DNA of 64,000 nt from Halomonas eurihalina (GTDB lineage: Bacteria; Pseudomonadota; Gammaproteobacteria; Pseudomonadales; Halomonadaceae), in assembly GCF_008274785.1 (NCBI RefSeq), contig NZ_VTPU01000004.1, forward strand, positions 124,001 to 188,000, given 5' to 3'. Position 1 is the first letter of the stretch, and each line of letters starts with the position of its first letter. Made by a program: the position numbers and the translations under genes. Shown here one piece after another: positions 1 to 64,000 of the stretch. A model generated the notes under the pieces. The model was not told where the DNA came from. It searched no databases and worked only from the letters and a program-made list of their open reading frames with translations.

Positions 1-3000
1 AACGCCAGCGGGCTCAGCTCGAGCATCCAGTACAAGGACCTGCCCCACGGCATCCGCGTCAAGTACGTGGACCCGGACACCTGGTCCGACGCCGAGCGCA
101 TCGTCTACCGCGATGGCTACGACGAGACCAACGCCACCCGTTTCGAGGACTTCCAACTCCAAGGCGTGGCCAGCGCCGACCAGGCCTGGCACCACGGCAA
201 CTACCACCTGCGCCAGGCCATCCTGCGCCCGGAGACGTTCCGCGCATCGATGGACTGGGAGCACCTGGCCCTCGTGCGCGGCAACCGCGCCTTGTATCAG
301 TTCGACGCCATCCTCGTGGGCCTCGGCAGTGCCCGGGTGAAATCCGTCAGCGGCAACACCATCACGCTCGACGAGCGCCTGGAGTACACCGAGCAGCGCG
401 CCTACGGCGTTTCCGTGCGCGGGGTCGACGACGGCCAAGGCGCGCCGGCGCTGATGGCCAGCCAGGTCACCGGCGACACCATCGGCGAGACCGACACCTT
501 CACGCTGGTCGAGCCGCTCGACGTCGCGGTGGGCGACCTGGTGGTCTACGGCGAGATGGGCAAAGAGTCCATCGACGCCAAGGTCACCCGAATCGAGCGC
601 GGCCCCGACTTCACGGCTGACCTCACCTTCGTGCACGCCGCACCGGACATCTACGACTACAGCTCCGCGCCGGTCTTTGATCCGGGCATCACCAACCCGA
701 TTCCGCCGGACCGCGTGCGTCCGCCGATCCCGCAGATCACGTCAGTGCGCGGCGACGAGACAGCGGCCCAGCAGCGCCAGGATGGCTCGTTCACCACGCT
801 TATTCGCGTGGCGTATGCGTTCAACACTCAGGTCGGGCTGCCCAATCTCCAAGTCGAGGCGCGTTATCGCGTCGTGGGCAGTGGTGAGTGGGAGCACGCC
901 GGGCCGTTCACGGCGTCCGGCAACCTGACGATCCGCGATGTCGATGAAGAACTGGACTACGAGATCCAGTTGCGGGCGCTCAATGGCTCCATGGCGTCCG
1001 TGTGGTCGCAGACCGCGACGCTGACGGTCACCGGCCAGGCCGTGCAGGTGCCACAGTCCATCGAGGTGCAGCGCGGCACGTTCTCGCTGACCTTGATCCC
1101 CAAAGGGCTGTACAGCGGCGCACAGTACGAGTTCTTCCGCTCGTCTGCGCCGCTCGCCCTGGGCGACGTCGAGACAAGCGCCCAGCACTTGAGCGTGGGT
1201 GCCGTGCTGGTCGATACCGACCTGATGCCGGACACCACCTATTACTACTACGTCCGGCAATGGACGGTGTCCCGGGTATCCGCGTTCGCCGCTGTCGAGG
1301 CGACAACGCGCAACGATCCGGCTGCCGTGATCAGCAACATCTCGGGCGAGATCAAGCAGGGTGACCTCTACCCGGCGCTCTCCGACGAAATCGACAAGAT
1401 CGGCGCCAACGCCGGCGCTATCGCTGGCATCCAGGACGACCTGGACCAGACCCAGCAGCACCTCAGCGATGAAGCAGCACGGCTCGACGACCGCGTCGAT
1501 GGAGTCCAGTCGAGCCTCGATCAGACCCAGCAAGAGTTGGATAGTGAGACAGCCCGCCTGGATGACCGGGTCAACACCGTCCAGGGCGACCTGGCTGACG
1601 AGTCGGCCCGGCTCGATGGCCGGGTGAGCAGTGTCCAGAACTCCCTGGAAACTACCCGCAACAACCTCGAGGCGGCCGATGCCGACCTCGATCAGCGGCT
1701 CGGTGAGGCGGAGACCGCTATCGTCGAGGAGGCCGAAGTTCGTCGGACCGAAGACGAGTTCACCGCGTCTCGTCTCGAAGGGCTCCAGGACACCGCCAAT
1801 GACCACGAACTGCGTATCGGCTCCCTCCAGCGAGTGCAGCAGGAGGGTGATCAGCTCGACGCCATCATCTATGAAGCGCTGAATGCTGAGACAGCGAACC
1901 GCCGGGCGAGCATCCGCACCGAGGAGCGGATTCGCATTGATGGCGATAGTGCTCTGGCCATGCGTGCGGACTCCCTCGAGGCCAGTGTCGGCGACCTAGA
2001 TGCAGCGATCACCACCGAGCAACAGGCCCGGGCCGACGAGGACAGCGCTCTGGCGTCGCAGATCGGTGAGCTGAGCGCCAAGGTGGACGCCCTGCCGCAG
2101 TTCGCCAGCGGCTTCGAGAGTGGCAGTGACTACGATCAGTGGACGGCAGCCGGCGGCTCCACACTGACGGCCGAGACAGACAGCGTCTACGCCGGGCTGC
2201 AATCCGGCCTGATCACCTCGACGGACGCCTCTCCCAACCCTTGGGGCACAGACAATGCCGTCTATGTGCGCATACCCGCCGGAGTGACCGAGGCGTTCGA
2301 GGGTTTCGAGATTACGATCAGCATCGCAGCAAGACAGCCCGATACCAATGCGGCTGCCGAGATCGCTGTCGCCTACTCGACCGACGGGGCTGGCAATTCC
2401 GGCTGGCAACATTTCACGCCGGACTCGACGTGGAGCGTTTTCGAGTTCAGCTACACCGTGCCGGAAGGCGCGAGTGGGTCGCGTGACATCCTGCGCATTT
2501 GGGCTGACACGTCCGGCTCAGGTCTCGGTGTGATCATCGATGGCGTGCGCGTCAAGCGTGTGGCCGGCGAGGTGCAGGAGATCACCGCTGCGCTCGAGCA
2601 GGAACAGCAGGCCCGGATCGATGGCGATGACGCGCTGGCTAGTGACCTGTCCGCCCTGACGACCCGTGTCGGCGATAACGAGAGCGGCCTGACGGCCGAG
2701 CAGCAGGCCCGGGCGGATGCCGACTCAGCCATGGCTTCGGACATCCAGGACATGGGTGCTCGAGTCGGTGATGTCGAATCCGGCCTCACAACCGAGCAGC
2801 AGGTCAGGGCAGATGCGGATAGCGCCCTGGCCAGCCGGGCATCGTCCCTCGAATCGCGCACCGATGATGTCGAGGCGGGGCTGACGAGCGAGGAGCAGGC
2901 GCGCACCAATGCCGATGAGGCCCTGGGTTCCCGGCTGACCGCTGTCGAGGTCACCAGCGGGGACAACACGGCAGCGATCACCGGAGAAGCCGAGGCGCGC

Positions 3001-5508
3001 GCGACCGAAGATGAGGCCCAGGCTCGCACGCTGGAGAAGGTTTCGTTGACCAGTCAGCAGCAGTCCGCCGCGATTGCCGCACTCCAGCGCCTCCAGCAGG
3101 AGGGCGAGGCCATCGAGGCCATTCAGTTCGAGTCGATCAACGTCGAGACGGCCAATCGTCGGGCGTCGATTCGGACCGAGGAGCGTGTGCGCACCGACGA
3201 GGATAGTGCCCTCGCCGTCCGGGCCGATCAGCTCGAGGCCAGCATTGGCGACAATTCAGCGGCGATCACTGCCGAGCAGCAGGCTCGAGTAGACGGTGAT
3301 AACGCCCTGGCCTCGGATCTCTCCAGCCTGGACACCCGAGTTGGGGATGCCGAGTCATCGCTGACGCAGGAACAGCAGGCCCGGATCGATGGGGACCAGG
3401 CGCTCGCGTCTGATGTCTCCAGTCTCGACAGCCGCATAGGCAGTGCTGAATCGGCGATCACTGCCGAGCAGCAGGCGCGCATCGATGGTGACAGCACCCT
3501 CGCCAGCCGGGCCAGCTCGCTGGAAACCCGGATGGGTGATGCAGAGACGAGCATCACCGAGGAAGAACAGGCACGCATTGACGGCGATGATGCGCTCGCG
3601 AGCCGGGCATCGAGCCTCGAGACGCGCATGGGGAGCGCGGAAACCTCTATCACCGAGGAACAGCAAGCGCGCACCGACGGCGACGAGGCCCTGGCGACTG
3701 ACATCTCCGGGCTGCAGGCGCGGGTCGGTGATACCGAGTCGGCGATTCAGGCTGAGGAACAGGCCCGTGCAGACGGTGATGAGGCCCAGGCTACGCGTAC
3801 TGATACGGTCATCGCCCGGATTGGTCGCATGCCGACCTGGGCCTCCTCGTTCGAGCCTGGCGACGACAAGGATCGCTGGTCGGCTGGCACCGATACAAGC
3901 ATCCTCGACGCCGCCGTCACGCCGAAGGCAGGCACGAACTGCGTGCGCATCCATTCTAGCCGGGCCAGCGCCGATCCCTGGAACGGGAGTCATGCCGCCT
4001 CCGCTGCCATCCCCGAGGACACGGCGATGGCGTTTGCTGGCAAGCGCATTCGCGTGACGATCTTCGCCCAGCGCTACGACTCGAACCCAGCTCCCCAGTT
4101 TGCGCTGTCCTACTCGACCAACAGCGCCGGCAACTCGGGCTGGCATCATTTCGAGGTTGCTGTGTCGGGCGAGTGGCGCCGGTTCTCGTTCATCTACGAT
4201 GTTCCGGAGGCGGCCACCGGCAATGCGCAGATCCTTGTCTGGGGTGACTCAAGCGGCAGCACCGAAGGCCGGGCGACAATCGTCGACGCGCTGTCCATCG
4301 AGGCGGTGGCCAACGCCGAGGACATGCCGGAGATCGCCGAGAATCAGGCAGCGATACAGCAGGAGCAGCAGACGCGCATTGATGGTGACGAGGCACTGGG
4401 CCAACAGATCAGCACGGTCCAGGCCCAGCTCGGCGAGGACATCGCGAGCGTTGAGCAGACGGCTCAGGCGAACATCGATGCCCAGGCGGACCGCATCAAT
4501 GCGATGTGGACGCTTCGCCTTGACGTCAATGGCCGGGTGACGAGTGTCGGGCTGGCGAACGATGGCGAGGAGACAGAATTCGGCATCATCGCGGACCGAA
4601 TGTTTATCGCCGACCCTGACGACCCGGCCAGCGCCGATGTGCCGTTCATCTTCGATAACGGCCGCCTGCTGCTGAAAGAAGCCCTGATTGATCAGTTGAC
4701 GTTTGGCAAGCTGACCGACGGTTCAGGCAACTTTATCGTCGACAGCAATGGCCGGATCAAGGGCGAGTATCTGGTGGTTGATGCGGCGGAGTCGTCAAAT
4801 TACCAGGCTGGTCAGTCAGGATGGAAGCTCGGGAAAGACGGCAGTGCCGAGCTGAACAAAGTCAACGTCCGAGGGAATATCGATGTCCGTGGGCTGACGG
4901 TTTATAACTCGGCTCCCTCCTTCGTTATCACCGACTCGTACAGTGGTAACAATACCATTCACTATATATGGGGCCAGTCTACAACTGACGCCAATGCCCC
5001 ATTGGTCGATTGGAGAAGTGAGCCTGAAGGGATTAGATATTGGGCGACGGATCCGTACAGTGGCACGGATGCTCTAACATTCACCAATTTGATTGATAGA
5101 ACTTATGCAGTGAATGCAAGGGGGGCATCATCATCAGCGTATATAAACCTTGATGTTGATCTTCAATACTATATAAGAGCATTTTTAGATGACTCTGATA
5201 GGTCAACAGCCAGGGTAGAGTTTGATGGAGAACTCTTGGTGTATGACGGAAGCGATCTCGTCAGAAAATCAGTTATTATCCACGGAGAAGATAGTTCACG
5301 AAATTTTAGGACAGAAGCTGTTGCAACAGAGGGTGTAAACACCTCGACCACAGTAGCGATAAAGCTAAAAGAAACTGATGGAGACCTTCGTGTTGTGTTT
5401 CGGCTGCGTGGGTATTGCTACACGCAGCGATATGCCGATGGCCACAACGCCACGTTCATCTTTGAATCACGACGCTGTGAAATGGATGCCCTGATTTCAC
5501 GAATCTAA
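1..5508 (+). CDS. Phage tail tip / host-specificity protein (J-like), 5'-truncated by the window edge
   Basis: The frame is open from base 1, so the N-terminus lies outside the window; about 1,835 codons are visible. The order is: end of a J-type tail-tip body; fibronectin-like beta segments (about 730-1300); a long heptad-rich coil (1370-2080); a jelly-roll-like carbohydrate-binding-type domain (2098-2570); more coil built of EQQARIDGDxALA-type units (2575-3830); a second, homologous jelly-roll domain (3832-4310); a short coil; a DUF1983-like segment (4500-4790); and a C-terminal tip (about 4900-5508). The family forms the baseplate hub and central fibre that contacts the host receptor. The last 600 bases are clearly AT-richer, with different codon use, which suggests a swapped receptor-binding tip. 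The family call is secure; the domain borders are by eye. Confidence 0.9.
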   Translation, partial: NASGLSSSIQYKDLPHGIRVKYVDPDTWSDAERIVYRDGYDETNATRFEDFQLQGVASADQAWHHGNYHLRQAILRPETFRASMDWEHLALVRGNRALYQFDAILVGLGSARVKSVSGNTITLDERLEYTEQRAYGVSVRGVDDGQGAPALMASQVTGDTIGETDTFTLVEPLDVAVGDLVVYGEMGKESIDAKVTRIERGPDFTADLTFVHAAPDIYDYSSAPVFDPGITNPIPPDRVRPPIPQITSVRGDETAAQQRQDGSFTTLIRVAYAFNTQVGLPNLQVEARYRVVGSGEWEHAGPFTASGNLTIRDVDEELDYEIQLRALNGSMASVWSQTATLTVTGQAVQVPQSIEVQRGTFSLTLIPKGLYSGAQYEFFRSSAPLALGDVETSAQHLSVGAVLVDTDLMPDTTYYYYVRQWTVSRVSAFAAVEATTRNDPAAVISNISGEIKQGDLYPALSDEIDKIGANAGAIAGIQDDLDQTQQHLSDEAARLDDRVDGVQSSLDQTQQELDSETARLDDRVNTVQGDLADESARLDGRVSSVQNSLETTRNNLEAADADLDQRLGEAETAIVEEAEVRRTEDEFTASRLEGLQDTANDHELRIGSLQRVQQEGDQLDAIIYEALNAETANRRASIRTEERIRIDGDSALAMRADSLEASVGDLDAAITTEQQARADEDSALASQIGELSAKVDALPQFASGFESGSDYDQWTAAGGSTLTAETDSVYAGLQSGLITSTDASPNPWGTDNAVYVRIPAGVTEAFEGFEITISIAARQPDTNAAAEIAVAYSTDGAGNSGWQHFTPDSTWSVFEFSYTVPEGASGSRDILRIWADTSGSGLGVIIDGVRVKRVAGEVQEITAALEQEQQARIDGDDALASDLSALTTRVGDNESGLTAEQQARADADSAMASDIQDMGARVGDVESGLTTEQQVRADADSALASRASSLESRTDDVEAGLTSEEQARTNADEALGSRLTAVEVTSGDNTAAITGEAEARATEDEAQARTLEKVSLTSQQQSAAIAALQRLQQEGEAIEAIQFESINVETANRRASIRTEERVRTDEDSALAVRADQLEASIGDNSAAITAEQQARVDGDNALASDLSSLDTRVGDAESSLTQEQQARIDGDQALASDVSSLDSRIGSAESAITAEQQARIDGDSTLASRASSLETRMGDAETSITEEEQARIDGDDALASRASSLETRMGSAETSITEEQQARTDGDEALATDISGLQARVGDTESAIQAEEQARADGDEAQATRTDTVIARIGRMPTWASSFEPGDDKDRWSAGTDTSILDAAVTPKAGTNCVRIHSSRASADPWNGSHAASAAIPEDTAMAFAGKRIRVTIFAQRYDSNPAPQFALSYSTNSAGNSGWHHFEVAVSGEWRRFSFIYDVPEAATGNAQILVWGDSSGSTEGRATIVDALSIEAVANAEDMPEIAENQAAIQQEQQTRIDGDEALGQQISTVQAQLGEDIASVEQTAQANIDAQADRINAMWTLRLDVNGRVTSVGLANDGEETEFGIIADRMFIADPDDPASADVPFIFDNGRLLLKEALIDQLTFGKLTDGSGNFIVDSNGRIKGEYLVVDAAESSNYQAGQSGWKLGKDGSAELNKVNVRGNIDVRGLTVYNSAPSFVITDSYSGNNTIHYIWGQSTTDANAPLVDWRSEPEGIRYWATDPYSGTDALTFTNLIDRTYAVNARGASSSAYINLDVDLQYYIRAFLDDSDRSTARVEFDGELLVYDGSDLVRKSVIIHGEDSSRNFRTEAVATEGVNTSTTVAIKLKETDGDLRVVFRLRGYCYTQRYADGHNATFIFESRRCEMDALISRI

Positions 5509-5518
5509 TCGACTTACC

Positions 5519-5543
5519 AAGCCGCCCTCGAGGCGGCTTTTTT
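5519..5543 (+). terminator. Rho-independent terminator after the J-like gene
   Basis: An AAGCCGCC / GGCGGCTT stem closes a short loop and runs straight into T6, ten bases after the stop codon. The T-run ends one base before an ATG and three bases before the Shine-Dalgarno sequence of the next gene, so readthrough could feed the downstream tail genes. Confidence 0.85.
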
Positions 5544-5555
5544 ATGGGAGGCCCC

Positions 5556-5753
5556 ATGACGGATGCCGATGCCATCACGCTGCTGCAAGACCTCTCTGCC
5601 GAGGCGCAGGCCGAGCAGGACGCGCTCGCCGGAGCACGCAGCGACTTCGACGACGCCAAGCAGGCGCTCAACAACTCAATGACGGCGGTATCCGGGCGCC
5701 TGGCGTCAATGGACCGCCACGTCCGCTACGCCATCGACTTTTTCGGAGTGTAA
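5556..5753 (+). CDS. Small phage tail-region protein, coiled-coil
   Basis: A protein of about 65 residues starting MTDADAITLLQDL. The start at 5556 is preferred over the in-frame ATG at 5544 because GGGAGG lies just upstream of it, whereas 5544 sits inside the terminator T-run. The sequence is rich in Ala, Glu, Asp and Gln, with a predicted helical heptad pattern and no cysteine or membrane segment. It lies three bases before the next tail gene and is probably co-translated with it. A helical accessory or chaperone of the tail fibre is an inference from position only; no family was recognised. Confidence 0.7.
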   Translation: MTDADAITLLQDLSAEAQAEQDALAGARSDFDDAKQALNNSMTAVSGRLASMDRHVRYAIDFFGV

Positions 5754-5756
5754 TCC

Positions 5757-7202
5757 ATGGCAGAACTTGACCCCGCTTTGCAGGATGAGATCAGCAATCT
5801 GCAAACACGACACACGGCTCTTGTCGACGCGGTGCGCAACTACTCCGGCGGCAGCATCGCGCAGGCGACCAACGACCTGCTGGCCGCCCAGGCGCAGACC
5901 GAGAGCACGATTGATGAGCGCGAGACGGCGCTGCTCGGGTTGATCCAGCAGCAGACCGACAAGCCGGTGCCATCGCTGATGCTCGATTTCCTGGAGCGGA
6001 TCTACATGCGGGGTGCTCGTCGCCTCGAGCACGGCATCGACCCGTATAGCATTCTTTCCGTCAACCGTGGGTCTACTAAGTGGGTGTGGGGATCACAGGG
6101 AAAGCTCGAGGAGATCCCAGCCGACACCATAGCCTATGAATACAGCCCCACCACTGGAGAGCCATTAGGTCACCTCAACGAGCCGGTGTCTACTAATGAA
6201 ATACCTGAGTGCAACAACTGGGGTGTCAACACTAATGAGGTTGACCGACCTGGTGGCGCAGATGCCTTTCCCGGAGGTAAGAGTGGCACGACCGCAGATA
6301 GAATCGTACCCACTTCAGTGTCTGATAACCACTTCGTACGCCAGCCTAACAACCCTGACAACACTGATGCTGACATCTCATATTACTTTCACTTCAAGCC
6401 ACAGGGTTACGAACAGGTCCAGATCAGGGTTAATGGATTCGGCGGATCAGTTGGGGCTACATTCCACGCCGGGTCTGAGACGGTCACTTGGATGGCCCCT
6501 GACACGACTTATGTCAGGATAGTGCCTCTTCCTGATGGGTGGTATCGGTGCGAAGTTGCGGGAACGGTGGTTACCGGAGGAAATGGCTCCTTCGTCCACA
6601 TCTTCATTATGGACGGTAACGATAATAAGTCTTTCGCCGGCGACGGCACTAGCGGCATCGATGTTTATTGGGGGCAGCTTGAGATTCGGAACGCTCCTAC
6701 GTCGCCGATCTGGACAAATGGTTCTACAGAAACACGGCAGTCCGACAATATCCAAGTTGTCGCTGATGGTTGGCAGAACCGTCGCCAAGCCTCTCTTCAC
6801 GTTGAAATGTCTGTCAAAGAGGGCGGTGAGAAAGAAGATAATGTCGCCACGCTTGGTGCCGGCCGAGGCAATGAGCGCATGGTGTTGTCGAAAGAAGGCC
6901 AGATGTATGTGACGACCCCCGAGGGAAGTAATTTCAATGGAAATTCTTACGACCTGAACTTTCATCCAGAATTTACCAGATACGCCGTAAGTTACGAAGA
7001 AGCCGGGTCAATGCATATGACTATCGACAATGGAGCCAACTCTCGCTCTCCCGGCGCGATGAACGGTAAACATTTGGACGTTACGCGCATGACTCTAGGA
7101 ACGCAGCACACGAGCGCCACCGATGTGATCAATGGCTATATCCGACGGGTGCATTACTACCCGTTCATGATGGACCTGGCTGATCTGGAGGCCCTGCAAT
7201 GA
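5757..7202 (+). CDS. Phage tail fibre / spike-like structural protein with lectin-like domains
   Basis: A 481-residue protein with a helical N-terminus (about 1-85) that likely trimerises or attaches, then an attachment-type motif region (RGSTKWVWGSQGKLEE, then EPLGHLNEP) typical of phage head-spike/tail-fibre proteins, then two beta-rich segments resembling jelly-roll or LamG-like folds (about 150-300 and 320-470). The start has a good Shine-Dalgarno (CGGAG). The stop overlaps the next start by 4 bases (ATGA). The central part is less GC-rich than the flanking tail genes, as expected of an exchangeable receptor-binding protein. The structural role is well supported by context; the ligand is unknown. 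Confidence 0.8.
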   Translation: MAELDPALQDEISNLQTRHTALVDAVRNYSGGSIAQATNDLLAAQAQTESTIDERETALLGLIQQQTDKPVPSLMLDFLERIYMRGARRLEHGIDPYSILSVNRGSTKWVWGSQGKLEEIPADTIAYEYSPTTGEPLGHLNEPVSTNEIPECNNWGVNTNEVDRPGGADAFPGGKSGTTADRIVPTSVSDNHFVRQPNNPDNTDADISYYFHFKPQGYEQVQIRVNGFGGSVGATFHAGSETVTWMAPDTTYVRIVPLPDGWYRCEVAGTVVTGGNGSFVHIFIMDGNDNKSFAGDGTSGIDVYWGQLEIRNAPTSPIWTNGSTETRQSDNIQVVADGWQNRRQASLHVEMSVKEGGEKEDNVATLGAGRGNERMVLSKEGQMYVTTPEGSNFNGNSYDLNFHPEFTRYAVSYEEAGSMHMTIDNGANSRSPGAMNGKHLDVTRMTLGTQHTSATDVINGYIRRVHYYPFMMDLADLEALQ

Positions 7203-7621
7203 TCGACGCGATTCTCTATATCCCGGACTTCTCAGCTCTCCTCCAGGAACTCAAAATGTATCACCCCGAGTACCTCAAGCAGCGCACTGACACCGGTGAG
7301 GCCGTAGAACCACCGGAGATCGTCAATCTGGCCCACACGCCGCTGATCCGACAGGGTGACGCGGCTATGACCTATGTGCGGCTGCGCGAGCACCAGGTCG
7401 AAGCGTGGCGGGCTCTGTCCAGCGTCGAGATGCTGGCCAGGGCTGAGTACGTGGGCGAAGGCACAGCCGATGTGGTCTATGCCCAGGTGCTCGACGATCC
7501 TGAGCGCCTGGCCACGTACGACAGCGTCTACGACCGGACGCCGAGGGAGGTGCCGGACGGTGAGGGCGGCACGATTACGTGCACGCCCCCGGATCGGTTC
7601 GGGATCATTGCGGGAGCGTGA
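7199..7621 (+). CDS. Small phage tail-end protein of unknown function
   Basis: A 140-residue protein starting MIDAILYIPDFSALLQELK, translationally coupled to the fibre gene by a 4-base ATGA overlap. It has a mixed alpha/beta composition, no signal peptide and no transmembrane segment. It is the last gene of the plus-strand tail module and is followed by a terminator-like hairpin. Proteins of this size commonly accompany tail-fibre genes in prophages of this group. An assembly-chaperone role is possible but rests only on position. Confidence 0.75.
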   Translation: MIDAILYIPDFSALLQELKMYHPEYLKQRTDTGEAVEPPEIVNLAHTPLIRQGDAAMTYVRLREHQVEAWRALSSVEMLARAEYVGEGTADVVYAQVLDDPERLATYDSVYDRTPREVPDGEGGTITCTPPDRFGIIAGA

Positions 7622-7625
7622 TCAA

Positions 7626-7667
7626 AGAAAAAAGACGTGTGGCCGACCAGAGCGGCCGCTCTTCTTT
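7626..7667. terminator. Bidirectional terminator between convergent genes
   Basis: A GGCCG / CGGCC stem (7641-7645 with 7653-7657) is flanked on the left by an A-rich run and on the right by CTCTTCTTTCT, so it can work in both directions. It separates the plus-strand tail operon from the minus-strand gene ending at 7668. Confidence 0.6.
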
Positions 7668-8084
7668 CTAACGTGTAGGGTAGTGACCGTACATCCGTCT
7701 ATACGATTCCGCTGAAATATGGTTGTCGGCTAAAATTCTTAATTTCTGTCGACTTACAACCTCGTCTTTGTGGTAAATAGGTTCTTCATCTAGGGTATCG
7801 AGGACCAACTCCTGTATGGCCAGAAAAAAATCATCTTTATCACCTACCCACTCCTTATTATCAAAATACTTCTCTCCGGATATGAAGACGCATTCTTGGT
7901 CATCTCCATTTTTATCGTAATCTTCATATTTATAAGCGTAAACCTCGAATAGTTCATTCGGAAAAAAATCGACTAGTTCTTCAGGAGGTTTTCCGATTAG
8001 GTAAAGACAGCCGGAGTTAGGTGTTGGCCTATACGCATCTTCAATGGTGAGGTTTATTACTCCAAAATTATATTCAAAGTTCAT
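7668..8084 (-). CDS. Hypothetical acidic protein, low-GC orphan gene in prophage
   Basis: 138 residues, starting MNFEYNFGVINLTIEDAYR. The start at 8084 is chosen because AAAGGAG lies six bases upstream; the longer frame to 8120 has no ribosome-binding site. The protein is strongly acidic and aromatic-rich (many Asp, Glu, Tyr, Phe), with no membrane segment or signal. Its base composition is much more AT-rich than any neighbour, and it opposes the tail operon, as a late-acquired 'moron' gene would. I do not recognise the family. Small acidic proteins like this include immunity proteins and inhibitors, but no partner toxin is visible. Confidence 0.7.
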   Translation of the reverse strand: MNFEYNFGVINLTIEDAYRPTPNSGCLYLIGKPPEELVDFFPNELFEVYAYKYEDYDKNGDDQECVFISGEKYFDNKEWVGDKDDFFLAIQELVLDTLDEEPIYHKDEVVSRQKLRILADNHISAESYRRMYGHYPTR

Positions 8085-8256
8085 TTTAAACTCCTTTGGA
8101 TAATAGTCGATGAGTTTCATCTGTCAGCGTAGGATTTCTATATTTTGACGGCAGTATGTAATTTGTTTGTGCTTTGTAAATAGCTTTATGTTTCCTTGGG
8201 CGTGTGAATGTAAATTATGCCGTGACTCATTTTTCAGATATGGGGCTAGGGAAGAA

Positions 8257-8455
8257 ATTTAGGTTAGTGGTATGGTGTGCAGCCTGTAGCCTTGAGGTCG
8301 CGAAAGTGGTCTCGTACATACTGCACAACCTGCCAAGAGCGGACTATGCTTGCCATGTAGTAGCGCTCACAGCATGCGGCGCTGATCAACTCGTTGACAT
8401 GATCGTCACCGCAGGACTGCGCGGTGACGATCCCCAGCAGTCTCTCCGAAAGATG
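8257..8455. repeat. Diverged repeat, copy A (structured, about 200 bp)
   Basis: Positions 8257-8290 match 9204-9237 at 31 of 34 bases. A second block, 8364-8380, matches 9329-9345 at 15 of 17, and weaker similarity runs between and after. Copy A contains a perfect 12-bp stem (8401-8412 with 8421-8432, 8-base loop) that has decayed in copy B. The minus-strand frames of both copies end in similar peptides (ATGCTPYH and ATDCTPYR, each then a stop). It could be a degraded pair of short genes, a structured RNA or a recombination remnant; no family was recognised. Confidence 0.5.
8401..8432. other. Perfect 12-bp inverted repeat (hairpin) in copy A
   Basis: GATCGTCACCGC at 8401-8412 is exactly complementary to 8421-8432, with an 8-base loop. 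No T-run follows on either strand, so it is not an ordinary intrinsic terminator. It lies just downstream (minus strand) of the 113-residue gene. Confidence 0.65.
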
Positions 8456-8459
8456 TGCA

Positions 8460-8801
8460 CTAATGGCCGATGAGATCGCGCAGGGGGTCGTGGTATACAC
8501 TAACTCGATAATCTTTGTATCCGAGAATGTATCCGTCAGTTGCGGGATCCGACGTCAACCACGCCCCGATAAGCACGACTTCATGTGTGAGGTTTCTAAA
8601 TTCCCCCATCCAAAAATGGAAATCTTTTGGGTTTTCCTTGGTCGGATTGCTGGCAGCCCAGTCACCCAGCGGGTTTTCAGAGCACGACCCAGTGCGCACA
8701 ATCTTAACGGTGCGTCTTTCTTCACTCACTGTATAGACGGTAGCCTCACAATTTTCTTCATGCCCGGGAAGCACTGCGGGGCCTTCTTTGAGATCACCCA
8801 T
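8460..8801 (-). CDS. Hypothetical protein (113 aa), prophage accessory gene
   Basis: Starts MGDLKEGPAVLPGHEENCEA. A strong Shine-Dalgarno (AGGAGAGGAGGG) lies eight bases before the ATG, which decides the strand against an overlapping plus-strand frame. The protein is soluble, with no signal, and with a central segment rich in Trp and Phe (FHFWMGEF, LIGAWLTSDP) and a C-terminus DPLRDLIGH. The gene sits between two diverged repeat copies and is isolated from phage structural genes. No family was recognised; a lysogeny-expressed cargo gene is the most likely role, by position only. Confidence 0.6.
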   Translation of the reverse strand: MGDLKEGPAVLPGHEENCEATVYTVSEERRTVKIVRTGSCSENPLGDWAASNPTKENPKDFHFWMGEFRNLTHEVVLIGAWLTSDPATDGYILGYKDYRVSVYHDPLRDLIGH

Positions 8802-9203
8802 TCGGACGACCCTCCTCTCCTGTCGATTGATGGGCAGGCAGGAGATACTTTCGCCATGCCTGCCATTTTGTATTTGTAAAATACCACGGGGATCTCAAGC
8901 TTCCTTTGTGACGCTAGGAAAGTCTTGAGTCGCGAAATCGTTCAAGTGTTCGGTAAGTTTTTAAAGTTTTTGATTGTCAGTTGTAGAAAAATATTTATGT
9001 TAGCATGTTTGATCAAGGATTGTTGTCGTGGTGATAATCGCGATTGCCTGTTATAGGCAAGGATATTTAAACACCGTAGCTTTTAAGGTTCTATCTGGCA
9101 ACATATGAATGTTTTAAATTGTATCAATGGGTTTCTTTGCTTTTCCTGAGGTAGGTCAATGAAAATGATGCCATGAATTTTTCGGTATTGGTCCGGTGAG
9201 GGC
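8802..9203. other. Gene-poor AT-rich spacer
   Basis: About 400 bases between the 113-residue gene and repeat copy B. It is AT-rich, with several A/T runs (8965-9000, 9060-9120), and may hold the promoter of the minus-strand gene. Only very short reading frames are present and none has both a ribosome-binding site and coding-like composition. Confidence 0.5.
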
Positions 9204-9425
9204 ATTTAGGTTATCGGTATGGTGTGCAGTCTGTAGCTCCGGGGGCGTGATGGCGATTTCCTACATGACGGGCCGGACATGTCGCACAAGTAGCCCGCCA
9301 AGCGTGGACGATGCTGTAGCTCGGGTGACGCCCACAGTATGCGGCCCCAGGGACGAGGTCGCCGCCACGGATGATAGTCTCGTCACGGTGACCTCAGGCA
9401 GCTCCAGGCCAAGGATGGCCGCCCC
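9204..9425. repeat. Diverged repeat, copy B
   Basis: Homologous to 8257-8455 in the same orientation, starting 947 bases further on. Best blocks are 9204-9237 and 9329-9345. The stem of copy A is reduced here to a GTCAC/GTGAC core around 9382-9392. Within copy B, TGTAGCTC followed by G-rich sequence occurs twice (9232 and 9314), hinting at an internal duplication. No convincing gene is present on either strand. Confidence 0.45.
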
Positions 9426-9668
9426 TAATTAGGACCGCCTTACAACGCTTTTGCCATAAAGTGGGGTTGTGAGGCGGCTCCATGACTCACGTGTGTACTA
9501 TTGCGGCGGTGCTGAGTAGTTGAGAAGAGAGGAGCGCTCACCCGCCCGTAGGTTGACGACGGTCAGGGGGCATGAGCACGGCCATGCTCTCTGGCTGGAT
9601 CGGCGTGGCCGCGGAAGCGTGGTGGTTGGGTAAGTCTGGTTAACGCACATAGCATACCCAGATCATTA
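9426..9668. other. Intergenic region with a 12-bp inverted repeat
   Basis: CCGCCTTACAAC at 9435-9446 pairs with 9466-9477 (one G-T wobble) around a 19-base loop, with no T-run afterwards. The remaining bases to 9668 carry no supported gene. Confidence 0.5.
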
Positions 9669-9947
9669 TCAGATCGCTCTCCAAGCGACGCGCTTAATAT
9701 TGTCTTTTGGGCCGGTTCTGATGTAGCGGGCCGGCCCAGTTATCGTATCAGTGCTGTGACTGGCAGGTAACGTGTCTTGATATTTATCAACTATCAATGT
9801 TCCGCGTAGGTGGTTGCTGCGTACTTCACGAAGTAACGCCACTTCAATATCGATTGGCGAACTTGTTATTGGGTAATAGTTAGACCCTTTTCGCACCTCA
9901 TTCCACCCTTCTTTAAGTAGCTGACTGAATACTTCGTTAGCTTTCAT
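9669..9947 (-). CDS. Hypothetical small protein (92 aa)
   Basis: Starts MKANEVFSQLLKEGWNEVRK. GGAG lies six bases before the ATG. The first 60 residues have the look of a small alpha-beta-beta-beta fold, and the LLKEGW...VRKGS...LRGTLI pattern recalls the HicA toxin fold. The histidine that HicA uses for catalysis is not there (KGSNYY in place of KGSHH), and no HicB partner is next to it. I therefore leave it unassigned. It starts 18 bases after the end of an A/C-rich frame without a start codon (9966-10112), which may be the remnant of a former operon partner. Confidence 0.55.
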   Translation of the reverse strand: MKANEVFSQLLKEGWNEVRKGSNYYPITSSPIDIEVALLREVRSNHLRGTLIVDKYQDTLPASHSTDTITGPARYIRTGPKDNIKRVAWRAI

Positions 9948-9965
9948 GTGCGCTCCAGTTATGCG

Positions 9966-10112
9966 TTATGCGAAGGCGGTTCGGAGGTTTTGTTTTTGTG
10001 GTTCGTCGTTTTGTTGTAGCACTTCTGGTTTTTTCGGGATGTAGTGGGTTTGCTTCTTTAAGTCGTTCTGTTGTTGTCTTCCGCGTTGTGGTTGTGGTGG
10101 TTTCCTCGACTG
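9966..10112 (-). pseudogene. Possible 3' remnant of a gene, start lost
   Basis: This 48-codon frame on the minus strand is bounded upstream by a stop at 10113-10115 and has no plausible start until near its end. It encodes a very hydrophilic Gln/Lys/Pro/Asn-rich peptide ending PQKQNLRTAFA. The plus strand here is almost free of A, giving a marked strand asymmetry. It ends just before the ribosome-binding site of the 92-residue gene. It could also be untranslated A/C-rich RNA such as a Rho-loading region. Confidence 0.3.
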
Positions 10113-10137
10113 CTAAATAGTTTTTATTTAATAATAT

Positions 10138-10162
10138 CCGCCCCTGCTATGGGCAAGGGCGG
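10138..10162 (-). terminator. Hairpin downstream of the repeat-protein gene
   Basis: A ten-base stem with one mismatch (10138-10147 with 10153-10162) lies about 57 bases after the minus-strand gene ending at 10219. On the minus strand it is followed by ATATTATT, a weak T-rich tail, so it is a plausible but imperfect terminator. Confidence 0.45.
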
Positions 10163-10218
10163 TAAGCATTTTTCGAGTTGATTCCGTTGTTTTCCTTTTG
10201 GCAGCATTGACTCCTCTT

Positions 10219-10584
10219 TTATAAGGGAGCTACGGCGTTGTAGTCGGATTGTACACCACCATCCTCGACAATGGGGCCATCATCGAGGATGCCACCAGTA
10301 CCTACCCTTTCGGCGTTGTAATTAGACTGTACGCCACCATCGTTGACAATGGGCTCGTCATCGAGGATACCGCCAGTGTTTTTCCTTTCGGGGTTGTAGC
10401 CGGATTGCACGCCGCCGTCTTTGACGAGGGCTTCGCCGTCGTTGCTCCCCATCTTGGACATGTCGTGGGATTGGCCAGCATGCCCGTCGTCTGACATTCC
10501 GCCTTCATGGTGGTCTGCCATGACCATGCTGGAGAGTAGGGCCATTGCGCCCATCAGTGCTGCTGCTTTAATGACATGCATCAT
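10219..10584 (-). CDS. Secreted repeat protein with three DGGVQSxYN units
   Basis: 121 residues. A signal peptide (MMHVIKAAALMGAMALLSSM, cleavage near VMA-DHH) is followed by a His/Asp/Met-rich segment (about 24-48) that could bind metal, then three repeats of about 26 residues built on DGGVQSxYNxER and TGGILDDxPIV. The repeats are also visible as 78-base units in the DNA. GAGG lies six bases before the start. It is the last gene of a minus-strand run, sigma factor, anti-sigma factor, DUF7282-like protein, then this one, and is probably in the same regulon. It is periplasmic or secreted. No family was recognised and the function is unknown. Confidence 0.75.
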   Translation of the reverse strand: MMHVIKAAALMGAMALLSSMVMADHHEGGMSDDGHAGQSHDMSKMGSNDGEALVKDGGVQSGYNPERKNTGGILDDEPIVNDGGVQSNYNAERVGTGGILDDGPIVEDGGVQSDYNAVAPL

Positions 10585-10666
10585 GGTGAACCTCGCATAT
10601 ATTAGTTGCTCTATCCATGTCGGGGGTTGTCCGCAACGGAGATACTCAACCTATAGTCGGATGGGA

Positions 10667-11089
10667 TTACTGTGCGGTGATGGTGGTCATCACGAGGTTT
10701 CCGTCCATCTTGATCGGGCCGTCTTCCGAAGCGCCGAGCGTATACTCGAACACGCCGGTCTCCATGCCGCCTTCTTCGCTGTGAACCATCAACATCAGCT
10801 GATCGCCGGAACTGACGTCCTCGGTCAGCAATGCGGTGACGTCCATGTTCTCGCCCTTCTTGAGCGGGGCATGGCCGACCACGGGGCCTGGTTTCATGCT
10901 GTCGTCAGTTCGGTGTACTACCAACCAGCCATTGCTGTTCGCCATGACCTTCTCGGCGGACACCGAGCCATCTGCGGTAGACTGGTCATCGGCCCAGACT
11001 TGCGGATGCATGTCTGCTTGAGCGAGGGAAGCACCGGCGAGCAGAGCAGTGGATACGAATGCGCTTGCCATGAACTTGGTCATCATCAT
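10667..11089 (-). CDS. Periplasmic DUF7282-like protein
   Basis: 140 residues with a clear signal peptide (FMASAFVSTALLAGASLAQA) and a beta-rich domain (WADDQSTADGSVSAEKV ... GWLVVHRTDD ... PGPVVGHAPLKKGEN ... VFEYTLG). This pattern resembles the DUF7282 beta-sandwich of secreted proteins. Three ATG codons in a row follow AAGGAGAG; the first is taken. It lies downstream of the sigma/anti-sigma pair, separated by 108 bases that contain an ECF-type promoter candidate. It is likely a target of that sigma factor, acting in the envelope. The exact function is unknown. Confidence 0.7.
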   Translation of the reverse strand: MMMTKFMASAFVSTALLAGASLAQADMHPQVWADDQSTADGSVSAEKVMANSNGWLVVHRTDDSMKPGPVVGHAPLKKGENMDVTALLTEDVSSGDQLMLMVHSEEGGMETGVFEYTLGASEDGPIKMDGNLVMTTITAQ

Positions 11090-11151
11090 TCTCTCCTTGT
11101 ATTCCGAAGCACGCCCTACCGATCAAAGGGTTTATGGAGGGCGTGTTCGTA

Positions 11152-11180
11152 GTTACGAGTGGAGAGCGCGCAAGGTTTCA
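11152..11180 (-). promoter_or_regulatory. Candidate ECF-sigma promoter
   Basis: On the minus strand TGAAACC (11180-11174) and CGTAAC (11157-11152) are separated by 16 bases, the architecture of many ECF -35/-10 pairs. It lies about 63 bases upstream of the DUF7282-like gene and just after the anti-sigma gene. Assignment to the neighbouring sigma factor is inference. Confidence 0.4.
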
Positions 11181-11197
11181 AGTCAGCATTAAAAAAG

Positions 11198-11944
11198 TTA
11201 TAGGTGTTGCGACCTCCCCCTTTGGTCGGTGGGATAGAGGTAGCCGTGGATTGCAGGGCCCGTCGGTTGGCCGGTAGGAGAGCCGCCCGGAGGTTCAATG
11301 CTGATGCCGAAGGTGGCCTGTTTAAGCAGGTCGGGATCGTAGTCGCGTAAGGCATCGGCATCCAGGCTGAGGTCGTCGTTCAGCACGCCCACAGAGCGAG
11401 GGTCAGGTCCGAGCTCGGCTGACTTGATCCACAGTTGATAGGTGCGATCCGGCAGTGGTTCCGCCGTCACCGGCTGTACGTTGAGCCGACGGTTGTCGAG
11501 GTCAACGGCGAGCATGAAGGCTGGCTGCTGGTCGTTCTGTGAAAATACGGCCACGAAAGGGGGCTGGGGCGGTGTCGAGTCGAACGGTACGACCAGCATG
11601 ATGGCTAATGCCAGTGCTGCAGCGGAAGCGAACGCAGTACTCCAGCGCCAGAATCTAAGGCGACGATGCAGCCCGAGCAACTGCGTCGTGCTGCTTTCAC
11701 TGGCGTCTTTTTCGGTCTCGAGTACCGCGATGCGGCGCTCGATCCGCTCTAGAAGATCCGGCCCCGGGGCTACATCTTGGATTTCGTTGCAAAGCGGGGC
11801 AAGACGAGCTTCCCAGGCTAGAATTTGTGCGTCCAGGTTAGAATCATGCTTCCGACGTTGGGCTGCCTCAGCACGCTCGTCGACCTCGAGGGTGCCCAGC
11901 ACATATTCGGCGGCCAGCATATCGATGTCGTCGTGTCCAGTCAT
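11198..11944 (-). CDS. Anti-sigma factor, RskA family
   Basis: 248 residues from the ATG at 11944, which overlaps the sigma gene stop as ATGA; a GTG at 11956 is possible. The N-terminal cytoplasmic anti-sigma domain (HDDIDMLAAEYVLGTLEVDER) is typical of RskA. One transmembrane helix follows (about 102-122, AFASAAALALAIMLVV), then a periplasmic RskA domain with the QLWIKSAELGPDPRSVG segment. It should hold the adjacent sigma factor at the inner membrane until a signal triggers its release. Stop-start overlap with the sigma gene supports a functional pair. Confidence 0.9.
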   Translation of the reverse strand: MTGHDDIDMLAAEYVLGTLEVDERAEAAQRRKHDSNLDAQILAWEARLAPLCNEIQDVAPGPDLLERIERRIAVLETEKDASESSTTQLLGLHRRLRFWRWSTAFASAAALALAIMLVVPFDSTPPQPPFVAVFSQNDQQPAFMLAVDLDNRRLNVQPVTAEPLPDRTYQLWIKSAELGPDPRSVGVLNDDLSLDADALRDYDPDLLKQATFGISIEPPGGSPTGQPTGPAIHGYLYPTDQRGRSQHL

Positions 11945-12543
11945 GACGCCAGGCACCCCTTGAGTTGCTTTAAGGCTCGGTGGAGCCAGGTCTTGACGGT
12001 ATTCACCGGCTGTTCGAAATACGCAGCTAAATCAGCGCGCGACCAGCCATCCAGGTACGCCAAGCGCACCATGTTCTGGTGATTGGCTTCGAGTTCCTCC
12101 AAGCAGGCGTGCAGTTGCCGGGCATCTTGTTCGTGCTCAATGTGTTCGTGGGCGCCGGTCTCGTCAGCGGAAATCTGTGACAATACGTCCTCAGACTCAT
12201 GAGGAGCCCTAGACTGGCGGCGCAATTCGTCGATGGCTGAATGGCGAGCGATGGCTACCATCCAGGTAATGGGGGAAGCCCGACTGGCTTTGAATTGTGC
12301 CGCCTTCTGCCAGATCGTGACGTAGACATCCTGGATGACATCGTCCGTTCGACTCCGCTCTTTCAAGATACGCAGCACCGTGCCATAGAGTTTCGCCGAG
12401 GTGGCCTCATACAGCTGGGCGAAGGCGGGACGATCGCTTTGGGCAACGAGCTGGAGCAGGTTGCGGAGGTGATCGTTGGGCGATGGCGTCGCGGGTGAGG
12501 TGTCGCCGCAATGCGTTGAAGAGGGCTGTGGGTTATCGGACAT
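11941..12543 (-). CDS. ECF RNA polymerase sigma factor (SigK/RpoE-like)
   Basis: 200 residues from the ATG at 12543, preceded by AGGGA; a TTG ten codons upstream is less likely. Region 2 is clear (LYGTVLRILKERSRTDDVIQ, then ITWMVAIARHSAIDELRR), as is region 4 with its helix-turn-helix (WSRADLAAYFEQPVNTVKTW). The 158-base gap upstream must hold its promoter; I could not find a convincing match there to the 11152-11180 motif. It pairs with the RskA-type anti-sigma gene downstream. Its location in a prophage accessory region, between tail genes and the attachment site, is unusual for an ECF system. Confidence 0.92.
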   Translation of the reverse strand: MSDNPQPSSTHCGDTSPATPSPNDHLRNLLQLVAQSDRPAFAQLYEATSAKLYGTVLRILKERSRTDDVIQDVYVTIWQKAAQFKASRASPITWMVAIARHSAIDELRRQSRAPHESEDVLSQISADETGAHEHIEHEQDARQLHACLEELEANHQNMVRLAYLDGWSRADLAAYFEQPVNTVKTWLHRALKQLKGCLAS

Positions 12544-12732
12544 ACCATCTTCCCTGTTGATGTCATCGAGCAAGCGCCATGCAAGGACAGACTAGCGTGT
12601 CGCCGCCGTGCAGGCCAATTCGGGGTCATGTGAGAGCATGGCGTGGAGGCTTTGAGCGCTGCAGGCCGATCCCCCCTTGCGCTCGATCCGCTTTCGCCAC
12701 TGCGTGATCTGGTACTGCGTGGCCACGTCACG

Positions 12733-12963
12733 TCACGTCTCAGTCGTCACCCAGCTGACCAGCCAGCCCTCGTCTGCGCGTGTCACATCTACGTTCTCGT
12801 TCTCGCTGATCTCATCGATCAGTCGATCCCAGTCGTCGAGGTTGTCGCCCTCGGCTGGCTGGAGCTGGACCTGGCGTTTCTCCCGGCGGTTTGCCGCGGC
12901 GATCTCGGTTTGAATGCGCTGGCCGAGCAGCTCGTATGAGGTAGGGCGATGCTTCTTGGCCAT
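12733..12963 (-). CDS. DUF1654 protein under SOS (LexA) control
   Basis: 76 residues (starts MAKKHRPTSYELLGQRIQTE) with the DUF1654 pattern: TSYELLGQRIQ, then DDWDRLIDEI, then a polar C-terminus. GGGAG precedes the ATG. A perfect LexA operator (CTGT-N8-ACAG) lies 24-39 bases upstream, so expression should rise on DNA damage. DUF1654 proteins are typical of pseudomonads and relatives, and at least one is, as far as I recall, in the SOS regulon. Their function is unknown. The gene is about 150 bases from the inferred attachment site, so it travels with the element. Confidence 0.8.
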   Translation of the reverse strand: MAKKHRPTSYELLGQRIQTEIAAANRREKRQVQLQPAEGDNLDDWDRLIDEISENENVDVTRADEGWLVSWVTTET

Positions 12964-12986
12964 GGTAGAGACTCCCTAGTTTGAGG

Positions 12987-13002
12987 CTGTGTAAATATAC
13001 AG
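12987..13002 (-). promoter_or_regulatory. LexA box (SOS operator)
   Basis: CTGTGTAAATATACAG matches the CTGT-N8-ACAG consensus exactly with an A/T-rich centre. It is 24 bases upstream of the DUF1654 start and overlaps the only reasonable promoter position. Confidence 0.85.
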
Positions 13003-13111
13003 CATCGGCAGGAAGAGGGGGAGGGTGGCAAATGGTGGCGAGTAGCAGGTCGCTGATGAAGAGAAAAAGCGGGGTGTACCAATACTGTACCAACCCCTCA
13101 TGAAGCCCGCG

Positions 13112-13192
13112 CTATGCGTGCTTTGTCGTCCAGTCCATCATAGGCGCGACGGAAAACCGGCGAGCCCTATCTGCGGCGTTATTTAACGACAT
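13112..13192 (-). pseudogene. dusA: 5' fragment of dusA (tRNA-dihydrouridine synthase A)
   Basis: The minus-strand frame starts at ATG 13192 and reads into RRFSVAPMMDWTTKH, the universally recognisable N-terminus of DusA, then meets a stop (TAG) after 26 codons. DusA proteins run to about 330 residues, so only the 5' tip is here. Sequence to the left of the break is unrelated. This is the expected footprint of a prophage or island that recombined into the 5' end of dusA: the native promoter and first codons stay on this side and the rest of dusA is on the far side of the element, outside the window. Confidence 0.85.
13115..13148. other. Prophage attachment site (att) within dusA
   Basis: The DNA coding for SVAPMMDWTTKH is the segment used as integration core by the dusA-specific integrases known from many proteobacterial islands and prophages. 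Homology to dusA ends at about 13,115, so the crossover lies here. The exact core cannot be fixed without the other end of the element. Confidence 0.75.
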
Positions 13193-13582
13193 ATCAGCTA
13201 ATTACCCTTCGTATCGGTATTCGTCCGATCACGTTCAATACCTCTAATACCGCCCAGAACCGACCTTGGTGTACCTTCCGCGCACGGAGTGTTTTGCGGT
13301 GCCTGGCTTCAACAGGCGGGGTGGTGCGCCATAGGCGATATGCCGGAAGCGCGGTGTTCAATGGCGGGTATTGTACGTAAGAAGGGCTATTCGGCCCAGA
13401 CCAGGACGCTTTCGCCACTAAGGGGTAGGACGTGACCTGCTGGACCGCGTTGTCGCGTTTGAACGCCGATGCCGGTTGCTGTGTCGGTGACATGGGCCAT
13501 GGGCTGGCGACCGGCTAGGGGCGTGGTCCGGGAATGTCACGCTCACTAGGTGTCGGTTTCTATACATTCATGTGGCTTGGCG
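13193..13582. other. Chromosomal leader region of the former dusA
   Basis: 390 bases without a supported gene. On the minus strand TACAAT (13378-13373) could be the -10 of the original dusA promoter. Reading frames here lack ribosome-binding sites and coding-like composition. Confidence 0.5.
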
Positions 13583-14236
13583 TCAGGGGCTTCTGCTTAG
13601 ATGTGTGCGGAAACGCTCGGCTGGTTCATGTGCCAAGGACGTCGGGCTCTCCCCGTCGTGACACTCCAGATACCTGCCGATCAAGGCATACCCAAGGCTA
13701 TAGCCAGCCCACGGAGGCTGGTCGCCTTGACCAAAGAACCATGCTCCATGGCAATAGTTGGAGGTGTTCCAATATCGCTGCGCCTCTTTCTCGCAGATTG
13801 CCAGTTCTGCTGTGCTCAGTGCTCGCTCCCAAGGTTCGGGTGCAGAACCATAGAGCTGACGACTGAAGTGCCCCGCCAGTCCTTCGGATACTAGTGCCTC
13901 TCCGAGGGTTTCCCCGTATCCTGGGCCTTGCCAACGCATGACATGATGAAGTTCATGAGCCACCATCCGCTCAAACGGCTCACCCATGTTCCGGGCGAAA
14001 TTCTCATTACCTGGATCGAGGGTGAGTTGCATCATGGTTCCTGTCGGGGCATAACCGGCGAAGCCCATAATATCGATGACTCGTCCAGGCCAGACCTGTA
14101 CGACGATATCCAGGTTGATGGCCGTCGAAACCCGTTCCGCACGGTGACGTGCGGCTGATATTCCCTTGTCAATGCGGTCGAGCCAATCGTCCAGTTGGCC
14201 GCAAGCGTTGGCATAGTGCACGATCCATTGTGTCAT
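13583..14236 (-). CDS. DUF2268-type putative Zn-dependent protease
   Basis: 217 residues starting MTQWIVHYANACGQLDDWLD. The start at 14236 follows AAGGAG with six bases of spacing; the frame stays open further upstream but without a start site. The HExxH metalloprotease signature is at residues 94-98 (AHELHHVMRW), followed by GEALVSEGLAGHF, where the Glu is the likely third zinc ligand. This is the layout of the DUF2268 family. No signal peptide, so it is cytoplasmic. It is a single gene diverging from the small secreted protein at 14448; substrate unknown. Confidence 0.8.
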   Translation of the reverse strand: MTQWIVHYANACGQLDDWLDRIDKGISAARHRAERVSTAINLDIVVQVWPGRVIDIMGFAGYAPTGTMMQLTLDPGNENFARNMGEPFERMVAHELHHVMRWQGPGYGETLGEALVSEGLAGHFSRQLYGSAPEPWERALSTAELAICEKEAQRYWNTSNYCHGAWFFGQGDQPPWAGYSLGYALIGRYLECHDGESPTSLAHEPAERFRTHLSRSP

Positions 14237-14447
14237 TTTGCACTCCTTCACGCGGAGTAGTGAGAGGGTGATAGCGACGCAGGCGTGAGGAGGGGGATCG
14301 GCTGTGCTTTCCTTTCCGGGGCGCGAGATGTGGCTTGATCGTGAGCTGTCGCCGGATAGTGGCATGGAACATTCTTGTGCTGCGATGGTCATTGCAGTAA
14401 CTTGGAAATGCTCACGTTTGCATCCTATTTTATCTTCTCTCCGGGTG

Positions 14448-14762
14448 ATGCGTCTGTCTATGCGTCGTTTTGTCACTGCTTGTCTAGCCTTGCTGGTCTT
14501 CGGGGCCATGCTTTCAACTGCGCCTATGGGTGTGGGAGAGGTGCCGGCTGCGGACAAGGCGTTGGTAACCTTTTCGTGGGGGGATGTCTCTCCCGCGGCG
14601 TTGCTGCCAGATACAAGTGATGGGGATATCGACGAGCTTGCAGGCTCCGCCTTTCTCTCAGCGAGGATCACCCCTGCATCGAGCGTGGTGCCGCGGCCTT
14701 CCGCAGAAGTCCTGCACCATCGCGCGGCTCAGTCCATTCGGGCTCCGCCACAGTACCTCTGA
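14448..14762 (+). CDS. Small secreted hypothetical protein
   Basis: About 104 residues from ATG 14448 (an in-frame ATG at 14460 is equally possible). A signal-like hydrophobic helix (RRFVTACLALLVFGAMLSTA) is followed by a short mature part rich in Ala, Pro and Ser with no known motif. The ribosome-binding site is weak. The gene ends about 100 bases before the CBS-domain gene and may share its transcript. No family was recognised. Confidence 0.45.
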   Translation: MRLSMRRFVTACLALLVFGAMLSTAPMGVGEVPAADKALVTFSWGDVSPAALLPDTSDGDIDELAGSAFLSARITPASSVVPRPSAEVLHHRAAQSIRAPPQYL

Positions 14763-14868
14763 ATTCTTCTCTCCAACATCCTGGCTCTTCTCTGTATTAA
14801 GTTATGAGCCGCTTTTGAGAATGTCCCGCGCGCCTTGCCGACGTGGGTTCTATTCAGAGGTTTGCGAA

Positions 14869-15429
14869 ATGAAATTCTTGCCCTTGTCACGACTCGATAC
14901 CGCCGATCACCTGGTGACTCCCCAGGAGTTCTTCGACATTGAAAGAAGTTCTCCGGCTCTCAATCTGATGATGGACTTCCGGCAGTATCACCCTCATGCC
15001 ATCAGTGCTTCGATGCCGGCACTCTGGGCTGCCAGCCTGATGGAGACTGAACAGGTGGATTGCAAGCTGGTGGTCGATCGCCAACGGGAATTCATCGGCC
15101 TGTTGACCCAGGAGCGCCTCTCGGAGCAGAGCCTGATTGCTGCCCAGGCGAAGTTCGGCATTGACCGCAAGAGCCTGACCGTTACCGACTTGATGCTGCC
15201 TCGTTCTGCCATGCCGGCACTGGACTACGACGACCTGGTGAGAGCTACCGTGGCGGATCTGGTGGCGACGCTGCGTGAGGCGGGCGAGCCCTATTGCCTG
15301 GTGCGGGATAACACGCAGCGGCAGATCCGAGGGTTGATCTCCGTGAGGGAGCTGTCCGCTCGCCTGCATCAGCAGGTGTCACTCAAGCCCCAGGCCTCTG
15401 TGCTCAACGTGCTGAATGCGCATGGTTGA
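14869..15429 (+). CDS. CBS-domain protein
   Basis: 186 residues starting MKFLPLSRLDTADHLVTPQE. AGAGG precedes the ATG at a good distance. The protein consists of a short N-terminal segment (about 1-35) and a pair of CBS-like motifs (about 45-105 and 115-175), with LMLPRSAMPALDYDDLVRAT between them and the second ending RQIRGLISVRELS. CBS pairs bind adenosyl nucleotides and usually regulate a partner. Here there is no attached catalytic domain, so it is a stand-alone sensor of unknown target. It is followed by a terminator-like hairpin. Confidence 0.75.
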   Translation: MKFLPLSRLDTADHLVTPQEFFDIERSSPALNLMMDFRQYHPHAISASMPALWAASLMETEQVDCKLVVDRQREFIGLLTQERLSEQSLIAAQAKFGIDRKSLTVTDLMLPRSAMPALDYDDLVRATVADLVATLREAGEPYCLVRDNTQRQIRGLISVRELSARLHQQVSLKPQASVLNVLNAHG

Positions 15430-15453
15430 TAGAAATGCTCTTCCGAGCCATAT

Positions 15454-15477
15454 GAGCGGGCTTTCCCGAGCCCGCTC
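15454..15477 (+). terminator. Hairpin after the CBS-domain gene
   Basis: GAGCGGGCT pairs perfectly with AGCCCGCTC around a six-base loop, 25 bases after the stop codon. The T-run is poor (CTGGCATCTCTT). Confidence 0.55.
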
Positions 15478-15602
15478 TGGCATCTCTTGCCGTTACCCGA
15501 TGCGAGATAGGGCGAGTAAACTGAATAACGCGCTTCAATGTATCGGAAGAGACGAGGTGGAGTGATAGTCTGACCGCTCATCCTCGGGTCGAGGGAGCGT
15601 TC

Positions 15603-16166
15603 ATGAATGGATGGCATCGAGTCATGGCGAGCATCATGCTGTCGCTGTTGGCGGGGTGTGGCAATGGCGAAGAGCAGGGGAATGACTCTGCCGAACGGCT
15701 TGGTGGGGTGGCCCAGCCAGAAGAGGAGCGAGACACCGAGCCCGCGTCCGAGCTGGAGCCCTTCGATCAGGATGTTGCTCTTGGGGTGTCGGTACGGTTG
15801 GATGAAACGAGTCGATTGCGGGTCGAGGGTACGACCAATCTGCCGCCGGATACCCGATTGCGTGTGATGGCCCAGCGAAATGCCAGTGGGGTGAGTTGGC
15901 GAGAGAGCGTCGTGGTCGAGGAGGGCGGTTTCGCCGCAGGCCCATTCGGGCCAGGAAGTGGCCTACCGGAAGGTGCTTATCGCATTCGTGTGACAATGCC
16001 GCCGATCAGTGTTCAGCCCGTTTCCGTGCAGTCTCGTCTGGGGCGGCAGGGGGAGCACCTTGGAGGGCCTTTGGTTGTGGGTACGAAGCATGGCCAGGGG
16101 CGGGTCATCGAAGCCCAGTGGTCGTTGCGCATCGTGCCGGGCGTTGGTGTCCAGATGTCGCCATGA
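15603..16166 (+). CDS. Predicted outer-membrane or periplasmic lipoprotein
   Basis: 187 residues with a lipoprotein signal peptide: MNGWHRVMASIMLSLLAGC, the lipobox LLAGC placing the lipidated Cys at residue 19. The residue after it is Gly, not Asp, so sorting to the outer membrane is allowed. An acidic linker (about 20-55) leads to a beta-rich domain (about 58-187). GAGGGAG precedes the start. It stands between the CBS gene and gltX. No family was recognised; the domain has the look of a beta-sandwich such as those of accessory envelope lipoproteins. Confidence 0.75.
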   Translation: MNGWHRVMASIMLSLLAGCGNGEEQGNDSAERLGGVAQPEEERDTEPASELEPFDQDVALGVSVRLDETSRLRVEGTTNLPPDTRLRVMAQRNASGVSWRESVVVEEGGFAAGPFGPGSGLPEGAYRIRVTMPPISVQPVSVQSRLGRQGEHLGGPLVVGTKHGQGRVIEAQWSLRIVPGVGVQMSP

Positions 16167-16207
16167 CGTCCAGTTCCGGGCCTTGTGAATGCCCCGGTGG
16201 ATGTGTG

Positions 16208-16236
16208 CTGCCGGGTGTTGGCCAGGTGCGTATAAT
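16208..16236 (+). promoter_or_regulatory. Promoter of gltX
   Basis: TATAAT at 16231-16236 is a perfect -10 box. CTGCCG at 16208-16213 lies 17 bases upstream as a weak -35. The start codon of gltX is about 57 bases downstream. Confidence 0.6.
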
Positions 16237-16292
16237 GTGGCCAATCGCCCTGATGGCAGGGGCTACTTTTCACCGACCGGACCTAGGACGAC

Positions 16293-17771
16293 ATGACCGT
16301 ACGTACTCGTATCGCGCCATCTCCCACCGGGGATCCCCATGTAGGCACGGCCTATATTGCCCTGTTCAACCTTTGTTTCGCTCGTCAGCACGGCGGCCAG
16401 TTCATTCTGCGCATCGAGGATACCGACCGCCTGCGATCCACGACGGAGTCCGAGCAGATGATCCTGGACTCTCTGCGCTGGCTGGGGCTCGAGTGGGATG
16501 AAGGGCCGGATGTGGGAGGCCCTCATGGCCCCTATCGGCAGAGTGAACGCGGCGATATCTATGCCGAGTATGCCCGGCAGTTGCTCGATGCCGGGCATGC
16601 CTTCAAGTGTTATCGCACCAGTGAAGAGTTGGATGAGCTGCGCGAGGAGCGCAAGGCAGCCGGCCAGCACCTGGCGTTGAAGCCTGATGACTTGGCCTTG
16701 CCCGAAGCAGAGGTCGCGCGTCGCGAGCGTGAGGGATGGCCCCACGTGGTACGCATGAAGGTACCGACCGATGGCACCTGCGTGGTCGAGGACATGTTGC
16801 GCGGTACCATCGAAGTGGACTGGGCGCAGGTGGATGCGCAGATTCTGCTCAAATCCGATGGCATGCCGACCTATCATCTGGCCAATGTGGTCGACGATCA
16901 TCTAATGGGGATCACGCATGTGCTGCGTGGCGAGGAGTGGATCAACTCGGCGCCCAAGCATCAGTTGCTCTATGAGTACTTCGGCTGGCCGATGCCGGCG
17001 TTGTGCCACATGCCGCTGCTGCGCAATCCGGACAAGTCCAAGCTTTCCAAGCGCAAGAATCCCACCTCGATCAACTACTATCGCCGCATGGGCTTTCTGC
17101 CCCAGGCCGTGGCCAACTATCTGGGGCGTATGGGCTGGTCAATGCCCGACGAGCGGGAGAAGTTCTCTCTCGACGAGATGATGGCGCATTTCGATATCCA
17201 GCGTGTTTCGCTGGGTGGGCCGGTCTTCGACCTGCAGAAATTGACCTGGCTCAATGGCCTCTACATTCGTGAGGATCTCGATGACGATGCGCTGCTGGAG
17301 GCACTGAAGGAGTGGGCCTTCAACGAAGCTTATGTGCGCGAGATTCTGCCTCAGGTACGCCCTCGGGTGGAGACCTTGTCTGAAGTGATGCCGCTGGCCG
17401 GACATTTCTTCTCCGGACTGCCGGCGATCGATGAAGAGAGCTTCGCTAAGGTCAAGCTAGAACGTGAGCCCTTGCTCAAGCTGTTGCAGTTTTTGGTCTG
17501 GCGTTTCGAGGTCGTTCCGGCCTGGAACAAGGAGGCGCTGCTCGGTGAGGTGAAGGCATTGTCCGCTCACTTCGAGCTTAAGATGAAGGATTTCCTGGCG
17601 CCGGTGTTTATCGCCGTTACGGGTTCGTCCTCGAGTACCTCGGTCATGGACGCCATGGCTATCCTGGGATCCGACATGACGCGTGCGCGCTTGCGCCATG
17701 CCATCGAGGTGCTGGGTGGCGTCTCCAAGAAGCAGGCCAAGCGCTTCGAAAAGGAATTCCGCGAACTCTAA
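16293..17771 (+). CDS. gltX: Glutamyl-tRNA synthetase
   Basis: 492 residues, normal for bacterial GluRS. This class I aminoacyl-tRNA synthetase charges tRNA-Glu with glutamate in the cytoplasm. The HIGH-type motif is near the N-terminus ([13 protein letters not shown]) and the KLSKR motif is at residues 250-254. The C-terminal anticodon-binding helical domain follows (about 320-492). It is monocistronic with its own promoter. A tRNA-Glu gene, its own substrate, lies 300 bases downstream. The identity is certain; whether this copy is the canonical or a second GltX cannot be told from one window. Confidence 0.97.
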
Positions 17772-17921
17772 TGTCATAGGAAAACGCTGAAGTTCCGTCG
17801 CGAGCGACGGTAGACTGGTCGCCGCCGCAGCGCAGCGCCCGGAGTGTACCTGCTACATGAGGAGCGCGAGTACCGCCGGCGGCCAGGATATCGAGCGCAG
17901 CAGGAAATTCTCGTTTTCCCG

Positions 17922-17950
17922 TTGACGAAGATGGGGCGTGTGGGTAATAT
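17922..17950 (+). promoter_or_regulatory. Strong sigma70 promoter of the tRNA operon
   Basis: TTGACG (17922-17927) and TAATAT (17945-17950) are separated by exactly 17 bases, 22 bases before the first tRNA. Confidence 0.85.
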
Positions 17951-17972
17951 ACGCACCGTCTTCACGAGATGC

Positions 17973-18048
17973 GGGGCCTTAGCTCAGCTGGGAGAGCGCA
18001 ACACTGGCAGTGTTGAGGTCAGCGGTTCGATCCCGCTAGGCTCCACCA
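17973..18048 (+). tRNA. tRNA-Ala (anticodon GGC)
   Basis: 76 bases with a complete cloverleaf. The acceptor stem is GGGGCCT/AGGCTCC (one G-T pair), the D arm contains AGCTCAGCTGGGAGAGC, the anticodon stem-loop is CAACA-CTGGCAG-TGTTG with GGC at positions 34-36, the T arm contains GGTTCGATCC, and CCA is encoded. Confidence 0.97.
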
Positions 18049-18071
18049 GTATCTCACTTCGAAGTCGATGC

Positions 18072-18147
18072 GTCCCATTCGTCTAGTGGTCTAGGACACC
18101 GCCCTTTCACGGCGGTAACAGGGGTTCGAACCCCCTATGGGACGCCA
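18072..18147 (+). tRNA. tRNA-Glu (anticodon TTC)
   Basis: 76 bases, closely similar to the Escherichia coli tRNA-Glu: GTCCCAT acceptor strand, anticodon loop CCTTTCAC with TTC, T arm GGGGTTCGAACCCC and encoded CCA. It lies 23 bases after the tRNA-Ala and is co-transcribed with it. Confidence 0.97.
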
Positions 18148-18571
18148 CTCTTTCTTTTGCTTCTCTATCCAGAAATCCCCTTCTCTGCTTGGTGACGCTG
18201 GGCCTTGTTGTGTCCATTCGTGTCGATACTCGGCATGCGTATGTGTCTCACTCAATGCTTCTAAAGCCTGATTTCAGGCTTGACTTGTCCACGTCTCCCG
18301 TTCTCGCCGCTTGGCAGTCAGTATGACTCGCCGCTAGCCCGCATGGTGCTGGGCTTCTCTTGAAAAATGTTTAAAATCAATTGCTTATCATCGGGTCAAA
18401 AATTGATCAATTTAAGAGCGGGCCGCTGTTCATGGCGATTCAGGGACGTTTTGGAAAGGTTTTGAACAGGGTTATCCACAGAATGTGTGGAAAAGGCTTC
18501 AGGGGTGCTGGAGGGCGCCGAGCAGGAGGATAGCGGGGTGTTGTTCCTCCTGCTTAGAGCGGTATCAGTGT
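18148..18571. other. Gene-free region with hairpin, AT-rich palindrome and DnaA boxes
   Basis: 424 bases. AAGCCTG/CAGGCTT (18264-18270 with 18275-18281) is a likely terminator stem for the tRNA operon. AAATTGATCAATTT (18400-18413) is a perfect palindrome inside an AT-rich stretch. Two DnaA-box-like sites follow at 18472-18494. No reading frame is supported. Confidence 0.6.
18472..18494. promoter_or_regulatory. Inverted pair of DnaA boxes
   Basis: TTATCCACA at 18472-18480 is a perfect DnaA box. TGTGGAAAA at 18486-18494 is the opposite orientation with one mismatch to TGTGGATAA. An AT-rich stretch (18360-18416) lies to the left. The neighbouring genes are not those of a gammaproteobacterial chromosomal origin. 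Confidence 0.6.
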
Positions 18572-19456
18572 TCAGTCAAAGGCGCGTAGTCGGCGCAGCA
18601 GGGCGGAGGTATCCCAACGTCCACCGCCCATAGCCTGAAGGTCAGCGTAGAACTGATCCACGAGGGCGGTGACGGGAAGACGGGCCTGGAGGTGGCGTGC
18701 TTGTTCCAGGCAGATCGCCAGGTCCTTACGCATCCAGTCGATGGCGAAACCGTGGTCATATTCGTCGTCGATCATGGTGCGATGGCGATTCTCCATTTGC
18801 CAGGAGCCTGCCGCGCCTTGCGAGATCACCTCGACGACCCTGGATGGGTCAAGCCCGGCGCGTTCGGCGAAGTGCAGCCCTTCCGAGAGCCCCTGGACCA
18901 GGCCGGCAATGCAGATCTGGTTGACCATCTTGGTCAGTTGGCCGCTGCCGGCCGGCCCCATCAGGTTCACGGCACGCGCATACTTAGCGAGCAAGGGCTC
19001 GACCCGTGTGAAGTCGGCCTGGCTACCGCCGCACATGATGGTCAGGGCGCCATTCTCGGCGCCTTGCTGGCCACCGGAAACCGGAGCATCGAGAAAGCCG
19101 ATAGCGCGTTCGCGGCAGGCCGTGTCGAGGGATTCGGCCAGGCTGGCGGATGCCGTGGTGTGGTCGACCAGCAGACTGCCCGCCTGCATGCTGTGCAGGG
19201 CGCCGTCGTCGCCAAGAGTGACCTCTTTCACGTCATCGTCGTTGCCCACGCAGAGCAGTACCAGGTCGGCCTGTTTCGCGGCCTGGCGCGGTGTCGCATG
19301 GTGATGGCCGCCGTGGCGTTCGACCCAGTCTTCGGCCTTGGCGGTCGTGCGGTTGTAGACGTGGATCTCCAGGCCGGCTCTGGCCAGGTGGCCGGCCATG
19401 GGGTAGCCCATCACGCCGAGGCCGATGAAGGCGATGCGGTTGATTGTCTGGCTCAT
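18572..19456 (-). CDS. NAD(P)-dependent beta-hydroxyacid dehydrogenase (HIBADH family)
   Basis: 294 residues starting MSQTINRIAFIGLGVMGYPM; GGGAG precedes this ATG, so the longer upstream frame is not used. The N-terminal Rossmann domain carries GLGVMGYPMAGHL, the substrate-binding motif is DAPVSGGQQGA, and the catalytic Lys lies in GSGQLTKMVNQ. The family oxidises 3-hydroxyisobutyrate or reduces tartronate semialdehyde. The substrate cannot be fixed here, as no valine or glyoxylate pathway genes adjoin. It lies downstream of gltA in the same orientation but behind a terminator, so it is transcribed separately. Confidence 0.9.
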   Translation of the reverse strand: MSQTINRIAFIGLGVMGYPMAGHLARAGLEIHVYNRTTAKAEDWVERHGGHHHATPRQAAKQADLVLLCVGNDDDVKEVTLGDDGALHSMQAGSLLVDHTTASASLAESLDTACRERAIGFLDAPVSGGQQGAENGALTIMCGGSQADFTRVEPLLAKYARAVNLMGPAGSGQLTKMVNQICIAGLVQGLSEGLHFAERAGLDPSRVVEVISQGAAGSWQMENRHRTMIDDEYDHGFAIDWMRKDLAICLEQARHLQARLPVTALVDQFYADLQAMGGGRWDTSALLRRLRAFD

Positions 19457-19514
19457 GTGTTGCTCCCGAGTGCAGGGGGGGAGTGATTGGTTGTCGGCGA
19501 TACCGCCGAAGACG

Positions 19515-19543
19515 AAAAAGGCCACCGCGAGGGTGGCCTTTTC
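19515..19543. terminator. Bidirectional terminator after gltA
   Basis: GGCCACC/GGTGGCC stem with a five-base loop (19520-19538), A5 on the left and T4 on the right. On the minus strand it ends gltA transcription 30 bases after the stop. Confidence 0.85.
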
Positions 19544-19572
19544 TGTACTGGGTTCACATCGTCGGCGAACGA

Positions 19573-20859
19573 TCAGTCGGTGGGGTAGTCGCGCTTGTCG
19601 TGCCCCACGTAGAGCTGGCGCGGACGGCCGATCTTGTAGCTGTCGCTGATCATCTCGTGCCAGTGGGAAATCCAGCCGATGGTGCGTGACACGGCGAAGA
19701 TCACGGTGAACATGTTCTTCGGAATGCCCATGGCCTTGAGGATGATGCCTGAATAGAAATCGACGTTCGGGTACAGCTTGCGCTCGATGAAGTACTCGTC
19801 TTCCAGGGCGATCTGCTCGAGGCGCTTGGCGATCTTGAGCTGTGGATCGTCGGCGCGGCCGAGTTGTTCCAGTACCTCGTCGCAGGTCTCTTTCATGACC
19901 TTGGCGCGCGGATCGAAGTTGCGATAGACCCGGTGGCCGAAGCCCATTAGCTTGAAGGGGTCATCCTTGTCCTTGGCGCGGTCGATGAAGCGCTGGATGT
20001 TTTCCTCGCTCTCGTCGCCGATCTCGTCGAGCATGTTCAGCACCGCCTCGTTGGCGCCGCCGTGGGCCGGGCCCCAAAGGGCGGCAATGCCGGCGCTGAT
20101 GCAGGCGAAGGGGTTGGCGCCGGTGGAGCCGGCCAGGCGTACCGTGGAGGTGGAGGCGTTCTGCTCATGGTCGGCATGGAGCATGAAGATGCGATCCATG
20201 GCCTTGGCGTACACCGGGTTGATCTTGTATTCCTCGCAGGGGTTGCTGAACATCATGTAGAGGAAGTTCTCTGCATAATTCAGGTTGTTGCGAGGATAGT
20301 TGAAGGGCTGGCCGACGTTGTACTTGTAGGACATCGCCGCGAGTGTTGGCATCTTGGCGATCAGGCGGATGGCGCTGATCTCGCGATCTTCCTGCTTGGT
20401 GATGTCCAGGTGGTCGTGATAGAAGGCTGCCAGGCCGCCGACCACGCCGCACAGGACCGACATCGGATGGGCGTCGCGGCGGAAGCCCTTGAAGAAGTTG
20501 GCCAGCTGCTCGTGCACCATGGTGTGCGAGGTGACGCGGTTCGCGAAGTCTTTATATTCGGCCTTGCTCGGCAGTTCGCCGAACATCAGCAGATAGGACA
20601 GTTCGACGAAGTCGGAATGCTTGGCCAGTTGATCGATGGGATAGCCACGGTGGAGCAGCATGCCCTTGCCGCCATCGATGTAGGTGATGGCGGACTGGCA
20701 CGAGGAGGTCGCCATGAAACCAGGATCGTAGGTGAAGAGACCTTCCGCGCCCAGGCCGCGAACGTCGACCACGTCCGGCCCAAGGGTGCCGGAGTAGATC
20801 GGCAGCTCGATCGCCTTGTCCAGGCCCTCTACCGTCAAAGTCGCTTTCCTGTCAGCCAT
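19573..20859 (-). CDS. gltA: Citrate synthase (type II, hexameric)
   Basis: 428 residues from ATG 20859 ([20 protein letters not shown]), with AGAGGAGG just upstream; this is the usual length. It condenses oxaloacetate and acetyl-CoA, the entry step of the TCA cycle. Catalytic elements are visible: the His-bearing [12 protein letters not shown], the second active-site His in [14 protein letters not shown], and the C-terminal RPRQLYVGH. The long form with an N-terminal beta domain is the NADH-sensitive gammaproteobacterial type. It diverges from the sdh operon, as in Escherichia coli. Confidence 0.97.
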
Positions 20860-20935
20860 GATGGCCTCCTCTGCGTGTTCATGATGAGCCGATAAGTCCT
20901 TATCTCGCAGAACTTGCCGGCAAAAAGGTTTGCCC

Positions 20936-20963
20936 ACTATAGAAGCGTGCTCACGATTGTCAA
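20936..20963 (-). promoter_or_regulatory. Promoter of gltA
   Basis: On the minus strand TTGACA (20963-20958, perfect) and TATAGT (20941-20936) are 16 bases apart, about 75 bases before the gltA start. Confidence 0.75.
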
Positions 20964-21153
20964 TTGGCCTATTGGCGCCATTAGTTCTACCGATTTATCA
21001 GTACTGTATGGTCTTTGTACATGAAATGGTGCTTCGCACCATGCATGACGCGGTCTTCGTGTCGGCGGTGAGGGAGGGGAGGTGGCGCGGCGAAGCCGCC
21101 GATTTTTTCCGCCTTGATGCTCCACTCTATAGGCGTGTGGGCCGAGGGCTAAT

Positions 21154-21183
21154 TTGTCAGAGGCCGGGGCATGACCCTATAAT
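21154..21183 (+). promoter_or_regulatory. Promoter of the sdh-suc operon
   Basis: TTGTCA (21154-21159) and a perfect TATAAT (21178-21183) are 18 bases apart. This gives a leader of roughly 125 bases before sdhC. Confidence 0.7.
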
Positions 21184-21207
21184 CTTGTCCCGCGACTGGC
21201 AGGAAAC

Positions 21208-21238
21208 GGCAATCGTGACCGCGTCGGTCACGATTGCC
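21208..21238 (+). promoter_or_regulatory. Long perfect hairpin in the sdh leader
   Basis: GGCAATCGTGACCG (21208-21221) is exactly complementary to 21225-21238 with a three-base loop. It lies in the predicted 5' untranslated RNA of sdhC. No T-run follows, so it is more likely an RNA stability or regulatory element, or a protein-binding palindrome, than a terminator. Confidence 0.6.
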
Positions 21239-21313
21239 CCTTCCCGAAACCACCGCCCGCTTCGGGGCATGCCCAAGTGCCCAGCGGCGGGCCAAGAGAG
21301 TGTGTATAGAGCC

Positions 21314-21691
21314 GTGAATAGCAAACGACCCGTAAACCTGGATCTGTCCACGATACAGTTCCCCCTCCCCGCCTTGACGTCCATTGTGCACCGCATTACC
21401 GGCGTCATCCTCTTCATTGGCTTGATCTTCGGCTTCTGGGCGCTGGATGCGTCGCTGTCGTCGGCTGAAGGCTTCGCGAGCGTGCAGGACGCCCTGGCTC
21501 ACAACTTCCTGGCGAAGTTGATTGCCTGGGGGCTGCTGTCCGCGCTGGCCTTCCACTTCGTGGCTGGCATCAAGCACCTGCTGATGGATATCGATATCGG
21601 CGTGACCCTCGAGGGGGGCGTCAAGAAGGCGCAAATCACCGTGGCGGTGAGTGCGGTCCTGATCATTCTGGCGGGAGTCTGGGTATGGTAA
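21314..21691 (+). CDS. sdhC: Succinate dehydrogenase cytochrome b556 subunit
   Basis: 125 residues from GTG 21314 (reading NSKRPVNLDLSTIQFPLPA), matching the length and N-terminus of SdhC; a GTG at 21302 is an alternative. Three membrane helices are visible (about 28-50, 65-88, 104-124). HRITG near residue 31 and the His residues of FHFVAGIKH are the ubiquinone- and haem-site elements. It anchors complex II in the inner membrane with SdhD. First gene of the operon; its end overlaps sdhD by 7 bases. Confidence 0.93.
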   Translation: MNSKRPVNLDLSTIQFPLPALTSIVHRITGVILFIGLIFGFWALDASLSSAEGFASVQDALAHNFLAKLIAWGLLSALAFHFVAGIKHLLMDIDIGVTLEGGVKKAQITVAVSAVLIILAGVWVW

Positions 21692-22032
21692 CCAACATCA
21701 CGAACCTCGGGCGCAGCGGGCTTTCCGACTGGCTCGTACAACGTGCCTCGGCCATCGTCCTGGCTCTCTATACACTCTTCATCGTCGGCTACCTGCTGTT
21801 TTCCCCGGGGCTGGATTACGCCACCTGGAGCGGCCTGTTCGCCCAGACCTGGATGCGGATCTTCTCGCTACTGGCCTTTGTGTCGCTGTCGGCTCATGCC
21901 TGGGTTGGTCTGTGGACCGTGACCACTGACTACCTCAAGCCGACCGGCATCCGTATTGCCGCCCAGTCCATCATCATCCTGGCCATCTTCGTGTTCCTGG
22001 TCTGGGGCATTCAAGTTCTGTGGGGAGCCTGA
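21685..22032 (+). CDS. sdhD: Succinate dehydrogenase membrane anchor subunit
   Basis: 115 residues with three transmembrane helices (about 20-40, 52-76, 90-112), including SAHAWVGLWTV, whose His is the haem b ligand position. It forms the quinone-reducing membrane anchor with SdhC. The start overlaps the end of sdhC and the stop is three bases before sdhA, so translation is coupled. Confidence 0.93.
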   Translation: MVTNITNLGRSGLSDWLVQRASAIVLALYTLFIVGYLLFSPGLDYATWSGLFAQTWMRIFSLLAFVSLSAHAWVGLWTVTTDYLKPTGIRIAAQSIIILAIFVFLVWGIQVLWGA

Positions 22033-22035
22033 TCC

Positions 22036-23808
22036 ATGTCCAACATGCGTAGTCTGACATTCGACGCCATCATCATCGGCGGTGGCGGTTCCGGCATGCG
22101 GGCCGCCCTGGAGCTGGCCAAGTCCGGCAAGAAGACCGCCGTGCTGTCCAAGGTCTTTCCGACCCGTTCGCACACCGTGTCCGCCCAGGGGGGTATTACT
22201 TGCGCCATCGCCTCGGCCGACCCCGATGACGACTGGCGCTGGCATATGTATGACACCGTCAAAGGCGGCGATTACATCACCGACCAGGAAGCGGCCGAGT
22301 ACATGTGTTCCGAGGGTCCCAAGGCGGTCTTCGAGCTCGAGCACATGGGGCTGCCATTCTCGCGTTTCGAGAATGGACGCATCTACCAGCGTCCCTTTGG
22401 TGGTCAGTCCAAGGATTTCGGCAAGGGCGGGCAGGCGGCCCGGACCTGTGCGGCGGCTGACCGTACCGGCCACGCGCTGCTGCATACCCTTTACCAGAAT
22501 AACCTGAAGAACCAGACCACCTTCCTCAATGAGTGGTATGCCGTCGATCTGGTCAAGAACGCCAACGGTGACGTGGTGGGCTGCATCGCCATGGATATCG
22601 AGACCGGCGAAGTGGTGCACGTCAAGGCCAAGGCCACCGTGCTGGCAACCGGTGGTTCCGGTCGCATCTACTCGTCCACAACCAACGCTCTGATCAATAC
22701 CGGCGACGGTATCGGCATGGCGCTGCGTGCCGGCATTCCGATGCAGGACATGGAAATGTGGCAGTTCCATCCCACCGGCATCTATGGCGCTGGCGTGCTG
22801 GTCACCGAGGGTTGCCGTGGCGAGGGTGGTTATCTGGTCAACAAGGACGGTGAGCGCTTCATGGAGCGCTACGCTCCCAACGCCAAGGACCTGGCCGGTC
22901 GCGACGTGGTGGCGCGTTCTATGGTCATGGAAATCCTCGAGGGGCGCGGTTGCGGCGAGAACGGCGATCACGTCTACCTCAAGCTCGACCACCTCGGCGA
23001 GGAAGTGCTTGGCAAGCGCCTGCCCGGCATTGTCGAGCTGTCCAAGACCTTCGCCCATGTGGATCCGGCCAAGGAGCCGATTCCGGTGGTACCGACCTGC
23101 CACTACATGATGGGGGGCGTGGCCACCAATGTGCATGGCCAGGCCATCGCCCAGGATGCTGATGGCAACGATCATATCGTCAATGGTCTGTACGCGGTGG
23201 GCGAGGCGGCGTGTGTCTCTGTGCATGGTGCCAATCGTCTGGGTGGTAACTCGCTGCTCGATCTGGTGGTGTTCGGTCGTGCCGCCGGCATGTTCATCGA
23301 GAGCGCCCTCAATGAAGGGATCGACTATCTGGCGGCCAGCGACGATGACATTGAAGCTGCCATGCGCCGGATCAATCGCTGGAACGAGTCCGAGGACGGC
23401 GAGAGCGTGCCCGAACTCAAGCGTGCGCTGCAGGAGATCATGCAAAGCGATTTCGGCGTCTTCCGCCAGGAAGACAACATGCAGAAGGGCGTGCAGCAAT
23501 TGGCCGAACTGCGTGAGCGCATCGCCAATGCCTATCTGCCGGACAAGTCGAATGCCTTCAACACCGCGCGTGTCGAGGCGCTGGAACTGGATAACCTGAT
23601 GGAGGTCGCCGAGGCCACCGCCATCGCTGCCCTGGAGCGCAAGGAGAGCCGTGGCGCGCATTCCCGCTACGACTATCCGGATCGCGACGACGCCAACTGG
23701 CTGAAGCATTCGATGTACTTCCCGGCGGAGAAGCGTCTGGGGCAGCGCGAGGTCAATTTCGCGCCCAAGACCGTCGACATGTTCGAGCCGAAAGTTCGCA
23801 CCTACTAA
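22036..23808 (+). CDS. sdhA: Succinate dehydrogenase flavoprotein subunit
   Basis: 590 residues, the family length. It oxidises succinate to fumarate with covalently bound FAD. The dinucleotide-binding [17 protein letters not shown] starts at residue 13, FAD attachment is through the His of [10 protein letters not shown], and the substrate-site RGEGGYLVN and the TCHYMMGGV segment are intact. C-terminal [12 protein letters not shown] is typical. It is the catalytic head of complex II, on the cytoplasmic side. Confidence 0.97.
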
Positions 23809-23820
23809 GGGGGAGTCACG

Positions 23821-24531
23821 ATGTCCACGCTTCAGGTATCTCTGTACCGCTACAACCCGGAAACGGACTCTGCTCCCTACATGGAAGAGTTCCAGATCGA
23901 CACTCAGGGCCGTGACATCATGGTCCTGGATGTTCTGCACATGGTGAAGGAGCAGGATAGTGGCCTGGCCTTTCGCCGTAGCTGCCGTGAAGGAGTTTGC
24001 GGCTCCGACGGCATGAACATGAACGGCAAGAATGGCCTGGCCTGCATCACGCCGCTGTCCGAGGTGGTCAAGAAGGGCAAGCTGACGCTGCGTCCGCTGC
24101 CCGGCCTGCCGGTGATTCGCGATCTGGTGGTCGACATGGGGCTGTTCTACAAGCAGTACGAGCGCATTCAGCCGTACTTGCAGAACGAGACCCCGGCGCC
24201 GGCCATCGAGCGGCTGCAATCACCGGAGGAGCGCGACAAGCTCGACGGTCTCTACGAGTGCATCCTGTGTGCCTGCTGCTCGACCTCTTGCCCGTCGTTC
24301 TGGTGGAATCCGGACAAGTTCGTCGGCCCGGCCGGTCTACTGCAGGCCTACCGCTTCCTGGCGGATTCCCGCGACGAGGCCACGCGCGAGCGCCTGTCCG
24401 AACTCGAGGATCCGTTCAGCGTGTTCCGCTGCCGGGGTATCATGAATTGCGTTGCGGTCTGCCCGAAGGGACTCAACCCGACACGCGCCATCGGCAAGAT
24501 CCGTGAGATGTTGCTGGCCAATGCCACTTAA
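23821..24531 (+). CDS. sdhB: Succinate dehydrogenase iron-sulfur subunit
   Basis: 236 residues. The three cluster motifs are intact: CREGVCGSDGMNMNGKNGLAC for 2Fe-2S, CILCACCSTSCPSFWW for 4Fe-4S and the first ligand of the next, and CRGIMNCVAVCPKG for the rest. It carries electrons from SdhA FAD to the quinone site. The start is 12 bases after sdhA. Confidence 0.97.
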   Translation: MSTLQVSLYRYNPETDSAPYMEEFQIDTQGRDIMVLDVLHMVKEQDSGLAFRRSCREGVCGSDGMNMNGKNGLACITPLSEVVKKGKLTLRPLPGLPVIRDLVVDMGLFYKQYERIQPYLQNETPAPAIERLQSPEERDKLDGLYECILCACCSTSCPSFWWNPDKFVGPAGLLQAYRFLADSRDEATRERLSELEDPFSVFRCRGIMNCVAVCPKGLNPTRAIGKIREMLLANAT

Positions 24532-24611
24532 ATGATGGCTCGCGGCTTGTTATCATACTCACCGGCCCTGAGTTGCGGCGCATCGTCGCAACCCTGACCC
24601 GGTGATTCGTT

Positions 24612-24640
24612 GAAAGCCGGTGCCCTGTGCACCGGCTTTC
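24612..24640 (+). other. 12-bp perfect hairpin between sdhB and sucA
   Basis: GAAAGCCGGTGC (24612-24623) pairs exactly with 24629-24640 around a five-base loop, 80 bases after sdhB and about 110 before sucA. It lacks a T-run, so it may stabilise or process the sdh part of the transcript and not stop it. Confidence 0.55.
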
Positions 24641-24747
24641 GACCATCGAAATCAAGGGCGGGTCCACCATCGGTGGCCGCCACCGATGTCGTCACGGATG
24701 AGCCGTGCGACGCCGATACCACCCCATCAGTGCAGGGTGACCGAGAG

Positions 24748-27579
24748 ATGCAACAAGGCATAATGGAGTTGATGTGGCGCTCCTCGCACGTTAGTGGTAG
24801 TAACGTCCACTACGTGGAAGCGCTCTACGAGCAGTATCTGGATGATCCCGCGGCCGTTCCTGATGAATGGCGAGAGTACTTCGATACACTGCCTAGGCTC
24901 GATGGCAGCGCCGCCCCCGACGTTCCGCTTGCCCCTACCCGCGAACAGTTCTATCAGCTAGGTCAGCAGCGACGCACCGCTCAGGCCGCCTCGCCCGACA
25001 GCGGCGAGAACAAGAAGCAGGTCAAGGTCCTGCAGCTGATCAACGCCTACCGTGTTCGCGGACACCAGAAGGCCGATATCGACCCCCTGGGCCTGCGCAG
25101 TCCGACGCCCGTTCCCGATCTCGACCTTTCCTTCCATCAGCTCTCCAAGTCCGACCTGGACACCGAATTCCAGACCGGCTCGTTCTTTCTGGGCGCCGAC
25201 AAGGCACCGCTGAAGGAGATCGTCGAGGCGCTGCAGCAGACCTACTGTCGCAGTATCGGCTGCGAGATCATGCATATCGTCGACACCGAGGAGAAGCGCT
25301 GGCTGCAGCAGCGCTTCGAGTCGGTGCGCAGCGCACCGAAGTTCAGTGAAGATGTGCGCAAGCATGTGCTGGAGCGTCTGACCGCCGCCGAAGGACTGGA
25401 AAGCTACCTGGCCTCCAAGTATCCGGGGACCAAGCGTTTCGGTCTGGAAGGGGGGGAGTCCTTCATCCCCATGATGGACGAGCTGATCCAGCGCAGTGGC
25501 GGCTACGGCACCAAGGAAGTTGTCATCGGCATGGCCCACCGTGGCCGTCTCAACATGCTGGTCAACATCCTCGGCAAGAACCCCTCCGAACTGATCGACG
25601 AGTTCGACGGCAAGAAGGTGGTCGAGCGTGGCTCCGGCGACGTCAAGTATCACCAGGGGTTCAGTTCCAACGTCATGACGCCGGGAGGCGAGGTCCACCT
25701 GGCGCTGTCGTTCAACCCGTCGCATCTGGAGATCGTCGCGCCGGTGGTCGAAGGCTCTGTACGGGCCCGCCAGGATCGCCGCAACGACCCGGATGGCGGC
25801 AAGGTGCTGCCGGTCAACGTGCACGGTGATGCCGCCTTCGCCGGTCAGGGCGTGGTCATGGAGACGTTCCAGATGTCCCAGACCCGCGCCTACGAGACCG
25901 GTGGCACGATACATATCGTGATCAACAACCAGGTGGGGTTCACGACCTCGCATCCCCGCGACTCGCGTTCCACCGAGTACTGCACCGATATCGCCAAGAT
26001 GGTCCAGGCGCCGATCTTCCACGTCAACGGCGACGACCCGGATGCCGTGCTGCATGTGACCCAGGTGGCGCTGGACTACCGCCAGCAGTTCAAGAAGGAC
26101 GTGGTCATCGACCTGGTCTGCTATCGTCGACGCGGCCACAATGAGGCCGACGAGCCTTCCGGCACCCAGCCGATGATGTATAGCAAGATCAAGGACCACG
26201 CCTCCTCGCGCGCCCTGTACGCCAAGCGCCTGGTGGGTGAAGGCTTGCTCTCCGAAGATGAGATCAAGTCGATGGTCGAGACCTACCGAGACGACCTAGT
26301 GGCCGGCAACCATGTAGCCAATGCCCTGGTCCAGCAACCCAACACCGCCCTGTTCGTCGATTGGAAGCCTTATCTCGGCCACGAATGGTCCGGCTATACC
26401 GACACCAGCATCGACCTGAAGCGCCTGCAGCGGCTGGCGGCGAAGATGTGCACGATCCCCGATGGTGTCGCTGTCCAGCGGCAGGTCGCCAAGATCTACG
26501 ACGACCGTCGCAAAATGCAGGCCGGTGGCATGGCGGTCAACTGGGGCTTCGCCGAAACACTGGCCTATGCCACGCTGCTGGATGAGGGGCATCCGGTTCG
26601 CCTGACCGGTCAGGACAGCGGTCGCGGAACCTTCTCCCACCGCCATGCGGTCATACACAACCAGAACGATGGCACGACCTATGTGCCATTGCAGCATATC
26701 GCCGAAGGGCAGCCGGCCTTCACCATCCACGACTCCTTCCTCTCGGAAGAAGCCGTACTGGCGTTCGAATACGGCTACTCCACCACCGCGCCCAATGATC
26801 TGGTGATCTGGGAAGCCCAGTTCGGCGATTTCTTCAACGGCGCCCAGGTAGTGGTCGACCAGTTCATCTCGTCCGGCGAGACCAAGTGGGAGCGGCTGTG
26901 TGGCCTGACCATGCTGTTGCCCCATGGCTACGAAGGGCAGGGGCCCGAGCACTCATCGGCGCGTCTGGAGCGCTTCCTGCAACTGTGTGCCGAGCACAAC
27001 ATGCAGGTCTGCGTGCCCACCACGCCGGCACAGATCTATCACCTGCTGCGTCGCCAGGTCATCCGCAAGCTGCGCAAGCCGCTGATAGTGATGTCGCCCA
27101 AGAGCCTGCTGCGCCACAAGGAAGCAACATCGGACCTCGACGAGCTGGCCAATGGCCACTTCCAGATGGTGTTGCCCGACCAGGGCAAGCGCGATGCCGC
27201 CAAGGTGGAACGTATCATCATGTGTGCCGGCAAGGTCTATTACGACCTGGCCAATTGGCGCGAGGAAAATGCCCGTGACGATGTGGCCATCCTGCGGCTC
27301 GAACAGCTCTATCCCTTCCCCGAGGAGGAGCTCTTCGAGGCGATCAAGGACTACACCAACGTCAACGAGGTGGTGTGGTGTCAGGAAGAGCCGTTGAATC
27401 AGGGCGCCTGGTACCCCAGTCAGCATCATATGCGGATCGCTGTCGAGCGCCTGAAAGCCGGGCTGGGTGGACGGCTCAAATTCGCCGGTCGGCCGGCTTC
27501 TGCCGCCCCCGCCGCGGGCTATATGTCCGTGCATACCGAACAGCAGCGCCAGTTGGTGGAAGACGCCTTCAACCTGTAA
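24748..27579 (+). CDS. sucA: 2-oxoglutarate dehydrogenase E1 component
   Basis: 943 residues from ATG 24748 (MQQGIMELMWRSSHVSGSNV), which aligns with the N-terminus of E. coli SucA; the frame is open further up but that part matches nothing. It decarboxylates 2-oxoglutarate with thiamine diphosphate and passes succinyl groups to SucB. Typical E1o segments are present: MAHRGRLNMLVNILGK, SFNPSHLEIVAPVVEGS, and the C-terminal SARLERFLQLCAEHNM region. First gene of the suc half of the operon, and 42 bases before sucB. Confidence 0.97.
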   Translation: MQQGIMELMWRSSHVSGSNVHYVEALYEQYLDDPAAVPDEWREYFDTLPRLDGSAAPDVPLAPTREQFYQLGQQRRTAQAASPDSGENKKQVKVLQLINAYRVRGHQKADIDPLGLRSPTPVPDLDLSFHQLSKSDLDTEFQTGSFFLGADKAPLKEIVEALQQTYCRSIGCEIMHIVDTEEKRWLQQRFESVRSAPKFSEDVRKHVLERLTAAEGLESYLASKYPGTKRFGLEGGESFIPMMDELIQRSGGYGTKEVVIGMAHRGRLNMLVNILGKNPSELIDEFDGKKVVERGSGDVKYHQGFSSNVMTPGGEVHLALSFNPSHLEIVAPVVEGSVRARQDRRNDPDGGKVLPVNVHGDAAFAGQGVVMETFQMSQTRAYETGGTIHIVINNQVGFTTSHPRDSRSTEYCTDIAKMVQAPIFHVNGDDPDAVLHVTQVALDYRQQFKKDVVIDLVCYRRRGHNEADEPSGTQPMMYSKIKDHASSRALYAKRLVGEGLLSEDEIKSMVETYRDDLVAGNHVANALVQQPNTALFVDWKPYLGHEWSGYTDTSIDLKRLQRLAAKMCTIPDGVAVQRQVAKIYDDRRKMQAGGMAVNWGFAETLAYATLLDEGHPVRLTGQDSGRGTFSHRHAVIHNQNDGTTYVPLQHIAEGQPAFTIHDSFLSEEAVLAFEYGYSTTAPNDLVIWEAQFGDFFNGAQVVVDQFISSGETKWERLCGLTMLLPHGYEGQGPEHSSARLERFLQLCAEHNMQVCVPTTPAQIYHLLRRQVIRKLRKPLIVMSPKSLLRHKEATSDLDELANGHFQMVLPDQGKRDAAKVERIIMCAGKVYYDLANWREENARDDVAILRLEQLYPFPEEELFEAIKDYTNVNEVVWCQEEPLNQGAWYPSQHHMRIAVERLKAGLGGRLKFAGRPASAAPAAGYMSVHTEQQRQLVEDAFNL

Positions 27580-27621
27580 GGCGACCCACCAGGACGAGAG
27601 AGAACACACAAGGGATACGAA

Positions 27622-29169
<1,548 letters not shown>

Positions 29170-29181
29170 GCCGCGGGATAA

Positions 29182-30657
<1,476 letters not shown>

Positions 30658-30665
30658 GACAACAA

Positions 30666-30685
30666 GCGCCACCTTCGGGTGGCGC
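30666..30685 (+). other. Stable hairpin after lpdA
   Basis: GCGCCACC-TTCG-GGTGGCGC, a UUCG-type tetraloop stem, nine bases after the lpdA stop. The following sequence (GTCGTTTCC) is only weakly T-rich, so partial termination or mRNA processing ahead of sucCD is likely. Confidence 0.6.
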
Positions 30686-30795
30686 GTCGTTTCCGGCCAT
30701 GAATCGGAAGCGAACGGTGATGGTCCGGCCTCGAGCCCTTGCGACGAGCCTGCTGGACCATCGTTCGAGTCACATGCAACCAATGGCATGAATCG

Positions 30796-31962
30796 ATGAA
30801 CCTTCACGAGTATCAGAGCAAACAGCTGTTTGCCGACTACGGCTTGCCGGTATCCAAGGGCTTTGCCGTCGACACCCCCGAGGAAGCGGCGGAAGCCTGC
30901 AAGAAGATCGGTGGCGACAAGTGGGTCGTCAAGGCCCAGGTGCATGCCGGTGGCCGCGGCAAGGCCGGCGGCGTCAAGCTGGTCGAGAGCCCGGAAGAGG
31001 CCAGTGCCTTCGCCGAGCAGTGGCTGGGCAAGAACCTGGTGACCTTCCAGACCGACGAGAAGGGCCAGCCGGTCGCCAAGATCCTGGTCGAGAACTGCAC
31101 CGACATCGCCGATGAGCTCTATCTGGGCGCCGTGGTCGATCGCGGCACGCAGCGCGTGGTCTTCATGGCTTCCACCGAGGGTGGTGTCGAGATCGAGAAG
31201 GTCGCCGAGGAGACGCCCGAGAAGATCCTCAAGGCCGAGATCGATCCGCTGGTCGGCGCTCAGCCGTACCAGGCCCGCGAGCTGGCCTTCAAGCTGGGGC
31301 TGTCCGGTGATCAGGTCAAGCAGTTCACCAAGATCTTCCTGGGCCTGTCCAAGCTGTTCCACGACAAGGACCTGGCGCTGCTCGAGATCAACCCGCTGGT
31401 GATCACCGAGGAAGGCAACCTCCACTGCCTGGACGCCAAGGTCAACCTGGATGGCAACGCCCTCTATCGCCATCCGGACCTGCAGGCCATGCGCGACCCC
31501 TCCCAGGAGGACGAGCGCGAAGCCGACGCCGCCAAGTGGGACCTGAACTACGTGGCTCTGGAAGGCAACATCGGCTGCATGGTCAACGGCGCAGGCCTGG
31601 CCATGGGCACCATGGACATCATCAAGCTCCATGGCGGCCAGCCGGCCAACTTCCTCGACGTGGGTGGCGGTGCCACCAAGGAACGCGTCGCCGAAGCCTT
31701 CAAGATCATCCTCTCCGACACCTCCGTGAAGGCCGTACTGGTCAACATCTTCGGCGGTATCGTGCGCTGCGACATGATCGCCGAGGGCATCATCGGCGCC
31801 GTCGAGCAGGTGGGCGTCAATGTCCCGGTCGTGGTGCGTCTGGAAGGTAACAACGCCGAGCTGGGTGCCGAGAAACTGGCGTCCAGTGGTCTGAACATCA
31901 TCGCTGCTACCAGCCTGACCGATGCGGCTCAGCAGGTCGTCAAGGCAGCGGAGGGCAAGTAA
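30796..31962 (+). CDS. sucC: Succinyl-CoA synthetase beta subunit (ADP-forming)
   Basis: 388 residues from ATG 30796 ([20 protein letters not shown]), exactly the length of E. coli SucC. It has the ATP-grasp domain ([17 protein letters not shown] near residue 46) and the C-terminal CoA-ligase-type domain ([16 protein letters not shown]). It converts succinyl-CoA to succinate with formation of ATP or GTP. The Shine-Dalgarno is weak. The stop overlaps the sucD start by one base (TAATG). Confidence 0.96.
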
Positions 31963-32834
31963 TGAGCATCCTCATCGACAAGAACACCAAGGTCATCTGC
32001 CAGGGCTTCACCGGTGGCCAAGGGACCTTCCACTCCGAGCAGGCGATCGCCTACGGCACCCAGATGGTCGGTGGCGTGACGCCGGGCAAGGGCGGCCAGG
32101 AGCACCTGGGCCTGCCGGTGTTCAACACCGTTGCCGAGGCCGTCGAGGCGACCGGCGCCGAGGCCAGCGTGATCTATGTGCCGGCCCCGTTCTGCAAGGA
32201 CTCCATCCTCGAGGCCGCCAACGCCGGCATCAAGCTGATCGTCTGCATCACCGAAGGCATTCCGACCCTGGACATGCTCGATGTCAAGGTGAAGTGCGAT
32301 GAGCTCGGCGCGCGCCTGATCGGCCCGAACTGCCCGGGCGTGATCACCCCGGACGAGTGCAAGATCGGCATCATGCCCGGCCACATCCACAAGGCGGGCA
32401 AGGTCGGCATCGTGTCGCGTTCCGGCACCCTGACCTACGAGGCGGTCAAGCAGACCACCGACCATGGCTTTGGCCAGTCGTCCTGCGTGGGTATCGGCGG
32501 CGACCCGATCCCGGGTTCCAACTTCATCGACATCCTCGCCGAGTTCGAAAAGGACCCGGCCACCGAGGCTATCGTGATGATCGGTGAGATCGGCGGTACC
32601 GCCGAGGAAGAGGCCGCGGCCTACATCAAGGAGAATGTCTCCAAGCCGGTGGTCGCCTACATCGCTGGTGTTACCGCGCCTCCCGGCAAGCGCATGGGCC
32701 ACGCCGGCGCCATCATCGCTGGCGGCAAGGGCACGGCCGACGAGAAGTTCGGCGCCCTCGAGGCTGCAGGCGTGAAGACCGTGCGTTCACTGGCCGAGAT
32801 CGGTGACGCGCTGAAGGAAGCCGCTGGCTGGTAA
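31962..32834 (+). CDS. sucD: Succinyl-CoA synthetase alpha subunit
   Basis: 290 residues. The CoA-binding Rossmann domain ([20 protein letters not shown] near the N-terminus) is followed by the ligase domain with the phosphorylated active-site His in GHAGAI. It partners SucC. Its start overlaps the sucC stop by one base, and a strong terminator follows. It is the last gene of the sdh-suc operon. Confidence 0.96.
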
Positions 32835-32860
32835 GCCGAACCAGCGTCTTTCGATGCAGG

Positions 32861-32886
32861 AAAAGGGCACCTTCGGGTGCCCTTTT
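32861..32886 (+). terminator. Strong terminator of the sdh-suc operon
   Basis: AAAAGGGCACC-TTCG-GGTGCCCTTTT, an 11-bp perfect stem with tetraloop and T4, 27 bases after the sucD stop. The symmetric A/T tract allows termination in both directions. Confidence 0.92.
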
Positions 32887-33059
32887 CTCGTTGAAGGGGG
32901 GCGTGCGAGACGTTACCCGGCGAATCGCTGTCTGGCGCGGAGTATCGTGAATGCGAGTGTCGTGAATGCTGCTGGTCATGACGCTAATGGAAAGACGCCG
33001 TTCGTACCAGGCCGCATCATGGCGAGCACAAAATCAACAGCCTCAGGGTTTTCGTCGCC

Positions 33060-34808
33060 ATGATCTATACGCTTGCGATCCTGTTCAGCCTGATCGCCTA
33101 CTTCGTCATCGGTCACTGGGCCGGTCGCCGGGTCAAGCACCTGGACGACTATCTGGTCGCCGGTCGCAATGCACCGACCTTTCTCATCCTCGGCACCCTG
33201 GTGGCCAGTTACCTGAGTACCAGCGCCTTTCTCGGGGAAACCGGCTTTGCCTATCAGGGCTATCCTTTCGTGATGCTGATCTTCGCTGCCCTCAGTACCT
33301 CGGGATGCCTGCTCGGTGCGCTAGCGTTTGGTCGTTACCTGCGGCGTAGCGGGGCACTGACGGTGCCGGAATTCTTCGGTAAGCGCTTTGCGTCACGGCG
33401 CGTTCAGGTCATCGCTGGGTTGACCACCGTGGTCGGGTTGGGGGCCTATCTGCTGGGCGTCATGCAGGGTGCCGGCATCATGTTCGCCGAGTTGACCGGC
33501 ATGCCGTACTGGGTCGGTCTGGTGCTGGTATGGCTGACCTATACGGGCTTCATTCTCTATTCGGGCTCGCCTGGCGTCATGCTGACCGATACCGTCATGT
33601 TCGTGATCTTCTCCGTGGCGGCGCTGGGGGGCTCGCTGTACATCATCCACGACCTGGGAGGCTGGTCGGGCGTCATCGAAGGACTCTTGGCCCAATCGGC
33701 GAAGCCGGGTATCGCGCTTTGGCATGGTGTCATCGAAGGGGAAGGGGCGACGTTCAGCTCGCCCGGCGAAGCCCTGACATGGGGGCTGACGCTCGGCCTA
33801 GTGTGGGCGGCCGTGCTGGCAGCGAGCCCCTGGCAGTCGAGCCGCTATCTGATGGCGCGCAACGAGCATGTCGTCATGCGCTCGGCCATGCTCACCGCCG
33901 TGGCGCTGGCGATCTTCTATGCCTTGATGATGATGACCGGGGCGGCCATCAATCTTTACGACACGGGGCTCGATTCCGAGCGGGCCATGGTGTGGTCGGC
34001 GCTCAACATCCTGCCGCCCTGGCTCGGCGTGATCATCCTGACCGGCGTGTTCGCCGCCGGGCTGTCGTCCTGCTCGACCTTCCTGTCGATCATCGGCTTC
34101 AGCCTTTCCAATGACATCCTGCCTGCCGCTCGCAACGAGGCGTCGGCAATGCGTGCCAGCCGCATCGCTGTACTGGCGGCTGGCTTGATCGCCTTGCTGC
34201 TGGCATTGTTCCAGCCGCCGGCGGTGATGGCCGTGGTGTGGTTCGCGGCAACGCTGTTTGCCTCGTCCTGGGGACCGGTGGCGCTGATGAGCATCTGGAG
34301 TCGCCGGATTACCGCCGCCGGAGCGGGCTGGGGCTTGACCGTGGGCTTCGTCGGCAATCTCATCCTGTCGTTGGCGGACCAGGCCGGTTGGGTGCAGTTG
34401 CCGGTCTATCTGCATCCGGTGGCGATCAGCACGCTGGTGGCCCTGGTGGTCATCCTGGTGGTATCGCGCCTGACGCGGGTGAGCGAGGAAGAGCGCGAGT
34501 ACCTGGCCTTTCTGCATCGGCATGATGCGAGCCTGGAGGCCAACTGGAGCAAGGGCTCGCGCCGGGTGGCGATCGTCACCATGCTCTCGGGCATCGGTGT
34601 GGGGCTCTTCCTGTGGCGCCAGTACGCCGAGACACTGGCCAGCCTGGCCGAGGGCTATGGCGTTTCCCAGGGCGCGGTCCTGGGGGCCTATGGCCTGGCC
34701 CTGGGGTGCGGAGTCATGCTGCTCATCGCGGGTGGCGTGGGCTATCGGGTGGCGCGCTCGCGGAAGGTTGCCGAACGTAGCGCGAGCGTTGCCGGGATAC
34801 CGGAGTGA
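33060..34808 (+). CDS. Sodium:solute symporter family protein
   Basis: 582 residues with about 13 hydrophobic helices. It has the SSS-family signature features near the N-terminus: GHWAGRRVKHLDDYLVAGRN, LGTLVASYLSTSAFLGETGF and the RSGALTVPEFFGKRF loop. It would import a small organic solute with Na+ across the inner membrane. The C-terminal cytoplasmic segment (480-515) is charged. The substrate is not evident; the closest subtype by feel is the pantothenate/proline/acetate group. The last 86 bases overlap the convergent minus-strand gene. Confidence 0.88.
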   Translation: MIYTLAILFSLIAYFVIGHWAGRRVKHLDDYLVAGRNAPTFLILGTLVASYLSTSAFLGETGFAYQGYPFVMLIFAALSTSGCLLGALAFGRYLRRSGALTVPEFFGKRFASRRVQVIAGLTTVVGLGAYLLGVMQGAGIMFAELTGMPYWVGLVLVWLTYTGFILYSGSPGVMLTDTVMFVIFSVAALGGSLYIIHDLGGWSGVIEGLLAQSAKPGIALWHGVIEGEGATFSSPGEALTWGLTLGLVWAAVLAASPWQSSRYLMARNEHVVMRSAMLTAVALAIFYALMMMTGAAINLYDTGLDSERAMVWSALNILPPWLGVIILTGVFAAGLSSCSTFLSIIGFSLSNDILPAARNEASAMRASRIAVLAAGLIALLLALFQPPAVMAVVWFAATLFASSWGPVALMSIWSRRITAAGAGWGLTVGFVGNLILSLADQAGWVQLPVYLHPVAISTLVALVVILVVSRLTRVSEEEREYLAFLHRHDASLEANWSKGSRRVAIVTMLSGIGVGLFLWRQYAETLASLAEGYGVSQGAVLGAYGLALGCGVMLLIAGGVGYRVARSRKVAERSASVAGIPE

Positions 34809-35850
34809 GTGTCGAGGTATTGCCTGCGTCGGGACCCGACGGGCGTTTCAGCCAGCGCCCTACCAGGATCACGAAGGCCGGTGCGCCGGCCAGCAGGTAG
34901 AGGTGATAGGTGACCAGCCGCCATACGACGACGGCGGCGGCGGCCTGGGCAGCGGGCATCAACGGCATCAGCAGTGTGCCGACGCCGAGTTCGGCGGCGC
35001 CGGCGCCGCCGGGCAGGATGCTGATCTGGCTGGCCGCCATGGCCAGCATCTGGGTCAGGAAGGTCCAGGCCCAGTCGACATGGGCGCCCACGCCGAGCAC
35101 GGCCAGGTAAAGCAGGCTGTAGCGCAACAGCCAGTGCGCCGCGCACAGGCCGAGTATGCTCGCCAGCCGGGCGGGAGGCAGGCAGAGCGTGGCGATCAAG
35201 GCCAGGCGGCAGCTGAGCAATCGTCTGGCCAGCCAGCGGCGCCGCCGGGAGGAGAGGCGGCGCAGCCACCAGCTCGGGCGCTGACGCAGCAACTGGGGCA
35301 GGCGCAAAAGCGACAGGCCGACCAGCAGCATCAGCCCGACCAGGCTCAGCATGGCGACGGCGAGCAGGCCTTGATGTGGCCAGTTCACGTTGCCGCTCAG
35401 CGATATGCCGATCAGCACGCCGAGCATCGCCAGGAAGAACAGCATGTCGCAGCCCTGGTCGACCAGGAACACCGCCGACCCTCGTGACGGGGAGAACCCC
35501 CGTCGTGCCAGCAGGGCCAGCAGGGTGACGGCGCCGCCACTGCCGCCGGGAGTGGCGCAAAGGGCGAACTTGGCGGCCATCTCGATGGCCAGTGCCTGGC
35601 CCTGTCCGAGCCGGCCGGCGCGTCCGTCCAGCAGCAGGCGCAGGCGAAGGGCGTTGAGATTCCAGCAGGTCACGGTCATGACCAGCATCAGTGCCAGGAT
35701 GCCGATCGGAAAATCAGCCAGGGCATCGAGGACATCCTTGCCACCCAATAGCCAGGGCACCACCAGGGCCATGGACAGGGCCAGCCCCAGCCAGCCCCAG
35801 CGGGCCAGCAGGTTGCGTTCTCTGCGTGGTCGATCCAGCCGCTCAGCCAT
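34723..35850 (-). CDS. Flippase-like / lysylphosphatidylglycerol-synthase TM family (UPF0104) protein
   Basis: 375 residues with seven to eight membrane helices. The family features are a long hydrophilic loop with many Arg (RRLSSRRRRWLARRLL), KFALCATPGGSGGAVTLLAL and GGAGAAELGVGTLL. UPF0104 proteins lie beside glycosyltransferases and are thought to move lipids or lipid-linked sugars across the inner membrane. Its ATG overlaps the stop of the upstream glycosyltransferase by 8 bases, so the two genes are translationally coupled. The C-terminal tail (about 345-375) is low in complexity and is encoded over the end of the opposing symporter gene. Confidence 0.82.
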   Translation of the reverse strand: MAERLDRPRRERNLLARWGWLGLALSMALVVPWLLGGKDVLDALADFPIGILALMLVMTVTCWNLNALRLRLLLDGRAGRLGQGQALAIEMAAKFALCATPGGSGGAVTLLALLARRGFSPSRGSAVFLVDQGCDMLFFLAMLGVLIGISLSGNVNWPHQGLLAVAMLSLVGLMLLVGLSLLRLPQLLRQRPSWWLRRLSSRRRRWLARRLLSCRLALIATLCLPPARLASILGLCAAHWLLRYSLLYLAVLGVGAHVDWAWTFLTQMLAMAASQISILPGGAGAAELGVGTLLMPLMPAAQAAAAVVVWRLVTYHLYLLAGAPAFVILVGRWLKRPSGPDAGNTSTLTPVSRQRSRYVRQPSASAPPDSPRHPR

Positions 35851-36961
35851 GCCGTGAGAAGCTGGAGGCTGCGGTGTTCGGGACCAGGGCGGTGTAGTGG
35901 TCTAGCAGGCCGTCGATGACGTTCTCCCAGCGGAAGCGACGCTCGACATAACGGCGCGCGTGCCGACCACTCGCCTGGACGTCGTTGATGAATAGCTCCT
36001 CGACCGCTCGGGCCATGTCCGTCGGATTCTGTGGCTCGCAGAGGATGCCACCGCCCAGCGGGACGTTTTCGATCAGGGCGCCGGCGCGGGCGGCGATGAT
36101 CGGCAGGCCGCAGGCCATGGCCTCCAGGGCCACCAGGCCAAAGGTTTCCCGGGTGCCGGCATGGATCATGGCATCGGCGCTGGCCAGGGCGCGGGCCACC
36201 TCGCGGCTGTCGCAGCAGCGGGGCACCACGGTGACATTGTCGGGAACCCGGGTCGGCATGCCGGGCCCCATCAGCAGCAGGTGGTAAGGCGAGCCGAGCC
36301 GTTGCATCACATCGAGCAGTACATCGACGTTCTTCTCGCGGGAATTGCGCCCGGCGAAGGCCAGCAGGCGGGTCTGCTCGGACAGGCCCAGGGCGGCACG
36401 CAGGCTTGGGTCGGCGCAATCCGGGTGAAAGGTCTCCAGGTCCACGCCGAGAGGCTGGACGCGCACGTTATCCACGCCCCATGACTCGAGGCGCTCGGCC
36501 ATGGCCCGGCAGGGGGCCATCACGCTGTCGAAACGGCCGTAGAGATCGGCCACATAGCCTTTCAGCCGGCGCTTCACGGCACCGCCGAAGCGATCTCCCA
36601 TCAGGCGTGGCAGGTCGGAGTGATAGAACCCGACCACCGGCACGCCCAGGCGCTGACCGGCCTCGAGGGCGGCCCAGGCGGTGACGTAGGGGTCGCCGGC
36701 CTCGATCAGATCGGGCGACATGGCCTCCAGAGCTGCCTGCCAGGGACGGCGACGTAGGGGAAAACGATAGCCTTGGCCTAGCGGCAGGCGCAGGGCAGGC
36801 AAAGTGTGCAGGTCGCCCAGGGCATCGCGCTCGGCGCCGGGCACCAGCAGGCTGGTGCGGATGCCGTCGTGGCCGGAAAGGCAGCGATGCTTGGCGCTCA
36901 GGTAGGTGCGCACGCCGCCGCTGGCGGGGGCGTGGAACATGGTGACGTCGACGAGATGCAA
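35843..36961 (-). CDS. Glycosyltransferase, GT4 family (group 1)
   Basis: 372 residues from TTG 36961 (reading LHLVDVTMFHAPASGGVRTY), chosen because GGGAGG lies four bases upstream; the frame extends to 37027 without a ribosome-binding site. It has the GT-B fold with PASGGVRTYL at the donor-site N-domain, an N-domain ending near residue 190 and a C-domain with the GRNSREKNVDVLL and EX7E motif (ETFGLVALEAMACGLPII). GT4 enzymes transfer sugars from nucleotide donors to lipid or saccharide acceptors. Coupled to the flippase-like gene, this suggests glycolipid synthesis. Confidence 0.88.
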   Translation of the reverse strand: MHLVDVTMFHAPASGGVRTYLSAKHRCLSGHDGIRTSLLVPGAERDALGDLHTLPALRLPLGQGYRFPLRRRPWQAALEAMSPDLIEAGDPYVTAWAALEAGQRLGVPVVGFYHSDLPRLMGDRFGGAVKRRLKGYVADLYGRFDSVMAPCRAMAERLESWGVDNVRVQPLGVDLETFHPDCADPSLRAALGLSEQTRLLAFAGRNSREKNVDVLLDVMQRLGSPYHLLLMGPGMPTRVPDNVTVVPRCCDSREVARALASADAMIHAGTRETFGLVALEAMACGLPIIAARAGALIENVPLGGGILCEPQNPTDMARAVEELFINDVQASGRHARRYVERRFRWENVIDGLLDHYTALVPNTAASSFSRHG

Positions 36962-37084
36962 GAGACCTCCCGGTAGTGCCGGTAACTGTCTCCAGTCTAT
37001 GCATACTTTACGACAGTTCGACGACACGAGACTTTGATGAAAAGTGCCTGTGCTCGTCGACTTTTCTGATGGGGCTCAATGCAA

Positions 37085-37108
37085 AACGGCGGCCCGAGGG
37101 CCGCCGTT
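37085..37108 (-). terminator. Terminator after rnb
   Basis: AACGGCGGCC/GGCCGCCGTT perfect 10-bp stem with a four-base loop; on the minus strand it is followed by TTTTG, 32 bases beyond the stop codon. Confidence 0.85.
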
Positions 37109-37139
37109 CGTTCTTGTCGCATCGGGCGGAGGCGTCCGC

Positions 37140-39080
37140 TCAGTCGGCGGGGCGACCCACCAGCGAACGCGTTTCCTCGCGGGCTTCGGTCAGCGCGACC
37201 CGGACCGGATCGCCGAGCTTGAAGCGCTCTTCGCCCTCGATCTGGATGCGGCCTTCCTTGTCGTCGATCACCACCTTATCGCGGTCGCTGTGCATCAGCG
37301 GGGCGGGCACGAAGGCGGTGGCGCCATTGGCGGTCAGGCGCACTCGCATGCCGCCACGGTTGATGGCGATGATCTCGGCGTCGAAGGCCTCGCCGGATTC
37401 GGCGTGGGTGCCAAGGTAGCGCACATAGAGCCAGTCCTTGACGTCACGTTCGGCCATGCGGTTCAGGCGGCGGCGCTCGGTCAACTGCTCGGTGAGCTCG
37501 AGGCTGGCTTCCGCCGGGGCCTGTTCGCCCTTGAGCACGCGCTTGATCAAGCGGTGGTTGACCATGTCGCCGTACTTGCGGATCGGCGAGGTCCAGGTGG
37601 CGTAGGCAGACAGCCCGAGGCCGAAGTGCGGCCCCGGGCGGGCCGACATGCTGGTGAAGCCCTGGAAGCGGCGCAGTCGCGCGTCGAGCCATGCGTCGTC
37701 GCGGCCTTCCAGCTCGCGCTTGAGTTCCTTGTAGCGCGGCAGTTCGGTGAGGGCTTCCAGCGCCACCTCGATGTCCTGATCGGCCAGGAATTCGCGGGCG
37801 GCTTCGGCCTTGTCCGGCTCGAAGGCGCGATGAACATTGAAGATGCCGTGGCCGACATGCTCGGCCAGCAGGTGGGCGCAGCAGGCATTGGCCGCGATCA
37901 TCGATTCCTCGATCATGCGGTTGGCGATGCGCCGCTGCTCGGTGCGGATGTTCAGCACGTTGCCGGCATCGTCCAGGTCGAAGACGTAATCCGGCCGGTC
38001 CTTGAAGACCAGGGCATGCTCGGCGCGCCAGGCGGTGCGAGCCTCGGTCAGGTCGCGCAATGCCTTGAGCTGCTCGCCGATGGCCGGCTCGGGAGCCCAC
38101 TCGCCCTGGTCTTCCAGCCAGTCGGAGACATCGTCGTAGGCCAGCCGAGCGTGAGAACGCACCGTGGCGGCAAAGAACCGGTAGTCGCCGAAGGAGCCGT
38201 CGGCTTCCACGTCCAGGGTGCAGGCCAGGGCGGGGCGGTCCTGGTTCTCCCATAGCGAACAGAGGTCGTCGGCCAGGTGCTCCGGCAGCATGGTGACGTT
38301 CTGTCCGGGCAGGTAGACGGTGAAGGCGCGAGTGCGCGCTTCCAGGTCGACGCCATCGCCTTCCGCGACATAGGCGGTGGGGTCGGCGATGGCAACGGTC
38401 AGTCGCCAGCCGCCGTTGTCCCGGGGCTCGATGCGCAGGGCATCGTCCATGTCTCGGGTCTTGGCGTTGTCGATGGTAAAGAAGGGCGCCTCGGTGAGGT
38501 CCTCACGCTGCAGGCCCTCATCGCGCAACGGCCAGTCATCGCCGCCTTCGGGGCTGGCCTGTTCCAGAGCATGGCGAGCCAGGGTCACGCGCCAGGGCAC
38601 GGCCGGGTTGTCGTGCTTGGCGACCAGCTCGTCGATCTGGGCGAAGAAGGCACGGTCATCCGGCTTGAGCGGGTGACGCACGAGACGGGCCTCGACCCAG
38701 TCGCCATCGTCGAGCGATGCCTCGTCGAGGCTGCGCTTGACGCGCGCCTTGAGGACGTTGCTGATCGATGGGTGGTCGGGGATCACCGCCAGTCGACCAT
38801 CGCGCTTGCGCACCCGGGCAATGAAGCGCTCCAGGCCCTGCTCGATCAGGGTGTCCGGCTCCACCGACTTCTTCTCGCCTTCCTCGTGGAGGATCGCTCC
38901 GACACGGTCGCCATGCAGTACCTGCTTCATGGCGGGGGGCGGCACGAAGTAAGAGGTGCCGTCCTCGGTTTCGAGAAAGCCGAAGCCTCGCTCGGTGGCC
39001 TTGATCACGCCTTCGACTCGAGGCGTGTTGTCGCGAATCTGTTGCTTGAGCTGAGCAAGCGCCGAGTTGTTCTGCAGCAT
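37140..39080 (-). CDS. rnb: Exoribonuclease II
   Basis: 646 residues from ATG 39080 (MLQNNSALAQLKQQIRDNTP), which matches E. coli Rnb in length and N-terminus; upstream in-frame sequence is not conserved. It degrades single-stranded RNA 3' to 5' in the cytoplasm. The two cold-shock domains (about 20-175), the RNB catalytic domain with metal-binding Asp residues in DNAKTRDMDDALRIEP, and the C-terminal S1 domain (about 560-646) are all present. The family members RNase R are much longer, so this is RNase II. No clear Shine-Dalgarno was seen. Confidence 0.94.
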   Translation of the reverse strand: MLQNNSALAQLKQQIRDNTPRVEGVIKATERGFGFLETEDGTSYFVPPPAMKQVLHGDRVGAILHEEGEKKSVEPDTLIEQGLERFIARVRKRDGRLAVIPDHPSISNVLKARVKRSLDEASLDDGDWVEARLVRHPLKPDDRAFFAQIDELVAKHDNPAVPWRVTLARHALEQASPEGGDDWPLRDEGLQREDLTEAPFFTIDNAKTRDMDDALRIEPRDNGGWRLTVAIADPTAYVAEGDGVDLEARTRAFTVYLPGQNVTMLPEHLADDLCSLWENQDRPALACTLDVEADGSFGDYRFFAATVRSHARLAYDDVSDWLEDQGEWAPEPAIGEQLKALRDLTEARTAWRAEHALVFKDRPDYVFDLDDAGNVLNIRTEQRRIANRMIEESMIAANACCAHLLAEHVGHGIFNVHRAFEPDKAEAAREFLADQDIEVALEALTELPRYKELKRELEGRDDAWLDARLRRFQGFTSMSARPGPHFGLGLSAYATWTSPIRKYGDMVNHRLIKRVLKGEQAPAEASLELTEQLTERRRLNRMAERDVKDWLYVRYLGTHAESGEAFDAEIIAINRGGMRVRLTANGATAFVPAPLMHSDRDKVVIDDKEGRIQIEGEERFKLGDPVRVALTEAREETRSLVGRPAD

Positions 39081-39240
39081 GATAACGATCGAATGGCGGG
39101 ATAGGAGGGTCACTATACGGATTCCGTCGGCCCACGCCAATCGTGGCAGGGCGCTCTTGGGGCTTCTGGCGCCTCGGCTCCGGCATGCTCTCGTTTGGCA
39201 TGGGTTGCGGGTAGCGGTTCGGACCAAGGTATAAGATAAG

Positions 39241-39279
39241 TGGTATTTAATTGGTATTGTTAGTGGTCTATATTGGTCC
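39241..39279 (+). promoter_or_regulatory. Operator region of the GntR regulator / nag operon
   Basis: TGGT-T/C-type half-sites start at 39241, 39252, 39264 and 39274, spaced 10-12 bases, one helical turn apart. AGTGGTCTA (39262-39270) is identical to a half-site of the DasR/NagR-type operator, and an inverted GGACCA occurs at 39221. All lie in the 60 bases upstream of the regulator start. Confidence 0.55.
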
Positions 39280-39305
39280 TATATCGATGCTGCACGAGAG
39301 CGACC

Positions 39306-40040
39306 ATGGATCGCCGATTTCAACAACTGCGACTCGATCCTGAGCTGTCCACGCCGCTGTACCACCAGCTGGCGAGCCGGCTGGAGGAAGCCATCGAGGA
39401 AGGAGCTTGGCAGGCCGGCGAGGCGCTGCCTTCGGAGCGGGCCCTGGCCGAGGCGCTGGATGTCTCGCGGATCACGGCCCGCAAGGCGCTGGACCGGCTG
39501 GCCGAGCTTGGTCTGATCCGGCGTACCCGAGGCTCCGGCACCTTCATCACGCCGCGTCTCAATCAGCCCCTGACACGCCTGGCGAGTTTCACCGAAATGC
39601 TGACCCAGCGTGGCTTCACGCCGCGTTCGTGCTGGCTGTCGCGATGCCTGGCCGCCCCTTCGGCCGACGAGAGCCTGCGCCTGGGCCTGAGCGGCGATGC
39701 CCGCGTCGCGCGGCTCAAGCGCCTGCGCCTGGCGGATGGCGTGGTCATGGCGGTCGAGGAGAGCTGCCTGCCGCAGTCGGTACTCGACGATCCCCAGGGG
39801 GTGGGGGATTCGCTGTATGCCTTCCTGGAGGAGGCGGGCCGCCCGGTGGCACGCGCACTGCAGCACGTTACGGCAGTCAATGCCGACGCCGAGCTGGCGC
39901 GGCTGGCCGAAGTGCCGGAAGGCCAGGCTCTGCTCAAGGTGACCCGTCAGGGCTATCTGATCGACGGCACGCCGGCGGAGCTGACCGTTACCTACTGCCG
40001 CACCGATTACTACGACTTCATCGTCGAGCTGACACGTTGA
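39306..40040 (+). CDS. nagR: GntR/HutC-family transcriptional regulator (NagR-like)
   Basis: 244 residues from ATG 39306 (MDRRFQQLRLDPELSTPLYH). It has the GntR winged-helix DNA-binding domain (about 12-80; ALPSERALAEALDVSRITAR) and a UTRA ligand-binding domain (about 95-240). The UTRA type binds phosphosugars such as GlcNAc-6-P. It is the first gene of the nag operon, 45 bases before nagA, with TGGT half-sites in front of its own promoter, consistent with autoregulated repression relieved by GlcNAc-6-P or GlcN-6-P. The symbol is by context. Confidence 0.88.
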   Translation: MDRRFQQLRLDPELSTPLYHQLASRLEEAIEEGAWQAGEALPSERALAEALDVSRITARKALDRLAELGLIRRTRGSGTFITPRLNQPLTRLASFTEMLTQRGFTPRSCWLSRCLAAPSADESLRLGLSGDARVARLKRLRLADGVVMAVEESCLPQSVLDDPQGVGDSLYAFLEEAGRPVARALQHVTAVNADAELARLAEVPEGQALLKVTRQGYLIDGTPAELTVTYCRTDYYDFIVELTR

Positions 40041-40085
40041 GCCCTGACGCTGAGTTCTGACGTTTAGAACGAACCGGGAGACACC

Positions 40086-41207
40086 ATGCGCTACGGCAAT
40101 ATCCTGACACCCGACGGTTGGCGGCTCGGCGAGTTGCACTGGCACGACGGACACATCAGCCGCATCGACGGCGAGCCGGTCGATCCTGAGCAAAACGATC
40201 TGCCGCGCCTGTTGCCGGGGTTCATCGACCTGCACGTGCACGGTGGCGGCGGCGCCGATGTCATGGAAGGCGGCGCGGCGGTGGCCACGGTGGCGCGGAC
40301 CCATGTGCGTTTCGGCACCACCAGCCTGCTGGCGACCACCATGACGGCACCGGATGACGATACCCGGCGCGTGCTGGGGGACGTCGGCGCCTACATGGAA
40401 GCGCCGGACCCGTCGGCCACTCGCGTGCTGGGGGTGCATCTGGAAGGCCCCTACATCAATCCGGGCAAGCTCGGTGCCCAGCCGTCCCATGCCCGGCTCG
40501 GCGTGCTCGAGGAAGTCGAGGAACTGCGCCGGCTGGCGCCGATCGTGCTGTTGACCCTGGCGCCGGAACTGGCCGGTCACCTGACGCTGATCGAGCAGCT
40601 CAGCGAGCGGGGCGTGCGCGTGCAGATCGGCCACACCCTGGGCAGCTACGAGGAAGGCGTGGCGGCGCTGGAGCATGGCGCCCATGGCTTCACCCACCTG
40701 TTCAATGCCATGTCCGGACTGCATCACCGCAAGCCCGGTATGGTCGGGGCGGCCATGGCGCATGCGGAGTATGCCGAACTGATTCCCGATCTGTTGCACG
40801 TGCATCCCGGTGCCATTCGCGCCGCCTTGCGCTGCATTCCGCATCTCTATGCCGTGACCGACTCCACCGCCGCGGCGGGCATGCCCGATGGCGAATACCG
40901 CCTCGGCGAGCAGGCGGTCACCAAGTGCCTGGGCGGCGTGCGGCTGGCCGATGGCACCCTGGCCGGCAGTACCCTGACCATGGATCAGGCGCTGCGCAAC
41001 CTGGTCGATCTCGGCCAGACGCTGGCCGAGGCTTCCAACCGACTTTCCCGCTATCCCGCCGATTTCCTGGGTCGCCATGACCTCGGCCGCCTGGCCGAAG
41101 GCGCGCGCGCTGATCTGGTGGAACTGGATTCCCGATTGAACCTGAAAGCCGTCCATGTCGGCGGTCGACTCGTCGTCGAAGGAGACGCTCATGTCACTGA
41201 TGCTTGA
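40086..41207 (+). CDS. nagA: N-acetylglucosamine-6-phosphate deacetylase
   Basis: 373 residues. It deacetylates GlcNAc-6-P to GlcN-6-P in the cytoplasm. The amidohydrolase metal site is visible: HVHGGGGADVMEG, the Glu of HLEGPYINPGK, and GHTLGSYEEGVAALEHGAHG followed by THLFNAM. The substrate-phosphate loop DSTAAAGMPDGEY is near the C-terminus. The catalytic Asp region is in the expected place. The last 17 bases overlap the SIS-domain gene, so the two are translationally coupled. An operon with PTS uptake genes makes the role secure. Confidence 0.95.
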   Translation: MRYGNILTPDGWRLGELHWHDGHISRIDGEPVDPEQNDLPRLLPGFIDLHVHGGGGADVMEGGAAVATVARTHVRFGTTSLLATTMTAPDDDTRRVLGDVGAYMEAPDPSATRVLGVHLEGPYINPGKLGAQPSHARLGVLEEVEELRRLAPIVLLTLAPELAGHLTLIEQLSERGVRVQIGHTLGSYEEGVAALEHGAHGFTHLFNAMSGLHHRKPGMVGAAMAHAEYAELIPDLLHVHPGAIRAALRCIPHLYAVTDSTAAAGMPDGEYRLGEQAVTKCLGGVRLADGTLAGSTLTMDQALRNLVDLGQTLAEASNRLSRYPADFLGRHDLGRLAEGARADLVELDSRLNLKAVHVGGRLVVEGDAHVTDA

Positions 41208-42210
41208 AGAAGCGCGCAACGCCCCGGAGCGCGTGCGCGGCCAGTTGCAGCGCAACGCCGACGTACTGGAATCATTGGGCGCCCGACTGCGCGAGCAGCC
41301 GCCGTCCGGCGCCATGACCGTGGCCCGGGGTAGCTCCGATCACGCCGCGGCCTATTTCGCCTATCTCTGCATGAAGCACCTGGGCATTCCAGTGGCTTCG
41401 CTGCCGCCCTCGCTTTCGACCCTGGCCAAGGCGCCCTGGCGCCTCGACGGGCAACTGGCGGTGGCGATTTCGCAGTCCGGGCAGAGCCCGGATCTGGTGG
41501 CCACCCAGGAAGCCTTGGCGCGGGGCGGGGCTCGCACCCTGGCGCTGGTCAACACGCCGCAGTCGCCATTGGGCCAGGCCAGCGACCTCGAAGTGCCGTT
41601 GTATGCCGGCGAGGAGCGCAGCGTGGCCGCCACCAAGAGCTACCTGGCGACGCTCTCTGCTGCTGCCCAGTTGCTGGCGTACTGGACTCGGGATAGCGAC
41701 CTGCTGGCCGCCCTGGACAGCTTACCGGAATGCCTGAGCCGGGCGGCCGATCAGGACTGGAGCGAGGCGGTCGAGGCACTCGTCGACGCTGATCGCCTGA
41801 TGGTGATCGGACGCGGTGCCGGCCTGGCGGTGGCCCAGGAAGCAGCCCTCAAGTTCAAGGAAACCTGCGCCATCCAGGCCGAACCCTTCAGTGGCGCCGA
41901 GGTACGGCACGGCCCGATGGCCCTGATCGAAGCCGGCTATCCGGTGCTGGTGTTCGCGCCTCCCGGTGTCGAGCAGGCCGGCCTGCTGGAACTCGCCGAC
42001 TGGCTCGGCGGAGTCGGAGCCCGAGTACTGCTGGCTGCCGACGAGTCGGTGGCCGGGCGCCATCTGACGTTGAGCGACGCCGGCCACGAGGACCTGCAAC
42101 CGCTGTCGGTGATCCAGAGCTTCTATCGCATGGCGGCGGAACTCGCCGAGGCCAGGGGCAGCGACCCGGACAAGCCACGTCACCTGCGCAAGGTTACCTG
42201 CACGTTGTAA
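41191..42210 (+). CDS. nagB-II: SIS-domain glucosamine-6-phosphate deaminase (NagB-II type)
   Basis: 339 residues from ATG 41191 (MSLMLEEARNAPERVRGQLQ) with GAAGGAG six bases upstream; it overlaps nagA. Two SIS domains (about 33-165 and 190-320) with the sugar-phosphate-binding ISQSGQSPD and GRGAGLAVAQEAALKFKETC are seen. It resembles the isomerase half of GlmS but has no glutaminase domain, the form called NagB-II, which converts GlcN-6-P to fructose-6-P and ammonia. No classical NagB is in the operon, supporting this assignment. The agaS-like alternative is less likely in a nag context. Confidence 0.85.
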   Translation: MSLMLEEARNAPERVRGQLQRNADVLESLGARLREQPPSGAMTVARGSSDHAAAYFAYLCMKHLGIPVASLPPSLSTLAKAPWRLDGQLAVAISQSGQSPDLVATQEALARGGARTLALVNTPQSPLGQASDLEVPLYAGEERSVAATKSYLATLSAAAQLLAYWTRDSDLLAALDSLPECLSRAADQDWSEAVEALVDADRLMVIGRGAGLAVAQEAALKFKETCAIQAEPFSGAEVRHGPMALIEAGYPVLVFAPPGVEQAGLLELADWLGGVGARVLLAADESVAGRHLTLSDAGHEDLQPLSVIQSFYRMAAELAEARGSDPDKPRHLRKVTCTL

Positions 42211-42249
42211 GCCTCGGGCTGCGACAACAACAATGTATCGGAGTCGATC

Positions 42250-44790
42250 ATGTCTTCCTCCAAACTGACCCTGGTGGCCCCGGCCACTGGCATCGTGACG
42301 CTCTTGTCCGATGTTCCCGACCCGGTCTTCGCCGGCGGAACTCTGGGCGAGGGCATCGCCCTGGATCCGCTGGAGCCCGTGCTCCACGCGCCTTGCGACG
42401 GCGAGGTGGTGCAGTGCGCCAAGACCCGGCACGCCCTGACGCTGAAGACCGAGCAGGGCGTCGAGGTACTAATTCACCTGGGACTGGATACCGTCGAACT
42501 TCAGGGCCAGGGCATCGAACTGAACGTCGCGGTGGGGCAGCAGGTGAAGACCGGCGAGCCACTGTGCCGTTTCGATCCCGAGCTGCTGGCCGAACGGGCC
42601 CGGTCTCTGATCACGCCGCTGGTAGTGACCGATGACGCCGGCTGGCGCCTGCGTCTCGAGGCGAACGCCACGGGCGGGTATGTCGAACGTGGCGCCGCGC
42701 TGATGAGCCTGACGCCCGCGGCGGCGTCCGTCGCGGCAACGACCGAGCGCACAGGGCCCTGGCAAGAACGCCGCGTGACGCTGGCACTCGAAGCCGGCTT
42801 GCACGCCCGGCCGGCCGCCCGGGTGCGCGCCATCGTGAAGCGGCACGACGCCGAGGTGCGACTCGTGCATGGCGATGCCGAGGCGCGCGGCGACAGCGTG
42901 AGTGCCCTGATGAATCTCGGCCTGGCCGAGAGTAGCGAGGTGGTCCTGCACGCCCGGGGCGACGATACCCAGGCTGTATTGGCGGCCATCGCCGAGCTGC
43001 TGACCACGCCGGAAGGCGCCGAACCGCAGCAGGAAGCGGCGATGCCGGCCTCCGTGGCCGAAGGTGAGTTCGCCGGTCTCGTCGCCAGTCCGGGTCTGGC
43101 GATCGGCCCGCTGGTGACGGTGAGCCTGCCGCTGCCGGCAGTGCCTTACGACGGACGTGGCGAGGCGGTCGAACGCGAGGACCTGCGTGCCGCCCTGGAG
43201 GGGGTCGGGCGTTCCCTGGAAAACGCGCGCGAGCAGGCCGAACGGCAGGGTCAGCGCGCCGAGGCGGATATCTTCGAGGCGCACCTGGCCTGGCTGGACG
43301 ATCCGGGGTTGCTCGAGTCGGCCACGGCCCGCATCGAGGCCGGCCGCAGTGCCGGTCAGGCCTGGCGCGAGGCGCTGGATGACGAGGCCGAACAACTGCG
43401 GGCCACCGGCAATGCCTTGCTGGCGGGACGCGTGGCCGATCTGCGCGACCTGCAGCGCCATGTCATGGCCGAGTTCGCCGAGGCCGGCGTGGCCCCGCTG
43501 CCCGATGTTCCCGAAGGGGCCATCCTGGTAGCCGATGATCTCTCTCCCTCGCAGTTCGTCGCCCTTGCCGAGCGCGGTCCTGCCGGGTTGTGCCTGAAGG
43601 CCGGCGGCACGACGTCGCACGTGGCGATCCTGGCCCGGGCGCGCGGCATTCCCTGCCTGGTGGCAATGGGCGAGGCACTCGAGGACGTGAGCGGAGAGCG
43701 TGCGGTGCTCGACGCCCATGCCGGGCGTCTCGAGCCCGCGCCCGACGAGGCGCGCCTGGCAGCGGTACGCGAGGCCCTGCGCCGCGATGCCGAGCTCCGC
43801 GAGGCCGAACGCGCCGAGGCCTTCGAACCGGCGGTCACGCGAGACGGTCGCGAGATCGAAGTGGCGGCGAACATCGGCGACAGCAGCGAAGCGCGCCTGG
43901 CGGCCGAATCCGGCGCCGACGGCGTCGGCCTGATGCGCAGCGAGTTCCTGTTCCTGGGCCGCGATACCGCGCCCGACGAGGCGGAGCAGCGCCACGAGTA
44001 CCAGACCAGCCTGACGGCGCTCGGCGGCAAGCCGGTAATCATTCGTACCCTGGATATCGGTGCCGACAAGCAGCTGCCCTATCTGCGACTGCCCGAGGTG
44101 CCCAACCCGGCGCTCGGCGTGCGTGGGGTGAGGCTGTGGCATGACCAGCCGGCACTGCTCGATACCCAATTGCACGCCTTGCTCGGCGTCGTGCCGCTGG
44201 ATGCCCTGCACATCATGGTGCCGATGGTCAGCGAGGTTGGCGAGCTGGCCTGGGTGCGCGAGCGGCTCGAGGCCGTTGCCGTGGAACGAGGCCTCACGGA
44301 GCGGCCGCGTCTCGGCGCCATGGTCGAGGTGCCCAGCGCCGCCCTGTGCGCGGCGAACCTGGCCGAACAGGCCGACTTCCTGTCGATCGGCACCAACGAC
44401 CTGACCCAGTATGCCCTGGCCATGGATCGCGAGGATTCGCGCCTGGCGGCCCGTGCCGATGTCCTGCATCCCGGTGTGCTGCGCCTGATCCAGGCCACCG
44501 TCGAGGGCGCCGCCGGACGCTGCCCGGTCGGGGTGTGCGGCGCGGCGGCCGGCGATCCGCTGGCCGCCTCCCTGCTGGTGGCGATGGGTGTCGATGAGCT
44601 GTCCGTCGAGCCGGCCCGGGTGGCCGCCATCAAGGCGATGATCCGTTGGCTCGATGCCGCTTCCCTGGCCCGCGAACTGCCAGATCTGCTGGCGATGCCC
44701 GATGCCGCAAGTGTGCGTCGGCGTCTCGCCGAGATCCATGAATCCGTTTCCGACACCACAACAACAACTCCCGAGAGGATCCCATCATGA
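42250..44790 (+). CDS. nagF: Multidomain PTS protein: EIIA(Glc)-HPr-EI fusion (NagF-like)
   Basis: 846 residues. EIIA-Glc-like domain (about 6-155) with phospho-His 76 (VLIHLGLDTVEL); HPr domain (about 172-255) with His 185 (EAGLHARPAARV); and Enzyme I (about 275-846) with active His 457 (AGGTTSHVAILARARGIP) and the PEP-binding C-domain (GTNDLTQYALAMDRED). It is a complete soluble phosphoryl chain from PEP to the dedicated transporter. It ends as ATGA with nagE. Such fusions serve GlcNAc uptake in pseudomonads and relatives. CGGAG precedes the start. Confidence 0.95.
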   Translation: MSSSKLTLVAPATGIVTLLSDVPDPVFAGGTLGEGIALDPLEPVLHAPCDGEVVQCAKTRHALTLKTEQGVEVLIHLGLDTVELQGQGIELNVAVGQQVKTGEPLCRFDPELLAERARSLITPLVVTDDAGWRLRLEANATGGYVERGAALMSLTPAAASVAATTERTGPWQERRVTLALEAGLHARPAARVRAIVKRHDAEVRLVHGDAEARGDSVSALMNLGLAESSEVVLHARGDDTQAVLAAIAELLTTPEGAEPQQEAAMPASVAEGEFAGLVASPGLAIGPLVTVSLPLPAVPYDGRGEAVEREDLRAALEGVGRSLENAREQAERQGQRAEADIFEAHLAWLDDPGLLESATARIEAGRSAGQAWREALDDEAEQLRATGNALLAGRVADLRDLQRHVMAEFAEAGVAPLPDVPEGAILVADDLSPSQFVALAERGPAGLCLKAGGTTSHVAILARARGIPCLVAMGEALEDVSGERAVLDAHAGRLEPAPDEARLAAVREALRRDAELREAERAEAFEPAVTRDGREIEVAANIGDSSEARLAAESGADGVGLMRSEFLFLGRDTAPDEAEQRHEYQTSLTALGGKPVIIRTLDIGADKQLPYLRLPEVPNPALGVRGVRLWHDQPALLDTQLHALLGVVPLDALHIMVPMVSEVGELAWVRERLEAVAVERGLTERPRLGAMVEVPSAALCAANLAEQADFLSIGTNDLTQYALAMDREDSRLAARADVLHPGVLRLIQATVEGAAGRCPVGVCGAAAGDPLAASLLVAMGVDELSVEPARVAAIKAMIRWLDAASLARELPDLLAMPDAASVRRRLAEIHESVSDTTTTTPERIPS

Positions 44791-46481
44791 TTCGAGAACT
44801 CGGCTCCCGCCTCATGGCCGGGCTGCAACTGCTCGGACGTTCCTTGATGCTGCCCATCGCGGTGCTGCCCGTAGCCGGCCTGCTGTTGCGACTGGGCCAG
44901 CCCGACCTGCTGGATATTGCCTTCGTGGCCGCCGCCGGCCAGTCGATCTTCGACCATCTGGCGCTGATCTTCGCCATCGGCCTGGCGGTCGGTTTCGCCG
45001 ACGACAGTAACGGCGCGGCTGGACTGGCCGGGGTGGTCGGCTACCTGGTGCTGGACGCGGTGCTGCACACCATCAACCCCGACATCAACATGGGGGTACT
45101 GGCCGGGGTGATTATTGGCTCCGTGGCAGGGTTGATCTACAACCGCTACCGGGCCATCCAGTTGCCGGAATACCTGGCCTTCTTCGGCGGGCGGCGTTTC
45201 GTGCCGATTGCCACGGGCCTGGCGGCGGTGCTGCTTGGCATCGTCTTCGGCTGGGGCTGGCCGGCGATCCAGGCGGGCATCGATAACCTGGGCCATTGGC
45301 TGATCGAGGCCGGCGCGCTCGGCAAGTTCGTTTACGGAGCGCTCAATCGCCTGCTGATCGTTACCGGGCTGCACCATGTGCTCAACAGCTTCGTGTGGTT
45401 CGTGTTCGGCAGCTTCGATGGCGCCACTGGCGATCTGAATCGCTTCTTCGCCGGCGATCCCAGTGCCGGAGGCTTCATGGCCGGCTTCTTCCCGGTGATG
45501 ATGTTTGGCCTGCCGGCCGCGGCGCTGGCCATGTATCACGCCGCGCCCAAGGCACGCCGTGCCCAGGTGGGCGGCCTGCTGATGTCGCTGGCGCTGACCG
45601 CGTTCCTGACCGGGGTGACCGAGCCCATCGAGTTCACCTTCATGTTCCTGGCGCCGCTGCTCTATGTGTTCCATGCGCTGATGACCGGCCTGTCCATGGC
45701 ACTGATGCAACTGCTCGACGTGAAGCTCGGTTTCACCTTCTCGGCCGGCGCCTTCGACTACGCCCTTTCTTATGGCCTTTCCACCAATGGCTGGCTGATG
45801 CTGCCGGTCGGCCTGGCTATGTTCGTGCTTTACTACGGTGTCTTTCGCTGGACGATCCAGCGCTTCGACCTGCCCACGCCGGGCCGCGACGAGGAGACTG
45901 CCATGTCCCGCCCGGCGGAGGGGCAGGCCAGCGAACGGGGACCGGCCTTCGTCGCCGCGCTCGGCGGGGCAGTCAACCTGCGCAGCGTCGGTGCCTGCAC
46001 TACGCGGCTGCGTCTGGTGCTGGCCGATGCCGACGCCATCGACGAGCCGGCCCTCAAGTCGCTGGGATCGCGCGGCGTGATGCGCCTCGGCGGTGGCGGC
46101 CTGCAGGTCGTGCTGGGACCCATCGCCGATGGCGTGGCCGACGAGATTCGTGCCGCCGTGGCCGCTGCCGGCGTCGAGCCGCCGGTATCCGAGGCCGGCA
46201 CGCCGCATCAGCCGGTGGAAGAGACCGCCGAGGCATCGCTGTCCGACGATCAGGTCGCCGCTTGGCTGGCCGCGCTCGGCGGGCGCGACAACCTTCGCAA
46301 TCTTGCCGCCCGGGCCGGGACTCGCCTGCGCGTCGAGCTGCATGACGAGGCATCCCTCGATACGGCAGCACTGAAGGCGCTGGGGTGCTTCGGTTCGATG
46401 GCCGTCGGCGAGCGCACCTGGCATCTGGTGGTCGGCCCGCAGGCCTCCGCCATCGCCACTTCCCTGGCGGCGCGGGGCTGA
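44787..46481 (+). CDS. nagE: PTS N-acetylglucosamine transporter IICB with a second, cysteine-less IIB domain
   Basis: 564 residues. The IIC domain (about 5-375; ten or so hydrophobic helices, with YRAIQLPEYLAFFGGRRFVP and TGVTEPIEFTFMF) imports GlcNAc. The first IIB domain (about 388-460) carries the phospho-Cys at residue 404 (SVGACTTRLRLV). A second IIB-like domain (about 487-560) aligns with it but has Ala 510 in place of the Cys (AARAGTRLRV), so it cannot be phosphorylated and may be regulatory. No IIA is attached; this is on NagF. The start overlaps the nagF stop. The substrate is inferred from the operon. Confidence 0.93.
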   Translation: MIRELGSRLMAGLQLLGRSLMLPIAVLPVAGLLLRLGQPDLLDIAFVAAAGQSIFDHLALIFAIGLAVGFADDSNGAAGLAGVVGYLVLDAVLHTINPDINMGVLAGVIIGSVAGLIYNRYRAIQLPEYLAFFGGRRFVPIATGLAAVLLGIVFGWGWPAIQAGIDNLGHWLIEAGALGKFVYGALNRLLIVTGLHHVLNSFVWFVFGSFDGATGDLNRFFAGDPSAGGFMAGFFPVMMFGLPAAALAMYHAAPKARRAQVGGLLMSLALTAFLTGVTEPIEFTFMFLAPLLYVFHALMTGLSMALMQLLDVKLGFTFSAGAFDYALSYGLSTNGWLMLPVGLAMFVLYYGVFRWTIQRFDLPTPGRDEETAMSRPAEGQASERGPAFVAALGGAVNLRSVGACTTRLRLVLADADAIDEPALKSLGSRGVMRLGGGGLQVVLGPIADGVADEIRAAVAAAGVEPPVSEAGTPHQPVEETAEASLSDDQVAAWLAALGGRDNLRNLAARAGTRLRVELHDEASLDTAALKALGCFGSMAVGERTWHLVVGPQASAIATSLAARG

Positions 46482-46601
46482 GCGTCGACCCTCTTGTTGA
46501 CAGCACGGTGGCCGCACGGCAAACGCCAGTCATCCCGTTCGGGGCTTCGCCCTGGACGGGCTGTTAGACTGGCGGCTCATTCATCGTGTGAGGGACAACG
46601 C

Positions 46602-47399
46602 ATGACGGCTCACCTGATTGTCACGGATCTCGACGGAACCCTGCTCGGCGCCGATCACGCCCTGGCGGATGTGACGGTCGATACCCTGCGCGCCCTGGCG
46701 GGGCAGGGGCATCGCATCGTGCTGGCCTCCGGTCGACATTATCGCGACATCCTGGCATTTCGCGATCGTCTCGGCATCGAGGCCCACATCATCAGCACCA
46801 ACGGGGCCTATACCCATGCGCCGGATGGCCGGCTGATCGAGGCGCGCCACCTGCCGAGCGGGCTGGCGCGCGAGCTGATCCGGTTGCCGCGCCCCGAGGC
46901 GGTGCGACTCAACCTCTATCATGACGATGAATGGCTGATCGATGCGCCGGCGCCTGAGTTGCTGGCCTTGCATACGCATACTGGCTTCGGCTATCGGGTG
47001 GCCGAACTCGACGGCTTGGATGGCGAGGGCGTGGGCAAGGTGCTCTACATCGGTGAGCCCGCCATGCTCGGCGAACTGGAGCAACAGGCGCGACGTCGCG
47101 CGGAGAGGGAGCTGCACATTACCTACTCCATGGACAACTCGCTGGAGATCATGGCCGGCGGGGTCAACAAGGGCACGGCGCTGACCGCCTTGCTGGCGCA
47201 ACTGGAGATCCCGGCCGAGCGCTGCCTGGCCTTCGGCGACAATCGCAACGACATCGAGATGCTCGATCTGGTCGGCGAGGCCCACGTGATGGGCAATGCC
47301 CACCCGGCCTTGATGGAAGCGGTGCCCGGTGCGTTGCGCATCGGTTCCCACGACCAGGCTGCCGTGGCGCAACGCCTGATCGAGCGCTTCGCGCTCTAG
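46602..47399 (+). CDS. Cof-type HAD-superfamily phosphatase
   Basis: 265 residues from ATG 46602 (MTAHLIVTDLDGTLLGADHA), with GAGGG at good distance; upstream in-frame sequence is not used. It has the HAD motifs: DLDGT (nucleophile Asp 9), ASGRH, the Lys in GGVNKGTAL and GDNRNDIEML. The C2B cap places it with YidA/Cof phosphatases that act on sugar phosphates, flavin or phosphate monoesters. Directly after the nag operon but with a 120-base gap, so it is probably transcribed from its own promoter. The substrate is unknown. Confidence 0.88.
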   Translation: MTAHLIVTDLDGTLLGADHALADVTVDTLRALAGQGHRIVLASGRHYRDILAFRDRLGIEAHIISTNGAYTHAPDGRLIEARHLPSGLARELIRLPRPEAVRLNLYHDDEWLIDAPAPELLALHTHTGFGYRVAELDGLDGEGVGKVLYIGEPAMLGELEQQARRRAERELHITYSMDNSLEIMAGGVNKGTALTALLAQLEIPAERCLAFGDNRNDIEMLDLVGEAHVMGNAHPALMEAVPGALRIGSHDQAAVAQRLIERFAL

Positions 47400-47523
47400 G
47401 AGCTCCGGGGCCGGCGTTGTCCGCTGTTGCCACCTTGGTGGTATCGCCAGCGTGTGGGGAGGGGCCTAGAGTATCGAGCATGATGATGTTCGACACGGCG
47501 CTCATTGAGCGCCACCGCTGCCG

Positions 47524-48261
47524 GTGACAGTGCCGATGACGACTCCTGCCGCCACCCTGGTCGTGGTCGACGATGATCCGGAGATCCGCGACCTGCTCGC
47601 CGATTACCTGACGCGCCACGGTTACCGTGCCCTGATGGCTGAGGACGCGGAGGCGTTGCGTGCCTTGCTTGCTACCGAGCGTCCCGACCTGTTGATCGTC
47701 GACTTGATGCTGCCCGGCGACGATGGCTTTGCCATTTGCCGCGAGGTACGCCGGGACAGCGAGGTACCGATCATCATGTTGACCGCCAGCCCCGACGAGA
47801 CCGATCGGATCCTCGGGCTGGAGCTCGGTGCCGATGACTATCTGGGCAAGCCCTTCAATCCCCGCGAGCTGCTGGCGCGGGTCAAGGCGGTATTGCGCCG
47901 TTGCCGGCCCCGCGGCGACTCGGCCGGCCCGGAGATGGCCCGAATCGTGGCCTTCGGCGACTGGCGTCTGGACCGCGTGACGCGTGAGCTGATCGACGAG
48001 CGTGGCGCACGTAGTGCCCTGTCGGGGGCCGATTTCTCGCTGCTGCAGGTCTTCCTCGAGCATGCCGAGCAGGTGCTCTCGCGGGAGGCCCTGTTCGACC
48101 TGACCCGTGGGCGTCCGGCGCCGCCGCTGGATCGTTCCATCGACGTGCATGTCTGCCGGCTGCGCCAACGGCTGGGTGAAGACGCCCAGCACTCGCAGCT
48201 GATTCGCACGGTGCGTGGCATGGGCTATGTGCTGGCGGCCCGGGTGGATGCGATCGCGTGA
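47524..48261 (+). CDS. OmpR-family response regulator
   Basis: 245 residues from GTG 47524 (an ATG at 47536 is possible). Receiver domain (about 10-125) with the acidic DDD near residue 17, phospho-acceptor Asp 60 (LIVDLMLPGDDG) and Lys in GKPFNPRE. The DNA-binding winged-helix domain follows (145-240; RSIDVHVCRLRQRLGED). The stop overlaps the sensor kinase start (GTGA), so the two form a two-component pair. The cluster continues with sugar isomerase and ABC transporter genes. The GltR/GtrS glucose system of pseudomonads has the same arrangement, which suggests regulation of this sugar-uptake region. Confidence 0.9.
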   Translation: MTVPMTTPAATLVVVDDDPEIRDLLADYLTRHGYRALMAEDAEALRALLATERPDLLIVDLMLPGDDGFAICREVRRDSEVPIIMLTASPDETDRILGLELGADDYLGKPFNPRELLARVKAVLRRCRPRGDSAGPEMARIVAFGDWRLDRVTRELIDERGARSALSGADFSLLQVFLEHAEQVLSREALFDLTRGRPAPPLDRSIDVHVCRLRQRLGEDAQHSQLIRTVRGMGYVLAARVDAIA

Positions 48262-49742
48262 GGCGTGCCACCAGGCGACACTGGCGACGTTCATTGGCAC
48301 GGCTGCTGCCGCGCTCCCTGCGTGGCCGTTTCCTGTTGATCATGGTGGTCGGAGTGCTGGGCGCGCAGCTCGCCAGCTACGCCATCTGGACGGCCCAGGC
48401 GCGCGATGGCCAGCTCGCCCGGCTCGACGAACTATCGCGCAATATCGCCTACAGCGTCGCCTCCACGGTGCGCTTCTTTCGCTCCCTGCCGTATGACTAT
48501 CGCCATATTGTGCTCGACCAGCTACGCGACATGGGCGGTACGCGCTTCTTCGTCAGTGTCAACGACCACCGTATCGAGATGAACGATATCGGTGAAGGGC
48601 CGGCGAAGGCGCTGGTGATCGACAACTTTCACGATGTGCTGCGCGATGAAATCGGCGTGACGGACGCCGAGGTAACCTTTACCCGGCCCGATACCCTGCG
48701 CTTGCTCAACAACGAGGTGTTGCTGCACGACATGCCGCCGCGCTGGGGGCAGCATAGCCTGATGAGTGCGCCGCTCTCGCAGCCAATCCTGGTGATACAA
48801 CTGCCGCTGGAGCGCGGCCAGTGGCTGTATGTCGCCACGCTGCTGCCGGTGTCGGATGTCTTCCATGACGGCGGCTGGCTGTCCGGTGACCGGCTGTTCG
48901 TGGCGTTGATGGTGCTGCTGACGGTCATCGGCCTGTCGTGGCTCGGCATTCGCAGTGCCACCCGAACCCTGGCGCGACTGTCGCGGGCCGCTCGCCGGCT
49001 GGGCGATGATCTCGACAGTCCGCCGCTCAGTGAAGGAGGGCCCCGCGAGGTGGCGGCGACGGCCATCGCCTTCAACCGCATGCAGCGGCGCATCCAGCAT
49101 CAGGTGGAGGAACGCGAACGGCTCTTCTCGGCGATTTCCCACGATCTGAAGACGCCCATCACCCGCCTGCGCCTGCGTGCCGAAATGCTCGACGATCCGG
49201 TACTTCGCGAGCGTTTCTGCGCTTCTCTGGACGAACTGGATCAACTGGTCCGGGGCGCGCTGGATTCGGTCAAGGGCCTCGACATGCACGAAGAGGTCGA
49301 GATGATCGAGCCGCTCGCCCTGTGCGATGAACTGGCCGGGGAGATGGCATTGCAGGGCGGCGAAGTGCGGGTGATAGGGAAGGGCGCGCCAGTGGCCGTC
49401 AAGCCGCTGGCCTTCAAGCGCTGCCTGACCAACCTGCTGGAGAATGCCATCTTCTATGGCCAGCGCGCCGAGGTGCGGCTCGAGGATACGCCGGACAGCC
49501 TGCAGATGACGATCCGCGATCATGGCCCCGGCATCGAGGCGGCGCAGCGCGAGCGAGTCTTCTCGCCCTTTGTGCGGCTCGAGCCGTCGCGCAGTCGCCA
49601 TACCGGTGGCAGCGGCCTGGGGATGGGCATTGCCCGGCATATCATCCAGGCCCACGGCGGCCGGCTGGCGCTGGACAATCACCCCGAGGGTGGACTGGTG
49701 GTGAGCCTGACGTTGCCCAGGGCAGACCCTGAAACGCTGTAA
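48258..49742 (+). CDS. Sensor histidine kinase
   Basis: 494 residues from GTG 48258. An Arg-rich N-terminus, a first membrane helix (about 23-43), a periplasmic sensor region (about 45-205), a second helix (about 210-230) and a HAMP segment are followed by the dimerisation domain with phospho-His 295 (SAISHDLKTPITRLRLRAEM) and the ATPase domain with the N, G1 and G2 boxes (NLLENAIFY, DHGPGIEAAQRERVFSPF, GGSGLGMGIARH). It is the partner of the upstream regulator and is probably a sugar or binding-protein sensor of the GtrS kind, on position. Confidence 0.92.
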   Translation: MRRATRRHWRRSLARLLPRSLRGRFLLIMVVGVLGAQLASYAIWTAQARDGQLARLDELSRNIAYSVASTVRFFRSLPYDYRHIVLDQLRDMGGTRFFVSVNDHRIEMNDIGEGPAKALVIDNFHDVLRDEIGVTDAEVTFTRPDTLRLLNNEVLLHDMPPRWGQHSLMSAPLSQPILVIQLPLERGQWLYVATLLPVSDVFHDGGWLSGDRLFVALMVLLTVIGLSWLGIRSATRTLARLSRAARRLGDDLDSPPLSEGGPREVAATAIAFNRMQRRIQHQVEERERLFSAISHDLKTPITRLRLRAEMLDDPVLRERFCASLDELDQLVRGALDSVKGLDMHEEVEMIEPLALCDELAGEMALQGGEVRVIGKGAPVAVKPLAFKRCLTNLLENAIFYGQRAEVRLEDTPDSLQMTIRDHGPGIEAAQRERVFSPFVRLEPSRSRHTGGSGLGMGIARHIIQAHGGRLALDNHPEGGLVVSLTLPRADPETL

Positions 49743-49871
49743 TACTTTGCAACATCAGCAAAGATGGCGACATCGTCGCCGAGCCGTACAGTGGATCGGC
49801 ATGCCGGAAGGTATCGGTCCCGGTCCTTGATCCCATTCCCTGTCCTTGACCTCATTCGTAGGGAGAGCCTC

Positions 49872-51056
49872 GTGAACATCTTCGATCCCGACTTCCTCGA
49901 TGCCCATGTGCGCAAGACCATGGCGTTCTACCACCCGCGCGCCATCGACCCGCAGGGTGGCTTCTTTCATTACCTGCGCGACGATGGTGCCATCCTCGAC
50001 CGACGCCATCGCCACCTGGTGTCGAGCGCCCGCTACGTGGTGACTTATGCCCGCTTCGCGCGGCACAGCGGCGAGCCGGAGTATCGCCACTGGGCGCGGC
50101 ACGGGCTCGACTACCTGGAACGGGCCCATTTCCAGACGGCCTATCAAGGCTACGCCTGGACCCTGTCGAACGGCGAGGTGGAGGACGACACCAACCACTG
50201 CTACGGGCTGGCCTTCGTGTTGCTGGCCTACGGCGAAGCGCTCAAGGTCGATGTGCCCGGGGCACGGCAGGGCCTCTACGCGACTCACGCCATGCTGCAG
50301 CGGCGGTTCTGGGAACCGCAGCACGGGCGTTTCGCCGACGAGGCCGACCGCCAGTGGCGCGTGTCTGGCTATCGAGGCCAGAACGCCAACATGCATGCCT
50401 GCGAGGCGCTGATCTCGGCTTACGAGGCCACCGGAGACGCGGGCTTCCTGACCCAGGCGATGACCATCGCCCGGGCCATCGTCGGCGCCAATCGCGACCA
50501 TGAACATGGCTGGATCTGGGAGCACTACGATGCCCAATGGCGTCGTGACCTGGATTACAACCGTGACGACCCGAGCCACCTGTTCCGCCCCTGGGGCTAT
50601 CAGGTGGGGCACCAGACCGAATGGGCCAAGTTGCTGGTCATGCTCGAGCGATACCGGCCCGAGGCCTGGCTGTTGCCCACCGCCGAGCGCCTGTTCTCGA
50701 GTGGCGTGGGGGCCGGCTGGCATCCGCAGACGGGGGGCCTGGTCTACGGGCTCGACCTGGACGGGCGGATCAGCGACGCCGACAAGTACTTCTGGGTGCA
50801 GGCCGAGAGTTTCGCCGCGGCGGCCATGCTGGGCGAGCGGACCGGCCGCGATATCTACTGGCGCTGGTATCGACGGCTCTGGGACTTCAGTTGGCAGCAC
50901 ATGATCGATCATCGTCACGGCGCCTGGTATCGACTGCTCGATGCCGACAATCACCGCTATTCCGACATCAAGAGCCCGGCGGGCAAGGTGGATTATCACA
51001 CCATGGGGGCTTGTCAGGACGCCATGGCAGCATTGAAGGCGAGGCCATACCGCTAG
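49872..51056 (+). CDS. AGE-family sugar isomerase/epimerase (mannose isomerase-like)
   Basis: 394 residues from GTG 49872 (reading NIFDPDFLDAHVRKTMAFYH), preceded by GGGAGAG; upstream sequence in frame has no other support. The (alpha/alpha)6 barrel of N-acylglucosamine 2-epimerase and YihS-type aldose-ketose isomerases is recognisable: GFFHYLRDDG, QNANMHACEALI, EHYDAQW and the C-terminal WVQAESFAA, DYHTMGACQDAM. Catalytic His and Glu positions look intact. The product is likely fructose from mannose or a related interconversion. It sits between the two-component genes and the sugar ABC transporter. Confidence 0.85.
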   Translation: MNIFDPDFLDAHVRKTMAFYHPRAIDPQGGFFHYLRDDGAILDRRHRHLVSSARYVVTYARFARHSGEPEYRHWARHGLDYLERAHFQTAYQGYAWTLSNGEVEDDTNHCYGLAFVLLAYGEALKVDVPGARQGLYATHAMLQRRFWEPQHGRFADEADRQWRVSGYRGQNANMHACEALISAYEATGDAGFLTQAMTIARAIVGANRDHEHGWIWEHYDAQWRRDLDYNRDDPSHLFRPWGYQVGHQTEWAKLLVMLERYRPEAWLLPTAERLFSSGVGAGWHPQTGGLVYGLDLDGRISDADKYFWVQAESFAAAAMLGERTGRDIYWRWYRRLWDFSWQHMIDHRHGAWYRLLDADNHRYSDIKSPAGKVDYHTMGACQDAMAALKARPYR

Positions 51057-51351
51057 GGGGCCGGGGACAAGCCGAAGAGGAGGTCCGACGCCAGTGAAGG
51101 CGTCGGTAGCGTACAGGGAGGTATCCTCGCAGGCTTGTCGGCGGATCAGCTCCGAGCGACCCCCCTGTCTGCAATAACCTTGGGCCTTGCTGGCGAGGAG
51201 TTATGTTACCGGTCTGTAACATTGTTTCGGCATTGCAATAGTTCGGCAACACTATTCAGTACTTGGTAATCCCCCGGGACGGAGGAGTGCGCTAGCGTGA
51301 TGGGAGCCGCTTCGGCGGCGCATGACAACAACAATTCAGGAGGCACGTCCT
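51057..51351 (+). other. Regulatory region of the sugar ABC operon
   Basis: 295 bases with no gene. A perfect dyad TGTTAC-N6-GTAACA at 51204-51221 is a candidate operator. The remainder is GC-mixed with no other feature seen apart from the ribosome-binding site GGAGG at 51337-51341. Confidence 0.55.
51204..51221. promoter_or_regulatory. Perfect inverted repeat, candidate operator
   Basis: TGTTAC and GTAACA, separated by six bases, are exactly symmetric, about 130 bases upstream of the binding-protein gene. The spacing (6-6-6) suits a dimeric regulator. Which one binds it is unknown; the response regulator at 47524 is one candidate. Confidence 0.45.
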
Positions 51352-52629
51352 ATGCGCGCATTGATGCGATTCTCTCCACTCCGCCACACCCTGCTGGGGC
51401 TGGCCGTGGCCGGCGCCCTGGGCGCCGCCGGGCAGGCTCAGGCCGGCGAGGTCGAAGTTCTGCACTGGTGGACCTCCGGCGGGGAGGCCAAGGCGGTGGG
51501 CGAATTGCGCGACCTGCTCGAGGCGGAGGGCCATGAATGGAAGGACTTCGCCGTGGCCGGTGGTGCCGGCGACAGCGCCATGACGGTACTCAAGTCGCGC
51601 GCCATGTCCGGCAACCCGCCGGCGGCCGCGCAGATCAACGGGCCGGAGATCCAGGAGTGGGGCGAGTTGGGCCTACTCGGCAACCTCGACGATGTAGCCG
51701 AAGAAGGCAACTGGGACGAGCTGTTGCCCGAGGTGGTGTCCGACATGATGCGTCACGACGGCCATTATGTGGCGGTGCCGGTGAACGTGCACCGCGTCAA
51801 TTGGCTGTGGGCCAATCCCGAGGTGCTCGATGATGCTGGCGTCGAGATGCCGACCACCTGGGACGAGTTGTTCGCCGCCGGCGAGACGCTGCGCGAAGCG
51901 GGATACGTGCCGTTGGCCCATGGCGGGCAGCCCTGGCAGGATGCCACCACCTTCGAGAGTGTGGTGCTGAGCCTCGGCGGCAGCGATTTCTATCGTCGCG
52001 CCTTCGTCGACCTCGATGAACAGACGCTGCAGAGCGACACCATGATCGAGGCGCTGACCACCTTCAAGCGCCTGCGCGAGCTGATGGACGAGGGCATGCC
52101 GGGGCGCGACTGGAACCAGGCCACCGGCATGGTGATCGACGGCGAGGCCGCCATGCAGATCATGGGCGACTGGGCCAAGGGCGAATTTACCGCCGCCGAG
52201 ATGCAGGCCGGCGAGGATTATGTCTGTGCGCCGGTACCGGGCACCGAGGATGCCTTTACCTTCAATATCGACAGCTTCGCCATGTTTCAGCTCGACGACG
52301 AGTCCGCGCGGCAGGCCCAGCAGACCCTGGCTCGGCTGATCCTGGAGCCGGATTTCCAGAAGACCTTCAACCAGATCAAGGGCTCGATCCCGGCGCGTCC
52401 CGATCTCGACATGAGCGGCTTCGACAGTTGCGCCAAGCGCTCCATGGAAGCCTTCCAGGCGGCGCGTGACGCCGACACCCTGGTGCCCAGCATGGCGCAT
52501 CGGATGGCCATGCGCAGCGATGTGCAGGGTGCCTTCTTCGACATCATCACCAACTACTTCAACTCGAGCGACATGACCGCCGAACAAGCCGCCGAGCGGC
52601 TGGGGCAGGCCGCCAAGCTGGCCATGTGA
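51352..52629 (+). CDS. Sugar ABC transporter substrate-binding protein (GtsA/glucose-mannose type)
   Basis: 425 residues from ATG 51352 with GGAGG nine bases upstream. A signal peptide (about 1-32, ending AGQAQA-GEVE) directs it to the periplasm. The mature protein is a family-1 extracellular solute-binding protein: VLHWWTSGGEAKAV at the N-lobe, VPVNVHRVNWLWANP and MPTTWDELFAAGETLR. It is closest in look to the glucose/mannose-binding proteins of Pseudomonas. It is followed by a stem-loop before the permease genes, which usually gives higher levels of the binding protein. Substrate by context. Confidence 0.9.
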   Translation: MRALMRFSPLRHTLLGLAVAGALGAAGQAQAGEVEVLHWWTSGGEAKAVGELRDLLEAEGHEWKDFAVAGGAGDSAMTVLKSRAMSGNPPAAAQINGPEIQEWGELGLLGNLDDVAEEGNWDELLPEVVSDMMRHDGHYVAVPVNVHRVNWLWANPEVLDDAGVEMPTTWDELFAAGETLREAGYVPLAHGGQPWQDATTFESVVLSLGGSDFYRRAFVDLDEQTLQSDTMIEALTTFKRLRELMDEGMPGRDWNQATGMVIDGEAAMQIMGDWAKGEFTAAEMQAGEDYVCAPVPGTEDAFTFNIDSFAMFQLDDESARQAQQTLARLILEPDFQKTFNQIKGSIPARPDLDMSGFDSCAKRSMEAFQAARDADTLVPSMAHRMAMRSDVQGAFFDIITNYFNSSDMTAEQAAERLGQAAKLAM

Positions 52630-52637
52630 TGTCCATG

Positions 52638-52661
52638 CGGCGCCCGCCGGAGCGGGTGCCG
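52638..52661 (+). other. Stem-loop between the binding-protein and permease genes
   Basis: CGGCGCCCGC (52638-52647) pairs with GCGGGTGCCG (52652-52661) with one G-T pair and a four-base loop, nine bases after the binding-protein stop. No T-run. Similar intercistronic stems protect upstream mRNA or cause partial termination in ABC operons. Confidence 0.6.
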
Positions 52662-52700
52662 TATTCTTCTCGAGCCTGAGCTAGCCCTTGAGGTAGCCCT

Positions 52701-53642
52701 ATGAAATCCGTTTCGACTCCCGGGGAGGCGGCGCGGCCTGTCGGCGCGCCGGTCTCGCGTCCCAGCGTGACCGGTCATCTCCAGGCCTGGTTGCCCAAAC
52801 TGGTGCTGGCGCCGTCCGTGGTGATCTCGCTGTGCTTTGTCTATGGCTTCATGCTGTGGACCTTCGTCCTCTCCCTGACCGATTCGCGCATGCTGCCGAG
52901 CTACGACTTCGTCGGCTTCGCCCAATATGCGCGACTGATGAACAATGAACGCTGGTGGGTGGCGGCCACCAACCTCGGCGTGTTCGGTGTGCTCTTCGTT
53001 GGCCTGTGCCTGGTACTGGGGGCGGGGCTGGCGATCCTGCTCGATCAGCGCATCCGTCGCGAGGGCATGCTGCGTACTCTCTACCTGTATCCCATGGCGC
53101 TGTCGTTCATCGTCACCGGGGTGGTGTGGAAATGGCTGCTCAATCCCGGTCTCGGTATCCAGGCCATGGTGCGTGGCTGGGGATTCGAGTCCTTCACCTT
53201 CGACTGGCTGGTGGACCCGGACATGGCCGTCTACACCCTGGTCATCGCGGCGGTATGGCAGGCCTCGGGCTTCGTCATGGCGCTGTTTCTGGCCGGGCTG
53301 CGCGGCATCGACGACAGCATCCTCAAGGCCGCCCAGCTCGATGGGGCCAGCCTGCCTCGCGTCTACTGGCGGGTGGTGATGCCTTGCCTGCGTCCCGTGG
53401 TGTTCAGCGCGGTGATGATCCTCTCGCACATCGCCATCAAGAGCTTCGACCTGGTGGTGGCGCTGACCGGCGGCGGGCCGGGCTATTCTTCGGATCTGCC
53501 GGCGACCTTCATGTACGCCCATGCCTTCACCCGCGCCCAGATCGGCATGGGCTCGGCCAGTGCCATCCTGATGCTGGGAGGCGTGCTGGCGATCCTGGTG
53601 CCTTATCTCTATTCGGAATTGCGGAGCCGTCGACATGGATAA
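52701..53642 (+). CDS. Sugar ABC transporter permease (first)
   Basis: 313 residues, about six membrane helices. The MalF-type EAA motif is visible (DGASLPRVYWRVVMPCLRPV, near residue 214). It belongs to the inner-membrane channel with the second permease. GAGG precedes the ATG. Its end overlaps the next permease start by 8 bases. Substrate (glucose, mannose or glycerol-phosphate-like) is not decided by the sequence. Confidence 0.92.
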   Translation: MKSVSTPGEAARPVGAPVSRPSVTGHLQAWLPKLVLAPSVVISLCFVYGFMLWTFVLSLTDSRMLPSYDFVGFAQYARLMNNERWWVAATNLGVFGVLFVGLCLVLGAGLAILLDQRIRREGMLRTLYLYPMALSFIVTGVVWKWLLNPGLGIQAMVRGWGFESFTFDWLVDPDMAVYTLVIAAVWQASGFVMALFLAGLRGIDDSILKAAQLDGASLPRVYWRVVMPCLRPVVFSAVMILSHIAIKSFDLVVALTGGGPGYSSDLPATFMYAHAFTRAQIGMGSASAILMLGGVLAILVPYLYSELRSRRHG

Positions 53643-54513
53643 CGTGATTCGATCCCGGACCCCGGCGGCGCGTGTCTGGCGCCTGATGCTCCACCTGACG
53701 CTGCTCGTGGCGGCGCTCTGGTACCTGCTGCCACTGGCGGTAATGGTACTGACCTCCATCAAGCCCCTCGGCGAGATCGGTGCCGGCAGCCTGCTGGCCT
53801 TGCCCGAGAACCCGACGCTGGCCCCCTGGCTGAAGGCCTGGGGATCGGCCTGCACCGGCATGCGCTGCGATGGGGTGAGCGGTTACTTCTGGAACTCCTT
53901 CGCCATCGTGATTCCCGCCGTGATCATCGCCACCCTGATTGGTGCCCTGAACGGCTACGCCCTGACCAAGTGGCGCTTCAAGGGGGCCGAACTGGTGTTC
54001 GCGATGATGCTGTTCGGCTGCTTCATACCGTTTCAGGTCATCCTGCTGCCCATGGCCCAGACTTTGGGCTGGCTGGGGCTGTCGAGTTCGCGGGCCGGTC
54101 TGATATTCGTGCATGTGGTATTCGGCATCGCCTTTACCACGCTGTTCTTCCGCAACTTCTACGTCTCGATCCCCGACGAGCTGGTCTCGGCGGCCAAGCT
54201 CGACGGCGCGGGCTTCTTCCGTATCTTCTGGCGAATCCTGCTGCCGGTGTCCAAGCCGATCATCGTGGTCTCGGTGATCTGGCAGTTCACCCAGATCTGG
54301 AACGACTTCCTGTTCGGCGTGGCATTTTCCGGGCACGACACCCAGCCGGTGACGGTGGCACTCAACAATCTGGTCAACACCTCCACCGGCGTGAAGGAAT
54401 ACAACGTCGACATGGCCGCGGCGATGATCGCCGCGCTGCCGACCCTGGTGGTCTATGTGCTGGCCGGCAAGTATTTCGTCCGGGGGCTTACCGCCGGTTC
54501 GGTAAAAGGATAA
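53635..54513 (+). CDS. Sugar ABC transporter permease (second)
   Basis: 292 residues with six predicted membrane helices. MalG-type EAA motif (AAKLDGAGFFRIFWRILLPV) at about residue 185-205, which contacts the ATPase. It overlaps the upstream permease gene by 8 bases and precedes the ATPase gene by 19. Together the two permeases form the pore. Confidence 0.92.
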   Translation: MDNVIRSRTPAARVWRLMLHLTLLVAALWYLLPLAVMVLTSIKPLGEIGAGSLLALPENPTLAPWLKAWGSACTGMRCDGVSGYFWNSFAIVIPAVIIATLIGALNGYALTKWRFKGAELVFAMMLFGCFIPFQVILLPMAQTLGWLGLSSSRAGLIFVHVVFGIAFTTLFFRNFYVSIPDELVSAAKLDGAGFFRIFWRILLPVSKPIIVVSVIWQFTQIWNDFLFGVAFSGHDTQPVTVALNNLVNTSTGVKEYNVDMAAAMIAALPTLVVYVLAGKYFVRGLTAGSVKG

Positions 54514-54532
54514 CAACGCGAGGTAATTCGCC

Positions 54533-55654
54533 ATGTCAGCTCTGGAAATCGACAATGTCTGCAAGGATTTCGGTACGACCCGGGTGCTCGAGGAGGTCAG
54601 CCTGGCTATCGACTCCGGGGAGTTCCTGATCCTGGTGGGGCCTTCAGGGTGCGGCAAGTCGACCCTGATGAATGCCATCGCCGGCCTGGAGCCGGTCACG
54701 TCGGGGCGCATCCTGGTCGGCGGCGACGACATCACCTGGCGAACCCCCGCCGAGCGCGACATTGCCATGGTCTTTCAGTCCTATGCGCTATATCCGAGCA
54801 TGACGGTGCGCGGCAACATTGCCTTCGGCCTGGAAATGCGCAAGGTGCCCAGGGCCGAGCGCGAGGCCGCCGTGGAACGGGTCGCCGACCTGCTGCAGAT
54901 CTCGCACCTGCTGGATCGCAAGCCGGCGCAGCTTTCCGGCGGCCAGCGTCAGCGCGTGGCCATGGGGCGCGCCCTGGCGCGGGAACCGCAGATCTATCTC
55001 TTCGACGAGCCGCTTTCCAACCTGGATGCCAAGTTGCGCGTCGAGATGCGCACCGAGATCAAGAAGCTTCATCAACGGCTTGGCACCACCATCGTCTATG
55101 TGACCCACGACCAGATCGAAGCCATGACCCTGGCCGACAGCATCGCCGTGATGCGCGATGGTCGGATTCTGCAGCTGGGTACGCCAGACGAGGTCTACAA
55201 CAACCCGGTGGACAAGTACGTGGCGGGCTTCATGGGCTCGCCGTCGATGAACTTCATCGAGGCGGAACTGGCGGGCGAGCCCGGGGCGTATCGATTGCAT
55301 ATCGCCACCGAGGGTGAGGCGGCACTGACGCTACCGTGGCCGACATCGCGCGAGACACCGGCCTTGGCCGAGCGCCTCGGGCAGACAGTGACGCTCGGCC
55401 TGCGCCCCGAGCACTTCGCCGAGGAAGATACCCGCCTGGGCGATCGGGCCGAGGGCACGCCGCTCTCGGCCAGGGTCAGCGTGGTCGAGCCCACCGGTGC
55501 CGATATCCTGCTGCGCCTGCCGCTTGGCGATACGGAGATCACCGCCCGGGTGGGCCCGGACTGCCAGGTCGCACCGGACGAACGGCTCGGACTGCGTGTC
55601 GACATGCGACGCGCCGTGCTGTTCGATGCCGACACCGACGCTCGCCTGGCCTGA
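54533..55654 (+). CDS. Sugar ABC transporter ATP-binding protein (MalK/UgpC-type)
   Basis: 373 residues. Walker A GPSGCGKST, Q-loop and the signature LSGGQRQRVAMGRAL, Walker B IYLFDEPLSNLDAK and the H-loop VTHDQIEAMTLAD are all present in the N-terminal 235 residues. The TOBE/MOP regulatory domain (about 240-373) is typical of MalK-type ATPases. It powers the transporter encoded just upstream. GAGG precedes the ATG. Confidence 0.95.
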   Translation: MSALEIDNVCKDFGTTRVLEEVSLAIDSGEFLILVGPSGCGKSTLMNAIAGLEPVTSGRILVGGDDITWRTPAERDIAMVFQSYALYPSMTVRGNIAFGLEMRKVPRAEREAAVERVADLLQISHLLDRKPAQLSGGQRQRVAMGRALAREPQIYLFDEPLSNLDAKLRVEMRTEIKKLHQRLGTTIVYVTHDQIEAMTLADSIAVMRDGRILQLGTPDEVYNNPVDKYVAGFMGSPSMNFIEAELAGEPGAYRLHIATEGEAALTLPWPTSRETPALAERLGQTVTLGLRPEHFAEEDTRLGDRAEGTPLSARVSVVEPTGADILLRLPLGDTEITARVGPDCQVAPDERLGLRVDMRRAVLFDADTDARLA

Positions 55655-55666
55655 GGAGAAACCGCC

Positions 55667-56893
55667 ATGACACAGGAATTCCCTGAGCTTTCCGAGACGA
55701 TTCGCGAGACCAAGCGGCGCCTGAAGCGCGACCTGCCCCATTACCGCGACGCCTTCGAGCGTGCCCGAGATGACATCCTGGCGCAGGTCGAACGCATCCA
55801 GGCGGAGCGCGCCGCCGGCGAGCATCCGATTCCCCGCTTCGCGGCCGATGACCTCATTGCCGGGCGGCTCTCCGAGGTCGAGCGGCAGCACATTCGCCAG
55901 CGTGGCGCCTGCGCTGTCGCCGGGGTCTTCCCGGTCGAGCGAGCGCAGCGCTGGAACGCGCAGATCGGTGATTACCTCGAGCGAAATCACTTCATGCAGC
56001 GTCTGGCGAATGCCGCCGACGACCCCTATTTCGGTGAACTCGAGCAGGGCAAGCCGCAGATCTACGGTGTCTACTGGTCGCCGCCCCAGGTGCAGGCGCG
56101 CCAGGACGGGCGGTTGCGCGACGTCCAGGTATTTCTCAATCGCCTGTGGGATGCCGGCGAAGAATTCGATGCCGGTCATCTGGCCTGCTATGTCGACCGG
56201 CTGCGCCGCCGACCACCGGGCTCAGGAAGCCTGGGGCTGTCGCCGCACGTCGATGGGGGCTCCGTGGAGCGCTGGCTCGACGACGGCTTCCGCTACGTCT
56301 ATCGCCATGTCTTTCGCGGGGTGCCCGAGCGCTTCGACCCCTTCGCGGCTCTGGGGCGTACTCAGGTGCGCGAGATCGCTTCGCCGGCGGTATGTTCGAT
56401 GTTCCGCACCTTCCAGGGTTGGACGGCGCTGACACCGCAACGCTCGGGCGCCGGCACCCTGAACCTGATTCCCATCGCCAATGTGATGAGCTATCTGTTG
56501 TTGCGGGCCTTGCAGGACGATGTGCCGGAGGATGAGCTGTGCGGTGCCCGGCCCGGTCGCGCGCTGTCGATCGATCCCCATTGGCACGCGCCGCTGCTGG
56601 AAGCGCTGACGCCGATTCCCGATCTCGATCCCGGCGACACCATCTGGTGGCACTGTGATGTGGTGCATGCCGTGGATCCCGAGCACACAGGCGAGTACGA
56701 CAGCAACGTCATGTACATTGGGGCCGCGCCCTGGTGCGACAAGAACGCGGCCTACCTGCCGGGCCAGTGGCAGGCCTTCATCGAAGGGCGCACGCCGCCC
56801 GATTTCGCGCCGGACGACTTCGAGGTCGACTTCACCGGCCGCGCTCGGCCGGCGGATCTTGGCGAACTGGGCCGCCAGCAGATGGGCGGGTGA
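55667..56893 (+). CDS. DUF1479 (YbiU-like) putative 2-oxoglutarate/Fe(II) oxygenase
   Basis: 408 residues, the family length. The N-terminus is helical (about 1-60). The likely iron ligands are the HxD pair at His 194 and Asp 196 (SPHVDGG) and a distal His at 329 or 334 ([14 protein letters not shown]). No substrate is established for DUF1479. Here it ends the sugar ABC operon, 12 bases after the ATPase, with its own GGAG, so it is probably co-expressed. Co-location suggests a role in handling the transported sugar or a derived compound, which is inference. Confidence 0.85.
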
Positions 56894-56914
56894 AGCGCCT
56901 GCGGCCTGGATGCC

Positions 56915-57970
56915 TCAGGACGGGCGCTTGTCCTTGTTCTCGAGGCGGCGCAGTTGCTGCCAGAGATCGCGGCGCAGGTCGTTGAGGCGGGGCCGTTCGG
57001 CCTCATCGAAGGCCAGCGGCCGGGTCAGGCGCTGGGTGCGCAGCCCGAGCCGTGCCCCCAGAAGGCCGACGCCGAGGCCCTGGGCGGCCCGGGTGGAAAG
57101 CCGGCCGGCGAGATCCAGCGAGAGCATCTGCATGCTGGCGTCGCTGGCCAGTTCCGTGGCGCCGGCGAAGGCCATCTGACGGAAAACATCGCGCAGCAGG
57201 CTAATCCGGGCGGCATAGCCGAGCTCCAGCCCGTAGAGTCGGCACAGCCGGTCGATCATGGCCAGGTGGCGCCAGGCGACCAGGCCCATGTCGACCAGGG
57301 TCAGTGGGCTGACCGCCACCATGACGGCGGTCTCGCCGCTCATGCGCGATATCAGCCGCCGTGCCTCGCGGTCGCGCGGGGCGAGCAGGTGATGGGCCAG
57401 CAATGGGGCGAGATCCTGACCGTCGTGATGCGGCTCGCGCGAGGCGAGAAAGGCCTGCCAGTGGGGGTGGTCGTCATGCAGGTCGAGTTGGGTCTTGAGG
57501 TGACGAGCCAACGCCATGGCTTGTTCGGGCGAGCACTCGGGCAGCCGTGCCAACGCCTCGCGCAGGCGATCGTGCCGGCCGAGGCGGCGCAGTCGCCAGA
57601 GCTCGCGCAGGATCGCCAGGCCGCCGAGCCCCACGGCGGCGAGGCCGAGCAATTGCCAGCCGGTGGTCAGCCAGTCGCCGCTGGCCAGGCTGGTGGGCAG
57701 GCCGGTGATGAATTCGGCGGCTCCCAGGCCCAGCGCGCCGGTGAGCACGCCTAGCAGCCCCCAGCGGCGTTTGCGAGGGCGGCCGAGGTGCACCGCCGGG
57801 TCCGGCTGTCCAGGGGCATCCGACTCGTTGTTCGGGGCCAGGGCGCGGCTCGACAGGTCACTTTCGAAGCGATGGGCCGGCGCGGGGTCCGGCTCGCGAG
57901 AGGGCGCCCGGGAATCAAATCGCTGGCCTGGCCGGGGATCCGGCGTGTCCTGGCGTGGAGCGTCATTCAT
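56915..57970 (-). CDS. ycjF: YcjF family inner-membrane protein (DUF697, TIGR01620)
   Basis: 351 residues with a long hydrophilic N-terminus, two close membrane helices (about 70-92 and 105-122) and a C-terminal DUF697 domain with a Gly-rich stretch (FAGATELASDASMQMLSLDL). It starts inside the ycjX stop (ATGA), so the two are translationally coupled, as in E. coli. The ycjXF pair is induced by envelope stress in enteric bacteria. Its precise role is not established. Confidence 0.85.
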   Translation of the reverse strand: MNDAPRQDTPDPRPGQRFDSRAPSREPDPAPAHRFESDLSSRALAPNNESDAPGQPDPAVHLGRPRKRRWGLLGVLTGALGLGAAEFITGLPTSLASGDWLTTGWQLLGLAAVGLGGLAILRELWRLRRLGRHDRLREALARLPECSPEQAMALARHLKTQLDLHDDHPHWQAFLASREPHHDGQDLAPLLAHHLLAPRDREARRLISRMSGETAVMVAVSPLTLVDMGLVAWRHLAMIDRLCRLYGLELGYAARISLLRDVFRQMAFAGATELASDASMQMLSLDLAGRLSTRAAQGLGVGLLGARLGLRTQRLTRPLAFDEAERPRLNDLRRDLWQQLRRLENKDKRPS

Positions 57971-59358
57971 GTCAACTTGTCTCCGATCAGCCAGTCGAGG
58001 GCGGCGTCCATGCGAATGTGCGGCAGTGGGCCGGGCTCGCGTGGCAGGGGGCGAAAGGTCGTGAAATTGAAGCCCTGGCGCGACCAGAAATCGGCATTGG
58101 GCAGGCGCGTTGGCACCTCGCCGGGGAAGGTCAGCACGCTCTCGCCATTCATGTCGGTGCCGCGCAGGGCCGGCGTCGCGCGCCCATGCTGGGTGACCTC
58201 GCGGACCTCGGTGGCGCGTACCGAGGCCAGGGAGAACGCCTTGACGGGCACGTTGGCGAAGCGCAGGTCCTTGAGCGGCTCGACCAGCAGGGCCTCAAGC
58301 AATGCCACCAGGCGCACATGCTGCTCGGGAGTGACATGGTCGGCCTTGGTGGCGGCAATGGCCAGACGGTCGATGCGCGGTGTGAACAATCGCGACAGCA
58401 GGCTGCGCTGGCCGTAGTCGAAGCTCTGCATCAGGCGCGACAGGGCGCGTGAGAGATCCTCGAAGCGCTCCGGACCGGCATTGAGCGCCCCGAGGACATC
58501 GACGAGCACGATCTGGCGGTCGAAGCGGCGGAAATGATCCCGGTAGAAGGGCCGCACGATGTGCTGCTGATAGTAGGCGAAGCGCCGCGCCAGGGTGGTG
58601 TATAGGCTGGTGTCGGGCAGGGCCGCCAGAGCCTCGGCTGTCCAGGCGTCGAGGCCGGGCAGGGGGAAGAATTGTAGTACCGGGGCTCCGGCCAGCTCGC
58701 CGGGCAGCAGGAAGCGGCCGGGCTGCAGGTCGGAGAAGCCGGCCTCGCGGGCGGCACGCAGCCCCTCGGCGTAGTGTTCGGCCAGTTCGGCGAGATATGC
58801 CTCATCGACCTCGCTGGCCGGGTCGAGATCCGCGATGGCGGCATGCCAGTCGGCGAACAGGGCGCGTCGGGCGGGGCCGTTGCCCTCGCATTGCGTGCGA
58901 CTCCAACTGGCAAAGTCATGATCGAGCAACGGCAGGTCGAGCAGCCATTCGCCGGGATAATCGAACAGGTCGAGCGTCAGTTCGGCGGTGTTGCCGCGCC
59001 ACCAGTTGGCATGGGCACGGCGGTAGCGGATCTTCAGGCGCAACTCGCTGATGCCGCGGGTCGGCGTCGGCCAGTTCGGCGGGTCCGCACCGAGGGATTG
59101 CATGGCCTGGTCGTAGGGAAAGCGCGGCACGCCGAGGTCCTGCTGGGCTACACGCTGGGCGCCGAGCAGACGCTGTTCGCGGGCAGCGCTGAGCAGGTCG
59201 AGCCGCGCCTCGAGGCCTGCGTGTCGCAGCTGGTCGACCAGCGAGGTGAGAAAGGCCGTCTTGCCGGCGCGTGAAAGCCCGGTGACCGCCAGGCGTAGCT
59301 GTCGGTCACGGCCGCGTTCGATCAGGTCCTGCAGCTCACGTGTCAAATCCTGGGGCAT
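57967..59358 (-). CDS. ycjX: YcjX family P-loop ATPase/GTPase
   Basis: 463 residues. The Walker A motif is near the N-terminus (VTGLSRAGKTAFLTSL), with a central DLFDYPGEWLLDLPL region typical of YcjX and a C-terminal VDVLGALNAG segment. It is a soluble, membrane-associated NTPase of the DUF463 family, associated with envelope or phage-shock-like stress. It lies 27 bases after the MFS gene and overlaps ycjF. The Shine-Dalgarno is weak. Confidence 0.88.
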   Translation of the reverse strand: MPQDLTRELQDLIERGRDRQLRLAVTGLSRAGKTAFLTSLVDQLRHAGLEARLDLLSAAREQRLLGAQRVAQQDLGVPRFPYDQAMQSLGADPPNWPTPTRGISELRLKIRYRRAHANWWRGNTAELTLDLFDYPGEWLLDLPLLDHDFASWSRTQCEGNGPARRALFADWHAAIADLDPASEVDEAYLAELAEHYAEGLRAAREAGFSDLQPGRFLLPGELAGAPVLQFFPLPGLDAWTAEALAALPDTSLYTTLARRFAYYQQHIVRPFYRDHFRRFDRQIVLVDVLGALNAGPERFEDLSRALSRLMQSFDYGQRSLLSRLFTPRIDRLAIAATKADHVTPEQHVRLVALLEALLVEPLKDLRFANVPVKAFSLASVRATEVREVTQHGRATPALRGTDMNGESVLTFPGEVPTRLPNADFWSRQGFNFTTFRPLPREPGPLPHIRMDAALDWLIGDKLT

Positions 59359-59385
59359 TCAAGGGTCCGCCTGGCGTCCATGTCG

Positions 59386-60555
59386 TCAGCCTCTAATTTG
59401 TGGGCGATGGACGCGGAAGGCAAGACCGAGCAGTACCAGCGGCACGGCGCACATCGGGATCAACAGCACATTGAGCAGCGGCCAGCCAAGACTGGAGACC
59501 GCAGGGCCAGCCAGCAGGGCGGTGATGGCCACGGTGGAGAATACCAGGAATTCGTTGGCGGCCTGGGTGCGGGCCTTCTCGGCGGGGCCATGCGCTTCGG
59601 TGAGCAGGCCGGTGGCCGGCAGGAAGGTGAAGTTCCAGCCCACGCCGAGCAGCACCAGGCCGGCATGGAAGCCGGCCAATCCGGCATCGAGCTGGGCGGT
59701 CAGGGCGCTGGCGATCAGCAGCAGGCAGCCGCAGACGATCATGCGTGAGGCGCCGAAGCGGGCCGTCAATCGGCCGGTCACGAAGGACGGCAGGAACATG
59801 GCCACCACGTGCCACTGGATGGTGGTCGAGACGTGATTGAAATCATGGCCGACCTTGGCCATGGCCAGCGGAGTGGCGGTCATCGCCAGGTTCATTACCC
59901 CGTAGCCGACCATGGCGCTGATGACTGCCAGCATGAAGACCGGTTGGCGAACGATCTCGCCCAGTGGGCGCTGCTCGCCGCTGCTGGTGTCGTGGGTGCC
60001 GGCGGGCATGCGCACGAAGGCCAGCAGCACCAGGGCACAGAGATAGAGCACGCCGAGGCCGATGAAGCTGCCCAGGTAGGGGGTGTCGGCCAGGCTGTGG
60101 CTGTTCCGTGCCAGCCACGGGCCGAAGAAGGCCGCCAATACGCCGCCGCCCATCACCAGGCCGATGGCACGATCGCGACCGCCCTCGGGCGCGGCTTCGA
60201 CGGCGGCGAAGCGATAGAGCTGGCCGAAGCCGATACCGATGCCGATCAGCCAGGTGGCGACCAGGAACAGGTCGAAGCGTTGCGTGTGCAGAGCCAATAC
60301 GGCGAGAGCCGCCCCGGCGATGCCCGTCAGGTTGCCAAGCACGAAGCCTCGACGACGGCCTAGCCTGGCCATGATCAGGGAGGCCGGAATGGTGGCGCAC
60401 ATCAGGCCCAGCCATTGCGTAGCCACCGGGGCGGTGGACCAGGCCGGGGCCGGGGCGAGCTGGGCGCCGATCAGCGGCGAGACGGCGATCAGCAGGATGT
60501 TGCCGCTTACCAGCAGGGCCTGGCAGAGCGAGAGCAGGGATACGGTCAGGGGCAT
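59386..60555 (-). CDS. MFS transporter
   Basis: 389 residues from ATG 60555 (MPLTVSLLSLCQALLVSGNI), with GAGGAGG five bases upstream. It has about 12 hydrophobic helices; the MFS loop 2-3 motif is seen in MARLGRRRGFVLGN. It is a secondary exporter or importer in the inner membrane, substrate unknown. The start overlaps the end of the regulator by 10 bases, so it is under the same control. Drug or metabolite efflux is a possible role. Confidence 0.88.
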   Translation of the reverse strand: MPLTVSLLSLCQALLVSGNILLIAVSPLIGAQLAPAPAWSTAPVATQWLGLMCATIPASLIMARLGRRRGFVLGNLTGIAGAALAVLALHTQRFDLFLVATWLIGIGIGFGQLYRFAAVEAAPEGGRDRAIGLVMGGGVLAAFFGPWLARNSHSLADTPYLGSFIGLGVLYLCALVLLAFVRMPAGTHDTSSGEQRPLGEIVRQPVFMLAVISAMVGYGVMNLAMTATPLAMAKVGHDFNHVSTTIQWHVVAMFLPSFVTGRLTARFGASRMIVCGCLLLIASALTAQLDAGLAGFHAGLVLLGVGWNFTFLPATGLLTEAHGPAEKARTQAANEFLVFSTVAITALLAGPAVSSLGWPLLNVLLIPMCAVPLVLLGLAFRVHRPQIRG

Positions 60556-61565
60556 GGAACCTCCTCGGTGGTGAGCGTGGTGGGGCCGAAGCGTTGGCGG
60601 TAGACCGATGGCGAGATGCCGTACTGGCGGTGGAAGAGGCGCCGTAGTTGCTCGGCACGCCCCAACCGCCACTGCTCGGCCAGCCGTTCGAGCGATGGAG
60701 CGGGGCGGGCATTGAGCAGGTGCATCCGTGCGCCCTCCAGTCGCAGGCGAGTCAGGTAGGCGCCGGGCGTGGTGTCCAGGTGACGCCGAAACAGCCGCGA
60801 CAGATGGCGCGGCGTGACCGACATGCGCGCCGCCATGCTCTCCAGGTCGTGATCGGCGGCGGGATCGGCATGCAGCTGGTCGAGCAGTTCACGCAAGGGG
60901 CCAGTGGCGCGTTGCTGGCCCAGAAGCGCCTCGCTGAACTGGGCCTGGCCACCGGGGCGATGCAGGAACATCACCAGCTCGCGGGCGACGCGACCCGCAA
61001 GGGCGGCACCGTGGTCGGCCTCGACCATCGAAAGGGCTAGATCGATGCCGGCAGTGACGCCGGCGCTGGTGTAGCGGCCCTTGTCTTCCACGTAGAGGGC
61101 ATCGGGGATGACGCGGAGTCGCGGATAGGTTCGGGCCAGGGCGTCGCAGTGGCGCCAGTGGGTGGTGGCCTGGTGGTCGTCCAGTAGCCCTGCTTCCGCC
61201 AGCAGGAAGGCACCGCTGCAGATGGCGCCCAGCCGCCGGATGTCGGGAGCGAGCTCGCGCAGCCCATCGATGTGGTGGCGTTGTCGGCACTGCTGAAAGA
61301 CGCCACTGCCGCCGGCGACCAGCAGGGTATCCGGGGCGCCGAGTGTCTCCAGCCCTTGCCAGTCGAGATCGGCCATCATCGCCAGGCCGCCGTTGGTGAC
61401 CAGGGTGCCGGGGGCGCGGGCGACCAGGTTCAGTTCGTAAAGTGGCTGTCCGGCAAGTGTGTTGGCGCTGGCGAAGACCTGCCAGGGCCCGGAAACATCG
61501 AGGACCTGGCAGTCGGGATAGGCGAGCAGCACTACGCGACGTGCATGGGACGGTGGGGAGGTCAT
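60546..61565 (-). CDS. GlxA-family transcriptional regulator (DJ-1/PfpI plus AraC)
   Basis: 339 residues. The N-terminal DJ-1/PfpI domain (about 8-190) has the nucleophile-elbow Cys in LGAICSGAFLLAEAG and the C-terminal AraC/XylS domain (about 230-325; ARMSVTPRHLSRLFRRHLDT). GlxA-type regulators control catabolic or efflux genes. The stop overlaps the MFS start by 10 bases, so the target is probably the MFS gene and perhaps the ycjXF pair further down. A 15-bp tandem repeat lies about 80-130 bases upstream of its start. Confidence 0.9.
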   Translation of the reverse strand: MTSPPSHARRVVLLAYPDCQVLDVSGPWQVFASANTLAGQPLYELNLVARAPGTLVTNGGLAMMADLDWQGLETLGAPDTLLVAGGSGVFQQCRQRHHIDGLRELAPDIRRLGAICSGAFLLAEAGLLDDHQATTHWRHCDALARTYPRLRVIPDALYVEDKGRYTSAGVTAGIDLALSMVEADHGAALAGRVARELVMFLHRPGGQAQFSEALLGQQRATGPLRELLDQLHADPAADHDLESMAARMSVTPRHLSRLFRRHLDTTPGAYLTRLRLEGARMHLLNARPAPSLERLAEQWRLGRAEQLRRLFHRQYGISPSVYRQRFGPTTLTTEEVPCP

Positions 61566-61645
61566 GGCAACTCCAGGCTCAGCAGGATGACTCGAGTCTG
61601 GCGGAAGGCTGGAATGTCCACAATGACCAATATCCCACTTATAAG

Positions 61646-61698
61646 GACATGGTGGTTAGCGACATGGCAGTTAGCGACATGGCAGTTAGAGACATGGG
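61646..61698. repeat. 15-bp tandem repeat (3.5 copies)
   Basis: The unit GACATGGCAGTTAGC occurs three times (61646-61660 with two changes, 61661-61675 exact, 61676-61690 with one change) and a partial fourth copy follows to 61698. It lies between the GlxA-type regulator start and the terminator of the symporter gene. Confidence 0.8.
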
Positions 61699-61711
61699 AT
61701 GCTGAAACAAC

Positions 61712-61737
61712 GATGCCCCGCAGGGAAGCGGGGCATC
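61712..61737 (-). terminator. Terminator of the SGLT-like symporter gene
   Basis: GATGCCCCGC/GCGGGGCATC perfect 10-bp stem with a six-base loop; the minus strand continues GTTGTTTC. It begins 25 bases beyond the stop codon. Confidence 0.75.
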
Positions 61738-61761
61738 GAAGTCATACGCGAGATGCGTGTC

Positions 61762-63378
61762 TCAGACGGCGAAGGCGGCATACATGATGACGACCAGAAT
61801 CACCAGGATGATGCCGACGGGCACTGCTCCCTTCCAGGGCGTGAGATCGACCGCGCCGCTGTCCTGATGGACCCAGGCCTCGGGGCGGGGGCGCAGCTTG
61901 CCGATGATCAGCATGCCGATCACCAGCAGCAAGAAGACGGCGCCAACGAAATGGAACTCATGGATGACCTGGGGCAGCTTGTCGAACGGCGGAATGAAGT
62001 AACCGGCGAAGATCAGCAGGCAGCCGCCGACCAGGGCAATCTTGGCGGCCATGGCGGGCACGCGGCGCGTCAGCAGGCCAACCAGTACCACCGCCAGAAT
62101 GGGGATGAAGTAGATGGCATTCATCTTCTGCAGGTAGCCGAACAGGCTTTCCTGGCCGGCCAGCAGCGGGGCGATGGTCATGGCGATCACGGCCATGATC
62201 CAGCCGAAGATCTTGCTGGCGCGTACGACCTGGGCCTCGCTGGCTTCCTTGTTGAGCACGCCCTTGTAGAAGCCGAGACTGAACAGGGTGGTGGTACTGT
62301 TCAGAGCCGAGTTGAAGGACGACAGGATGGCGCCGACCATCACGGCGGCGAAGAAGCCGGTGAGGTAGGGCGGCAGCACGTTGAACACCAGGTGACCGTA
62401 GGCTTCGTCGGCCTTGACACCCTGATCGGCATAGAGGTGGTAGGCGATGATGCCTGGCAGTACCAGGTAGATGGGGCCGAGCAGCTTGAAGAAGCCGGTC
62501 AGCAGCACGCCTTTCTGGCCTTCGGCCAGGTTCTTGGCGGCGAAGGTACGCTGGATGATCTGCTGGTTGGTAGTCCAGTAGAAGACGTTGATCAAGAAAA
62601 CGCCGGTGAACAGGGTGAAGAAGGGCACCTGCTGGTCGGACCCGCCGATAGAGTTGAGTTTGTCGGGATGGGTCTGCTTGAGGGTATCCCAGCCGGCCAT
62701 GATGCCGCTGCCATCACTGATCGCCTGCAGGCCGAAGTAGACGATGACGAAGCCACCGACCAGCAGGCCGATGCCATTGAGCGTATCGGAAACGGCGACG
62801 GTACGCAGGCCGCCGAACAGGGCATAGACCGAGCCGATCAGCCCCACCAGCCAGACGGTCAGCCACAGCAGCAGCGTCGGCGACTCGATGCCGGTCAGCC
62901 CCTGCAGATCGAGCATGCCCTGTAATCCCATGGCGCCCGAGTAGAGGATGATCGGCAGCAGAATCACCGCATAGGCGAGCAGGAAGATCACGTTGGTGAT
63001 GCGCTGGGTAGCCTTGTCGAAGCGTATCTCCAGCAGCTGCGGCACGGTAGCGATGCCGCTGCGCAAAAAGCGCGGCAGGAAGAACAGTGCCAGCAGCACC
63101 AGGGCGATGACGGCGACCACTTCCCAGGCCATCACGCTCAGGCCATCGCTGAAGGCGGAGCCGTTGAGCCCGACCATCTGTTCGGTGGAGAGGTTGGTCA
63201 TCAGCAGCGAGCCGGCAATCAGCGGGAAGGTCAGGCTGCGACCGGCCAGGAAGAGTCCGTTGGCGCTCTTGTGATCGTCGCGACGGGTGATCCGCCAGGT
63301 GATAAGGGCCACCAGACCCGTGAAGAACAAGAAAGAAGCGAGTGTCAGGGCATGCATGTCAGAGGATTCCGTAAACAT
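61762..63378 (-). CDS. Sodium/solute symporter, SGLT-like (SSS family)
   Basis: 538 residues from ATG 63378; Met 8 (63357) is an equally likely start and neither has a strong Shine-Dalgarno. There are about 14 hydrophobic helices. [36 protein letters not shown] and [14 protein letters not shown] match the SGLT/vSGLT branch, which carries Na+ with sugars such as galactose or glucose. It would sit in the inner membrane. It is monocistronic with its own terminator, and opposite to the DUF924 gene. Sugar type is not determined. Confidence 0.88.
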
Positions 63379-63618
63379 CAGGGTTTATTGCCGTGTCGCT
63401 CGCGCCTTGCGAAGTCAAATTTCGTAAATTTACAGCGACGCAGGGAGTTTATGAGCAGTGCAAGCAGATGCCATACGCCTTTCGTCTAGTATCTTCCCTC
63501 TAATAGCTTTCGTCTGGCACCTATTGGCTGACACCTTCTGGTAGTGCGCCGCTTGCCAGCGTGGCGAGCTGCTAAGCTGGATGACGGGCCGAACGGTCAT
63601 GACACAGGGAATGACGGA

Positions 63619-64000
63619 ATGATGACGCACGAAGAGCCAAGACGGGTACTGGCGTTCTGGTTCGAGACGCTGGGCCCGGCCCAGTGGTTTCGCAAGGATC
63701 CTGCCCTGGATGCCGAGATCGCCGAGCGTTTCGCCGATACACTGGAAGCGGCGCTGCGCGGCGAGCTTTGGCAGTGGCGCGAGACATCCCAGGGCCGGCT
63801 GGCGGAGGTGATCGTGCTTGATCAGTTCTCGCGCAATATCCATCGCGACACGCCTCGGGCCTTCGCCGCCGACCCCGTCGCCCTGGTCCTGGCCCAGGAA
63901 GCCGTGGCCCGGGGCGATGATCGAGTGCTCGAACCCGGGGAGCGCGCTTTCCTCTATATGCCTTACATGCACAGCGAGTCGCGGGTCGTTCATGACGAAG
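63619..64000 (+). CDS. DUF924 family protein, 3'-truncated by the window edge
   Basis: 127 codons from ATG 63619 (a second ATG follows at once) are visible before the window ends. The N-terminus reads MMTHEEPRRVLAFWFETLGP and continues EVIVLDQFSRNIHRDTPRAF and FLYMPYMHSES, which are the hallmark motifs of DUF924, a soluble alpha-helical (TPR-like) family of about 180-200 residues with unknown function. It diverges from the symporter gene. No stop is present within the window. Confidence 0.85.
   Translation, partial: MMTHEEPRRVLAFWFETLGPAQWFRKDPALDAEIAERFADTLEAALRGELWQWRETSQGRLAEVIVLDQFSRNIHRDTPRAFAADPVALVLAQEAVARGDDRVLEPGERAFLYMPYMHSESRVVHDE

Follow-up and report, generated by a model that had tools for sequence, protein, structure and literature searches.

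Genomic islands and prophages inserted at dusA were described by Farrugia et al. (2015; PMC4482086). Like the element reported here, these have a tyrosine integrase next to the dusA 5′ end, direct repeats at their ends that match imperfectly (21 bp long in theirs), a donated dusA start, a PrtN homologue and prophage of tens of kb. Their dusA-associated integrases (DAIs) group apart from other recombinases, with Rci the nearest. The PrtN homologue, present in 60 of their 94 islands, is common among such elements but not universal, and the PrtN family is distantly related to RdfN, the directionality factor of dusA elements (Durand et al., 2021; PMC8409611). Vibrio IMEVchUSA3 and the other dusA elements treated by Durand et al. 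(2021; PMC8409611) likewise resemble the present one in having an RdfN/PrtN-type excision factor, although the Vibrio elements are islands related to SGI1 and the present element carries phage structural genes. The same study has a single instance of a tandem pair of elements at dusA, whereas here the older partner is a decayed remnant; the word 'tandem' is absent from the results section of PMC4482086. Excision of dusA elements has been published (PMC4482086, PMC11131426), one instance being the Halomonas prophage Phm2, whose excision was detected in its host; according to that account (PMC11131426) Phm2 is a member of the P2 family with a 36-kb genome, whereas the present prophage is 52.8 kb long and has a JBD44-like terminase. 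As to expression, a leader donated by one Vibrio element was found to drive dusA in E. coli at a lower level than before insertion (PMC8409611), and a Shewanella strain without its dusA prophage is reported to have lower dusA transcription (PMC10845958).

Insertion of phages in dusA and its mechanism are already known (Farrugia et al., 2015; Durand et al., 2021), and the new part of the present work is a record of serial replacement at this site. A search of the open-access literature turned up no account of serial replacement followed by decay, nor any of integrase fossils that have become fixed upstream of dusA. We put at roughly 85 % the probability that the locus described here is a prophage in dusA lying over a donated start that was left by an earlier, mostly vanished dusA element. 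The two prophage ends, the integrase, the PrtN-family protein, the donated starts, the integrase fossil and a scar common to two relatives are all apparent from the sequence.

The window (the whole stretch of 64,000 nucleotides that was analysed, corresponding to C44:124001-188000 of a contig of 238,881 bases) contains a minus-strand ATG at 13192 that leads into 26 codons (MSLNNAADRARRFSVAPMMDWTTKHA) with a stop codon at 13112-13114. The initial annotation had placed the end of a prophage inside dusA at window positions 13112-13192, reading these codons as the DusA N-terminus with the frame broken just afterwards, and both points are borne out; the match to the genome's own dusA is far beyond chance. 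The stub is 87.5 % identical over 24 residues to the N-terminus of the resident DusA (tblastn E-value 2e-8), 152 bp of DNA at the stub match the start of the intact gene (88.8 %, E-value 7e-52), and the score of the coding stub is 91, where the highest of 500 dinucleotide-preserving shuffles reached 25. The alignment to intact dusA stops at 13125, so the frame breaks right after the dusA start. Upstream of the stub, its leader (13193-13300, minus strand) is homologous to the stretch between dusA and the integrase at the prophage's left end, with a score of 126 and a best shuffle of 30 (500 shuffles). The stub was also taken to be the host's original dusA 5′ end, and here the reading has to change: its start is MSLNNAADRARRFSV rather than the genus-typical M..LDRTFSV, which is missing at both prophage ends, and an integrase fossil adjoins it. 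On its match to the resident gene, the shuffle test and the start motif, the feature at 13112-13192 is thus a dusA 5′ stub of donated (non-native) type.

The left boundary lies on the same contig, 39.7 kb to the left of the window, and both of the genes predicted for it, dusA (C44:83349-84359, minus strand) and a tyrosine integrase (C44:84499-85530, plus strand), are there. The dusA gene is complete, encoding 336 aa from a non-native start, where only the rest of the gene had been expected; it is whole because the phage supplies a new start. The divergently transcribed integrase (343 aa; PF00589, E-value 1e-20) begins 140 bp from the dusA start, and its residues R211, H293, R296, H319 and Y328, invariant across 13 aligned relatives, correspond, by our own assignment of the columns, to the RHRH/Y residues of tyrosine recombinases. 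Adjoining the integrase is a gene for a 90-aa PrtN-family protein (PF11112, E-value 5e-12, above the cut-off). From core to core the prophage measures 52,833 bp (~53 kb), and the proteins scanned between its ends include RdgC, a Rad52-like protein, an O-like replication protein, terminase, portal, tape measure and tail proteins. Its right part (window 1-13133, plus strand) consists of tail genes, with PHROGs tail matches at 67-5508 and 5757-7202, followed by a minus-strand block that ends at a DUF1654 gene (12733-12963; PF07867). Near the prophage right end is a possible carried regulatory cassette (10667-12573, minus strand) made up of genes for an ECF-type sigma factor (11941-12573), an RskA-like anti-sigma protein (11198-11956) and a DUF7282 protein (10667-11089). 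The left part contains a 465-aa ORF (L005:7643-9040, plus strand) with a weak match to HEPN_Swt1, below the cut-off, which is possibly a defence or accessory gene.

Compared with the features of the DAI class, the element has an RHRH/Y recombinase, an integrase at the dusA 5′ end, a new start that keeps the frame and a PrtN homologue; the two semiconserved direct repeats have their counterpart in an imperfect repeat, exact over 14 bases, of which each end carries a copy. A direct repeat of about 20-30 bases had been predicted, and a repeat is indeed found at both ends, but the exact part of it is only the 14 bases GTCCAGTCCATCAT within a longer imperfect match. It departs from the class at the far end, which in the elements of PMC4482086 is described as the original dusA 5′ end, whereas here the far-end start is itself of donated type and is accompanied by an integrase fossil. 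Since the donated far-end start still rebuilds the dusA frame, this departure argues for reuse of the site and not for another family of elements.

A scan of one-genome-per-species contigs yielded 29 relatives of the integrase, 25 of which have a dusA match beside the integrase gene in divergent orientation (in L069 it is only a 15-residue fragment). No adjoining dusA match was seen in L070, L088, L091 and L092, and in L091 the integrase match starts 39 bases short of where the sequence ends. Among the matches listed, the integrase of Marinobacter phage PS6 shows 42 % identity with 98 % of the query covered, and just upstream of its gene PS6 has a dusA-like start (LDRTFSVAPMMD) that gives way to other sequence; Burkholderia phage DC1 is similar, and no such start was found in the third phage record examined, vB_Pae-SS2019XI. 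The likeness to Pseudomonas phage JBD44 comes from the large terminase subunit (81.3 % identical over 99 %), the only gene compared, and JBD44 is absent among the matches listed for the integrase (15 of 191).

The att core is ATGATGGA, corresponding to dusA codons M-M-D, and lies on the minus strand at window 13134-13141 with its left copy at C44:84301-84308. This crossover interval derives from the attL, attR and attP of another genome of the genus, G044, in which single-base differences on both sides limit the exchange to the core, and G019 agrees. In both G044 and G019 the integrase contig carries a donated start fused to the element's right-end sequence, which is attP, and separate contigs end in attL and attR, each overlapping the attP contig by exactly 95 bases; the presence of attP alongside attL and attR contigs requires an excised circle or a tandem copy in the sequenced material. 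The attP-bearing contigs are G044:C17 (39,781 bases; L123) and G019:C77 (L122), and the ends of C17 have no mutual overlap.

When the two flanks of the present prophage are joined at the core they give a 336-aa dusA frame without stops. The integrase of this temperate tailed phage would have recombined attP with attB inside codons M-M-D of dusA. The resident dusA start was thereby carried off to the prophage's far end, where it forms the stub, and the phage's own start and leader came to stand before dusA in such a way that the gene stays whole. In the attP of this prophage a MSMNNAADGARRFSV start would continue into the sequence to the left of 13133, and excision should give back the 336-aa frame with the older donated start. 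The prophage may still be able to excise, and the donated leader presumably has the promoter activity that drives dusA; consensus sigma-70-like promoter scans returned nothing at either dusA start.

Two TGGTAC repeats (13076-13081 and 13087-13092, minus strand; feature 13076-13092), 60 and 49 nt from the core, are proposed as far-side arm sites, since such repeats keep their positions in the other dusA elements of this genus. A TGGTAC/GTACCA repeat occurs near -136 from the core in all of ten elements, with an additional copy at -147, -170 or -186/-187, and far-side copies are found at +49 and/or +60 in eight of the ten, the exceptions being G020 and G039. Each element has 2-5 copies, against shuffled means of 0.14-0.26, and none was found in 13 native upstream regions (14 were given as controls and 13 reported, L030 having been dropped when its core failed the script's test). 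We propose the whole set of repeats as arm-type sites, at which protein binding would be expected.

Similarity between the two prophage ends (76 % over 300 bp, 89 % over 152 bp) extends for ~300 bp, through the leader and into the first integrase codons. The plus strand at 13361-13422 carries a fossil, truncated and shifted in frame, of a dusA-associated integrase start; it scores 53 at the DNA level (best of 500 shuffles, 24) and 53 at the protein level (best shuffle 37). As stub, leader and integrase piece each score above their shuffles separately, the segment 13193-13422 resembles the left end of a different dusA element, one with an integrase that is now broken. Beyond it lies a gene for a predicted Zn-protease of the DUF2268 family (13583-14671, minus strand; PF10026, E-value 1e-26), found in 4 of 61 genomes of the genus and every time <8 kb from dusA or gltX, which is probably cargo left by the older element. 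There follow an ORF with a weak CBS match below the Pfam cut-off (14584-15429, plus strand) and the chromosomal flank (15603-17771, plus strand), comprising a 187-aa ORF (15603-16166) and gltX (16293-17771; PF00749). These are the native upstream neighbours of dusA, and a homologue of the 187-aa ORF was found within the 1.5-3 kb covered upstream of dusA in 25 of the 29 native-start genomes examined.

A close relative free of the element was sought and none was found, the two nearest sampled genomes, G014 and G020, holding other elements in the same slot. On their gltX side both have a donated-type stub, fossil-like DNA, DUF2268 fragments, the CBS-type ORF (common to both scars and the present one), the 187-aa ORF and gltX, and their resident integrase is only ~32 % identical to that of the present prophage. 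The same scar under a different resident integrase means that the scar is older than the present residents. Its tie to the fossil is DNA similarity of 80 % over 75 bp and 82 % over 60 bp; as integrase at the protein level the gltX-side scars of the two genomes do not rise above shuffles. An earlier dusA-targeting element would have donated the start that was later displaced, and would then have decayed to the integrase fossil and its probable cargo. A six-frame scan of window 1-20000 for FSVAPMMDW with <=2 substitutions detected no second, native dusA stub such as the older element is expected to have left, and its loss must therefore be assumed.

The usual outcome in the genus is a single integration into native dusA that leaves the host's ancestral 5′ end as the far-end stub, since native stubs are found in 6 of 10 dusA elements of the sample (G005, G013, G019, G025, G039 and G044). 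At this locus such a history is very improbable, and single-step integration with a native stub was rejected on the non-native start of the stub and the integrase fossil: the stub reads MSLNNAADRARRFSV and not M..LDRTFSV, its leader is phage-like, an integrase fragment follows, and native starts occur in relatives. The resemblance of the two ends (76 % over 300 bp, 89 % over 152 bp) could also be taken to mean that, after integration, recombination or duplication copied the left end of the prophage into the right flank. This we find scarcely credible, and we rejected it, in that the ends are far from identical and the same scar is present in G014 and G020 with another integrase and another dusA start.

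An insertion of the present phage beside a still-resident older element, subsequently deleted, would give an identical final structure, and tandem dusA elements have been described in Vibrio parahaemolyticus (PMC8409611). We consider this sequence of events unlikely, given that the same decayed scar underlies two kinds of resident element in three species, a pattern that is better fitted by decay before the present insertions. Our preferred reading remains the reuse of a donated start, and we infer that the older element had decayed before the present one arrived.

The genus sample comprised 61 genomes (this one and 60 others), with dusA at E<=1e-100 in 60. A DAI-class integrase (E<1e-110; the next match is at 8e-55) was found in 10 of the 61, beside dusA on one contig in eight and on separate contigs in G019 and G044, and the far-end stub of these ten elements is native in six and donated in four (G000, G014, G020 and G050). 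The 60 DusA starts are native in 31 cases and of class I, II and III in 14, 10 and 5, respectively, the classes having been assigned by eye and recorded after the fossil results were seen, with only G018, G024, G028 and G037 classed before their test. That test covered the region 120-420 nt upstream of dusA in 58 genomes, with 60 codon-block shuffles each (G019 and G044 fall outside it owing to contig edges), and the integrase score exceeded every shuffle in 23 of 27 genomes with non-native starts versus none of 31 with native starts. Eight of the 23 have a full adjacent integrase and 15 a fragment, G006 being counted among the latter even though its contig ends inside the integrase; no signal was found upstream of dusA in the non-native G007, G010, G032 and G034. 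Taken singly, the fossils are weak in G031 (46, best shuffle 43), G036 (48 vs 46) and G057 (46 vs 44), which have IVRKK in common with other class II rows; the native far end of G025 scored 46, equal to its best shuffle, and scores near 46 prove little alone.

On a tree of the dusA body (60 rows and 885 columns from a quick search, with a long branch for G001 and four rows of odd base make-up), native versus donated starts require at least 11 changes, seven of them forced by starred branches, and class I requires 12 changes against a shuffled mean of 12.8, which is no tighter a clustering than shuffled labels give. In 14 of the 15 pairs drawn from the six class I genomes that have a full integrase next to dusA, the 150-bp segment of leader and start is more similar than the coding body; the same holds for 33 of 66 pairs over all of class I and for 2 of 465 native pairs, so this sign of transfer is confined to class I pairs with full adjacent integrases. 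We read these patterns as suggesting that the dusA start has been replaced horizontally and can persist and drift once the element is gone. It is likely that throughout the genus the leader and first codons of dusA, a core gene, form a horizontally replaced module, in which phages overwrite donated starts, and the start and integrase fossil of a lost element stay fixed, in places across a species group, as a record of past lysogeny.

A donated start and an integrase fossil that outlast their element would offer a way of counting past infections, and the leader and N-terminus of a tRNA-modifying enzyme appear to have been exchanged time and again. Should donated leaders vary in strength, as described for one Vibrio element moved into E. 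coli (PMC8409611), loss of a phage would lastingly alter a housekeeping gene. Second dusA stubs are seen 1.2-1.9 kb upstream of intact dusA in G007 (L033, 295), G027 (L116, 1065) and G042 (L032, 87), and are probable miniature remnants of former elements. Another second-generation case is G050, whose resident class I element has at its far end (L124 7818-8202) a donated class I stub and a 63-residue integrase fragment (84 % identical).
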